Shown here one piece after another: positions 1 to 46,185 of a stretch of 46,185 nt of DNA (the first letter of the stretch is position 1; every line of letters starts with the position of its first letter). Position numbers and translations under genes: made by a program. Source of the DNA: a virus; the IMG/VR virus record IMGVR_UViG_3300044547_000416, positions 1 to 46,185 of that record, one strand, 5' to 3'. The notes beneath the pieces were generated by a model. That model searched no databases, was not told the DNA's origin, and saw only the letters and a list, made by a program, of their open reading frames with translations.

Positions 1-2
1 AG

Positions 3-1427
3 ATTGCCACTACAACTATGACCAATGGGTTTGCAACGGTATCATTCTACAATCAGGTCAGAGTGTTCTCACCAATGGAAGTAATGGCGGGAGCAGTTAA
101 TATTTGGATTACTGCAACTTACGCAGCTTTTAATTCAATGGCATGTCCTACGAATGTGGTAGTTCAACAAACGGTACAAAATACAGTATCACAGGCAGCA
201 GCAGCGGCTGCAGCGGCAGCCGCACAAGCAGCAGCTGATGCAGCAGCAAAAGCAGCAGCAGATGCCGCGGCAAAAGCAGCAGCAGATGCGGCAGCAAAAT
301 CAGCAAGTTCATCTGCTAGTGCATCAGCATCTTCATCAGCAAGTGCAGCAGCTAGTTCATCGGCAACTGCTGCAATTCCACCACCACCAACGGCACCTCC
401 ACCAACAGCATCAGCCCCTCCACCAACATCAAGTAGTAGTTCTACCCCACCGCCGGCTTCCTCATCAGGAAGCAGTAGTTCTGGAGGTTCTGGAAGTAGT
501 TCTGGTAGTGGTTCATCTTCATCTACGGAAACAAAGACTGAAACCAAAACGGAGACTAAAACTGAAACGAAATCTGAATCAAAATCGGAGAGTAAATCGG
601 AAAGCAAGACTGAAGAAAAGAAAGAAGAAACTAAATCGGAAAGTAAAGAAGAAAAGAAAGAGGAATCAAAGTCAGAGGAGAAAAAAGAGGAGAAGAAGGA
701 AGAATCTAAGGAAGAAAAGAAAGAGGAGAAGAAGGAAGAAAAGAAAAAAGAGGAAAAAAAGAAAGCAATAGCTAATCCAATGATGTTAGCATCTGATTTG
801 GCTGGTACGGAAGATGCAGAAGGTAAGTACGCTGTAATGATGAGTGTGGGTGTATCTAAATCTTCATTGATGGGAGATAAATCATATTCAGCTACCGCAC
901 TTATATGGAGTACCCTAAATCAATTCGCCCTAAGTGCTGGGGTTACTAAGATGGATTTTGAGGATGGTAAACTAAACGCAATACATTCATACGGAACTAC
1001 ATTTGCGTACCTTAAAGGAACTATAATGAACCTTAATGGGTATACTTGGATTAAACCTCATCCTAAATACGGAACATTTGGATACAATGTGGGTATAATT
1101 ACTTTAATGATGGAAAATGCAGTTAGTGGTGGATATGATGTATCGTTAAGTACATCGGCAGTTGGATTTTGGATGAAACCATATTCTTATAGTAGAAAGG
1201 TTACCCTAACTCCGCAAGTATTCGTAATGCAATCCCCATTAGCTTGGAATACTGTGACTGGGGGAAGTACTGTTAGTAGAACACCTGGCGCAATGGTAGG
1301 ACTGGGATATGATTACAAATTAAGTAAAAGATTTGGATTTTCAACATCTTATAAAGCGGCAATGTCATTCGCACCTGAGTTTTCTTTATTGAATAACTTC
1401 CAAATTGGTTCAAAAATGATATTTTAG
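3..1427 (+). CDS. Low-complexity protein with C-terminal beta-barrel-like domain (5' end cut by window edge)
   Basis: The frame is open to the left edge, so the first ATG inside the window (18) need not be the start. After about 55 ordinary residues the protein becomes strongly modular: an Ala-rich stretch with an eight-residue DAAAKAAA repeat, a Ser/Ala stretch, a Pro/Ser/Gly stretch, then (T/S)E(T/S)K and KKEE repeats up to about residue 250. The last 215 residues alternate polar and hydrophobic residues in many short strands and end in Phe, as bacterial outer-membrane beta-barrels do. The Ala/Lys and Lys/Glu helices recall TolA-type spacers. I do not recognise a family. It could be a virion protein with a long flexible linker or an envelope protein made in the infected cell. 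No promoter motif is seen before it because the start is missing. Confidence 0.6.
   Translation: MATTTMTNGFATVSFYNQVRVFSPMEVMAGAVNIWITATYAAFNSMACPTNVVVQQTVQNTVSQAAAAAAAAAAQAAADAAAKAAADAAAKAAADAAAKSASSSASASASSSASAAASSSATAAIPPPPTAPPPTASAPPPTSSSSSTPPPASSSGSSSSGGSGSSSGSGSSSSTETKTETKTETKTETKSESKSESKSESKTEEKKEETKSESKEEKKEESKSEEKKEEKKEESKEEKKEEKKEEKKKEEKKKAIANPMMLASDLAGTEDAEGKYAVMMSVGVSKSSLMGDKSYSATALIWSTLNQFALSAGVTKMDFEDGKLNAIHSYGTTFAYLKGTIMNLNGYTWIKPHPKYGTFGYNVGIITLMMENAVSGGYDVSLSTSAVGFWMKPYSYSRKVTLTPQVFVMQSPLAWNTVTGGSTVSRTPGAMVGLGYDYKLSKRFGFSTSYKAAMSFAPEFSLLNNFQIGSKMIF
237..308 (+). repeat. 24-base tandem repeat encoding DAAAKAAA
   Basis: Three units begin with GAT at 237, 261 and 285 and encode DAAAKAAA, DAAAKAAA and DAAAKSAS. 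The codons differ between units (GCA, GCC, GCG), so the amino acid pattern is kept better than the DNA. This argues for selection on a helical spacer rather than recent slippage. Confidence 0.85.
525..765 (+). repeat. Coding repeat of (T/S)E(T/S)K and KKEE units
   Basis: About 80 residues are built almost only from Lys, Glu, Ser and Thr. Four-residue TETK/SESK units come first and then give way to EEKKEE units. The sequence predicts a long charged, probably helical and solvent-exposed linker between the Ser/Gly-rich stretch and the C-terminal beta domain. Confidence 0.8.
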
Positions 1428-1436
1428 AATAAATCA

Positions 1437-1445
1437 ATATTTATA
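1437..1445 (+). promoter_or_regulatory. Candidate late promoter box ATATTTATA
   Basis: Exact ATATTTATA, 19 bases before the ATG at 1465. It is one of 13 such sites just upstream of genes here. No TTTG is seen at the -33 position. Confidence 0.55.
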
Positions 1446-1464
1446 CACATAAATCAAATATATT

Positions 1465-2112
1465 ATGAAAAATTTGTTGAACTTTAAGAATATAGCAATC
1501 GCAGTATTGATTATATTCGTTTTATTGGAGTGGTTTAACCCAGGTGGAGTTATGCCAGGTAAGAAAGTATTCATAGCTGGTAAAGCATATGAAGTAATTA
1601 AGCACGATATTGATACTATTGATATTGTAAAGACTAAAGTAGTAACTAAGAAAGGCGAAGATATCTACCATGAAACAATCGTAGAGAAAGAAGTAATTAT
1701 TCCAGCGGTTATTGATACTATGGCTTTATTAAAAGACTATTACTCAAAAGTATTATACAAAGATACATTAATTTTACCTGATTCATTGGGTATTGTTGCT
1801 TTAAATGATACTATTTCACAAAACAAAATATTAGGTAGAACTTTCAACGCTAGTGTTAAGCAAAGAACTATCAAAGAAACTACAATTGTAAAAGAATTAC
1901 CTAAGACTAAAGTATTCTATGGTTTAGAGGGTGGATTCAACAAAGCAGATTTTGTAAGTTCAGTAGGAGCTGGCGTTTTAATCAATACTAAGAAAGATAA
2001 GATATACCAATTAGGTTTGGGTGTTACTAATCAAACAACTGATGGTACAAATGGTGGATTCACTCCATATGTAAGAGGTGGTGTTTATTGGAAACTTAAA
2101 TTAAAGAAATAA
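1465..2112 (+). CDS. Membrane-anchored protein of unknown function
   Basis: Residues about 8-24 form one hydrophobic segment after a short Lys/Asn-rich N-terminus, so the protein is probably anchored in the inner membrane with the rest outside the cytoplasm. No lipobox is seen. The middle is rich in Asp, Ile, Val and Thr in alternating patterns. The last 65 residues (from GLEGGFNKADF to YWKLKLKK) look like short beta-strands and glycine turns, as in small outer-membrane-type domains. A membrane anchor plus an exported domain could suit a spanin or another envelope-spanning lysis factor, but there is no sequence proof. It follows the beta-barrel-like gene by 37 bases, has its own ATATTTATA box, and is followed one base later by the next gene, so the small genes downstream are probably co-transcribed. 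Confidence 0.75.
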   Translation: MKNLLNFKNIAIAVLIIFVLLEWFNPGGVMPGKKVFIAGKAYEVIKHDIDTIDIVKTKVVTKKGEDIYHETIVEKEVIIPAVIDTMALLKDYYSKVLYKDTLILPDSLGIVALNDTISQNKILGRTFNASVKQRTIKETTIVKELPKTKVFYGLEGGFNKADFVSSVGAGVLINTKKDKIYQLGLGVTNQTTDGTNGGFTPYVRGGVYWKLKLKK

Positions 2113-2113
2113 G

Positions 2114-2428
2114 ATGATAAAATTAATGGGTATTGTAACTGGAAAACCTAAAGTAACTGAATCTTTAGATATTAAACCAATAGTGGCTAAGATAGCTAAA
2201 TTAACTGATAGAAATGACCATACTGGTTCTGTATTAGAATTAGCAACATTTTTAAACGATACAAAGTCTGTTAAGTTATTACAGGCAATTCAAACAATAC
2301 ATACAATAGAAGGTTCAATGCCAAATGAACTTATCAAATATAGAAGTAGTATCCTAAAAGATTTAGTTAGCAAAGTTAAATCAAAGTATGGTTCTGATGC
2401 AGCTAAAGAAATAAATGGAGCATTTTAA
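2114..2428 (+). CDS. Small hypothetical protein (104 aa)
   Basis: I do not recognise this protein. It is mostly helical in appearance, with Lys and Leu spaced as in amphipathic helices from about residue 20 to the end, and has no signal peptide, membrane segment or Cys. The ATG at 2114 lies one base after the previous stop. A second in-frame ATG at 2126 would drop four residues and cannot be excluded, since no ribosome-binding site is available to choose. It is the first of three small genes before the Ntn hydrolase and is probably in one transcript from the 1437 box. Confidence 0.65.
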   Translation: MIKLMGIVTGKPKVTESLDIKPIVAKIAKLTDRNDHTGSVLELATFLNDTKSVKLLQAIQTIHTIEGSMPNELIKYRSSILKDLVSKVKSKYGSDAAKEINGAF

Positions 2429-2439
2429 TAATAAATAAT

Positions 2440-2712
2440 ATGATAAAGCTTACTCAATTAAACGAAGCATCTGAAGTAAAATTCAAAGAATTAAAACCTA
2501 TTCAACAAAAACAGGTTGTAGCATTTCAAAAAGTAATTGGTGGAGACCATTCTCAAATTTTTGATGGTATCCACGGAATGGTTGTGGATATTCCGGCAAG
2601 AGGTAATTTTGGAACTGGTTATCGTTTTGGAGCTGATACTCTTAAAAAATTATTAGCATTAAAAATTCGTTGGGTTGAAGCAGATGGTGATGTAATTTCA
2701 ATAGGATTTTAA
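2440..2712 (+). CDS. Small protein with capsid-targeting-like N-terminus (90 aa)
   Basis: No known family is recognised. The first ten residues, MIKLTQLNEA, resemble in length and ending the capsid-targeting sequences of T4 internal head proteins, which are cut by the prohead protease gp21 after an (L/I)-x-E motif. Here the site would be L7-N8-E9 before A10. The rest is compact and mixed alpha/beta, with a glycine-rich centre (RGNFGTGYRFGAD). If the match is real, this would be a protein packaged inside the head. That is inference from one short motif. It lies 11 bases after one small gene and one base before the next. Confidence 0.65.
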   Translation: MIKLTQLNEASEVKFKELKPIQQKQVVAFQKVIGGDHSQIFDGIHGMVVDIPARGNFGTGYRFGADTLKKLLALKIRWVEADGDVISIGF

Positions 2713-2713
2713 T

Positions 2714-3028
2714 ATGAAAAGTTTAAAAGAAGCATTTGTAAAAGGACAAACTTACGGAGGAACTGCTTGTAAGGGTGGTTGTTTTATGGGTAAGGAAGGT
2801 TTAAAGAAGATAATTAAAATATCCAAAGAATTACCTAATAATGTTTTCATGTTTAGAGATGATAACTACTCTGGATTACAACCACACTTTATTAAGAATG
2901 GTGTAGTTGCTAAAGCAAATACAATTGGCAATCCATCTTATGATTTGGAAAGAAATAAAGTAAGAAATTTAAATATAGGTAAAGATGTAATTCTTTCTGT
3001 TAGATTATTTGAATCAACAAACGAATAG
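2714..3028 (+). CDS. Small hypothetical protein (104 aa)
   Basis: Not recognised. The N-terminus MKSLKEAF has an LKE-A sequence that loosely fits a prohead-protease site, though closer to the start than in T4 internal proteins. Two cysteines sit in a glycine-rich segment (TACKGGCFMG, about residues 18-27), which might bind metal or form a disulfide. The remainder is mixed alpha/beta. It starts one base after the preceding stop and ends 4 bases before the likely start of the Ntn hydrolase, so all four genes appear translationally linked. Confidence 0.65.
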   Translation: MKSLKEAFVKGQTYGGTACKGGCFMGKEGLKKIIKISKELPNNVFMFRDDNYSGLQPHFIKNGVVAKANTIGNPSYDLERNKVRNLNIGKDVILSVRLFESTNE

Positions 3029-3032
3029 TAAA

Positions 3033-3848
3033 ATGAAACTTTCAGAGTGCATCATTGTATCTAAAGAAATTAAAGATAAGTTTATCCTAGCTAAAAATAG
3101 AGATAGAGCTTATAATCCATCTTTAGAAATTGTACATACTATAATTGATGGTGTGGAAGTTGCATATCTACATGATTTAATAACTGATTGGAGTGAGGGT
3201 TTAAACGAAAATGGAATTGGTGTTGTAAACTCAGCACTATTAGTTGGACACGATGAAGCTGAAGCTAAGCTTGTAAAAAAAGCTGGTAAACCTGGACCTG
3301 ATGGTGATAAGATGAGAAACATCATTAAGCAACCTACTCTAATAGATGCAGTAAGAGCTGCACTATCATATAAGGGCAAGAGTGGATTATCTCTTAAAGG
3401 TCATACATTTGTATCATCTACAAAACATATGGTTAGTATTGAAACTACATCAAAGCATAAGCCGGATGTTAAACTTCAAAACTCCGAATCACCTGTTGTT
3501 CGTACAAATCACGGACATATGTTCACCGATGCTGGATATACAAGCGGTGAGAAATATCTAAGTTCAAAAATGAGAAAGATATCAGCAGAGAAATCAGTTG
3601 ATAAAGTAGAAGATTGGAAAGAAATAGCACAAGCTATGAGAAAAGAATATTTTCCAAAAAGACCGGCTCTTAATATGAAAAGAGATACGGAAGAAATGTC
3701 TACATCATCTCAAACTGTAATGAATCTGACAGACCGTATATTACAAATAACTTACTTTAAGGGTAAGGTAAACGAATTCAAAGGTATTAATAAACAATTA
3801 CCCGAAGGATATCAACCAAAGATTACAATTGAAGTAATCCCAGTTTAA
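3033..3848 (+). CDS. Ntn-type amidohydrolase (C45 / linear-amide C-N hydrolase-like)
   Basis: The likely nucleophile is Cys6, followed by a beta-strand and N22-R23-D24, which matches the Cys...(R/N)xD pattern of penicillin V acylase, bile salt hydrolase and C45 acyltransferases. N58-E-N60-G-I-G63 and the R157-T-N-H-G-H162 segment also fit this fold. Such enzymes cut or transfer linear amides, with the N-terminal Cys exposed after removal of the preceding residues. I chose the ATG at 3033 because it gives the short leader MKLSE before Cys6; an upstream TTG at 3009 would overlap the previous gene. L3-S4-E5 before Cys6 also fits a T4-type prohead-protease site. The length of 271 residues suits the family. 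The substrate is unknown. Confidence 0.75.
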   Translation: MKLSECIIVSKEIKDKFILAKNRDRAYNPSLEIVHTIIDGVEVAYLHDLITDWSEGLNENGIGVVNSALLVGHDEAEAKLVKKAGKPGPDGDKMRNIIKQPTLIDAVRAALSYKGKSGLSLKGHTFVSSTKHMVSIETTSKHKPDVKLQNSESPVVRTNHGHMFTDAGYTSGEKYLSSKMRKISAEKSVDKVEDWKEIAQAMRKEYFPKRPALNMKRDTEEMSTSSQTVMNLTDRILQITYFKGKVNEFKGINKQLPEGYQPKITIEVIPV

Positions 3849-3869
3849 TTTCAACATTTTAATAGAATC

Positions 3870-3878
3870 ATATTTATA
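3870..3878 (+). promoter_or_regulatory. Candidate late promoter box ATATTTATA
   Basis: Exact ATATTTATA, 26 bases before the ATG at 3905, in a 56-base gap that opens the baseplate gene block. Confidence 0.55.
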
Positions 3879-3904
3879 TACATACAAAATGTAAATATAT
3901 TAAT

Positions 3905-4297
3905 ATGTCAACAGAATTCGAATTATTCAAAGGTAAATCATTAAGTGGTCTTTTTGAGGATATCTATAACAATCAAGTATCAAAAAAACAAAAAATTAGT
4001 TCTTTAATTGAGGAATTAAAGAAAATGGTTAGACATGCTGGTGATATGGGAAGTTTAGGTCCTATTATTGGTGGGCTGGTGGATAGCTCAGTTAGAAATG
4101 ATGACCAATTAGTTAAATTAGCAACAATAGCAACTAAGATTATAGCATCTGAAAAGAAAACGGAAGGACAAGAAGGATTCCTATCAGCATTTGAGAAAGA
4201 ACAATTACTTAGAGATTTGGAAGATACTAAAGAGCAAGTTGAAAGAGTTGATGATTTAGAATTTGAATTAGATGAGTTAAAACAAAAAATGAAATAA
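3905..4297 (+). CDS. Coiled-coil protein of unknown function ahead of the baseplate genes
   Basis: This 130-residue protein begins with a helical segment (residues about 10-45), has a short glycine-rich middle (GSLGPIIGGLVD), and ends in a charged heptad-like helix (about 95-130) expected to form a coiled coil. There is no signal peptide or catalytic motif. It is the first gene after a candidate late promoter and is followed one base later by the gp5-like gene, so it is probably a late virion or assembly protein. I cannot name a T4 counterpart. Confidence 0.7.
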   Translation: MSTEFELFKGKSLSGLFEDIYNNQVSKKQKISSLIEELKKMVRHAGDMGSLGPIIGGLVDSSVRNDDQLVKLATIATKIIASEKKTEGQEGFLSAFEKEQLLRDLEDTKEQVERVDDLEFELDELKQKMK

Positions 4298-4298
4298 T

Positions 4299-5531
4299 AT
4301 GGGACTGGTTAATGGGAGAATAACAAATTCTAATAATTTACAAAATAATACAGAAATAATATCCAAAAAAACAGGTTGGGTATATGATGTTATTTTAGAT
4401 GAAACCCATGAATATGCAAAAAGCAAAGGATATGGTTCAGCTGTAATTGGTTCTATTTTATTTAGAACAACTGATATGCTAGATATACCATCAGCACAAT
4501 TACCATTAGCACATCCAAGTGATAAAAACTTTATAAATATTCCTGTTGTAAATGAAGTTGTTGAAATATATGAATTTGCTAGAGGGTCTTATGCATATAG
4601 AAGAATAGGAAATTCACCAAACCCATCATTATCAGCATCCGATGATGCAATATCAAGTCATATAATATCTGATAAAAAAGATAGTACTGGTACAAAGGAT
4701 GATTATCAAAAAGTTTCTGAAACTGGAATTTCAAAAAGTAATTCTAATAATTCAAAAAAATATAATGGATTTGGAAAATACTACAATCCTCAAGAATCTA
4801 TTAATAAATTAAAATTATATGAAGGTGATTCTTTAATTGAAAGTAGATTCGGCCAATCAATAAGATTTTCTGGATTTAATAATTCTGAAAATAAATTTTA
4901 TCCAACTTTAATAATAAGAAATTTACAAAGCGCAAAATATAAAACAAAAGAACCGGGTCAATCTGTAGAAGAAGATGTAAATACAGATGGTAGTATTATA
5001 GCAATGACATCCGAACAATTTCCGTTAGGATTTTTACCAGGTGTTGTTGATGATAAAGGTAAATCAGATTTCCAAACAAAACCCGATTCATTTATGGACT
5101 ATCCATCTAAATTAATTGGAGACCAATTACTTTTAAATTCGGGTAGAATAATTTTATCAGCGAAAAGTGGAGAAATGATATTCTATTCTAAAAAAAATTA
5201 TGGATTCATTTCAGATGGAGCTATGTCAATAGATAATAAGTTGGGAATTGATATAAGTGTGGGGGATGATATTAATATAATTACAAATGATAGAGATATT
5301 CAAATGGTAACTGGAAATGGCTCTGTAATTATAGGTAGTAAAGATTTAGAACCAATGGTAAAGGGGCAGCAATTAGTTGATATTTTAGCAGAACTTATAG
5401 ATGCAATAACACAACAAATGTATCTAACACCCGCCGGACCAAGTGCAGTAGGACCAACAAACATTTCTGATTTTGGTTCAATTAAATCAAAATTAAATAA
5501 TATTCTTAGTAAATTGAATCAAACATCTTAA
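4299..5531 (+). CDS. Baseplate hub / tail-spike protein, gp5-like
   Basis: The N-terminal part (about 30-100) reads like an OB-fold. A segment around residues 173-195 (GDSLIESRFGQSIRFSG) is the type found in gp5-like hub proteins of distant T4 relatives. From about residue 280 to 350 short V-x-D-I-x-I repeats with glycine turns (SVGDDINIITNDRDIQM) suggest the triple-stranded beta-helix of a membrane-piercing spike. A helical tail closes the protein. The lysozyme domain present inside T4 gp5 is absent; its role may be taken by the M15 peptidase encoded next. The start is one base after the preceding stop. Confidence 0.7.
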   Translation: MGLVNGRITNSNNLQNNTEIISKKTGWVYDVILDETHEYAKSKGYGSAVIGSILFRTTDMLDIPSAQLPLAHPSDKNFINIPVVNEVVEIYEFARGSYAYRRIGNSPNPSLSASDDAISSHIISDKKDSTGTKDDYQKVSETGISKSNSNNSKKYNGFGKYYNPQESINKLKLYEGDSLIESRFGQSIRFSGFNNSENKFYPTLIIRNLQSAKYKTKEPGQSVEEDVNTDGSIIAMTSEQFPLGFLPGVVDDKGKSDFQTKPDSFMDYPSKLIGDQLLLNSGRIILSAKSGEMIFYSKKNYGFISDGAMSIDNKLGIDISVGDDINIITNDRDIQMVTGNGSVIIGSKDLEPMVKGQQLVDILAELIDAITQQMYLTPAGPSAVGPTNISDFGSIKSKLNNILSKLNQTS

Positions 5532-5532
5532 T

Positions 5533-6852
5533 ATGTCTTGGCAGATATTTAAAAATAGTATATTATCGGTTATTAAAGCAGGTGATGCTTTAAATAGTGT
5601 AGATGAAATGGCAACTTTATATGCAACCGCATATGATACTGCTATAAAAAGTAACGGGGCTGGTGATACTGTAAATAAAATAAAAATAAAAAATGGTAAT
5701 CTACCATTGATGATTCAGCTATTTAAAATAAATTTTTACACAGGCCAAGCATCAATGGTGCCTTACGATTGGGTTGGTGGTATGAAACCTGGAATACTTG
5801 CATATTGGCAAGGGGCTGCATTACAAACATCACCAATACCAATAATTCCAGCAATTGGGTCTGTTGTAAATATAAAAATAGTATCTGGTATAGTTACTAC
5901 GCCAGGCGATTGGCAACCTGGTTCACCATTACCACCTAATAATAATCCAAATTTAATTATAGATGCATTTATAGTAAACGCAATTGCACATTTACAAACT
6001 GTAAGTGGTATTATAAATACTATATCGTTATACCCACCATTAGCAACTCCAGGTCCTGGTATTGTAAATTGGTCTGGTTATTTTGTATTACCATCATCAC
6101 CGGGAGTATCAATAATGGCAGATGAACCATCGACAGAAGCACTTTTAGAAACAATCCCAGATGATAATAATACATTGGAGGGAGCTAAAGAAGTAGTTGC
6201 TGAGACTGGTGCAGAAATTTTAACTGATGGTGGGGAAGATGGTGGGGAACAACTTGAAAGTCTAAAAGATGAATTACCACCTGATAATCCTCCATATGAA
6301 GAAGTACCTGAAGAAGAAGTGGATGATGTGACTACAAATGAGGAAACAACTAAAGAAGAACCAAACCCAACAAATTGTAATTTTGGTTCTATAAACTATA
6401 ATATGAATTTATCTCCAAATTATAGATTAAGGGATTTGTCAATTGGATGTGTATTTGCTCATAAAATTAAAGCACAGGTTGGGTTAAGTGAAAAAGATAT
6501 TATTTGTAATTTAAGAAATATAGCAGTTAATATATTAGAACCATTAAGACAAAGGTATCCAAATATTAGAATAAATTCTGCATTTAGAGGTACGGCTAGT
6601 ATACCTGGTGGGGTATCTCAACATCAAAAAGGAGAAGCCATTGATATTCAAATACCAGGGGCCTCTCCGAAAGAATATGTACCATTGGCAAATTGGATAA
6701 GAACCAATTTACCATTTGACCAATTGATATTTGAACACGGAAACTCAGTATGGCTACATATAAGTTGTAAAAAGAGCTCAGGCCAAAGAAAACAACTACT
6801 TACTATGTATAAGGGTAGATATTCCAGTGGTTTAAAGCTATACTATGTGTAA
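5533..6852 (+). CDS. Tail-associated M15 peptidase (peptidoglycan hydrolase) with baseplate-type N-terminus
   Basis: The C-terminal domain (about 300-425) carries the zinc-site signature of M15 D,D-/L,D-peptidases: S362-Q-H364-Q-K-G-E-A-I-D371, and W407-L-H409-I-S. H364, D371 and H409 are the expected metal ligands. Such enzymes cut peptide stems of peptidoglycan. Residues 1-205 are a separate domain, probably structural, and an acidic, Pro-rich linker (about 205-285, many Glu/Asp) joins the two. Directly after the spike gene, this looks like the enzyme that opens the cell wall during injection, replacing the lysozyme domain of T4 gp5. No signal peptide is seen, consistent with assembly in the tail rather than export. 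Confidence 0.85.
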   Translation: MSWQIFKNSILSVIKAGDALNSVDEMATLYATAYDTAIKSNGAGDTVNKIKIKNGNLPLMIQLFKINFYTGQASMVPYDWVGGMKPGILAYWQGAALQTSPIPIIPAIGSVVNIKIVSGIVTTPGDWQPGSPLPPNNNPNLIIDAFIVNAIAHLQTVSGIINTISLYPPLATPGPGIVNWSGYFVLPSSPGVSIMADEPSTEALLETIPDDNNTLEGAKEVVAETGAEILTDGGEDGGEQLESLKDELPPDNPPYEEVPEEEVDDVTTNEETTKEEPNPTNCNFGSINYNMNLSPNYRLRDLSIGCVFAHKIKAQVGLSEKDIICNLRNIAVNILEPLRQRYPNIRINSAFRGTASIPGGVSQHQKGEAIDIQIPGASPKEYVPLANWIRTNLPFDQLIFEHGNSVWLHISCKKSSGQRKQLLTMYKGRYSSGLKLYYV

Positions 6853-6874
6853 TTCCCAAAAATACTCAATTCAA

Positions 6875-6883
6875 ATATTTATA
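6875..6883 (+). promoter_or_regulatory. Candidate late promoter box ATATTTATA
   Basis: Exact ATATTTATA, 27 bases before the ATG at 6911, within a 58-base gap. Confidence 0.55.
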
Positions 6884-6910
6884 AACATAACAAAACCAAT
6901 ATATTAAAAA

Positions 6911-7414
6911 ATGGACACAGATAAACTATTAAAAGCTATACAAATCCTTATAAAAGAGGAATTGAAGGAGCAATTACCTGCGTTAATCAAAGAATCCGTA
7001 AAAGCGGAAGTAAAAAGATTATTAAGTGAAGGTAAACAACCAGTTGCAAAAAAACAATCAACTGGTATTTCAATGGCTAAAGCTATATTAGGTGATGAAT
7101 CTATTCAAGAATCAATATCACAGCAGGTAGCACCTACAAAGCAATTTAGTAAAAACCCAATGATTAATCAAATTCTTAATGAAACAAAGGGAGGATTACC
7201 ACAGGGTGATGGTGGATATAGAACAATGAATTTTGGACAAGGTGATATGGGTTCAATTTTAGGTGGAACTGCAATGGCTGAAAAAATGGGGTATGGTGAT
7301 TTAGCTAAAGGACCACAACCAACTGGATTGGGTGTTCAAACTGGTGTACCTGAATTAGATAAAGCACTAAATAGAGATTATTCTGAACTTGTAAAAAGAT
7401 TTAATAAGAAGTAA
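6911..7414 (+). CDS. Putative structural/assembly protein before gp25
   Basis: A 167-residue protein with an N-terminal amphipathic, Lys/Glu-rich helix (residues 1-42), a Gln/Gly-rich middle (about 95-150) and a short helical end. No family is recognised. Its stop overlaps the next start in TAATG at 7412-7416, so it is translationally coupled to the gp25-like gene and is probably a baseplate or baseplate-assembly protein. A T4 equivalent cannot be given from sequence alone. Confidence 0.7.
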   Translation: MDTDKLLKAIQILIKEELKEQLPALIKESVKAEVKRLLSEGKQPVAKKQSTGISMAKAILGDESIQESISQQVAPTKQFSKNPMINQILNETKGGLPQGDGGYRTMNFGQGDMGSILGGTAMAEKMGYGDLAKGPQPTGLGVQTGVPELDKALNRDYSELVKRFNKK

Positions 7415-7842
7415 TGGCAATAATATTAGGTAGTAAATTAGTTAATGATACAAAAGAATTTAACGATTATGCGGTTGGTATATCTTTACCAATTCAAATA
7501 GGAAATACTGCCTTTAACCAAAACTTCACAACCGAAGATGAAGTAAAAACTAATATAATAAGTTTACTATCAACTAAAAAAGGGGAGAGAATAATGCAAC
7601 CTCAATTGGGTAGCGGTTTACAAGAATTGTTATTTGAACAAAACGATGATACACTAGCTGATAGAATTGAAGAGGAAATAAATAATACTATTGAATTGTG
7701 GCTACCATTTGTTAATGTAGAACAAATAAATGTAGAACAAACGGATTATTTAAAAGATACTAATACAGTTAATGTAAATATTTCATTTACAATTGGTAAT
7801 AATCCTCAGTTAAGTAATGTAACTTTTAATATAACACAATAA
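7414..7842 (+). CDS. 25: Baseplate wedge protein, gp25-like
   Basis: The 142 residues fit the gpW/gp25 family in length and pattern: TEDEVKTNIISLLSTKKGERIMQPQLGSG near residues 43-70, then an ELLFE helix, then a negatively charged helix and a final beta-rich stretch. The family forms the core of the baseplate wedge of contractile tails and type VI secretion systems and helps nucleate the sheath. The start overlaps the previous stop by one base, and the gp6-like gene follows 6 bases later, the usual wedge gene order. Confidence 0.85.
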   Translation: MAIILGSKLVNDTKEFNDYAVGISLPIQIGNTAFNQNFTTEDEVKTNIISLLSTKKGERIMQPQLGSGLQELLFEQNDDTLADRIEEEINNTIELWLPFVNVEQINVEQTDYLKDTNTVNVNISFTIGNNPQLSNVTFNITQ

Positions 7843-7848
7843 TAGGAA

Positions 7849-9891
7849 ATGGCAATTAATACAATAAATAAAAATTTTAAAAACAAAGGTAAGGATATAA
7901 AATACCTTAATAAAGATTTTGCGGATTTTCGCCAAAACCTTATTGATTTTACTAAAACATATTTTCCAAAAACATATTCTGATTTTAATGAGACATCTCC
8001 TGGTATGATGTTTATAGAATTATCATCTTATATTGGCGATGTTCTTTCATACTATATAGATGATACTCTTAAAGAATCAATGATGTCATCGGCTGAGGAT
8101 ATTGGTAGTGTTATTTCATTAGCTCAATATTTGGGATATAAACCAAAAGTAACTGGAGCAGCAATAACGACATTATCTGTATATCAACTAGTACCCTCTA
8201 TTGGTAGTGGTATTAATAATAGCCCGGATAGTAGATATTATTTAAGAATAAAAAGTGGAATGAACGCCACATCAAAAACAAATTCAATAGAATTTGTAAC
8301 AACTGATATTGTAGATTTTTCCGATGAAACGGATAGAGAAATAACAGTGTATCAAACCGATTCTATTACAGGAGAACCTCTATTTTATTTAGTTAAAAAA
8401 TATGTTCAAGCAATATCAGCAACTAAAAAAACGTTAGATGTATCGTTTGGTTCTTACGAATCATTTCAAACAATAGATATTACAGATACAAATGTAATTC
8501 AAATATATGATTGTAGAGATTCTAATAATAATAAATGGTATGAAGTTCCTTATTTAGCACAGGAAATGGTTTTTATTGAACAACCAAATACAGAATCAAA
8601 TGATCCTGATTTATATCAATTTAAATCAACTGTTCCTTATGTTTTAAAAACTATTAAAACTCCAAAAAGATTTACTACAAAAATAAATACGGATAGTACA
8701 ACAACTATTCAATTTGGAGCAGGTGACCCATCGGCTAGTGATGAAATGTTAATACCAAATCTTAAAAATGTTGGATTAGGTCTTTCAAATTCAATTAGTA
8801 GATTGGAAGAATCTTTTGACCCTACTAATTTTTTAAAAACAAAAACATATGGTACATCCCCATCAAACACAACTATAACAATAACATATTTAGTTGGTGG
8901 TGGAATTAGTTCAAATGTAAATAGTGGAGAACTAACAACAATATCTGGAATTTCGTATGATGATGATACAACAAATTTAACTCAAGCAGAATTAGTAACA
9001 TATAATACAATTAAAAATTCTGTAGCTATTGATAATGAAGTACCTGCGGTTGGTGGTAAAAACGGAGACACTTTAGAAGAAATTAGACAAAATGCATTAG
9101 CAAACTTTGGAGCTCAAAATAGAGCAGTAACTGCAAAAGATTATCAAGTAAGAGTATTATCAATGCCATCTAAATTTGGAGCAATTGCAAAAGCATATGC
9201 AACTGCAGATGGTACATTAGATAATAATTCACCATCTTCTATATTAGCATCTCCAAAGCATTTGCAAGAATTTACGGATTTGGTAATGGGTTTTGTAAAT
9301 ACAACAGCCACTGGAACTAAACCAAATACTCAAACTATTCAAACTGATTTAAAAAACTTTTTTATAGGTAAAACTACAAATCAAAGTGAAAAAAATAATC
9401 CATTCGCAATTAACTTATATTTGTTAGGATATGATAATAATGGAAATTTAACTACACTTAATAGAGCAGTTAAAGAAAATCTTAAAACATATTTAAACGA
9501 ATATAAAATTTTAACCGATGGTATTAATATAATAGATGGTTTTATTGTTAATATAGGAATTGATTTTGAAATAATTGTATATGAAGGTTATAATAAATCT
9601 GAAATATTAACAAAATGTATTTCTGAATTGAAAGATTATTTTAGTATAGACAATTGGCAATTTAATCAAACTATTAATTTAAGTGAGGTTGAATTGTTAT
9701 TGGCAAACGTAGAGGGTGTATCATCTGTACCAAAGGTACAATTAACAAATAAATGTGGTGGCAATAATTATTCACCAAATTCATATAATATAGAAGCGGC
9801 AACTAAAGATAAGATTGTATATCCATCTTTAGACCCTTGTGTTTTTGAAATAAAGTTTCCAAATCAAGATATAAAAGGTAGAGTAAAATAA
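7849..9891 (+). CDS. 6: Baseplate wedge protein, gp6 / gpJ-like
   Basis: At 680 residues this is close to T4 gp6 in size. The N-terminus contains the conserved FADFRQNLIDFTKTYFP and ETSPGMMFIELSSYIGDVLSYYIDD segments, followed by QYLGYKP, all typical of gp6/baseplate J proteins. A middle beta-rich region and a C-terminal part with GGKNGDTLEEIRQNAL and RAVTAKDYQ are also usual for the family. gp6 homologues dimerise to make the inner ring of the baseplate that opens on contraction. It sits directly after gp25 and overlaps the next gene by one base (TAATG, 9889-9893). Confidence 0.85.
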   Translation: MAINTINKNFKNKGKDIKYLNKDFADFRQNLIDFTKTYFPKTYSDFNETSPGMMFIELSSYIGDVLSYYIDDTLKESMMSSAEDIGSVISLAQYLGYKPKVTGAAITTLSVYQLVPSIGSGINNSPDSRYYLRIKSGMNATSKTNSIEFVTTDIVDFSDETDREITVYQTDSITGEPLFYLVKKYVQAISATKKTLDVSFGSYESFQTIDITDTNVIQIYDCRDSNNNKWYEVPYLAQEMVFIEQPNTESNDPDLYQFKSTVPYVLKTIKTPKRFTTKINTDSTTTIQFGAGDPSASDEMLIPNLKNVGLGLSNSISRLEESFDPTNFLKTKTYGTSPSNTTITITYLVGGGISSNVNSGELTTISGISYDDDTTNLTQAELVTYNTIKNSVAIDNEVPAVGGKNGDTLEEIRQNALANFGAQNRAVTAKDYQVRVLSMPSKFGAIAKAYATADGTLDNNSPSSILASPKHLQEFTDLVMGFVNTTATGTKPNTQTIQTDLKNFFIGKTTNQSEKNNPFAINLYLLGYDNNGNLTTLNRAVKENLKTYLNEYKILTDGINIIDGFIVNIGIDFEIIVYEGYNKSEILTKCISELKDYFSIDNWQFNQTINLSEVELLLANVEGVSSVPKVQLTNKCGGNNYSPNSYNIEAATKDKIVYPSLDPCVFEIKFPNQDIKGRVK

Positions 9892-10964
9892 TGTATAACT
9901 TTTTAACAGCATCAAAAGATGCATCAGTTTATTTACAACAACCTAATCAAAATACTGGTTTAGACCAAATATTAGAAGTTAGTAAAGTTTATTATGGTGG
10001 TACTAAAGATATATCAAGAGCTTTAATTAAGTTTGATATATCTTCATTACATACTGGTTCTCATATAGAGGAAGCTTCCCTTTTACTTAAGGAAACTAAA
10101 AGTGAAGAAATACCATTAGAATATACATTATATGCACATCCAATTTCACAAAGTTGGGAAATGGGTATAGGTACTAGATTTGATGATATCTCAACCGAAG
10201 GTATTTCTTGGAGATATCGAGAGGGTAATTCAAAAATAGATTGGTTGAATGATACAACAAACGATGGTATAACTACGAATTTTGCAGCAGGTTCTACTGG
10301 TTCTTATGCGGGATATGGTGGAGTATGGTACACTAACTACCAATCAACTAAATTATATTCATATAATACAGCTGATGTAGTTATGAATATTAAATCAATG
10401 TTAAATGCATGGGTTAGTGGTTCTATTCCAAATGATGGTTTGATATTAAAACATGAAAATAGTTTAGAAGATAATACCGAAGATTATGGTATATTAAAAT
10501 TTTTTAGTAAGGAAACTCATACTATATATCAACCAAAAATAAGAATTGGATGGGATGACCAAATATTTCAAACTGGTTCATTGGCTCCATTAGTATCTGA
10601 ACAATTTAAAATTGGTATAACAAATAGTAAAAGTGAATACAAAGTTGGAACATCTCCAAAAGTTAGAATATTTGGTAGAGAGATGTACCCAGTAAAAACA
10701 TTTAATAATTCATTTAATCAATATAGTCAAATAAATTATTTACCAATTACATCTTATTATCAAATAACTGATTTAGAATCTGGAGATGTAATAATTCCTT
10801 TTTCAGAATATTCTAAAATTAGTTGTGATGAAAATGGAAACTATGTTCAATTGGATTTGAGAAATTGGGAAACTGATAGAGTTTATAAAATAGAGTTTAA
10901 AATAACATTCAATGATGGTGATGTTTATTTTGATAATGACATAACATTTAGCGTTGTAAAATAA
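9891..10964 (+). CDS. Virion protein with DNRLRE-like beta domain
   Basis: The first 200 residues read as a beta-sandwich of the DNRLRE type: an aligned series with DISRALIKFDISSL (40-53), a following SLLLKE strand and later ILKHENSLED. This fold occurs in secreted and surface proteins. The remainder is beta-rich with no catalytic motif. It is tightly packed between gp6 and a coiled-coil structural protein (one-base overlap before, one base after), so it is probably part of the baseplate periphery. Which T4 protein it replaces (gp7, gp8 or gp10 region) cannot be said. Confidence 0.65.
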   Translation: MYNFLTASKDASVYLQQPNQNTGLDQILEVSKVYYGGTKDISRALIKFDISSLHTGSHIEEASLLLKETKSEEIPLEYTLYAHPISQSWEMGIGTRFDDISTEGISWRYREGNSKIDWLNDTTNDGITTNFAAGSTGSYAGYGGVWYTNYQSTKLYSYNTADVVMNIKSMLNAWVSGSIPNDGLILKHENSLEDNTEDYGILKFFSKETHTIYQPKIRIGWDDQIFQTGSLAPLVSEQFKIGITNSKSEYKVGTSPKVRIFGREMYPVKTFNNSFNQYSQINYLPITSYYQITDLESGDVIIPFSEYSKISCDENGNYVQLDLRNWETDRVYKIEFKITFNDGDVYFDNDITFSVVK

Positions 10965-10965
10965 A

Positions 10966-12051
10966 ATGATAAAAACAGGATTACAAAATGAAAAGTTGGT
11001 TGGTAATATTATGGTTAGCGGTTCTTTAGGAATCAAACCAAAAAATACTAACGGTATTAATTTATTTGAAGAATTAGACGTAAATGATGGTGTCATTTCG
11101 GCAAAATTAACAAAACCAAATTATAATAATACTGAACTTAAAAAATCAATAGATACTGTAATTGTAGAATTAATACCAATTCAATTACCGGATTTACCGG
11201 ATACAGTATTACGTTCTGTTTATAATCCGGTAACACAATCGGTAATTGATTTAACTGCCGAAGTTGTAAGATTAAATAATAATATAGTAGATTTAAGAGC
11301 AAAAGTAAGTTCATTGGAAATTGTAACACAAAGTTTAATAATTGAAATAGATAACCAAAAAATTATTACAGCAACATTTCAAAATCAAACTCAATTAGCT
11401 AATTCTACAATAGAAACATCAATAGTTGATTTGCAAAATTCAATACAAAAAGCAACATCTGAGGCAATACAAAGAGTTTCATTGACGGCTAGAAATCAAT
11501 CATTAGAACAAGAAATAGCAGCACTTAGAATAGATATATCTGCAAAAGAACAATCATTAGCAGCTGGAGCAGTTTCAACTGGACAAATAGCAAGTATATT
11601 ATTTGATAAAGGAGACCCTACAAAAGAAACTACCAAACAAATGATTGGTATGGATTACAATGGAGCAGGCGCTAAAGCAAATGAATTTGGACCGCCTGGT
11701 AATGACTATCAAAAAACATTTAGAACATATTTTGAAGTAATTGCATCATCTGCTCTTACTGGTACAAAGGATATGACAGTAGATATAAAATTTACAGGTA
11801 GAATAACACAATCTCCTTGGGATTTTGGAGTATCATTTCCTCTTAAATTAAAAAGTGGCGAAACTAAAAGATTTGAAATGAAAAAACCCACCGAATATTG
11901 GAAAAAGCAGGGAGGTTTATTTGATGTTGGTACTTGGCCTTTTTTAAAATGGAAACCAAGTGAATATGATTTTACTATGAGTATTATTGTAACTGATAGT
12001 GCTGGTAAAACTGAAAATAAAGATTTTACATTCCATATATACAAATATTAG
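10966..12051 (+). CDS. Coiled-coil structural protein, fibre- or whisker-like
   Basis: After a short beta-rich N-terminus the protein has a long helical stretch from about residue 88 to 200 with regular Leu/Ile/Val spacing (VVRLNNNIVDLRAKVSSLE and following), predicted to form a parallel coiled coil. A globular beta-domain fills residues 235-361, with W and aromatic residues (SPWDFGVSFPLKL, EYDFTMSIIVTD). A trimeric rod with a head domain would suit a baseplate spoke, short fibre or collar whisker. No family name can be supported. Confidence 0.65.
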   Translation: MIKTGLQNEKLVGNIMVSGSLGIKPKNTNGINLFEELDVNDGVISAKLTKPNYNNTELKKSIDTVIVELIPIQLPDLPDTVLRSVYNPVTQSVIDLTAEVVRLNNNIVDLRAKVSSLEIVTQSLIIEIDNQKIITATFQNQTQLANSTIETSIVDLQNSIQKATSEAIQRVSLTARNQSLEQEIAALRIDISAKEQSLAAGAVSTGQIASILFDKGDPTKETTKQMIGMDYNGAGAKANEFGPPGNDYQKTFRTYFEVIASSALTGTKDMTVDIKFTGRITQSPWDFGVSFPLKLKSGETKRFEMKKPTEYWKKQGGLFDVGTWPFLKWKPSEYDFTMSIIVTDSAGKTENKDFTFHIYKY

Positions 12052-12067
12052 TAAATACATATAATAA

Positions 12068-13291
12068 ATGGCAATACAAAATTTTAAAAATATAGTTGAT
12101 TCAAAAGCGTATAGAATTGATGCTAAAGATAGAGAAATCTTTGAAACTGGAGATTTGCAATCTTTTTTTGGATTAAGTGATTCTGATTCGATTGAATTTA
12201 TAGTATATGATGCAAACGATAATCAATTGCCGCAATCAAATTATGGGGTTGCTAGATATATACCATTAACAACTCAAAATATTAGAGATTATTTTCTTAT
12301 AGCAGATGGTACTTTATTTCAAGCTTTGAATTTTCCAAATGAATACTTTATTGATGTTGAAAGATTATTAAAAGAGGCGGGATATAATAATGGTATATTT
12401 AAAACACAAATTACTTTAATAAGTAATAGAATTGGTAGTAATTCAAAGTATGATAAACTTTGGATTTCTGAAATATCCCCATCAAGAACAGAAATAAGAT
12501 TATTACCATTAAAAAGAAAAGAAACCGAAAATACTGATTTATTTCAAAGATTTGGTGTAATGGTATATGATGGTGAATTCAGAGATGATACAATTTATTA
12601 CGCACTAGAATTTATTGAAAAAATAAATCCAATTCAAATATCAACTTATATAAAAGAAAAGTATTCTGAAAATTGGTTTAATAAACTTAATGCAGAATTT
12701 AAGATAACTGGATTTGAAATATTTGCATCAACGGTTCATAATAAATTCATGCAATCAGCATTATACGAATTTACAAATAGAATATCCGATATAAGAAACT
12801 TAGAATATGGTAGTCCAAAACCAATCAAACCACCATTACAACTTTCAAAAAATACTATTCAAGATACTTGTTATAAGCTTTTAATAAAAGCAATTGATTT
12901 CTATTTATCAACACCAACATTTAGCGAAAACTCAACATATGATACACAAACAGATGATAGTTTGGATATTGTTGGGCAGGTATTACAAAGAACTGAGGCG
13001 GATACTAAAATAGATACTACCGAACCTGTTATTAAAAAAGCCGAAATAATTAAGATAAATAATGTTGAGTTGGATGTGGTATTAGAAAAGGAAATTCCAA
13101 TACCAGACGATATTGAGCCAGAACCAACCCCCGAACCAATAGTTCCAACACCACCATCTGGAGGAGGTGGAGGTGGAGGCGGCGGGTATATTGGTGGTGG
13201 TGCATCATCAATTGGAAATCCTGAAGATGGCGGATTGGGTAGACCTAATTTAGGAGATGGTGGATTGGGTAGAGTTGAAGAAGTAAAATAA
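12068..13291 (+). CDS. Baseplate-region structural protein with Pro/Gly-rich tail
   Basis: Residues 1-330 look globular; the start, with KDREIFETGDLQSFFGLSDSDSIEF, is a pattern I associate with structural proteins of large and distant T4-like phages, function unknown. The C-terminus is unusual: an acidic Pro-Glu stretch (PDDIEPEPTPEPIVPTPP), then a run of nine glycines and further Gly-rich repeats (DGGLGRPNLGDGGLGR). Such tails often make flexible or sticky contacts. The gene follows the coiled-coil gene after 16 bases with no ATATTTATA box in the gap, so it is probably read through from upstream. Confidence 0.65.
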   Translation: MAIQNFKNIVDSKAYRIDAKDREIFETGDLQSFFGLSDSDSIEFIVYDANDNQLPQSNYGVARYIPLTTQNIRDYFLIADGTLFQALNFPNEYFIDVERLLKEAGYNNGIFKTQITLISNRIGSNSKYDKLWISEISPSRTEIRLLPLKRKETENTDLFQRFGVMVYDGEFRDDTIYYALEFIEKINPIQISTYIKEKYSENWFNKLNAEFKITGFEIFASTVHNKFMQSALYEFTNRISDIRNLEYGSPKPIKPPLQLSKNTIQDTCYKLLIKAIDFYLSTPTFSENSTYDTQTDDSLDIVGQVLQRTEADTKIDTTEPVIKKAEIIKINNVELDVVLEKEIPIPDDIEPEPTPEPIVPTPPSGGGGGGGGGYIGGGASSIGNPEDGGLGRPNLGDGGLGRVEEVK

Positions 13292-13306
13292 AGTAATTGT
13301 AGAAAA

Positions 13307-16300
13307 ATGATAAAGTCAGATGAACTATTGTGGGGTAACTCTTTAACCAATGAAAATGGTATTAATTATGTAATACCCTCTTTAGGTGGTGAAGCTGGTA
13401 ATGGTACTGAATACACTCCAATTGCAGTTGGTACTTACAATGGTACTGTAAATTCTGATGCTAATACATTCTTTTTAGTTAAAGCAAATGTACCAGGAGC
13501 TAGTATATATTTGGATGGTGAGTATATAAATAAAGAAACACCAAATAAAATTAATATTCAATTAAGTGATATACTTGGAAAGGCTCAAGGATATTATGAA
13601 ATAACCCTTAAAAAAAGTGGATATAACTCAATTGAAAAATATGTCATATATGCATCAACAAATCCTGAGTATGGTAACGATATATATTACAATAAAGAAA
13701 CCGAATTAAGTTCTAAATATAATAATAAGGCTCCATATATAATTTCAATAAAAAAATATATAAATGATGTAGACCAAAATTTTGAATATGATGACTCGGT
13801 TAAGCAACCAACATTAGATTTTATTTTAACTGAAAAGCCTATTGATACTCCTGAGGATGATGTGGTTTCTTTTAAAAAATTAACAATAACACTTGATAAT
13901 AATTATGTTAAATTAGTACAAGATAAATCAAAATCAATATCTTTAATTGCTGGTCTTAATACAATAGATGCTGAGGTTGGGTCAACATTTTCAATAGCAT
14001 CTTCTGATATAACAAAATACAAAATTAAATCTATAACTTTAAATGCAGTTAATAGAAAAGAAAGAGTATTAGAAGCAAAAGAATTAGAAAGTATATCTAC
14101 AAATATTGCATTAGATTATGATACAAATGTAATAATAGTAACTGAAAAATTAAAAGTACTTACTAAAGATATTCCTGGCCTTGAACTGGTAAATTCAGAA
14201 ACAAGCAGAATTTATAATATAAATAGCAAAATAGATGCACCAATCGGAGTAAAAAAGATTGGAACTGTTGAAAAAATTACAGCATATGTAAATAACGAAA
14301 AATATGAATTTGCTAATTTAGGAAATACAACATCCGAAATATTATTAATTCCAGCAAAAGCATTTTCAGTAATAGGCAATTATAGAATTATATTAGTACC
14401 ATCGAATTCGGAAGGAGACGGTGATATTATTCAATTAATCTATAACATAGTCGATGATGTTTATGTAGGGGTTCCTGATATTAGGAATATACAATATCCA
14501 TCTGAATTAAGAGGACCTGATTATGTTGGAACTAATGTTGATTTTACTATATCGTATGATTCGATTAATACAACTTTTGTAAGACTTTATGCTGGTAAGG
14601 CTTACATGCAATTGCATTCAAAAGGTAAGCAGAGTTTAAATATAGAAACTCTATTGGGATTATATGATACGCCACCTGCACAAGATGGAGAATATATTTC
14701 ATTAGAATTAAAACTTATACCATACAATACAAGTGGAAAATCCGAAGTTGTTGGTAAAGCCGAATCTGTATTTATTAAATTTATAAAAAGTAAATTACTA
14801 ATTCCTAGAAGTGTAGCTATTAATAGAATAGCTGAAGCCTTTAAGAATCAATTTAAATCAATCGAAGTTCGTGATGATTCATCTAAATATCTTACACATT
14901 TATTACACTTAGGAGATGGAAATAATAAAGTAATTACAACTTGGACTGGTAGTCAAGAATCTCTTATTTTAAAATTATACGAACCTGTACCAACGGATAT
15001 ACAAACAAATCAATTAGTATGGATATCCAAATTACAATCAAATCCAATTATTGAAACAGTAACTTTACTTGGTACGAGTGAGCAGTTTTGTCCTCCATTA
15101 AAAGGACCAAATTTTTCAATAGAAGCTGATAATGGTATTGGGTATAAAGTATATGATGATTTATTAGCTAGCGGTTCTACTACATCAACAGATTTATTAT
15201 TCAAATACACACAGCAAAATGGAATAGATACTACTAAATTAAACATTCAATATGTGAGTGGTTCTGATTATTTATTTGAAAATTTTGTAAACTTCGGTTC
15301 AGCTGAAGAAAGAATTAACAATTTCTTTTATAAAGTACAATTAATAGAAAACTATGAAAGTACTTATGAAAAATTAACAAGTGGTAGTGCTTGGACTGGT
15401 TCTATATCTGTTGTAAATGAAGCATCTAAAGTATTAAGTTCTATTAGTGAAATTAAAAGAGCATTTGATGGATTTGAAAATTTATTATATACATCATCAT
15501 CTATATACACAACATCAACAGTAGAATCTATATCATATCCATATAGCGGAAGTTCTAGAATAACAACCAATAATGCAGTTGCATTAGATTGGTATAATTC
15601 TGTAGTAAATATTGCATATGAATATGATAAATACAATAAGAATTGCTTAATAAATAATTTACCTGAATTCATAAAAGAAAATTCGGAAAATGAAGATTTT
15701 GCTACTTTCTTAGATATGATTGGCAATCACTATGATATAATATGGTCATATATAAATTCAATAGGTAGTAATAAAGTATTAGAACATAATCAATTGAATG
15801 GTATAGCAAATGATATGGTATATCAAATGTTAAAATCATTTGGTTGGGATGGTAGAAAAGCATATGATTCTCAATTTCTTTGGGAATATGCATTTGGATT
15901 AAATAAAGATGGTACACAAAAATATGGAAAAGATTTTGGAACTGAACCTGTATCTTTGAAAAGTGCTAATGAAGAAGTTTGGAGAAGAATATTAAATAAC
16001 TTACCTTATTTATTAAAACATAAGGGTACGGCTAGAGCTATGAAAGCTATTATGGCTTGTTATGGTGTTCCTCAATCTATGTTGACTATAATGGAGTTTG
16101 GTGGACCTCAAAATCCAACCAACGGAGCTGTAACTAAATTTACATATGATGATAGAACAGCTGCCATTTCTTTAGTTGAAACTTCATCAATAATAGTTCC
16201 TTGGCATATAACTCCAAGTACAAGTACATATCCAACATCAATTGAGTTAGCATTTAAACCATCCGAATTAACATCAACAGCAACTTTAATTTCTGGTAGT

Positions 16301-18328
16301 GAATTTACATTAAATTTAATTAAAACAACTGGTTCATTTGGTACTTTACAATTAAATTTTGGTGGAGATGCTTCACCAAGTACATACTTTGAAACAAGTG
16401 GAACTTACTATCCATATGTTAGTGTCATATATGCATATGGTCCGGATTTAGTCACAGGTAGCTTAGATTTCCCAATATCAACCGAATATTATTCTCATGT
16501 ATTACTTAATAAAACTGACATAGGTAGTGGGAACTCTCAATATGATGTTTATTTAAATACATCAAACGGAACTAGAATAACAACATCTGTTCATTTATCT
16601 ATTACTGGTAGTAGTTCACAATGGGATACTGGTAGTAGTATATTAGTAGGTGGTAGTGGGTTTGTTGGTGAGTTGGATGAATTCCGTTTATGGAAAACCC
16701 CATTACAGGTTTCTAAATTTAATAATCATACATTACATCCAAACGCTATTAATGGTAATCATATATCTTCCTCATCTGATGATTTAATATTTAGATTGGA
16801 TTTTGAATTACCTAGAAATAGAAAAGCAGCAGACAATGGTCCTTTACCTAAAGATGCATCCGACATATATATAAATAATGTTGCTATAAGTAACGAATAT
16901 GGAGCAAACCACGCAACTGCAAGTAATTTTTATTCAGCAAATACATATCCATATCAATATGTTCCATATGACAGAACTGTAACTGCAAATGTTCCATCTG
17001 TTGGATTTGGATACGGTAATAAAATTAGATTTGAAAATCAATATACTATTGGTGGAACTCCTTTATTTGATTTAGAAACTGCTGAAAGAACTAATACTGT
17101 TATAGATTTATCTTATAAAACAAGAGTAACACAAAAATCATTTGATAGAGCTCCTGTTGATTCAAATCGTTTAGGATTATTCCTTTCTCCAACTAAAGAA
17201 TTGAATATGGATATTCTAAAAGCATTTGGAGATTTTAATATTGATAATTATATCGGAGATTATGGGGATGAATATAAAGACCATTATTCTGAATTAGACA
17301 AATTAAGAGTTTATTATTTCAAAAGATTAAACAGAGATATCTACGAATATATAAGATTGGTTAAGTACATTGATAAATCTTTATTTGATGTATTACAGGA
17401 TGTTGCACCTGCTAGAGCAAATGTTTCTAAAGGATTGTTAATAGAACCTCATTTTTTAGAAAGAAATAAAACCTTATGGAATAAACCAGAGACGGATTAT
17501 AAAGATATTAATGCATTAATTGATACAACTGATTCAAAAAATATTGAAATGGATTTACCTATGGAAGATGCTCATCTTGATGCAACTGAAATAGCAATAT
17601 TTGATTTTGATTATGATAAAATTGATGGTTTAATAACACATGATGATTTATACTTATTAAAAGGTACTACTCCGTTTTATACTGGTGAATTTGAAAATTC
17701 ATTTAGTGGGTCATTGATAGGAACAGCTCCAATGTGGGATGCCTCAATACAAGCACCTGTAACTGGAAGTATTATAGCTGAATTGTTTGGAAATTACCAA
17801 GCTGTCGGTATGGAAATAAATAATGGATTTGGATTTTACGGAGAAAATTCAGTAAGTATTGTTACTACACTGGATATTAATGGAAATATAAATAAAAATA
17901 GAAAAATAATTAATTTACTTAAAAAATCATATATAGAAAATGTAAAAACTCAAATTTCAGGATATCCTACAATTGGTGCATTACCGGGGGAGCAAGTAGT
18001 TTACGATTATCTTCCTGTAACAAAATATAAATACGAAGTTAATATAATACCATTTGCAACTGGCTCATATGGAGTACCTATTGTACCAAGTATAGGTGGT
18101 GATGTTGTATCTGTACTTCCTTTAAATAATTATTTTTATACCCATTACAAATATAAAAATAATTTAGGAGAAGGTATGATTCGCTCATTCTGGAAAGGTT
18201 CTACTCAAGATTCTACAACTACACCTGATGGATTATCACCGGTTGAAACATTTAGTACAAATGCTAATATCCTTAGAGTGGCTAATACTGGAAGAGGTAG
18301 TGGAGAACCAATATTGGAAGTGGATTAA
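13307..18328 (+). CDS. Giant baseplate/tail structural protein (1673 aa) with PEGA-like and LamG-like parts
   Basis: Residues about 55-115 (VPGASIYLDGEYINKETP...) resemble a PEGA domain, a surface beta fold. A long beta-rich region follows. A helical block at about 780-920 (LPEFIKENSENEDFATFLD; EEVWRRILNNLPYLLKHKG) is the most conserved-looking part and resembles a structural core. At about 965-1135 there is a LamG/concanavalin-like domain ending in GELDEFRLWKTPL, a fold that often binds sugars. The C-terminal third is mixed. By size and position after gp25 and gp6 it may take the place of T4 gp7 or gp10, though the sequence does not prove this. The LamG-like part may contact host glycans. 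Confidence 0.7.
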   Translation: MIKSDELLWGNSLTNENGINYVIPSLGGEAGNGTEYTPIAVGTYNGTVNSDANTFFLVKANVPGASIYLDGEYINKETPNKINIQLSDILGKAQGYYEITLKKSGYNSIEKYVIYASTNPEYGNDIYYNKETELSSKYNNKAPYIISIKKYINDVDQNFEYDDSVKQPTLDFILTEKPIDTPEDDVVSFKKLTITLDNNYVKLVQDKSKSISLIAGLNTIDAEVGSTFSIASSDITKYKIKSITLNAVNRKERVLEAKELESISTNIALDYDTNVIIVTEKLKVLTKDIPGLELVNSETSRIYNINSKIDAPIGVKKIGTVEKITAYVNNEKYEFANLGNTTSEILLIPAKAFSVIGNYRIILVPSNSEGDGDIIQLIYNIVDDVYVGVPDIRNIQYPSELRGPDYVGTNVDFTISYDSINTTFVRLYAGKAYMQLHSKGKQSLNIETLLGLYDTPPAQDGEYISLELKLIPYNTSGKSEVVGKAESVFIKFIKSKLLIPRSVAINRIAEAFKNQFKSIEVRDDSSKYLTHLLHLGDGNNKVITTWTGSQESLILKLYEPVPTDIQTNQLVWISKLQSNPIIETVTLLGTSEQFCPPLKGPNFSIEADNGIGYKVYDDLLASGSTTSTDLLFKYTQQNGIDTTKLNIQYVSGSDYLFENFVNFGSAEERINNFFYKVQLIENYESTYEKLTSGSAWTGSISVVNEASKVLSSISEIKRAFDGFENLLYTSSSIYTTSTVESISYPYSGSSRITTNNAVALDWYNSVVNIAYEYDKYNKNCLINNLPEFIKENSENEDFATFLDMIGNHYDIIWSYINSIGSNKVLEHNQLNGIANDMVYQMLKSFGWDGRKAYDSQFLWEYAFGLNKDGTQKYGKDFGTEPVSLKSANEEVWRRILNNLPYLLKHKGTARAMKAIMACYGVPQSMLTIMEFGGPQNPTNGAVTKFTYDDRTAAISLVETSSIIVPWHITPSTSTYPTSIELAFKPSELTSTATLISGSEFTLNLIKTTGSFGTLQLNFGGDASPSTYFETSGTYYPYVSVIYAYGPDLVTGSLDFPISTEYYSHVLLNKTDIGSGNSQYDVYLNTSNGTRITTSVHLSITGSSSQWDTGSSILVGGSGFVGELDEFRLWKTPLQVSKFNNHTLHPNAINGNHISSSSDDLIFRLDFELPRNRKAADNGPLPKDASDIYINNVAISNEYGANHATASNFYSANTYPYQYVPYDRTVTANVPSVGFGYGNKIRFENQYTIGGTPLFDLETAERTNTVIDLSYKTRVTQKSFDRAPVDSNRLGLFLSPTKELNMDILKAFGDFNIDNYIGDYGDEYKDHYSELDKLRVYYFKRLNRDIYEYIRLVKYIDKSLFDVLQDVAPARANVSKGLLIEPHFLERNKTLWNKPETDYKDINALIDTTDSKNIEMDLPMEDAHLDATEIAIFDFDYDKIDGLITHDDLYLLKGTTPFYTGEFENSFSGSLIGTAPMWDASIQAPVTGSIIAELFGNYQAVGMEINNGFGFYGENSVSIVTTLDINGNINKNRKIINLLKKSYIENVKTQISGYPTIGALPGEQVVYDYLPVTKYKYEVNIIPFATGSYGVPIVPSIGGDVVSVLPLNNYFYTHYKYKNNLGEGMIRSFWKGSTQDSTTTPDGLSPVETFSTNANILRVANTGRGSGEPILEVD

Positions 18329-18348
18329 TTTGAAAATAAAAATAAGTT

Positions 18349-18357
18349 ATATTTATA
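18349..18357 (+). promoter_or_regulatory. Candidate late promoter box ATATTTATA
   Basis: Exact ATATTTATA, 26 bases before the ATG at 18384, in a 55-base gap after the 1673-residue gene. Confidence 0.55.
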
Positions 18358-18383
18358 GAATATAGAATAAAAACAATTCAAAA

Positions 18384-19013
18384 ATGGGATATTTAGATAA
18401 TTCAACAATTACTGTAGATGCTATTCTTACCAAAAAAGGTAGACAAAAATTAGCACAAGGACAATCTTTAAACATTACAAAGTTCGCTTTAGGTGATGAT
18501 GAGATTGATTACCAACTATATGAACCAGCTCACCCAAAGGGTAACCAATCAGCTGATTCAGCTATTTTAGCACTTCCAATCACTCAGGCATCTCCTGATG
18601 AAACGCAAGTATTAAGATATAAGATATTAACTTTACCAAAAGGTGCTACAAGAATACCAACGGTAAATATAGGTACAAATTCAATCACATCGTATCAAAG
18701 CGATGGAGCAACAGCGTTTAATCCAAATACCAATCCAGTTGCAAACAATTCAGCTGGATATACGGCAGTATTAGCAGACCAAAGAGCTGGTACTATACAA
18801 GTAACAGAAGCTACAACTGGTGGTACAACAATACCTGTATTCTTAGGAGAGGATGTAACATCTACGGCACAGGTAGTAACTGGAAAGAAATTTACATTCA
18901 CACCTAATCCAAGATTAACAACGGATGTTGCAACAACAATAACTGTTTATGGTAATGAGACTGGTGGTTCTGTTTCGATACCGGTAACTATAACGTATAA
19001 AGCAACAGCATAA
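18384..19013 (+). CDS. Conserved virion protein of unknown function
   Basis: The N-terminus (GYLDNSTITVDAILTKKGRQKLAQG...ITKFALGDDEIDYQLY, residues 2-52) is a pattern I associate with structural proteins of large and distant T4-like phages. The second half (about 120-209) is a separate beta-rich, Thr-rich domain that looks like an Ig-like module (VTGKKFTFTPNPRLTTDVATTITVYGNE). It starts a three-gene group, all probably tail or baseplate proteins. The biochemical role is not known to me. Confidence 0.65.
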   Translation: MGYLDNSTITVDAILTKKGRQKLAQGQSLNITKFALGDDEIDYQLYEPAHPKGNQSADSAILALPITQASPDETQVLRYKILTLPKGATRIPTVNIGTNSITSYQSDGATAFNPNTNPVANNSAGYTAVLADQRAGTIQVTEATTGGTTIPVFLGEDVTSTAQVVTGKKFTFTPNPRLTTDVATTITVYGNETGGSVSIPVTITYKATA

Positions 19014-19031
19014 AATAAATAGATATAAAAA

Positions 19032-20282
19032 ATGGCACTAATTAATGACTTAAATATAACCTCCCAAATAGCTGCATTAGCTAATTCTGGACAGGTTGAC
19101 ACAAATCAAATCGTATCTTTACTTAATAGCGCACTTCCTGCTGGACAGCAAATTGCAAGTTCAAACGGTGGAGTAACTACTGGTGTATTTAAAAGATTTG
19201 GTGATTTTGACCAAGTAAAAGCAAAAATAGAAGTTGTAACAACTGGATTGTGGAGTGGTGATAGCGGAGTATTGACAACATTCTTTACAGCATCTGCACA
19301 AGATGATAATTGGGATGCCACTGTATTAAGTACGCAATATTATTTAAATGTATATAAGGGCAATCCTCAAGTAAGTTCATCCGCTGAAGTTCAATTTGCA
19401 GTAGCATATGGACATTATCATGGTAGTGGTTCTAGAGATTATTCAAATGAAGATACTTTGGTAGCAACTAAAGGAACATATTTCCAATACAAATCAATGT
19501 TATTGGAATTTGGAGAAACAAAATTCTCATTTAATAATAGTGTAGGAACTACAACAGACTCTAACGATATTTATGTAATTAATGTTGATAGAGGACGTTT
19601 TAGAGAATCAATGGATCCGGGTAACTGGCAATTAGCATTAAGTGGTTCTAATGGATTATTTCATTTTATCGATGATAGTGATAAAAAATTCTCTGATACG
19701 GCTGGTAAAGCTGGTAGAGTATTTAATATTGTAAGTGGTTCATTAAATTTAGGTACTGAAAATTTAGCAACAGTAAATGCAACAACTGATGCAACAACTG
19801 GGTTAGGATTCGGTAAATTCTATCCTGATAGAGGTATTATAATTTTAAATCCAAAAGCAGTTGGTTCTATGATTGGTACTGTTAGAACTACTGGTGGTAC
19901 TTCTTTAGGAAACCTTAGTGGTTCTGCATCAACAGCAGCTGAACAATATAATCACAAAAGATTATTATACGCAATAAGTGGTGGATATGATAACTCTGTT
20001 GATGAAGGTGGATTTATGGCTAGAAGAACTGAAAATGTATCAACACAACATTTCTTTGTAAGAGCAACAAATAGAGAATTTAACTATTCTAACAATCCAA
20101 CTTATGTACTTGGAGATGGTACATTTGTAGAAAGTTCATTTAATACTGACCCTTATACATATGTAACAACTGTAGGTCTTTATAATGATTCAAACGAATT
20201 AGTTGCAGTAGCTAAAACATCTCAACCAATTCCTAAATCATTTGATAAGGAAATTCTTATTAAAGTTAAATTATCATTCTAA
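19032..20282 (+). CDS. Structural protein, paralogue of the next gene
   Basis: A 416-residue beta-rich protein. The last 100 residues (REFNYSNNPTYV ... DPYTYVTTVGLYNDSNELVAVAKTSQPIPK) match the end of the gene at 20349 in order and spacing, so the two arose by duplication of at least the C-terminal domain. The N-terminus has a short helical stretch, then beta-rich sequence with many Gly and Ser. No enzyme motif is seen. A strong terminator follows the stop at 20304-20327, marking the end of this transcript. Confidence 0.7.
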   Translation: MALINDLNITSQIAALANSGQVDTNQIVSLLNSALPAGQQIASSNGGVTTGVFKRFGDFDQVKAKIEVVTTGLWSGDSGVLTTFFTASAQDDNWDATVLSTQYYLNVYKGNPQVSSSAEVQFAVAYGHYHGSGSRDYSNEDTLVATKGTYFQYKSMLLEFGETKFSFNNSVGTTTDSNDIYVINVDRGRFRESMDPGNWQLALSGSNGLFHFIDDSDKKFSDTAGKAGRVFNIVSGSLNLGTENLATVNATTDATTGLGFGKFYPDRGIIILNPKAVGSMIGTVRTTGGTSLGNLSGSASTAAEQYNHKRLLYAISGGYDNSVDEGGFMARRTENVSTQHFFVRATNREFNYSNNPTYVLGDGTFVESSFNTDPYTYVTTVGLYNDSNELVAVAKTSQPIPKSFDKEILIKVKLSF

Positions 20283-20303
20283 TTTAAACTAATATAAATT
20301 AAG

Positions 20304-20327
20304 AAACCCCCTCATTGGGGGTTTTTT
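20304..20327 (+). terminator. Rho-independent terminator
   Basis: An 8-bp stem (AAACCCCC / GGGGGTTT) with a five-base loop TCATT runs into a T tract ending at 20327. It lies 21 bases after the stop of the structural gene and just before the next promoter box, so it separates two transcription units. Confidence 0.92.
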
Positions 20328-20336
20328 GTTAAATGA

Positions 20337-20345
20337 ATATTTATA
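20337..20345 (+). promoter_or_regulatory. Candidate late promoter box ATATTTATA, unusually close to the start
   Basis: Exact ATATTTATA directly after the terminator and only 3 bases before the ATG at 20349. The other 12 boxes lie 16-41 bases upstream. If this is a -10 element, the mRNA would begin at or within the start codon. Confidence 0.55.
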
Positions 20346-20348
20346 GAT

Positions 20349-21335
20349 ATGTTAAAGGAAATACCAAAATCGGATATTATTGTTAGACCTTTTAAAGTTT
20401 ACAAAGAGTGGCTAGGTACATCGCAAGATGATACGCCTGTGGTATATGGTACTAAAATAACAAATGAAGCTTTTAATGCTGATACGGATAAATATACTAT
20501 GGTTGATAATTGTAAGGTATATGAAAAATTATTATATAATTCAGTAGCGGCACAATTTTATAAAAATCCAGCAACCGCATCTATTTTTTCAGAGGTTGGT
20601 AATAGAATATCATATGCATCAACATATGAGAGAGTTATAAATAATACTATTGCGGTAATATCAATACCTCAACAAAAATATGGGGAGGGAATAAAGCCGG
20701 GTTCTGTTGTTTTAACAAATGACCCAAATGGCACTGGCGAAGTATATACAGATGATGGTTATTCTAATTTAATAGATGGATATATTACAGTAAATGGTAA
20801 AACTATTCCTAATGTATATGGTAATATTTTCTATGATAGAGGATTAATTGTACTTACTAAAGATATTGTTAGTGGTTCTACCTTTGTTAGTTATTCATTG
20901 GATTTCCGTTCAAGTAAAACTATATATGAGAATGAAATATTTATATCTGTATTAGAAAATGAATTTAATGTATCAACAAATCCATCTTCATATCATGAGG
21001 ATGGTGGATATAATTATGTTGCGGTAATTAATGACCCGAATGATAATTCTTTAACTGAAACTTATAATAAAACTATTCACGTTGATGGTATTAGATATAT
21101 TGCAAACACAAATAGACCATTTACCTCATCGTTAGATAATACTAAAAGATTTAGTTTTGATGATTATATAGAAAGTAGTTCTTTAGACCCTACTGGTTCA
21201 TTCTTAGCACCATATATTACAACAATTGGGTTATATGATAATGAATTAAATATGGTTGCGGTGGCCAAATTGCCAAAACCAATAAAATCATTACCAGACT
21301 ACCCAGTAAACTTTATTATTCGTTTTGATACATAA
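20349..21335 (+). CDS. Structural protein, paralogue of the preceding gene
   Basis: The 328-residue protein begins MLKEIPKSDIIVRPFKVYKEW. Its end (NEFNVSTNPSSY ... APYITTIGLYDNELNMVAVAKLPKPIKSLPDYPV) parallels the end of the previous protein (gene at 19032). No catalytic motif is seen. It is probably a late tail or baseplate protein. The ATG at 20349 is well supported because no other in-frame start keeps the N-terminus, yet the leader would be almost absent if transcription starts from the adjacent box. Read-through from upstream is hindered by the terminator. Confidence 0.7.
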   Translation: MLKEIPKSDIIVRPFKVYKEWLGTSQDDTPVVYGTKITNEAFNADTDKYTMVDNCKVYEKLLYNSVAAQFYKNPATASIFSEVGNRISYASTYERVINNTIAVISIPQQKYGEGIKPGSVVLTNDPNGTGEVYTDDGYSNLIDGYITVNGKTIPNVYGNIFYDRGLIVLTKDIVSGSTFVSYSLDFRSSKTIYENEIFISVLENEFNVSTNPSSYHEDGGYNYVAVINDPNDNSLTETYNKTIHVDGIRYIANTNRPFTSSLDNTKRFSFDDYIESSSLDPTGSFLAPYITTIGLYDNELNMVAVAKLPKPIKSLPDYPVNFIIRFDT

Positions 21336-21339
21336 CGTT

Positions 21340-21348
21340 ATATTTATA
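21340..21348 (+). promoter_or_regulatory. Candidate late promoter box ATATTTATA
   Basis: Exact ATATTTATA, 20 bases before the ATG at 21369. Confidence 0.55.
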
Positions 21349-21368
21349 CATAGAAAACAATTTAAGAT

Positions 21369-21587
21369 ATGTCATTAGTTGATTTATACACAAAGAGCAC
21401 TCCAAAGACTGCAAAAATAGATGTAAAGGGTAAAGATAAAACACCAATAGGTGTAGAGCTTCCATTTGATGGTTCTAAAGATTTAATGAAGTCTGACCTT
21501 TCTAAACCAAGAAAAGGTGCATTAGGACAAGGTACAGGTGGATATGATAATAAAAAAGTATATTCTACCTCTATAAAAAACAAATAA
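21369..21587 (+). CDS. Small basic hypothetical protein (72 aa)
   Basis: A Lys-rich, Gly/Pro-containing protein without predicted helices or membrane segments, probably largely unstructured (KPRKGALGQGTGGYDNKK near the end). It has its own candidate late promoter and is followed without a gap by a GTG-started nuclease gene. The GQGTGGYDNK motif recalls QGDGGYRTMN in the 167-residue protein before gp25, but the similarity is too short to claim relation. Function unknown. Confidence 0.6.
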   Translation: MSLVDLYTKSTPKTAKIDVKGKDKTPIGVELPFDGSKDLMKSDLSKPRKGALGQGTGGYDNKKVYSTSIKNK

Positions 21588-22001
21588 GTGAGCTGGAAAT
21601 TTAATGGAAATATTGTTACAGAAGAAACCACACCTGACGGCGCGGTTGGATTTGTCTATAAAATGATTGATACCAGAACTGGTAGATTTTATATAGGAAA
21701 GAAATCCCTATCTCAAACCCGCAGATTGAAACCCCTTAAAGGAAAGACTCGTAAAAGGGTTGTAAAGAAAGCATCTGATTGGGAAAAATACTATTCATCA
21801 AACGAATGGATTAAATCTGAAGTAAAAGCTGGAAACGCTGAATATTTTGAAAGAGAAATAATCCAATTCTGCTTTTCGAAGAAATCTTTATCATATTACG
21901 AAATAAAATGGCAGTTTCATTACGATGTCCTTGCCAACGACCAAGCAATAAACGAAAACCTTATGGGAAAGTTCTTCCGTAGGGATATAATAAATCAATA
22001 G
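21588..22001 (+). CDS. SegE-like GIY-YIG endonuclease
   Basis: Residues 21-37 (GFVY...FYIG) form the GIY-YIG core, followed by basic residues around Arg45 and by acidic residues at E88, E90 and E105 that may supply the metal-binding Glu. The overall pattern, with SDWEKYYSSNEWIKSEV, fits the SegE-type family of phage nucleases. These cut DNA and may act as free-standing homing endonucleases. The start is a GTG directly after the previous stop; the first in-frame ATG is codon 26, inside the nuclease fold, so it cannot be the start. No separate DNA-binding module is obvious in the 137 residues. Confidence 0.8.
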   Translation: MSWKFNGNIVTEETTPDGAVGFVYKMIDTRTGRFYIGKKSLSQTRRLKPLKGKTRKRVVKKASDWEKYYSSNEWIKSEVKAGNAEYFEREIIQFCFSKKSLSYYEIKWQFHYDVLANDQAINENLMGKFFRRDIINQ

Positions 22002-22003
22002 TT

Positions 22004-22204
22004 ATGACAATACCTGAAATCGCAAAAAAGTACGGAATTTCCGAAGCTTATTTAAACGCAAAAGATGATGCACTTCAAATAGCAGCTGCATCAATAGTAG
22101 ACCTTAAAGGAATGTTGGAAGCAAACCAACCAAAAGCTCCGATTGTAGCAAAGCTGCAGTTTTTAGCTGATTTCCTTTACGATGTAAAGAATTCCAACCA
22201 TTAA
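22004..22204 (+). CDS. Small hypothetical protein (66 aa)
   Basis: An all-helical-looking protein. IPEIAKKYGISEAYLN at residues 3-18 resembles a helix-turn-helix, but the rest (ADFLYDVKNSNH at the end) gives no further support. It starts two bases after the nuclease stop and ends one base before a host-type promoter. Function unknown; a small DNA-binding protein is possible. Confidence 0.6.
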   Translation: MTIPEIAKKYGISEAYLNAKDDALQIAAASIVDLKGMLEANQPKAPIVAKLQFLADFLYDVKNSNH

Positions 22205-22236
22205 TTTGGTAAATTCCCAAAAAAGTTGTATATTTG
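22205..22236 (+). promoter_or_regulatory. Host-type Bacteroidota promoter for primase-SbcCD
   Basis: TTTG at 22205-22208 and TATATTTG at 22229-22236 are separated by 20 bases, matching the Bacteroidota -33/-7 consensus (TTTG / TAnnTTTG). It lies in the 49-base gap before the primase and 17 bases upstream of its ATG. A second promoter of the same form is at 34875-34906. Confidence 0.8.
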
Positions 22237-22253
22237 TATAGAATATACTAATA

Positions 22254-23192
22254 ATGGTATCTGGGAAGAACAAACTAACAGTCATTAACATTTTAGACAC
22301 CGCATTGGGTGTAGGTTCATCCTTAAAGGGAAACGAACAGGCCCATCACTGTCCATTTTGCAATCACCACAAAAAGAAACTACAAGTAAACTTAGATACT
22401 CAAAGATGGCACTGCTGGGTATGTGATTCTAAAGGTAGGAGTATCCAATCCCTCCTTCGCAAACTGAATGTAGATATAAGAGACCTAAATAGATTGAAAG
22501 ATATCTATGGTGAGGATGATTATACATTAGTTGAGAAAGATGAGTATGTAGCTAAGTTACAATTACCATCAGAATTTAAACAATTACACTTTAAGCCAAA
22601 AGGATTCCAACCCGAATACAATCAAGCTATTAACTACCTTAAAGAAAGAGGAATTACCCAAGCTGATATCGTTAAATATAACATCGGATATTGTTCTGAT
22701 GGATTATACTTTGGCAGAATCATTGTACCTTCGTATGATGAGAATGGTGACTTAAATTACTTTGTAGCTCGTTCATATTACAAAGAAGAACGAATGAAGT
22801 ATAAGAATCCGCCGGTTAATAGAGATGTTATTGTGTTTGAAAATCAAATCAATTGGAATGAACCTATTACTTTAGTAGAAGGTGTGTTTGATTCATTTTC
22901 AGTTAAACGAAATTGTATTCCTTTACTTGGTAAATTCTTATTGAATAAATTAAAGAATAAGATTATAGAGAAAGGAGTTAAGGATATAACAATACTATTA
23001 GATTCAGATGCTATTGCGGATTCCACAAAGCATACTGATTATTTTATAAAGAATGGTATTAATGTAAAGAATATTATACCAAAAGGAAAGGATGCAGGAG
23101 ATATGGGATTCAAAGCAGTTAGAGAATTATTAAAAGGAGCAACACAAACTGGATGGGATGACTTAGTTCTATCCAAACTAAATAATATATGA
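22254..23192 (+). CDS. DNA primase, DnaG type
   Basis: The enzyme makes RNA primers at the replication fork. A zinc-binding domain is shown by C33-P-F-C36 and C54-W-V-C57. The TOPRIM catalytic part has the V-E209-G210 motif (TLVEGVFDSFS) and L-L-D250-S-D252. At 312 residues it is the size of T4 gp61 and lacks a helicase domain, so a separate helicase must be encoded elsewhere. It is the first gene behind a host-type promoter, and its stop overlaps the next start in ATGA (23189-23192), which couples it to the SbcCD fusion. The promoter suggests early or middle expression. Confidence 0.9.
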   Translation: MVSGKNKLTVINILDTALGVGSSLKGNEQAHHCPFCNHHKKKLQVNLDTQRWHCWVCDSKGRSIQSLLRKLNVDIRDLNRLKDIYGEDDYTLVEKDEYVAKLQLPSEFKQLHFKPKGFQPEYNQAINYLKERGITQADIVKYNIGYCSDGLYFGRIIVPSYDENGDLNYFVARSYYKEERMKYKNPPVNRDVIVFENQINWNEPITLVEGVFDSFSVKRNCIPLLGKFLLNKLKNKIIEKGVKDITILLDSDAIADSTKHTDYFIKNGINVKNIIPKGKDAGDMGFKAVRELLKGATQTGWDDLVLSKLNNI

Positions 23193-26100
23193 GGTTAAAG
23201 AGAATTTATCACATTGCGGATATACACATCCGTAACATAAAAAGACACAAAGAGTTTAGAGAAGTATTCTACTCAATGTTTGAAGAAATCAAAAAGAGAG
23301 GAACGGAAGATTCTATTATCTACTTAGCTGGAGATATCGCTCATGCTAAATTGGAAATGAGTCCTGAATTGGTAAGTGAGATTAGCTGGTTGTTTACCGA
23401 ATGTAACAAACTATGTCCTACTATTGTAATCGCTGGTAATCACGATTGTAATATGAATAATTCGGACAGGTTAGATGTACTTACTCCAATCGTTGATGCA
23501 TTGAAGTTACCAAACCTAACGTATTTAAAGGATACGCAAGTTTACGGAATAGGAGATGTTGATTTTGCAGTATTCAGTATATTTGATAACAAAGATAATT
23601 GGCCAAAAGCTAACACTCTATTTGGTAATAAGAAGATTGCACTATTTCACGGACCTGTTGATAACTCTACAACCGATATAGGGTATGTAGTTAGTAGTAG
23701 ACACTTCACAACTGAAATATTTGATGGATATGATTTAGCCTTATTAGGAGATATTCACAAAAGACAAGAGATGATATCACCAAGCGGATGTAAGGTGGTA
23801 TATGCCGGTTCTTTGGTACAACAAAACTTCGGTGAAACATTAGACAAGCACGGATTCTTAGTTTGGGATTTAGATACAATGACCTATGAGGAAGTTGATA
23901 TCCAAAACGATTACGGATACTACACTTTAGATGTTGATGGTGGTATTGTGCCGGATGTAACTGATATGCCGTTATACCCTCGTTTAAGAGTGAGAATAAC
24001 TAATACGGATACCGCAGATACAAAGAGAATGATGGCTGATATTACGGCAAAGTATGGTGTGGAGGACTTTACAATCATTAGAACGGATACATTTAATAAG
24101 AAGAAAACCAACGATAGAGAAGCAAGGTTAGAAGTAGACAGCATAGCTGATATAAACCATCAAAATTCTTTAATCGGTGAGTATATTGAACGTATGATGC
24201 CATTCGTAACGAAAGAGGACTTAGCTGGAATAGAAAAAATAAATCGTGACATTAATAGTAGAATACAACCATCAGAACTACAAAGAAACATAAGCTGGAA
24301 ACCAATTAAGTTTGATTTCAGTAATATGTTCTCATACGGAGAGAAGAATGTTATTAACTTTGATAAGATAAACGGATTGATGGGATTATTCGCACCAAAT
24401 GCACAAGGTAAATCATCTCTATTTGATGCAATCTCATTTTGTTTATTTGATAAGTGTAGTAGGGCTTACAAAGCATCTGCTATTATGAACAATCGTAAAT
24501 CAGATTTCCATTGCCAATTAGAATTCTCCGTTGATGGAGTTGTTTATGGTATTCGTAGAGAAGGTAGAATTATCAATAAGGGAAAGAACGTAAAGGTAGA
24601 TGTTGATTTTTGGAGAGAGGGAGATAGTGGTAGAGAATCACTTAATGGAACGGAACGTAGAGATACAAACCAAGTTATTGAAACCTATGTAGGAAGATAT
24701 GAGGATTTCATTATGACGGCCCTTTCACTACAAGCTAACAACGCCCTATTCATTGATAAATCACAATCCGAAAGGAAAGACTTGATGGCTCAGTTTATGG
24801 GCTTGGACATATTTGATAAGTTGTATGATACTGCTACCAATGATATCAAAGATGTAAATGCACTTATCAGAAATTTCAGAAAGACCGACTTCACTTCGGA
24901 ATTAGCCCAAAAAGAAAACGACTTGAATTCAAAGAGAGAGGAATATGATAGTTTAGATGCAGAGAAGTTAGAATTAGAAAAGAGAAAAGGTGAGTTGGAT
25001 GAACAAATAATAAACCTATCTCAACAAATAGTTCCAATTCAAGGTAATTTAAACATTGATACCCTAAACTCAAAACTTAAAACGATTGAAGGTGATTTAA
25101 CAACTTGGGGTGATACTAAATCCAAATTAGTTGAAAAGCATACGGAAGCTAAAGAGTTAGTAAGGGAAGCTAAAGAAATGATTGATTCCAAAGTTACTAT
25201 AAACGGAACTGATATTGGTGATGCTCAAATACAATTGAATTTAGTTAAAGGACAAATCAAAGATACCTTACATCAGATTGAATTATTAGAAAGTGCTATT
25301 GAACATAATAAAGAGAAGTTATCACATTTAGCAGAGCATGAGTATGACCCTAATTGTAACTTTTGTATGAACAATGTATTCGTAAAGGATGCAAGGGAAA
25401 CCGAAACTAAATTAGGAGAGCAAGGTAATCAATTGGAAACCCTAAACATTTTACATGGTGCTCTTATAAATCAATTAGGTGAATTAGCTGGAGTTGAAGA
25501 ACAATTCCGTCAATGGAAAAAATGGACTGATGAAAATATTAGATTAATTGCATTAAGAGAAAGATTAGAAGCCGATGGTAAAACCGCAGAATCAAGAATT
25601 GAATTATTACAACATCAATTAGAAACAGCAAAGGCTGATATTAAAAGATATAATGATAATGTAGAAACAATTACAAACAATACTTCTTTAGTAAATCAAA
25701 TTGAAAATATTAAAGAGGAAAAGCAAGGTATTGAAACTCAAATATCTAATGTCAATAAAAAGATGCTAAAATTAATGTCAGAGGTAGGTGCAACAAAAAC
25801 CTACATTGATAATATGGTAGCTAAGATGGAGGAAGTGAAAGAATTGGAAAGTAAAAACCAATTATACACATTCTACTTAGATGCAGTTAAGAAAGATGGT
25901 GTACCATATGAGTTAATATCTAAAGCACTTCCAGCAATTGAAAACGAAGTGAATAATATATTAGGGCAGGTAGTAGACTTCTCAATATCAATGGATACCG
26001 ATGGAAAGAACATTAACGCTAGAATAGTTTATGAAGACCAGGAATGGGCTTTAGAGATGTGTAGTGGTATGGAGAAGTTCATATCGGGATTAGCGATTAG

Positions 26101-26332
26101 AGTGGCTCTAATTAACATATGCAACCTGCCTAGACCTAACTTCTTAGTAATCGATGAAGGGTTTGGTACATTGGATGCAGATAACCTATCATCTCTATTT
26201 ATGATGATGCAATATCTTAAAACTCAATTCGATTTCATTTGGGTTATTTCTCACTTAGAACAAATGAGAGATATTGTGGATGGACTTATTGAAATTAAAA
26301 AAATAGATGGTTTTAGTAAGATTAACTTCTAA
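23189..26332 (+). CDS. Mre11-Rad50 (gp47-gp46 / SbcD-SbcC) fusion recombination nuclease
   Basis: The N-terminal third is a calcineurin-type phosphoesterase: D11-I-H13, G-D49, G83-N-H-D86, F-H154-G and G-D188-I-H190 supply the metal ligands of the Mre11/gp47 nuclease. From about residue 375 an SMC-like ATPase starts, with Walker A A-P-N-A-Q-G-K408-S409, a long coiled coil, a zinc-hook C723-N-F-C726, a signature S959-G-M-E962 and Walker B F-L-V-I-D989-E990. In T4 the two are separate proteins that process ends for recombination-dependent replication; here they form one 1047-residue chain with no internal stop or likely second start at the joint. A terminator follows at 26353. Confidence 0.93.
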   Translation: MRLKRIYHIADIHIRNIKRHKEFREVFYSMFEEIKKRGTEDSIIYLAGDIAHAKLEMSPELVSEISWLFTECNKLCPTIVIAGNHDCNMNNSDRLDVLTPIVDALKLPNLTYLKDTQVYGIGDVDFAVFSIFDNKDNWPKANTLFGNKKIALFHGPVDNSTTDIGYVVSSRHFTTEIFDGYDLALLGDIHKRQEMISPSGCKVVYAGSLVQQNFGETLDKHGFLVWDLDTMTYEEVDIQNDYGYYTLDVDGGIVPDVTDMPLYPRLRVRITNTDTADTKRMMADITAKYGVEDFTIIRTDTFNKKKTNDREARLEVDSIADINHQNSLIGEYIERMMPFVTKEDLAGIEKINRDINSRIQPSELQRNISWKPIKFDFSNMFSYGEKNVINFDKINGLMGLFAPNAQGKSSLFDAISFCLFDKCSRAYKASAIMNNRKSDFHCQLEFSVDGVVYGIRREGRIINKGKNVKVDVDFWREGDSGRESLNGTERRDTNQVIETYVGRYEDFIMTALSLQANNALFIDKSQSERKDLMAQFMGLDIFDKLYDTATNDIKDVNALIRNFRKTDFTSELAQKENDLNSKREEYDSLDAEKLELEKRKGELDEQIINLSQQIVPIQGNLNIDTLNSKLKTIEGDLTTWGDTKSKLVEKHTEAKELVREAKEMIDSKVTINGTDIGDAQIQLNLVKGQIKDTLHQIELLESAIEHNKEKLSHLAEHEYDPNCNFCMNNVFVKDARETETKLGEQGNQLETLNILHGALINQLGELAGVEEQFRQWKKWTDENIRLIALRERLEADGKTAESRIELLQHQLETAKADIKRYNDNVETITNNTSLVNQIENIKEEKQGIETQISNVNKKMLKLMSEVGATKTYIDNMVAKMEEVKELESKNQLYTFYLDAVKKDGVPYELISKALPAIENEVNNILGQVVDFSISMDTDGKNINARIVYEDQEWALEMCSGMEKFISGLAIRVALINICNLPRPNFLVIDEGFGTLDADNLSSLFMMMQYLKTQFDFIWVISHLEQMRDIVDGLIEIKKIDGFSKINF

Positions 26333-26495
26333 CAACCGGTAATACATTTTTAGGTGCGGTCTTATTCAAAGACTGCACCTTTTCTTTTATAAGCGTTTCT
26401 ACTAACCCATTTATCTTATATCCTTTCTCTTTACAAAATTCCTTTAATGCTTGATGTATTTCAGCATCTATTTGTATCATTGCGTATTTTTTCAT
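26322..26495 (-). CDS. Ribbon-helix-helix DNA-binding protein (57 aa)
   Basis: This is the only minus-strand gene found. MKKYAMIQIDAEIHQALKEF (1-20) gives a beta-strand and first helix, and CKEKGYKINGLVETLIKEK (21-39) a turn and second helix, the pattern of CopG/Arc-type repressors that bind DNA as dimers. The last 16 residues are a polar tail. It is convergent with the SbcCD gene, whose stop it overlaps by 11 bases, and divergent from the tail fibre gene. Its upstream region holds a perfect 10-base direct repeat (26501-26520), a possible operator. Target and role are unknown; it may control the adjacent genes or its own expression. Confidence 0.75.
   Translation of the reverse strand: MKKYAMIQIDAEIHQALKEFCKEKGYKINGLVETLIKEKVQSLNKTAPKNVLPVVRS
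26353..26388 (+). terminator. Rho-independent terminator of the primase-SbcCD unit
   Basis: An 11-bp stem (26353-26363 with 26369-26379, one G-T pair) and loop ATTCA lead into TTTTCTTTT. It begins 20 bases after the SbcCD stop. The hairpin lies wholly inside the coding region of the minus-strand gene, on its opposite strand. In the minus direction no T tract follows, so it should act only on plus-strand transcription. Confidence 0.88.
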
Positions 26496-26500
26496 AACGT

Positions 26501-26520
26501 TTCTTTAGTTTTCTTTAGTT
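26501..26520. repeat. Perfect 10-base direct repeat, possible operator
   Basis: TTCTTTAGTT occurs twice without a gap, 5 bases upstream of the ATG of the minus-strand ribbon-helix-helix gene. A further partial copy (TTCT) follows. Repressors of this fold often bind tandem short repeats, so self-regulation is plausible. Confidence 0.5.
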
Positions 26521-26556
26521 TTCTATATATAATTATAAAGATAAATAATTATTAGA

Positions 26557-26565
26557 ATATTTATA
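26557..26565 (+). promoter_or_regulatory. Candidate late promoter box ATATTTATA
   Basis: Exact ATATTTATA, 20 bases before the ATG of the tail fibre gene at 26586. It lies 37 bases from the direct repeat, so a bound repressor could affect both directions. Confidence 0.55.
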
Positions 26566-26585
26566 ATAGAATAATAGAAATCCAC

Positions 26586-29500
26586 ATGGCAAGAATTAAA
26601 AAATACTCCCCAACGATTGACCCGCATTTAAAATACTATGAAACTTTTTTAGTAGATACGGCACCCAATTCAAGATACTTTAAAATTACAGAGTTTAAAG
26701 ATACTTTTACTGGCGGTAAAAATGGATTTTTAATTGAAGGTTCTCCTCAACTTTTGGAGTCTACGGAAATTAAGATTGAAATTTTAGATGTTGAAGGAAA
26801 TCCAATTTATTTTGAACCAGGTAATGGTATACCTGAATACTATGAAGGTAATTCTAAAGTTATAGCAGTTTATGTTTATGAGGACACTCCAATAGGAACA
26901 GCTGATATTACTATATTGGGAGAATTGAAACAATACTATGATGGGGTTCAGCTAAAAGATATACCCGATGAATGGAAAGGTATTTATAATGTAAAATGGC
27001 AGAGAGATTTTAAAGTAAACAAATTACTTTCAAATGAAGAAAAAGTAAGATTTTATAAAAGACCTACCATTACTATTACTGAAATTGTTAAACCTTTATT
27101 TACAACAATTTTACAACCAACTGTATTAAATGGGTTTGTTAAAGGAACTGCAATAGCACCACCATTAGAGACGTATTTAAAAGATTGGACATTACCAACA
27201 TACTATAAACTAACGGCTGAAAATGATGGATATAACCCTTCTGTATTTTTTACAGGTTCTATGGTAGGTACAAAATTAAATTTTAGTCATCAAGTTTATG
27301 ATGATATTAAAAACTTTAATCTTCCATACACTGACCCAACATACGCTGCTGTAAATAGTTATTCACCCACTGTAGTAGAAGTATTAAACTCTACTGAAAT
27401 ATTAGTAACCCAACCATTTACGATAAATAATAAATTTGGAAATCCTCTTGTATATCCACTTCCATTGCTTTTTCCAAAAAACCCTGTACCTTATGATTAT
27501 GATGGTGATGGTATTAATGATTTAATTGGATTTACTCAACAAGCTAATGGTGCACCATTTACCGCATCTTTTATTGATACTAAAAATATTATTAATATAG
27601 CAAGTGCACTAACTGGTTCATTTGCAAAAATAGATATAAGAGAATTAACGACATTTACAGGTGATGTAGCTAGAGTTAGGATATTTAGAAAATCTCAATC
27701 AGATGTAGGAAATTACGAATTTACTCAAGAGGTTTTATTGGAATCAAATGAACTATTAGTAGATTATACTGTAGAAACAAAAAACCAAGAAAATTATGGT
27801 ATATTTACAGAACCAATTATAACTGAGTATTGGGATGCATCGGCTGGATTAACTACAACATTCAATCAAGATTATTTATACGCTTCCGTAGAATTAGATG
27901 CTGGTTCTGTACCTAAATATTTTAGTACAAAGGATACATTTACTTTAAGTGAAGGTAAGGAATATGCTTTAAGTTTTAATATTAGAAAAAACGGAATAGA
28001 TGATACAAGTTATTTAAGAGCATTTTTAAGTGGTTCAAAACAAGTAACAACAAATGGAGTAACAAAAACAATACAAATTGAGCAAGATTTTGCAAAAATA
28101 TATGCTGACCCGATTGTGTTAGAAAAAACCACATCTACCAATAATATAAAAGTACAACAAATAGATAATGCAAAACTTTATTTTGAAGTAAGAGGAAATA
28201 ATTGGTATATAGCAAATGTAAGTTTAGTTGCTGCACAAGAAACATCATTTTCTCCTGATGAAATAACATTTATACAATCAGTACCAAGAACATTAACAGC
28301 AGAAACTTTTGATTATCGTTTTGAATTTTATGATATAAATAATAACTACATACCTGTAAAAGTTGAAACTCAAAAACTTTTTACTGGTGGTAATTTACAA
28401 GCAATTAAAAAGGGTATTTTCTTTAATCCAAAAATTTTAACATTTACATTTGATTCTGCATCAAAACCAGTACCACCAACTACACAATCATTTAATGTAG
28501 AAAAGTTTTTAATTACCGGTTCTATAACTTATACATCTCAATCTTTTGATTTTAATGGTAATTTATTATCTGGATTAGATTATCTTACTGCTGAAGGAAT
28601 GCCTGGTTTATTGGATTTGTTTGACTCAGGTTCGGCATCTGATATAGATAATCCATCTATGACAGTAAATCATTTTACAGGTTCTAATCCAGATAAAACA
28701 GTCCAACTTATTAAAATTACAGGAACAACTGAAGGTTATTCAGATACAGTTACCTATGTTAGAATATTAGACGGATTTGGTGGTGTGAATCATTTGATTA
28801 GACCTTATAGAGGAACACAAATTAGAAACAGTAGTACTCAAAGTTTAGAAGTACAAGCAATTAGAATCGATGGTATAAATGATATAGAATTAAGTGCAGC
28901 ATCAAGACCTGATAAAAAATGGAATTTAATTCAACTGCATGTACTGAGCGGTTCACAACCTTATCAAAAATTTATTAATTTAGAGAAAGCAAATAGTAGC
29001 GGGTTTGTACAAGGATTAAGTGTTGGTGAATTGGGTAGTAAGGAATTAAACTTTAATGCCGTATTTAATCGTGATTCTATCAATAAAAGAATAACGGTAT
29101 ATATGATTGATTCTGCATCAGCAGCATACGATTGGGCATATAATACATCTGGTTCTGTTTTAGCATCTCAAATATTAGAAGATTTGCAAGATGGATTGGA
29201 TAGTGGTATAGTTAAATTTAATGCAGATACATTTAATATTGATTTTAGAAATAGTCTATTGTTTGCACCACCATCAGCATCAGCAACTGCATCATTCTAT
29301 ATAAGGGGTTCGAATACCCAAACAGTAACTGCATCTTTCCAAGTATTTCCATCTATGTCAATTAATGATTGGTATGAGCCTGAGTATTGGATATATTATA
29401 CTACTCAAAGTGTGGATAGTACGATATCAGTAACAGCTATTGATGAGAAAAAAAATGTTGTTAATGCTGGGGCAATCGGTTCGTATATAGGAGCTAATAA

Positions 29501-32500
29501 TAAACAAAGTAAAAATTTAACATTAACATTTACATATACTGAACCATATACTAATGCAACTGCAAATATAGATAAAACATTTACTATTGTACAAAGTGGT
29601 AAGCCTGGAGATGAAACTATAATATTTGAAGTAACCCCTTCCAATGTAATATTAAATGCAAATTCAAAAGGAACTGTATTAGATTATAAGCCATCCATTA
29701 CGGATATTAAATTAAAGCAGGGGTCTAGGTATCTATTGTTTACAGCTAGTGCTGGAAATCCTGGTAAAGGAAACGACGGTACATTCCATATAGCTCAAAA
29801 CCAAATAACATCAATAAACATAAATTCTGGTAGTGTTTACTTTAATCCATCATATACATCATCTTTAAGTGCTAGTGCAGCATCTAATTTTGTTCAATTA
29901 AGTGGTAGTATTACATATCCACTAATCATACATCCTTATTACACATCATCAATTTATACGGCAAGTGTTGTACAGCAATTTACAAAGGCTGTAGACGGAG
30001 CGCCACCAATTCAGGTAATAATAAATCCTGCAAATGTTAATTTAGGAGCAGACCAAATTGGTATTGTTAAAGATTATAATCAAGCAAATACAATAATCAA
30101 ATTAAAAGAAGGAACTGATTATTTAGTATATACAAATACTCAACAACCTGGTACTTTTAGAACATCATCGGTTACGCAAACAAATATTAGTGTATCCACA
30201 TTAACAGCAGACCCATCGGATACAACAAATTTAATTGTAAGTGGATATAGTGCTATGAATTCTAATAGTGCTAGTATTCAATATAATTTTGATGTATATC
30301 CATATTCACTTTTACCTGGTCATAGAACTGGTTCAATTGCAGTTAGTGGTTCTCAGTATTTTACAAGAACAAAAGATGGACAAACCGCAAGGAGTGTAAC
30401 TCTAACAGCAAATTCTTTAGTAATAAGTTTTGATGGAGATTCTTCAAATCCTGATCCCGGTACTATTACATTAACAGCAAAATCATTTGGAGTAACTGGT
30501 TCGGCATACTATCAATTTTTTAAAGATGGAATTTCATTAGGTGCACCGCTTACCGGCACTACAAAAAATTTAAATTCATCATATCTTCCTATTGCTAATG
30601 CTAAGTCTGTATATAAAGTTGAATTAAGAGATGGTTCTGCCACATTACCTGTTGCAGCAACTGCCGAAATTACAATAGCTGGTGTTAAGGCTGGTGGTGA
30701 TGGTTATACTGTAACTTTAACAAATGAAAATACATCTATTGTATATAAAGTATCTGGTGCAACTACAACAACGGGAACTGGTACAAGTATATTAGCAAGT
30801 AAAGGTACAACCGCATTACAACATGTATCATCATTTAGTAATCAAACATATGATAATGATGGAACTTATATAGGTTCGCTGGGACAGTATAAAGTTACAA
30901 TAGATAGTAAATCTGGTTGGTTGGCTTTAGCTGGTAGTCTTGTATCTGGAAGTACTGTACCAACTGTTTCAAATGTGGCAGTTCTTGGAGACCTATCAGG
31001 ATATACAAGTCCTAATTTATACCCTACCGCAAATATAGTTTTTAAAGTAGATGTAGAGGATGGCAGGGCAGTGTATTATAAAACAGAATCAATAGCAGTT
31101 CAATACGAAGGAAACACTGGACCTGGTATAGTAATGAGAGGGGTTTATAAAAATACAATTAACTATATTGGTAGTGTAGAGACAACAAACTATCGTAGAG
31201 ATGCAGTAATATATCCAGACCCAACAACGGTGCCTGGTGGTACAGTAACTTATTATGCAGCTGTTAGTGGTAGTGGACCTGGATTGGCAACTGGAGCTCA
31301 TGCACCAACCGCAGGTGGTAATAATGATTGGTGGCAACTTTTGGGAGACCAAGAATTTTTTGTATCTGCAAAGATTGCAATATTTGATGAATCATATGTT
31401 AAGAATACATTAAACGTTGGTACTTACGCCGATACATCTGAATTTGTAAATGTAATTATAGCTGGTGGTAGAACCGACCCATATATTGCAGTAGGACAAA
31501 GTGGAACATATGGAACGGCTGGAGGAGGATATTCTCCAAACAACCCAGCTATCATTGGATATGGTCAGAGTGGTATCTATATGGGAATATATGAAAATGG
31601 TTCTTTTGGTACAACTGGTAGATTTTCAATTGTAAATGAAGGAACTGCATCAACATCTGGATTATATTGGGATGGTAGTGTATTGACTATTAAAGGGGCT
31701 ATTAAGCAAACAGATGCTGGAGTAAATGAGCCAACATTAAAAGGAGTTTGGGCATTCGGTATTACTTACTATAATAATGATGTAGTTAGTTATGATGGAA
31801 AATCTTGGATATGTACATCTGCAACATCTCACTTTTCAACTAATAATACAAATAGTACAACTGGATATCCTGGCTCTGGTCCTTGGAGTACATATATTGA
31901 TAAAGGTGATACTGGAGCTGGTGTAGTATATAGAGGTCCATTCACAATAGGAACGGCATATAGTAGTAGTGCTGTTAGAAAAGATGTTGTACAAGGTATT
32001 GATGGAGCATACTATCTATCTAAATTAACATATATACCAACTGGCTCTGATTCAAGACCCGGAGTGGGGCAAACTGCACCAGCAGGTTCAACCGCTGGTA
32101 CATATTGGCAAACATTTGGAGCAACATTTAGTTCGGTAGCAACTGATATATTATTAGCACAAGAAGCTACAATAACAAGAGGATTAGTTATGGGTAGTGA
32201 TGTTGGTGGTATTGGTGTAATACGTTCTGTTGATGCATATTCTTTTACATCTGGTAGTGGGTTTTATATGGATAGAACTGGAATAGTTAGATTCGGAAAT
32301 CCCGTAGGTAATCAAATAAAATTTGATGGAATTGATTTCCAAATTACTGGTTCAATAAATGCAACGGATGGACAAATTGGAGATTGGGTTATTGATGAAA
32401 CTACAAGAGCATTAAGAGATAATGATTCTCAATTAATATTTGACCCAAATATTCCTGAAATACAATTTTATACTGGAAGTGGTGAAGGTAGAAGTAAAAA

Positions 32501-34145
32501 GGTAAGTATATCCCCACTAAAAGTATTATCGGATTCTGGCGGCGGTTCAAACACTGTAAATTTCACAGGTTCATATTCGCCAGCAAATCCATCAATAACA
32601 ACAAATGCAGGTGATGGGTCGCCCGTATATGTAACTAGTTATTCAACAAAAACATCGACTGGTGGTTCTTCATCAAATGGTACATTTACACCAGCTGACG
32701 CAGGTGATTATCAACTAACTATTGTTACTCCTAGTTTTGCAGTAGAAACCGGACCTGATACAATATCACATACTTCAACTCAACCAGACTTTGAAGCACC
32801 TTACGATGGATACATACATACCGGATATTCTAATGCACAACAAGCAGCTGCTTATTTATATATAGAAGCCGTAAAAGTTAGTGATAATAGTGTAGTTGGT
32901 AGTCACCTTATTGGAAGTTCTACTTCCGTTGGGGCAAAAAATGTAGCTGGCTATTGGATTGGATATTCTGGATATCTTTCTGTTACAGGCGATACATTAA
33001 TTATAGATGAATTTGGAAACGAAGTTTATGCTAGAGATATTATTAGTGGACAAAATATCACTGCATGGAATTGGAGTGATTCGTTTAGCACATATAAAGT
33101 AGAAAATGTAAGAAGTAGAACTATTGATAAAGTATTCAAAGTTTCTGCTGGCGGTAATGAAGTAAAAGTATCAGATTCGCATGGATTTTGGTTAGATGGT
33201 AACGAACAAATCAAAGCTAAAGATTTAATATCGGGTGTTAGTAAAATAAATATAAGAGATGGTAATACTATTAAATTAGTAATTGTAGATGATGTAGAAA
33301 TAATTGAGGGCGATGAAATGGTATATACATTCTCTGTACCTGATGTAAATAACTATATTTCAAATGGTATAATATCTCACAATCCAATTGGCATGACAAA
33401 CTGGGTAGAAGTACCTGAAAGTATCAACGCAGGGGGTTATGGTGGTGTGGGTGGTTATACTCAGACAATAAATATGTATATAAGTGAGGCAACTCCAGTA
33501 CAATTTAGATATAGATTTTTATATTACGCATATTCAGGAGTTCAAACTGATATAGGAGCATCTCCACTTTCTTATACCACTACCTATTATCCTTGGACAT
33601 TTGATACATGGGTTACTTCACCATCATTTGCTAGTTCTATTATAGTAAAAGCACCAACAAACTTTGTTGAAATTAATGCAGGTGGAATGCAAGTAGTATC
33701 GGATGAAAATAGATATGTTAAAATGGCAAGACAAGAAGTTGGAGTTGGAGTTTCCGATTTACTTAAAGTTTTGGGTGGAAATATTAAAACAGATACTATA
33801 TTACCAAATGTGGCAGATACAAGTACTATTGGTACAAATGCGAATCAATATGGACATGTGTATGCTAATAATTTTACTAATAATGCATCTTCAGTAAGTG
33901 CAAACGGATATACAAAATTAACAAATGGAATTATATTACAATGGGGATACCAAGCCTACACTACAACAGCAACACCTGTGGTATTTCCAATAACGTTCCC
34001 TACTGCTTGTACGTCTGTACATGTAACAACAAACAGACTTACTAATGGAGCAAATGGATATAATCATGCTGGTAGTTTAACAACAGCCGGATTTAGTGCA
34101 GTATTTGATGGAACAGGTGGATGGTGGTCGGCAATTGGATATTAA
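26586..34145 (+). CDS. Giant tail fibre / host-recognition protein with internal Hint (intein-like) domain (2519 aa)
   Basis: Residues 1-170 form an N-terminal domain that is probably the virion attachment end. D304-Y-D-G-D-G-I-N-D312 resembles a calcium-binding loop. Two related units of about 130 residues start near 1015 and 1145 (PSNVILNAN / PANVNLGAD), followed by Ig-like and other beta modules. At about 1720-1775 a W-x-Y-x-N-D-V-V-S-Y-x-G-K-S-W segment resembles chitin-binding modules (CBM5/12). A Hint domain lies at 2132-2266. The C-terminal 75 residues (NGYTKLTNGIILQWG ... WWSAIGY) are a typical fibre-tip domain. The protein should form the long receptor-binding fibre. A fibre-assembly chaperone gene follows 13 bases later. 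Confidence 0.85.
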   Translation: MARIKKYSPTIDPHLKYYETFLVDTAPNSRYFKITEFKDTFTGGKNGFLIEGSPQLLESTEIKIEILDVEGNPIYFEPGNGIPEYYEGNSKVIAVYVYEDTPIGTADITILGELKQYYDGVQLKDIPDEWKGIYNVKWQRDFKVNKLLSNEEKVRFYKRPTITITEIVKPLFTTILQPTVLNGFVKGTAIAPPLETYLKDWTLPTYYKLTAENDGYNPSVFFTGSMVGTKLNFSHQVYDDIKNFNLPYTDPTYAAVNSYSPTVVEVLNSTEILVTQPFTINNKFGNPLVYPLPLLFPKNPVPYDYDGDGINDLIGFTQQANGAPFTASFIDTKNIINIASALTGSFAKIDIRELTTFTGDVARVRIFRKSQSDVGNYEFTQEVLLESNELLVDYTVETKNQENYGIFTEPIITEYWDASAGLTTTFNQDYLYASVELDAGSVPKYFSTKDTFTLSEGKEYALSFNIRKNGIDDTSYLRAFLSGSKQVTTNGVTKTIQIEQDFAKIYADPIVLEKTTSTNNIKVQQIDNAKLYFEVRGNNWYIANVSLVAAQETSFSPDEITFIQSVPRTLTAETFDYRFEFYDINNNYIPVKVETQKLFTGGNLQAIKKGIFFNPKILTFTFDSASKPVPPTTQSFNVEKFLITGSITYTSQSFDFNGNLLSGLDYLTAEGMPGLLDLFDSGSASDIDNPSMTVNHFTGSNPDKTVQLIKITGTTEGYSDTVTYVRILDGFGGVNHLIRPYRGTQIRNSSTQSLEVQAIRIDGINDIELSAASRPDKKWNLIQLHVLSGSQPYQKFINLEKANSSGFVQGLSVGELGSKELNFNAVFNRDSINKRITVYMIDSASAAYDWAYNTSGSVLASQILEDLQDGLDSGIVKFNADTFNIDFRNSLLFAPPSASATASFYIRGSNTQTVTASFQVFPSMSINDWYEPEYWIYYTTQSVDSTISVTAIDEKKNVVNAGAIGSYIGANNKQSKNLTLTFTYTEPYTNATANIDKTFTIVQSGKPGDETIIFEVTPSNVILNANSKGTVLDYKPSITDIKLKQGSRYLLFTASAGNPGKGNDGTFHIAQNQITSININSGSVYFNPSYTSSLSASAASNFVQLSGSITYPLIIHPYYTSSIYTASVVQQFTKAVDGAPPIQVIINPANVNLGADQIGIVKDYNQANTIIKLKEGTDYLVYTNTQQPGTFRTSSVTQTNISVSTLTADPSDTTNLIVSGYSAMNSNSASIQYNFDVYPYSLLPGHRTGSIAVSGSQYFTRTKDGQTARSVTLTANSLVISFDGDSSNPDPGTITLTAKSFGVTGSAYYQFFKDGISLGAPLTGTTKNLNSSYLPIANAKSVYKVELRDGSATLPVAATAEITIAGVKAGGDGYTVTLTNENTSIVYKVSGATTTTGTGTSILASKGTTALQHVSSFSNQTYDNDGTYIGSLGQYKVTIDSKSGWLALAGSLVSGSTVPTVSNVAVLGDLSGYTSPNLYPTANIVFKVDVEDGRAVYYKTESIAVQYEGNTGPGIVMRGVYKNTINYIGSVETTNYRRDAVIYPDPTTVPGGTVTYYAAVSGSGPGLATGAHAPTAGGNNDWWQLLGDQEFFVSAKIAIFDESYVKNTLNVGTYADTSEFVNVIIAGGRTDPYIAVGQSGTYGTAGGGYSPNNPAIIGYGQSGIYMGIYENGSFGTTGRFSIVNEGTASTSGLYWDGSVLTIKGAIKQTDAGVNEPTLKGVWAFGITYYNNDVVSYDGKSWICTSATSHFSTNNTNSTTGYPGSGPWSTYIDKGDTGAGVVYRGPFTIGTAYSSSAVRKDVVQGIDGAYYLSKLTYIPTGSDSRPGVGQTAPAGSTAGTYWQTFGATFSSVATDILLAQEATITRGLVMGSDVGGIGVIRSVDAYSFTSGSGFYMDRTGIVRFGNPVGNQIKFDGIDFQITGSINATDGQIGDWVIDETTRALRDNDSQLIFDPNIPEIQFYTGSGEGRSKKVSISPLKVLSDSGGGSNTVNFTGSYSPANPSITTNAGDGSPVYVTSYSTKTSTGGSSSNGTFTPADAGDYQLTIVTPSFAVETGPDTISHTSTQPDFEAPYDGYIHTGYSNAQQAAAYLYIEAVKVSDNSVVGSHLIGSSTSVGAKNVAGYWIGYSGYLSVTGDTLIIDEFGNEVYARDIISGQNITAWNWSDSFSTYKVENVRSRTIDKVFKVSAGGNEVKVSDSHGFWLDGNEQIKAKDLISGVSKINIRDGNTIKLVIVDDVEIIEGDEMVYTFSVPDVNNYISNGIISHNPIGMTNWVEVPESINAGGYGGVGGYTQTINMYISEATPVQFRYRFLYYAYSGVQTDIGASPLSYTTTYYPWTFDTWVTSPSFASSIIVKAPTNFVEINAGGMQVVSDENRYVKMARQEVGVGVSDLLKVLGGNIKTDTILPNVADTSTIGTNANQYGHVYANNFTNNASSVSANGYTKLTNGIILQWGYQAYTTTATPVVFPITFPTACTSVHVTTNRLTNGANGYNHAGSLTTAGFSAVFDGTGGWWSAIGY
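32979..33383 (+). other. Hint / intein-like domain inside the tail fibre gene
   Basis: The 135-residue segment starts with S2132-V-T-G-D-T (intein block A, with Ser in place of Cys), contains V-S-D-S-H2199-G-F (block B His), and ends N-N-Y-I-S-N-G-I-I-S-H2265-N2266 (block G). The residue after it is Pro2267, not Cys, Ser or Thr. It has no homing endonuclease insert. By family knowledge Asn cyclisation can cut after N2266; splicing with Pro at +1 is not expected. This most resembles a bacterial intein-like domain causing self-cleavage. Confidence 0.8.
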
Positions 34146-34158
34146 AAAATAAAAATAT

Positions 34159-34530
34159 ATGATTTATTACGCAACATTTAATGAAACGGAAGACTATACT
34201 GGATTTTATACCAAAGAAATACATGGTGATAATATTCCAACCCCAAATGTAGAATTGACAGAAGCGCAATGGAAAGAAGCTATTACGGGTAGATATAAAT
34301 TAGTAGATGGAGTGCATACTCATAATCCATTCACACAGGAACAATTGGATGTCAAAGAACTATCAATAGCTAGGAGTAATAGAAACAATTTACTTAAAGA
34401 ATCCGATTGGACACAATTACCAAATAATCCACTAACCGCTGAAAAGCAAGAGGAATGGAATGTATATAGACAAAAATTAAGAGATATTCCAAAAACAATT
34501 CCATATATATTCCCAGAACCACCACTTTAA
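34159..34530 (+). CDS. Tail-fibre assembly chaperone-like protein
   Basis: The second half (residues about 75-115: RNNLLKESDWTQLPNNPLTAEKQEEWNVYRQKLRDIP) is the conserved signature of phage tail-fibre assembly chaperones (Phage_tail_APC type): R-x-x-L-L-x-x-S-D-W-T-Q, then W-x-x-Y-R-x-x-L-R-D. The first half (ITGRYKLVDG near 42-51) is a small beta domain. Such proteins fold or trimerise the fibre encoded just upstream and may stay bound to its tip. With the stop of the fibre 13 bases before its start, the two should be co-transcribed. Confidence 0.8.
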   Translation: MIYYATFNETEDYTGFYTKEIHGDNIPTPNVELTEAQWKEAITGRYKLVDGVHTHNPFTQEQLDVKELSIARSNRNNLLKESDWTQLPNNPLTAEKQEEWNVYRQKLRDIPKTIPYIFPEPPL

Positions 34531-34534
34531 TAAA

Positions 34535-34567
34535 TTTGTAACAAAAAGTAAAAACTATATATTTATA
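34535..34567 (+). promoter_or_regulatory. Promoter with both late-type box and a TTTG element
   Basis: ATATTTATA at 34559-34567 lies 16 bases before the ATG at 34584. Unlike the other late-type box whose -33 region I checked (1437), TTTG occurs at 34535-34538, 19 bases before TATATTTA (34558-34565), so the site looks intermediate between the two promoter classes. Confidence 0.5.
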
Positions 34568-34583
34568 TATATAAAACAATATT

Positions 34584-34868
34584 ATGGCACAAAAAACTGA
34601 AAAATTAGAGCAAGAAGTTCTAGAAAGTATAACTTCTTTACAAAACAAAGCGGCAGAACAAGTACATGTTTTGGGTGAATTTCACATTAGACTTAGAGAA
34701 TTGGAGGCTGAAAAGAAAAGAATGCAAGAATTTGTATCTACAATTGAAGCTGAATATGACAAGTTAGCTACTACTTTAAATGAAACTCTTAAGGGATTGG
34801 AAACTAAATATCCTAAAGGAGAAATTGATTTAAAAGAGGGAACTGTTATATTTGATGATGGTCAATAA
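34584..34868 (+). CDS. Coiled-coil protein A, paralogue of the gene at 38306
   Basis: A 94-residue protein that is one long charged helix (about 5-75) and a short beta end (GEIDLKEGTVIFDDG). It aligns over nearly its full length with the middle of the 131-residue protein at 38306: HIRLRELEAEKKRMQ with YIRRKEMEAEILRMA, and LETKYPKGEIDLKEGTVIF with IDDTYPQARINIADGTVQY. The function is unknown; a coiled-coil oligomer is likely. The pair brackets the two glycosylation genes. Confidence 0.7.
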   Translation: MAQKTEKLEQEVLESITSLQNKAAEQVHVLGEFHIRLRELEAEKKRMQEFVSTIEAEYDKLATTLNETLKGLETKYPKGEIDLKEGTVIFDDGQ

Positions 34869-34874
34869 AATAAA

Positions 34875-34906
34875 TTTGGCAATTTAAAAAAAGTTTCGTA
34901 TATTTG
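34875..34906 (+). promoter_or_regulatory. Host-type Bacteroidota promoter for the glycosylation genes
   Basis: TTTG at 34875-34878 and TATATTTG at 34899-34906, 20 bases apart, the same geometry as the primase promoter. The -7 element ends 8 bases before the ATG at 34915, leaving a very short leader. Confidence 0.8.
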
Positions 34907-34914
34907 TTACAACT

Positions 34915-37107
34915 ATGAGTAAAAAGAAATTACTGTATGTTTGTCCCCACCTTTCTACCGGCGGACAACCTCAATACACTTACAAGCAGATAAAGCAATT
35001 TATCAATGATTACCAAATAGAAGTTGTTGAAATAAACAATAGCGGTGGAACTGCGTTTGTAGTACAAAAGAATAAAATTAAAGCATTAGTTCCTGTTCAT
35101 ACATTAGGGGATAACAGAGCAGAAATAATTGATATCATTAATACTTTCAAACCTGATATTATACATTTTCAGGAGATTCCACAACATGATTTATCAACTG
35201 ATATTTTAGATAGAATATTTTCGGATAAAAGAAAATATTTTATTGTAGCATCTACACATGGGTCTTTAACAAATCCTGAAGAAATAATTTACCATCCCGA
35301 TAGATATATTTTAGTATCCGAATGGAGTAGACAAAAGTTTATTGATACTGGTGTTGAAACTGATATATGGGAATATCCAATCGAAGAATATGTGTTTGAT
35401 AAAGCAACTGCACAAAAAGAATTAGGATTTGAATCTGATTGGAAGCATGTACTTAATGTTGGATTATTTGCACCAGGTAAAAATCAAGGTGAAGTATTTG
35501 CAATAGCAAGGCAATTAGAAAAATACAAAATTAAATTTCACTTTGTAGGAAATCAAGCTGGAAACTTTGAACATTATTGGGGAGATATAATGAAATACAA
35601 ACCTGATAATTGTATTGTTTGGGGAGAAAGAAATGATGTTGATACTTTTTACGCAGCATCGGATATGTTCTACTTTAGTTCTATAATTGAATTAAATCCG
35701 TTATCAGTTAAAGAAGCACTATCATACGGACTACCATCTATATTTAGAAAGTTACCAACTTATTTAGATACATACGATAATAATCCATTGGTTACATACA
35801 TTGGTGATGATTTAAAAGTTACTAAAAAAATTATATTAGAAACTTTACAACCTGAATTCAATGAGATACCGGGTTGGTTTGTTTATGATACTATGTATGA
35901 TGATATGGTTAAGAATGCTAAAGGTGGTGAAACTTTTGTTGAGTTGGGTTCTTGGTTTGGTAAGTCTACAAATTATATGGCAACTAAAATTAAAGAATCT
36001 GGTAAGGATATAAAATTCACAACAATAGATACATTTAAAGGAACTGCAGATGAAGGGTTGCATAATACAATAGTAAATGGGTCTTTTGATGGAGATATAT
36101 TTTATGAATTTATAGATAACACAATCATATCAGATAACTACGGAACATTTGATATCATAAAAGATACATCACATAATGCTACCAACCAATTTCAAAATAA
36201 CAGCATTGATTATATAATGTTAGATGGTGGGCATAGTTATGAGGATGTAAACGAAGATATAAAACTTTGGTATAATAAAGTAAAACCGGGTGGATATATT
36301 TCTGGAGATGATTATGGTGGTAGTTTCTTTCCTGGTGTTACTAAAGCAGTTGATGAATATTTTTATAATCAATGTGAAATTGGATTTAGAACTTGGAAAA
36401 TGAAAAAACCAAGAATACAAATAAAGCATTTATTAACAAGACCTGATGATGCTAGAGAAAGAGTAAGTATTCAATCATTAAAGCAATTATCAAAATACGG
36501 AATGGATTATGTACAAATGATAAATACTCCATACGAAGGATTAGCACCTGTTGAAAATTGTAGAAGACCTGAAAATGTTAGTAAAGATAATAAGCCGGGT
36601 GAATTATATCCGGGAGCAGGTATTGGATATATTACGGGTAGACACTATGGTTGTTATCTAGCACATAGAGGAGCTTTGGAATCTATTGATGATACAAATT
36701 ATGATTATACTTTAATATTTGAAGCAGATGCTTTTATTAATGTAGGTATTGAGGAGTTTGTTGAAATAGTACATAGAGCTTGTTTCATTTCACAAAGAGA
36801 TAATGTTTATTATATAGGATTCGCAAATAATCCTTCTTGGAATAGATGGGGAGTTGATGAACTATTTGCAAAAACTGATTTTAATCAAGACCTTGCACAT
36901 TGTTATTTAATTCCAAATCGACACAAACAATTCTATATGGATAGACTGGAGGATATTGGATGGGATGTTGGTGATTTATGGTACAACCATGTATTCTATG
37001 ACCATAGACATTTGAGATATACAACTAATAAAAATTATAGTAAGCAAGCTGAGGGCTATTCTTTATTAGATGAAAAAATAAAAAGTTGGAAAGAAAATTG
37101 GAACTAA
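34915..37107 (+). CDS. Trifunctional glycosyltransferase (GT4)-methyltransferase-glycosyltransferase (GT25-like)
   Basis: Three enzyme domains follow each other. Residues 1-315 are GT-B fold, GT4-like: KKLLYVCPHLSTGGQ at the start, then NVGLFAPGKNQ, and E-L-N-P-L-S-V-K-E-A as the donor-binding ExxxxxxxE motif. Residues 335-495 are a class I methyltransferase of the Methyltransf_24 type: GGETFVELGSWFGKS and IDYIMLDGGHSYEDV. Residues 500-730 resemble LPS glycosyltransferase family 25: KHLLTRPDDARERV, G-C-Y-L-A-H-R-G-A-L-E, and L-I-F-E-A-D-A-F (metal motif near 602). Together they could build a methylated glycan, on a virion protein or the host surface. The gene has a host-type promoter, and its stop overlaps the next start (TAATG). 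Confidence 0.8.
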   Translation: MSKKKLLYVCPHLSTGGQPQYTYKQIKQFINDYQIEVVEINNSGGTAFVVQKNKIKALVPVHTLGDNRAEIIDIINTFKPDIIHFQEIPQHDLSTDILDRIFSDKRKYFIVASTHGSLTNPEEIIYHPDRYILVSEWSRQKFIDTGVETDIWEYPIEEYVFDKATAQKELGFESDWKHVLNVGLFAPGKNQGEVFAIARQLEKYKIKFHFVGNQAGNFEHYWGDIMKYKPDNCIVWGERNDVDTFYAASDMFYFSSIIELNPLSVKEALSYGLPSIFRKLPTYLDTYDNNPLVTYIGDDLKVTKKIILETLQPEFNEIPGWFVYDTMYDDMVKNAKGGETFVELGSWFGKSTNYMATKIKESGKDIKFTTIDTFKGTADEGLHNTIVNGSFDGDIFYEFIDNTIISDNYGTFDIIKDTSHNATNQFQNNSIDYIMLDGGHSYEDVNEDIKLWYNKVKPGGYISGDDYGGSFFPGVTKAVDEYFYNQCEIGFRTWKMKKPRIQIKHLLTRPDDARERVSIQSLKQLSKYGMDYVQMINTPYEGLAPVENCRRPENVSKDNKPGELYPGAGIGYITGRHYGCYLAHRGALESIDDTNYDYTLIFEADAFINVGIEEFVEIVHRACFISQRDNVYYIGFANNPSWNRWGVDELFAKTDFNQDLAHCYLIPNRHKQFYMDRLEDIGWDVGDLWYNHVFYDHRHLRYTTNKNYSKQAEGYSLLDEKIKSWKENWN

Positions 37108-38255
37108 TGATATACGATAATTTAAAAAAGAATTTAAATAACATAATACAAATAAAAAACAAAGTAATTGTACACTTTGTTAGAGGACCTTTTGTTGAAG
37201 TAAAAGGAAATACAAATGCTGAGTATCGTATTGAATTTATAGATAGAAGTACTGGAAAAGTTATTCACACTGGAAACATAAAAAATAATATGTGGAGTAA
37301 GTGTAATATAGAATATTTTGTAAATTGGCAAATAAAGATATTCGAAAATGGAAAATTGTATGAGGAACATAACTACGATGCAAAAGGTAAACGAGTTTAT
37401 ATAGCTATGGATTCCAGAGCATTGGGAGATACATTGGCATGGTTTCCGTATTTTGAAGAATTCAGAAAAAAATGGGGATGTAAATTAATAGCATCAACAT
37501 TTATGAATGATATGTTCAAAGATGAATATCCAGATATAGAATTTGTAAGTCCTGGCTCTGGTGTTGAAAATATATACGCAATGTATGGAGTTGGATTATA
37601 TTATAAAGAAAATAATGAATATAATGAATATAAAAATCCAAATAACTTTAGAGAGCAAACAATGCAAAAAATGGCATCTGATATTTTAGGATTAGAATAT
37701 AACGAAGTTAGACCAAAGATAAAAAAGAGAGATGTTAAAATAGATAAACAATTAAAGCAAGTTTGTATTGGTGTATTTGGAACGGCTCAATCTAAATTTT
37801 GGAATAACCCAACAGGATGGCAAGATGTTGTAGATTGGTTAAATGGTAGAGGCTATACAGTTAAATTAGTATCTAAAGAGGGAGATGATTATATGGGTAA
37901 CAAACTACCAACCGGAATAGTTAAACACCCAGAAGGACCATTAGAATTGGTTATGGATGAAATGAAAAAATCTAAAGCATTTATAGGAATTGGTAGTGGG
38001 TTAAGTTGGTTAAGTTGGGCATTAGATGTTCCAACTGTATTGATTAGTGGATTCTCATATGATTGGGCTGAAATGCAGGATTGTGTAAGAATTGCGGCAC
38101 CTAAAGGTAAATGTGAGGGTTGTTTTAATAGGATTAGATTAGATGCTGGTGATTGGAATTGGTGTCCTGACCATAAGGGTACTCATAAACAATTTGAATG
38201 TACAAGAACAATCACATCGGATATTGTAATAAAAGAATTAGAAAAATTCTTATAA
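37107..38255 (+). CDS. Autotransporter-heptosyltransferase-like glycosyltransferase (GT9/TibC type)
   Basis: After an N-terminal beta-rich domain (1-95), KRVYIAMDSRALGDTLAWFPYFEEF opens a GT-B fold of the GT9/TibC type. The C-terminal half has IGIGSGLSWLSWALDVPTVLISG, the donor-site pattern of heptosyltransferases. Four cysteines, C336-x2-C339-x13-C353-x11-C365, resemble the iron-binding finger of bacterial autotransporter heptosyltransferases such as TibC, which glycosylate Ser on proteins. This makes protein O-glycosylation the best guess, possibly of a virion protein. I chose ATG 37107, which overlaps the previous stop in TAATG, over a TTG at 37086 that would lengthen the overlap. Confidence 0.75.
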   Translation: MIYDNLKKNLNNIIQIKNKVIVHFVRGPFVEVKGNTNAEYRIEFIDRSTGKVIHTGNIKNNMWSKCNIEYFVNWQIKIFENGKLYEEHNYDAKGKRVYIAMDSRALGDTLAWFPYFEEFRKKWGCKLIASTFMNDMFKDEYPDIEFVSPGSGVENIYAMYGVGLYYKENNEYNEYKNPNNFREQTMQKMASDILGLEYNEVRPKIKKRDVKIDKQLKQVCIGVFGTAQSKFWNNPTGWQDVVDWLNGRGYTVKLVSKEGDDYMGNKLPTGIVKHPEGPLELVMDEMKKSKAFIGIGSGLSWLSWALDVPTVLISGFSYDWAEMQDCVRIAAPKGKCEGCFNRIRLDAGDWNWCPDHKGTHKQFECTRTITSDIVIKELEKFL

Positions 38256-38270
38256 AAATTTAAAAAGAAT

Positions 38271-38279
38271 ATACTTATA
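38271..38279 (+). promoter_or_regulatory. Candidate late promoter box, variant ATACTTATA
   Basis: ATACTTATA differs from the common ATATTTATA by one base and lies 26 bases before the ATG at 38306. The same variant precedes the gene at 41168. Confidence 0.5.
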
Positions 38280-38305
38280 TATATAAACAATAAAAAACAT
38301 AAATT

Positions 38306-38701
38306 ATGGCAGAATTGGATAACATTCCACAAACACAAACAGTGGAATTAGCACAAGTTAAATTAGATGACAGTACTTTTGAAAAAATTAAAGAGTTGAA
38401 TGCTAGAGTTCAAAGTTTACTTTTAGAAGTAGGCTCTATATACATCAGAAGAAAAGAAATGGAAGCAGAAATTCTTAGAATGGCTGATGTATTGGAAACG
38501 CATGAAAGCGAAATTAAATCATCTAACATAAAATTAAATGATATGGCATCTGAAATTGATGACACATACCCTCAAGCAAGAATTAATATTGCAGATGGTA
38601 CTGTACAATATCAACCGGGTGCACCTACTAGAAAGCAACAACAAGCTGAACAAGCACAACAACAAAATGGAGCATCTGACTTCAAAGTAGTAAAAGATTA
38701 A
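38306..38701 (+). CDS. Coiled-coil protein B, paralogue of the gene at 34584, with Gln-rich tail
   Basis: The middle of this 131-residue protein is one long charged helix ending in a short beta part, alignable with coiled-coil protein A. It differs by a 20-residue N-terminal extension and a Gln/Ala-rich C-terminal tail (RKQQQAEQAQQQNG). Predicted as a coiled-coil oligomer, function unknown. Its copy lies on the other side of the glycosylation genes, so duplication and insertion are linked in this region. Confidence 0.7.
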   Translation: MAELDNIPQTQTVELAQVKLDDSTFEKIKELNARVQSLLLEVGSIYIRRKEMEAEILRMADVLETHESEIKSSNIKLNDMASEIDDTYPQARINIADGTVQYQPGAPTRKQQQAEQAQQQNGASDFKVVKD

Positions 38702-38707
38702 TCCCAT

Positions 38708-38716
38708 ATATTTATA
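38708..38716 (+). promoter_or_regulatory. Candidate late promoter box ATATTTATA
   Basis: Exact ATATTTATA, 21 bases before the ATG at 38738. Confidence 0.5.
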
Positions 38717-38737
38717 TGGTATAAGATATATCGTATA

Positions 38738-41116
38738 ATGCAAGGATTAGCAAAATTTTTAGTAGAATCAATATTATTGGAAGCGGAATCCATAAACAAG
38801 GTAATAGTTGTTTATTCGGGCCGCTTTCAACCTTTTCATAAGGGCCATTACGCAACTTATGAAAATTTAGTACGCAAATTCGGAAAGGATAGTGTATATA
38901 TCGGAACTTCTAATGTTACCGATTCAAAAAAATCTCCATTTAATTTTAAAGAGAAAAAAACAATAATGACAAATATGTTTGGTATTCCATCAAGCAAAAT
39001 TGTCAATATCAGAAATCCATATGCACCTGAAGAAATTCTAAATAAATACGATGAAGATACAACTGGTTTAATAGTTGTAGTTGGTGAGAAAGATGAGCAA
39101 AGACTTGGTGGTAAATATTTCACACCATATAAAGGTAAAGTAACCCAACCTTATTTAGATAGAGGATATGTTTATGCAGCACCCGCAGAATCAAACCCAA
39201 TTAGTGGTACTGATGTTCGTTATTGGTTAAGCGCTGGAAGCGCTGCTGATAGAAAGAAAAACTTTACAAAAGCATATCCAAAATTTGATGAGCAAATATT
39301 CAAATTAATTACTCTTAAGTTAAAGAGCTTAAAAGAATGTATTAATGAAGAAATTAAACTAAACGTAAAAGTTGGTGATACTTTATTGATGGGTAAATTC
39401 AAAAACAAAAAAGTAGTTGTTAAATCAATTGGTGAGGATGAATGGGGAATGCCAACAATCAATGGTAAAAAAGCAGTAACATTTAGAATCCCTAAAAAAG
39501 AGAATTTAAAAGAGATGGGACTTGGTGGTGGAGCTGGTGTGGGTTTGAGTTTACCTGGTGGATATATTAATGGAGCACCTGATACTAAAGATGTTAAAAA
39601 AAATAGTAAGAAACTTAACAACAAAGGAATGAGTGGATATGATGAGGTTGATGAAGATAATATTCCTGGTGGTTTAGCAAAAGGTAAAACCCTAATTGAT
39701 TTAGCTAAAAAATGGGATTCAAAAGGATACTATGACCCAAAACAATTTGCAGAAAAATATGTAAAACCTCAATTGATGAAGGGTATTAAAGTTGAAATGG
39801 AACATACAACTGATGTTCGTATTGCAACCGAAATAGCTATGGACCATTTATGGGAAGATATCAATTATTATGAAAAGTTAGCTAAAATTGAAAAACCAAT
39901 AAAAGAATCTTTATTAACAGAAGGTGGGGCTTATGGACATATGGCACATCCATTTGATATTGAAATGGGTTTAACATTTGGTGACCTTAAACAAATAGTA
40001 GTAAGAGCACTTAATGGTGATTTGGAATTAGCAAGAGAAAAGACTGATGGACAGGCATTAGCAATTAGTTGGGTAAATGGTAGATTGGTTGCAGCTCGTA
40101 ACAAATCTCACTTAAAAGATAAAGGAGTTGGTGCTATGACAATAGGACAAGTAGCCGATAAGTTTGCTGGTAGAGGTGGATTAACCGATGCTTACAACTT
40201 CGCTATGCAAGATTTATCAAAAGCAATTGCAGCATTATCCGAACCTCAACGTAAGAAGGTTTTTAAGGATGGTAGTTCGTTTATGAATTTGGAAGTAATA
40301 TACCCAACATCCGTAAACGTAATTCCCTACAATCAACCCCTATTAGTATTTCATGGTACTTTTGATTATGATATGGCTGGTACTATAATTGGACAAAATC
40401 AAGATGCAGCAAAAGTATTAGGTGGAATGATTAAGCAAGTAAATGCACATGTTCAATCTAAATATACAATACAGGGACCTCCAATGCAAACACTCCCTAA
40501 AACCGAACATCTTTCTAAATTACAAGGAAAGTATTTGGGAATGATTTCTAAACTACAATCTGAATTTGGATTAGCTGACTCGGATGGTGTAGCAGATTAT
40601 CATCAGGCATGGTGGACAAATTTTGTAGAAAAGGGAGCAAAGAAATTGGATGCACAACAAAAGATAGGCTTAATTAAAAGATGGGCTTTTTTAGATAAAA
40701 GTTTTCGTATAGGGGATATAAAGGATGATAAGATAAGAGCTTGGGCCGAACAAACGGATAAACAAGACCAACAAAAGATATCAAAACAAAACTTAATGAG
40801 ATTTGAGGAGATATTCTTAGGCGTTGGTGCAGATGTATTATCATTTATGACATCAGTATTAACTGCAAATCCTGCAGAAGCTACTAAACAAATGAAAGCA
40901 AAATTACAAAGTACAATATCTCAAGTAAAAGCAAGTGGTGACCCTAAAAAGATTGCAAAACTTAAATTAGAATTAAGTAGGATGCAAGCTTTGGGTGGAT
41001 TTGATAAAATTGTACCAAATGAGGGATTAGTATTCGTATATGGTGGAAACACTTACAAACTAACAGGTGCATTCGCACCGCTTAATCAGATTTTAGGCAT
41101 ATTTTTTGATTCTTAA
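38738..41116 (+). CDS. Nucleotidyltransferase (NadM/cytidylyltransferase-like) fused to a DNA/RNA-ligase-like domain
   Basis: The N-terminal domain has G28-R-F-Q-P-F-H34-K-G-H37 and I155-S-G-T-D-V-R161, the two signatures of the HxGH nucleotidyltransferase superfamily (NadM, cytidylyltransferases). A middle segment (about 355-385: MEHTTDVRIATEIAMDHLWED) resembles phage DUF5661. The C-terminal half has the ligase motif K435-T-D-G438, then F-M-N-L-E-V-I-Y-P, E762-G-L-V-F and Y-K774-L-T-G, as in RNA/DNA ligases. The combination suggests nucleic-acid end repair or NAD-linked chemistry. LLE-A (13-16) at the N-terminus and LTE-G (393-396) at the module boundary fit T4-type prohead-protease sites. 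Confidence 0.75.
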   Translation: MQGLAKFLVESILLEAESINKVIVVYSGRFQPFHKGHYATYENLVRKFGKDSVYIGTSNVTDSKKSPFNFKEKKTIMTNMFGIPSSKIVNIRNPYAPEEILNKYDEDTTGLIVVVGEKDEQRLGGKYFTPYKGKVTQPYLDRGYVYAAPAESNPISGTDVRYWLSAGSAADRKKNFTKAYPKFDEQIFKLITLKLKSLKECINEEIKLNVKVGDTLLMGKFKNKKVVVKSIGEDEWGMPTINGKKAVTFRIPKKENLKEMGLGGGAGVGLSLPGGYINGAPDTKDVKKNSKKLNNKGMSGYDEVDEDNIPGGLAKGKTLIDLAKKWDSKGYYDPKQFAEKYVKPQLMKGIKVEMEHTTDVRIATEIAMDHLWEDINYYEKLAKIEKPIKESLLTEGGAYGHMAHPFDIEMGLTFGDLKQIVVRALNGDLELAREKTDGQALAISWVNGRLVAARNKSHLKDKGVGAMTIGQVADKFAGRGGLTDAYNFAMQDLSKAIAALSEPQRKKVFKDGSSFMNLEVIYPTSVNVIPYNQPLLVFHGTFDYDMAGTIIGQNQDAAKVLGGMIKQVNAHVQSKYTIQGPPMQTLPKTEHLSKLQGKYLGMISKLQSEFGLADSDGVADYHQAWWTNFVEKGAKKLDAQQKIGLIKRWAFLDKSFRIGDIKDDKIRAWAEQTDKQDQQKISKQNLMRFEEIFLGVGADVLSFMTSVLTANPAEATKQMKAKLQSTISQVKASGDPKKIAKLKLELSRMQALGGFDKIVPNEGLVFVYGGNTYKLTGAFAPLNQILGIFFDS

Positions 41117-41135
41117 TTGTTTTCTTGATTTTGAT

Positions 41136-41144
41136 ATACTTATA
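41136..41144 (+). promoter_or_regulatory. Candidate late promoter box, variant ATACTTATA
   Basis: ATACTTATA lies 23 bases before the ATG at 41168 and would drive the packaging genes. Confidence 0.5.
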
Positions 41145-41167
41145 TATACAAATATATCGTATATAGT

Positions 41168-41851
41168 ATGGCAAAGGAATTCAATAAAAAGTTTATGCAT
41201 CCAACTCGTAGGAAGTTGGTGGATATGGTAATGCATGGTGCTGAATATGAAAAGGAATCATTTATTTCATTTTCTGGAGCAGATAAAGAAATTATAAAAC
41301 GTAAGGTTGGTGAAAAATGGACTGATGGTGATGGTAAGTCTTGGGAGCAATTAGAAGCTGGCAAAGTACAAACATCAGAGCTCGGTGATATAATGGCTGA
41401 AACAAGAGCTTATTTAGATAAGTTAAACACTTGTAAATCGGATAATTGCAAAACAATCAAAATAGGTAGAGTTGATAAAAAATTAATATCTAAGACAGGA
41501 TATTGTTTACATTGTCTTTCTTTAAGAGAAGCTCAAATTAAATATGATGGATTGTGGAAAGAATATGAAGATTATAAAATATATTCTAATATGATTGCAC
41601 ATGGTAAAGATGTAATTGCACAATTTCAACAAGCATATAATGATGCAAAGCAAACTTATGAAGTAGTTCAAGAAGATGGTAAAATTGAAACTTGGAGTAT
41701 GGAAAGAGATGTTAATGAATTGAAAGCGGAAATAATGATGGATATTGTTAATTTTGAAAAAGAAATAGAAGAAGTTACAAAATTAAGAAATGAGGCTTAC
41801 CAAAAATTAAAAGATAAAAATTACGATTTAGTAAGACCACTTAAAGATTAG
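41168..41851 (+). CDS. Zinc-motif coiled-coil protein, candidate small terminase subunit
   Basis: This 227-residue protein precedes the large terminase by one base, the place of T4 gene 16. Cys residues C89-x4-C94 and C113-x2-C116 suggest a zinc-binding site. The C-terminal half (about 120-220) is a long charged helix with coiled-coil spacing, as in ring-forming small terminases. No direct sequence match to gp16 is evident, so the assignment rests on position and architecture. If right, it recognises phage DNA for packaging and regulates the ATPase. Confidence 0.5.
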   Translation: MAKEFNKKFMHPTRRKLVDMVMHGAEYEKESFISFSGADKEIIKRKVGEKWTDGDGKSWEQLEAGKVQTSELGDIMAETRAYLDKLNTCKSDNCKTIKIGRVDKKLISKTGYCLHCLSLREAQIKYDGLWKEYEDYKIYSNMIAHGKDVIAQFQQAYNDAKQTYEVVQEDGKIETWSMERDVNELKAEIMMDIVNFEKEIEEVTKLRNEAYQKLKDKNYDLVRPLKD

Positions 41852-41852
41852 T

Positions 41853-43448
41853 ATGGCAACAGGTATAACACAAAAGAAATCTTTAAAAGAAATTATTGCA
41901 GAAGAATACAAAAAATGTGCGGTAGACCCAATACATTTTATGAAGAAGTATTGTATGATTCAACATCCTGTTAGAGGTAAAATACCATTTCAACTGTTTC
42001 CATTTCAAGAAAAGACTTTAACGGAATTCAAAAATAATAGATTTAATATAGTTCTTAAATCCAGACAAACTGGTATATCAACACTATCAGCCGGATTTTC
42101 TTTATGGAATATGCTGTTTAATAATGATTTCAATATATTAGTAATTGCAACAAAGCAAGATGTTGCAAAGAACTTAGTAACAAAGGTTAGGGTTATGCAT
42201 GAACTACTACCTAGTTGGTTAAAGAACGGCTCAATGGAAGATAACAAACTTTCCCTTCGCCTGAATAATGGCTCTCAAATTAAGGCTATTGCTAGTTCTC
42301 CTGACGCAGGACGTTCGGAAGCATTATCATTACTTATATTTGATGAGGCCGCATTTATTGATGATATTGATGAAATATGGAAATCGGCACAATCTACCCT
42401 TTCAACGGGTGGTGCTTGTATTGCATTATCTACTCCTAATGGTGTAGGTAACTGGTTTCATAAAACTTGGGTAGATGCGGAAGAAAGTAGAAATCCTTTT
42501 AACACTATTGAATTGCATTGGACTGTGCATCCTGAAAGAGACCAAAAATGGAGAGATTTACAGGAAGAATTATTAGGTAGAAAAGGAGCAGCTCAAGAAT
42601 GTGATTGTGATTTTATTTCATCTGGTGAAACTGTAATTGAACCAGAATTATTAATGTTCTATAAAGAAACATATGTAATACCACCAATTGAGAAAGGTGG
42701 ATTTGATGGAAACCTTTGGAAATGGGAACATGCTGATTATTCTAAATCGTATATGGTAGTGGCCGATGTGGCTAGAGGTGATGGTGCCGATTATTCTACT
42801 TGTCACGTACTTGATATTGTTAATTCAGTTCAAGTAGCTGAATATAAAGGTAAAATTGATACAAAGGATTTTGGAAATTTCTTAGTAGCACTTTCAACTG
42901 AATATAATGATGCTTTACTTGTGATAGAGAATGCAAACATTGGTTGGGCAACGATTCAGCAAGTAATAGATAGAGGATATAAAAACTTATTCTATATGAG
43001 TAAGGATTTGAAATATATTGATACTGAAAATCAAATGACAAATAGATATAGAGCCGAAGATAGAGGATTGGTAGCTGGATTTTCAACCACTTCTAAGACT
43101 AGACCTTTAATTATATCTAAATTAACCGATTATTTTAGAGAAAAATCAATTATAATTCGTTCATCTCGTTTAATAGATGAGTTATTTACATTTATCTATA
43201 TGAATGGTAGAGCTGAAGCAATGAAGAGTTATAATGATGACTTGGTAATGGCATTTTCAATTGGATTATGGGTAAGGGATACTGCACTTCGTTTAAGACA
43301 AGAGGGAATTGATTTAACTAAAAGTGCAGTAGGTGGAATTACATCAAATACTTATACTGGTATTTATGGTGGTGCAAATAGTATGGATGATGACCCTTGG
43401 AAAATGAGGGTTGGGGATGGATTTGAAGATTTATCTCAATGGTTGTAG
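41853..43448 (+). CDS. 17: Terminase large subunit (gp17-like)
   Basis: The packaging motor has an ATPase with Walker A K69-S-R-Q-T-G-I-S-T77 and Walker B L-L-I-F-D164-E165, followed by the coupling motif S-T-P-N-G (about 193-197). The nuclease domain has V-A-D305-V-A-R-G-D, V-I-E359-N-A-N and N-D462-D463-L-V-M-A, which are the expected acidic residues of the RNase H-like fold. At 531 residues it is somewhat shorter than T4 gp17. It is directly followed by the portal gene; the tail sheath and tube genes found here in T4 are absent. Confidence 0.94.
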   Translation: MATGITQKKSLKEIIAEEYKKCAVDPIHFMKKYCMIQHPVRGKIPFQLFPFQEKTLTEFKNNRFNIVLKSRQTGISTLSAGFSLWNMLFNNDFNILVIATKQDVAKNLVTKVRVMHELLPSWLKNGSMEDNKLSLRLNNGSQIKAIASSPDAGRSEALSLLIFDEAAFIDDIDEIWKSAQSTLSTGGACIALSTPNGVGNWFHKTWVDAEESRNPFNTIELHWTVHPERDQKWRDLQEELLGRKGAAQECDCDFISSGETVIEPELLMFYKETYVIPPIEKGGFDGNLWKWEHADYSKSYMVVADVARGDGADYSTCHVLDIVNSVQVAEYKGKIDTKDFGNFLVALSTEYNDALLVIENANIGWATIQQVIDRGYKNLFYMSKDLKYIDTENQMTNRYRAEDRGLVAGFSTTSKTRPLIISKLTDYFREKSIIIRSSRLIDELFTFIYMNGRAEAMKSYNDDLVMAFSIGLWVRDTALRLRQEGIDLTKSAVGGITSNTYTGIYGGANSMDDDPWKMRVGDGFEDLSQWL

Positions 43449-43465
43449 TGTTTTGATATTTTACG

Positions 43466-43474
43466 ATATTTATG
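43466..43474 (+). promoter_or_regulatory. Candidate late promoter box, variant ATATTTATG
   Basis: ATATTTATG differs in the last base from the common box and lies 38 bases before the ATG of the portal gene at 43513. Confidence 0.45.
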
Positions 43475-43512
43475 TTATATAATGTCAAAATAGAAAACTG
43501 ATAAAATAAATT

Positions 43513-45294
43513 ATGGCAGAACAAGAATTAGATGATAGTAAAAGTTTTTTTGGTAGACTAAAGAAATTATTCTCAACAAATGCTATTGTTACCGTTGACA
43601 AAAATGGTAAGCGTAGAGTTGTTGATACGGATGAGAAGCAAATGAGTACAAACTTTGTAAATCTTAGAGATAGATATACAAAATTACAAAGGTCATATTA
43701 CGAAACCAATCAGGGTGCACAATCAATGGCATACCATCAGGTTCGTAGAGAATTATTCAGAGATTATGATGCTATGGATAATGACCCAATTATAGCATCT
43801 GCATTAGATATCTATTCAGATGAATCCACAACAAAGAATGAATATGGTGATATATTAGCAATTAAATCATCAAACGAAAATGTAAGTGCAATATTACATA
43901 ACCTATTTTATGATATTATAAACATAGAATTTAACCTTTGGCCTTGGACAAGAAACTTGGTAAAATATGGTGACTTCTTTTTAGCATTAGAAATGGCAGA
44001 AGGTAAGGGTATTATTAATGTAACTCCATACTCTGTATATAATACGGAAAGATTGGAAGGTACTGACCCAATGAATCAAAACTATGTTAAATTTAAAGTT
44101 GAATTAGATAGATTTGGTAAAAAGGAATATGAGAACTATGAAATGGCTCACTTTCGTTTACTTTCAGATACAAACTTCCTTCCATATGGTAAGGCTATGA
44201 TTGAAAATGGTCGTAGAGTTTGGAAACAATTACAATTAATGGAAGATGCGATGTTAATTCATCGTATTATGAGAGCTCCTGAAAAAAGAATATTTAAAAT
44301 TGATATTGGTAACATCAACCCTAATGAAGTTGATAACTATATGCAAAGGATTATTAACAAAATGAAGAAAACTCCATTTGTTGATACTAATACAGGAGAT
44401 TATAATTTAAAATACAATATTCAAAACCTTACGGAAGATTTTTTCTTACCTGTTAGAGGTGGAGATAGTGGTACTTCAATTGACAACCTATCTGGATTAG
44501 AATATTCAGCAGTTGAGGATATTGATTACTTAAAAGCTAAATTATTTGCAGCACTTAAAATACCTAAAGCATTTTTGGGATATGAGGAAGATGTAAATGG
44601 TAAAGCAACTTTAGCAGCACAGGATGTTCGTTTTGCTAGAACTATTGAAAGAATTCAAAGAACAATCGTTAGTGAATTATATAAGATTGCAATCGTTCAC
44701 TTAGCGGGACAGGGTATTGATGATTCAGAAATGACAAATTTCCAACTTACTTTAACTAACGCTTCTACAATATATGAGCAAGAGAAAGTAAATCTTTGGA
44801 GTGAGAAGGTTAGATTAGCAACTGATATGAAATCCTTAAATATGTTATCTACCGATTGGGTTTACCATAATGTGTTTGGTATGAGTGAGGATGAGATGGA
44901 TATGGAGAGAGCTAAGATGGTATTAGACCTTAAAGATAGATTCCGTTATAACTCAATTGAACAACAAGGACAAGACCCAGCAAATCCACCACAACAACAA
45001 AATGTGGAGGAGGAGATTGAAAAAATGAAGCAAGAGATTGTAGATAATAAAGGTGGTAGACCAAGAGAGGGAAATACTTACGGAAAAGATAAACATCCAT
45101 TAGGTAGAGACCCATTGGGTAACAAAGAAAACGAATCTCCTAGAAAGAGAGAAACTAGAACTAACGAATCGAATAAGAAACTAGCACAAGAATATATAAA
45201 CGGAATTTCAGCAAAAAAGAGGATTTTAAGTGAAAAAACACAAAAAACTGACCTTTTGGATGAAAATAATCTGTTAGATGACAGTAAATTTTAA
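43513..45294 (+). CDS. 20: Portal protein (gp20-like)
   Basis: The 593 residues fit T4-type portals in length and sequence pattern: an N-terminal RDRYTKLQRSYYETNQGA stretch, then DPIIASALDIYSDEST, FNLWPWTRNLVKYGDFF, RLLSDTNFLPYGKAMIENGR, AMLIHRIMRAPEKRIFKIDIG and the AALKIPKAFLGYEEDVNG segment of the crown/wing. The C-terminus is charged and flexible, with EEEIEKMKQE and KRETRTNESNKK. The portal forms the dodecameric vertex ring on which the head and the packaging motor assemble. In T4 it nucleates head assembly with the core proteins gp67, gp68 and gp22; the next gene may have such a role. Confidence 0.93.
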   Translation: MAEQELDDSKSFFGRLKKLFSTNAIVTVDKNGKRRVVDTDEKQMSTNFVNLRDRYTKLQRSYYETNQGAQSMAYHQVRRELFRDYDAMDNDPIIASALDIYSDESTTKNEYGDILAIKSSNENVSAILHNLFYDIINIEFNLWPWTRNLVKYGDFFLALEMAEGKGIINVTPYSVYNTERLEGTDPMNQNYVKFKVELDRFGKKEYENYEMAHFRLLSDTNFLPYGKAMIENGRRVWKQLQLMEDAMLIHRIMRAPEKRIFKIDIGNINPNEVDNYMQRIINKMKKTPFVDTNTGDYNLKYNIQNLTEDFFLPVRGGDSGTSIDNLSGLEYSAVEDIDYLKAKLFAALKIPKAFLGYEEDVNGKATLAAQDVRFARTIERIQRTIVSELYKIAIVHLAGQGIDDSEMTNFQLTLTNASTIYEQEKVNLWSEKVRLATDMKSLNMLSTDWVYHNVFGMSEDEMDMERAKMVLDLKDRFRYNSIEQQGQDPANPPQQQNVEEEIEKMKQEIVDNKGGRPREGNTYGKDKHPLGRDPLGNKENESPRKRETRTNESNKKLAQEYINGISAKKRILSEKTQKTDLLDENNLLDDSKF

Positions 45295-45311
45295 CAAACA
45301 TTAAAAAGTTT

Positions 45312-45320
45312 ATATTTATA
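45312..45320 (+). promoter_or_regulatory. Candidate late promoter box ATATTTATA
   Basis: Exact ATATTTATA, 41 bases before the ATG at 45362, the greatest distance among the 13 sites. Confidence 0.5.
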
Positions 45321-45361
45321 TGTGTTAGTTTATGTACATAGGTTAAATTATAGGGAAATAA

Positions 45362-46185
45362 ATGAAAAAAATAAAACATTCTAAGGTTAAGAATACCGGA
45401 GTGTTATTTGAGCTTTTAGTAAGACAAATAACATTAGAGGTACTTAATGGTGATAAGACTGAGAACGCAAAACATATAGTAAAAGAATTCTTTGCTGCAG
45501 GTACTGAATTAAATAAAGAATTACGTCTTTATGATTTACTATTAAAAGAAAAATACAATTCAGAATCAAAAGCTGAAATGTTTGTTGAAACTGTATCTCA
45601 AGCACATTCAAAATTAAATGGTATAAAGCTATCTAAAGAAAAATACAATCTTATTAAAGAAATTAATTCAAAATTTGAATTAGAGCAATTTTTAACATCT
45701 CCTATAACTAACTATAAAGTATTAGCATCAATATATAAAGTGTTTGAATCTAAGAAATCTGAAAACTACGATATTAAAGATGTATTTAATTCTAAGATTA
45801 CATTAATTGAGAACATTATCTCTAGACCTCCTCTAAACAAAACAATTGAGGTATCCGATAGTACAAAACTAATAGAAACCTATAAACAACAAGATAAAGA
45901 CCTAAGATTATTAACCTATAAGATTCTTGTTGAGACTTTCAATAAAAAATACACAAATTTAGATGAAAAACAAAAGGGCTTGTTAAAAGAGTATATTAAT
46001 AACATGTCTAATACATCTAAATTTAAAGATTATTTAGCAGTAGAACTTCCACAAATTGTGAAAGAATTAAAAACAATTAAATCTAAAATATCAGATAAAG
46101 TAACTACAATTAAATTGTCAGAAACTATTTCTGTTTTAGAAAAAATGAAAATTGGTAAAACTGTATCTGATAATAATGTTTCATC
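45362..46185 (+). CDS. Protein after the portal, 3' end cut by window edge
   Basis: The frame is open from ATG 45362 to the right edge (274 codons and two bases). It starts MKKIKHSKVKNTGVLFELLVR and is strongly helical, rich in Lys, Glu, Leu and Ile, with no membrane segment. In T4 the genes after the portal encode prohead core proteins and the protease gp21; a helical, charged protein would suit a core/scaffold role. I associate the KNTGVLFELLVRQIT pattern with proteins next to portals in distant T4-like phages, but cannot name a function. The start codon follows the box at 45312; no other ATG precedes it in frame after the portal stop. Confidence 0.7.
   Translation, partial: MKKIKHSKVKNTGVLFELLVRQITLEVLNGDKTENAKHIVKEFFAAGTELNKELRLYDLLLKEKYNSESKAEMFVETVSQAHSKLNGIKLSKEKYNLIKEINSKFELEQFLTSPITNYKVLASIYKVFESKKSENYDIKDVFNSKITLIENIISRPPLNKTIEVSDSTKLIETYKQQDKDLRLLTYKILVETFNKKYTNLDEKQKGLLKEYINNMSNTSKFKDYLAVELPQIVKELKTIKSKISDKVTTIKLSETISVLEKMKIGKTVSDNNVS

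Follow-up and report, generated by a model that had tools for sequence, protein, structure and literature searches.

The fibre locus examined here raises the question of what an intein-like domain does near the receptor-binding end of a phage tail fibre when the residues for cutting are in place and the residue for rejoining is missing. The window, that is the whole stretch of DNA analyzed (46,185 nucleotides; IMG/VR record IMGVR_UViG_3300044547_000416), belongs to a T4-like phage and encodes a giant tail fibre with a gp53-like domain at its C-terminal end (residues 2444-2519; PF21882, E 5.5e-12). The N-terminal 300 aa of this fibre matched 53 loci, wholly or in part. Two contigs, L001 and L004, share 12480 and 9790 bp, respectively, of identical sequence with the window, making an assembly slip unlikely, though the three may represent one virus population. 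The features on which the analysis rests are as follows:

26586..34145, plus strand: giant tail fibre gene, 2519 aa (open reading frame and Pfam match)
32559..32978, plus strand: upstream flank, residues 1992-2131, predicted beta strands leading into the Hint (AF2, flank profile)
32979..33383, plus strand: Hint domain, residues 2132-2266, 135 aa (profiles, PDB matches, AF2 model)
32979..32981, plus strand: Ser2132, Hint residue 1, the expected acyl-shift nucleophile (Ser or Cys in 30 distinct Hints)
33171..33182, plus strand: block B S-D-S-H, residues 2196-2199, Hint Ser65 to His68 (His2199 codon at 33180-33182)
33327..33329, plus strand: Thr2248, where aligned inteins carry the block-F Asp (Thr, Ser or Asn in 30 Hints)
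33378..33383, plus strand: His2265-Asn2266, C-terminal cyclisation pair (codons 33378-33380 and 33381-33383)
33384..33386, plus strand: Pro2267, position +1 (tallied across 30 Hints)
33384..33788, plus strand: downstream flank, residues 2267-2401, bearing the NFVEINAGGMQVVSD motif (35 loci found by this domain; empty-site fibre L157)
34159..34530, plus strand: tail fibre assembly chaperone gene (PF16778, E 4.2e-15; phrog_8716, E 4.1e-14)

Identity of the Hint domain

The first-pass annotation had placed a Hint domain with Ser1 and Pro(+1) inside the fibre at 32979-33386, and our analysis agrees, the end at 33386 taking in the Pro codon. PF14890 (Intein_splicing) matched a 160-aa stretch with E 4.7e-8 at 33.4 bits, slightly below its cut-off of 35.8, NCBIfam TIGR01443 (intein_Cterm) scored 20.6 bits (cut-off 15.6), and PDB inteins matched the window Hint with a best E of 3.3e-5. 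The top structural match of the AF2 model of the Hint was the SspDnaB mini-intein (Z 21.1), and the model also matched the Clostridium BIL 2lwy (Z 19.6, rmsd 1.9 over 133 residues) and Hedgehog (Z 19.1). Profiles, sequence matches and model concur that the Hint domain at residues 2132-2266 is real, and at 135 aa it is too short for a homing endonuclease. The upstream flank was modelled with pLDDT of 80-93 per block (model residues 41 to 140).

The closest sequence matches of the window Hint and of the L002 Hint, which is 96% identical to it, are inteins, not BILs. Searching the 'phages' collection with the L002 Hint at a limit of 10 returned terminase inteins (E 3e-9), and the window Hint (P0002) at E 0.01 gave no Hint match there; as both versions matched the TerL of Corynebacterium phage C3PO in a two-sequence database (2e-13 and 1e-14), we attribute this null result to search settings. 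The mini-inteins of C3PO TerL and Planktothrix phage PaV-LD DnaB are ~27-29% identical to the fibre Hint and, like SspDnaB, have the same fold, but they reside in enzymes, whereas the window Hint resides in a fibre tip and is without a +1 nucleophile. An initial scan of the genome-contig collection detected no Hint loci; a scan with alignment A1 detected 15, in records that are all archaeal by title (haloarchaea plus a Diapherotrites MAG), and most of these match weakly at the C-terminal intein motif. The only matches to the fibre stretch of L054, which carries a Cys1 Hint, were four records, all RNR genes from two Vibrio phages, and in another reading frame of L068 there is a weak match to part of the Hint (E 0.023). 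The open-licence literature searched named inteins in terminase, RNR and polymerase genes and no Hint inside a tail fibre.

At the ends of the insert we found neither a direct repeat nor a clear composition break. An inverted repeat (32948-32961/33380-33393; 14 nt, 86%) lies close to both junctions and is probably due to chance.

Cutting residues and the residue after the Hint

The comparison set consisted of 30 distinct fibre Hints falling into 13 clusters at 60% identity, with 22% for the lowest pair, and detection was biased towards intact Hints. Residue 1 is Ser in 24 and Cys in 6 of these Hints, and Ser65, the block-B His68, His134 and Asn135 are invariant in all 30, although the mean alignment column is variable (1.65 bits, 26 Hints). 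The free variation of catalytic residues that the first-pass annotation had named as speaking against self-cutting is thus not what the relatives display. Such conservation also argues against a catalytically idle Hint that decorates the tip, either structurally or facing the receptor, since decoration needs none of these residues; we consider this explanation unlikely, even though the Hint sits in an exchangeable tip region and fibres exist with and without it (6 label changes on a tree of 28 distinct fibres). The dN/dS of the Hint between the window and L018 was 0.25, a value based on small counts (4 and 4).

The claim that all main intein blocks are present held for SVTGDT, VSDSHGF and NGIISHN and failed for block F, which is incomplete: Thr2248 and Asn2255 replace the Asp and His of the aligned PDB inteins. 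The block-F Asp is absent from all 30 Hints, and the block-F His occurs in 10 of them, in a column that falls under a search pattern permitting N, H or V. At the Asp position (117) we found Thr in 19, Ser in 5 and Asn in 6 Hints, with Thr/Ser accompanying Ser1 and Asn accompanying Cys1, such that all 24 Ser1 Hints carry a hydroxyl residue there.

Position +1 is Pro in 8 Hints, Val in 5, Thr in 4, Ser, Ala and Ile in 3 each, Met in 2, and Asp and Phe in 1 each. Ser, Thr or Cys therefore occupies +1 in 7/30 (23.3%) compared with 23.5% in the flanking background, giving no indication that a splicing nucleophile is selected for. The expectation that the window fibre does not splice in the ordinary way stands, given its Pro at +1. 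Nevertheless, the window's closest relatives L002 and L003 carry Ser at +1 (the nearest relative, L018, is on the same contig as L002), as do L020 and L024, and the seven Hints with Ser or Thr at +1, L002/L003 included, could splice like inteins.

The junctions of the window and L002 differ solely by this Ser codon, raising the possibility that the window Hint is a selfish mini-intein in decay, its +1 nucleophile having been lost recently by a one-codon deletion of the Ser of L002/L003. The close sequence similarity to inteins of terminases (E 3e-9 between the L002 Hint and C3PO terminase) and the patchy distribution of the Hint would suit such an origin. However, most Hints (23/30) have a non-nucleophile at +1, and the more distant L108 reads HN-PIGATS, resembling HN-PIGMTN of the window, so that, judged by eye, Ser probably arose later than Pro. 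In addition, none of the 30 Hints is degenerate, though detection leans to intact ones. We regard recent decay as quite improbable, and the candidate scheme in which Ser+1 is ancestral and the window holds a broken intein was dropped because most relatives have Pro or another residue at +1.

Insertion site in the distal fibre domain

Searching with the downstream domain alone found 35 loci, of which 33 cover the junction; 32 of these carry a Hint and one, L157, is empty. The comparison with homologous fibres lacking the insert, proposed earlier, thus yielded one clear empty site among 33 junctions. L157 aligns through the insertion site, which in its model, of middling confidence (pLDDT 71), corresponds to a predicted beta-hairpin turn between strands 121-127 and 135-142. 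The interrupted domain had no PDB match at Foldseek E <= 0.001, and its VIA matches were weak, none exceeding Z 6.4; they included jelly-roll and carbohydrate-binding folds and extended over both halves of the site. The Hint site probably lies inside one beta-sandwich; given the weak matches and the pLDDT, we consider a position inside one domain likely and not proven.

Other flanks were less informative. At the limit applied, the upstream-flank profile matched 0/39 of the N-terminal relatives that lack a Hint. When the flanks of L020 and L024 were joined, they aligned across the junction to the Hint-less L052 and L067 (27-31% identity), but the downstream half contributes most of the score (for L020 against L052, 73.9 bits for the joined flanks and 70.1 for the downstream part alone), and L052 and L067 were set behind L157 as empty sites. 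The joined flanks of the window fibre (L016), L018, L025 and L045 matched Hint-less fibres downstream of the junction only. In the 'phages' collection the 252 aa upstream of the Hint had no match, and the 253-aa C-terminal piece matched 32 records, below 60% identity, two of which, on inspection, gave no information on the Hint.

These findings do not support the earlier proposal that cleavage after Asn2266 releases the 253 residues that follow it as a free tip. The alignment of L157 through the site, the predicted hairpin turn and the matches spanning both halves suggest that the C-terminal piece would probably stay docked; it is more likely that cutting would nick the tip and set the Hint free.

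The same hairpin bears on whether splicing persists, with, once both ends are activated, the amino end of the C-terminal piece, or the Ser/Thr at +1 in relatives, attacking the ester and rejoining the fibre minus the Hint. Since a short turn closes the site in an existing Hint-less fibre, the ligated fibre would be expected to fold, and the hairpin would keep the C-terminal piece near; L018, L020 and L024 have Ser+1. On the other hand, the +1 nucleophile is at background frequency, the block-F Asp is missing throughout, and a Pro at +1 would have to attack as a secondary amine. For A-type BILs, splicing without a +1 nucleophile, with cleavage dominant, is described in PMC4031507, and inability to ligate the flanks in PMC7765530. 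On balance, we assign persisting splicing a low probability.

Proposed self-processing and known systems

That the cutting residues are intact and the rejoining residue is missing is common to the related fibres and suggests self-cutting during assembly or use. We therefore favour, with somewhat better than even confidence, an autoprocessing, A-type-BIL-like Hint inserted at the beta-hairpin tip of a distal fibre beta-domain, as sequence and models indicate. Ser2132 would take over the upstream peptide bond by an N-to-O acyl shift to form a hydrolysable ester, and Asn2266, aided by His2265, would cyclise and cut ahead of Pro2267. This would yield a fibre that is nicked in a single surface hairpin but whose halves stay together through the fold, plus a liberated Hint; any rejoining would be minor at most. 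The simplest role would be in maturing the receptor-binding tip, a step resembling removal of the S74 chaperone.

The ester at residue 1 might instead be discharged onto another fibre chain or the receptor, attaching the phage covalently until the His-Asn cut frees the joint, which we consider very improbable; block-F Thr/Ser would then be a possible relay, and the reaction a phage counterpart of Hedgehog chemistry. We consider it highly improbable that, by a Hedgehog-like logic, the ester is passed to a nucleophile of a second fibre chain or of the host surface to leave a covalent bond. Closeness of the Hint to the receptor-binding end, the conserved residue-1 nucleophile and Thr/Ser at position 117 of all Ser1 members fit such transfer, but there is no known acceptor, the conserved C-terminal His-Asn indicates cutting, and the Pfam scan identified no region of the fibre as lipid- or sterol-binding. 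Hedgehog Hog has a sterol-recognition region after its Hint, where the window has a fibre domain.

The favoured self-cutting Hint most resembles type A BILs, with which it shares the fold, Ser/Cys1, the block-B His, the final His-Asn, the absence of a +1 nucleophile (in the window and 23/30 Hints) and a position in a variable region of a non-conserved protein, here the exchangeable tips. It differs in its placement in a phage tail fibre hairpin, in Pro at +1 in 8/30, in residue 1 being mostly Ser, in Thr/Ser/Asn for the block-F Asp in 30/30, and in sometimes occurring as two in tandem at this site (9 contigs). By its sequence, this is the A-type BIL pattern in a phage fibre. Class 1 inteins are inserted at a conserved site of a conserved enzyme, and block-F Asp and His are usual in them, not universal. 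The window Hint instead lies in a fibre hairpin, a variable linker, and has Thr and Asn in block F and Pro in place of the +1 Cys/Ser/Thr, which 7/30 relatives possess. Class 3 inteins, as described in PMC4031507, have Cys at block F:4 and no nucleophile at residue 1; the window has Ser1, and Thr at F:4 (position equated by eye). Hints ending in HN, as here, also occur in tail-region proteins of Erwinia phage pEa_SNUABM_5 (QQO90250) and Phage NCTB (BN7874_132/_135), but only 3 to 10 residues follow these C-terminal Hints, whereas in the window 253 residues of tip follow.

Peptidase_S74 is a self-processing module at fibre ends (an intramolecular chaperone) and a different family from Hint. It occurs in 6/9 Hint-fibre ends scanned (L095, L096, L099, L101, L108 and L111), and the window fibre (P0001) had no PF13884 match in the Pfam scan. 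If the Hints cut, they would be a second self-processing module besides S74, at times in the same chain, and this phage group would process the receptor-binding ends of its fibres by intein chemistry. A-type BILs would thereby gain a clear, testable setting, the fibre tip of a purifiable virion, and caution would be due in annotating such fibres as splicing 'intein-containing' proteins.

The fibre gene and its Hint domain

The record of 46,185 bases derives from a T4-like phage, as indicated by a T4-type portal (PF07230, E 1.9e-65); its terminase is nearest to that of Flavobacterium phage immuto (57%), and baseplate wedge, primase and SbcCD-like genes are also encoded. A single 1047-aa frame at 23189-26332 joins SbcD-like (metallophosphoesterase) and SbcC-like (AAA/SMC) parts, resembling a fused T4 gp47-gp46. 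The fibre locus comprises:

26586-34145, + strand: giant fibre gene, 2519 residues, gp53-like C-terminus
directly after the fibre gene: fibre assembly chaperone gene

Beside the fibre, positions 34915-41116 hold sugar-related genes, namely a fused glycosyltransferase-methyltransferase, a cytidylyltransferase-like protein and a weak heptosyltransferase match slightly below the cut-off. Fibre residues 1722-1767 give a weak, sub-cut-off match to the carbohydrate-binding CBM_5_12 (19.8 of 26.2 bits).

The Hint domain proposed in the first-pass annotation was borne out at residues 2132-2266; it starts with Ser, has blocks A, B and G, and is followed by Pro at position +1. The accompanying claim that all main intein blocks are present held for A, B and G and failed for block F, which is incomplete, carrying Thr and Asn at the positions of Asp and His in aligned PDB inteins; a passage of PMC7765530 describes Asp and His as usual in block F of inteins. 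Pfam and NCBIfam intein profiles, PDB inteins and an AlphaFold2 model agree on the Hint identity. The model, for which the window was aligned with 18 relatives (19 sequences in all), has a mean pLDDT of 79, near 90 in the Hint. It best matches the mini-intein of SspDnaB, at Z 21.1 and an rmsd of 1.9 over 136; other leading matches are a bacterial intein-like domain (BIL), BIL2 of Tetrahymena (Z 20.3), a Clostridium BIL (19.6) and Hedgehog (19.1). Phage enzymes are well-known carriers of inteins, and automatic database annotation of Hints in phage proteins exists (e.g. 'Hint domain containing protein', uncultured Caudovirales phages); our literature search found no paper on a Hint within a tail fibre.

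Conserved residues and the residue after Asn

The N-terminal 300 residues of the fibre, a query independent of the Hint, matched 53 loci, 14 with a Hint; since the fibre is cut before its end in 13 and ends in short frames in 3 more, absence is meaningful only for the others. When eight aligned Hints served as the query, 47 loci were retrieved, each necessarily containing a Hint. The domain downstream of the Hint, also a Hint-blind query, gave 35 loci, many of them contigs already met in the other searches; the junction is covered in 33, with a Hint in 32 and none in one (L157), while L155 and L166 begin past it. The comparison covered 30 distinct full fibre Hints (26 plus 4 from the downstream-domain search); the Hint of L098, which is partial, the leading member of the L078 tandem and any Hint in a small protein beside the fibre, such as that of L101, were excluded. 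At 60% identity the 30 group into 13 clusters, and the most divergent pair shares 22%.

Of the 30 Hints, 24 start with Ser and the other 6 with Cys; Cys1 Hints occur in L054, L056, L058, L113, L116 and L117. Among the 135 columns, nine do not vary (V2, S65, H68, V115, N125, Y126, I131, H134, N135). N125, Y126 and I131 are not independent evidence because they lie within the search pattern that yielded 17 of the 30 Hints; H68, H134 and N135 fall outside it. Position 117, aligned with the block-F Asp of inteins, is T in 19, S in 5 and N in 6, with Thr/Ser in all 24 Ser1 Hints and Asn in all 6 Cys1 Hints, a pairing that may reflect shared ancestry because all Cys1 Hints form one cluster. Between the window and L018, a related locus, dN/dS is 0.25 in the Hint (from only 4 and 4 changes), 0.18 in residues 1-1900 and 0.53-0.77 in flanks and tip; the downstream flank and tip (33384-34142), at 0.53-0.61, exceed both Hint and shaft.

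Residue +1 varies (P8 V5 T4 S3 A3 I3 M2 D1 F1). Ser/Thr/Cys account for 7/30 (23.3%) versus 23.5% in the fibre sequence around, and Pro is enriched (8/30 versus 3.5% expected; binomial p 6e-6, relatedness ignored), occurring in 4 of the 13 clusters. The window, L001 and L004 read NGIISHN-PIGMTNW; L002 and L003, 96% identical to the window over a 160-residue stretch, read NGIISHN-S-PMGMTNW, and the junction DNA differs from that of the window by one whole codon. Given that the more distant L108 (HN-PIGATS) and L025 (HN-PSYW) also have HN-P, Pro right behind Asn looks older than Ser+1, judged by eye from few sequences and no rooted tree.

Insertion site and distribution

In the Hint-less L157 frame, 18 residues separate the upstream domain (1141-1247, E 3.5e-5) from the downstream domain (1266-1376, E 2e-21), and the alignment is continuous through the site. 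In its AlphaFold2 model (pLDDT 71 overall, about 81-88 near the site), strands 121-127 and 135-142 border a turn at the Hint position of other fibres; in the window model the Hint (model residues 141-275) is bordered by strands 132-137 and 280-285. All 50 structural matches listed for L157 begin no later than residue 37 and extend at least to 215, reaching both halves, as known from first and last aligned residues only and with Z at most 6.4; Foldseek gave no match to this model at E <= 0.001. With moderate confidence, the models place the Hint as an interruption of a single beta-sandwich at a hairpin tip. The joined flanks of L020 and L024 align over the junction with Hint-less L052 and L067 (27-31%), the score lying mostly downstream, and those of the window fibre match Hint-less fibres only in the downstream part.

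Tandem Hints occupy the same fibre site in nine contigs (L078-L086, 29.6 to 270.9 kb); a Cys1 type (HN followed by V) precedes a Ser1 type (HN followed by D), with seven residues between them, as in the L078 fibre frame:

residues 1843-1993: first Hint
residues 2001-2143: second Hint

L101 (whose ORF recurs in L152 and L155), L156 and L158 encode, next to the fibre, a small protein with a Cys1 Hint at its end and 8 to 19 residues past HN. Comparable C-terminal Hints, with 3 to 10 residues past HN, are encoded by Erwinia phage pEa_SNUABM_5 and Phage NCTB; the annotation of these proteins is tail fibre or intein domain protein. Flank profiles of Ser1 fibres found no match in L054, L056 and L058, which suggests at least two insertion contexts. 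Placing the Hint label on a tree built from 28 distinct fibre bases (9 with and 19 without a Hint) requires 6 changes, versus a mean of 7.9 for shuffled labels (37/500 shuffles as low as 6), and the Hint seems to move together with exchangeable tips. Peptidase_S74, an intramolecular chaperone at fibre ends, was detected in 6 of 9 Hint-fibre ends scanned (L095, L096, L099, L101, L108, L111) and not in L020, L054 or L090.

Predicted self-cutting of the fibre

In the Hints, Ser/Cys1 and block B, which serve the N-terminal acyl shift, are preserved, as is the His-Asn for C-terminal Asn cyclisation; the features that couple these steps to splicing, the +1 nucleophile and the block-F Asp, are not. 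In this they are like type A BILs, which a section of PMC4031507 describes as having C-terminal His-Asn without a +1 nucleophile and yielding dominantly cleavage products, with some splicing possible through attack by a free amino end; a passage of PMC7765530 calls them unable to ligate. Given this likeness, self-cutting is expected. The Hint would cut itself free at one end or both, leaving a tip that would be nicked and still docked. Asn before Pro is barred from the common deamidation route and can still cleave, and therefore Pro at +1 would favour a clean cut. By analogy with Peptidase_S74, we infer that the cut may serve maturation of the fibre tip.
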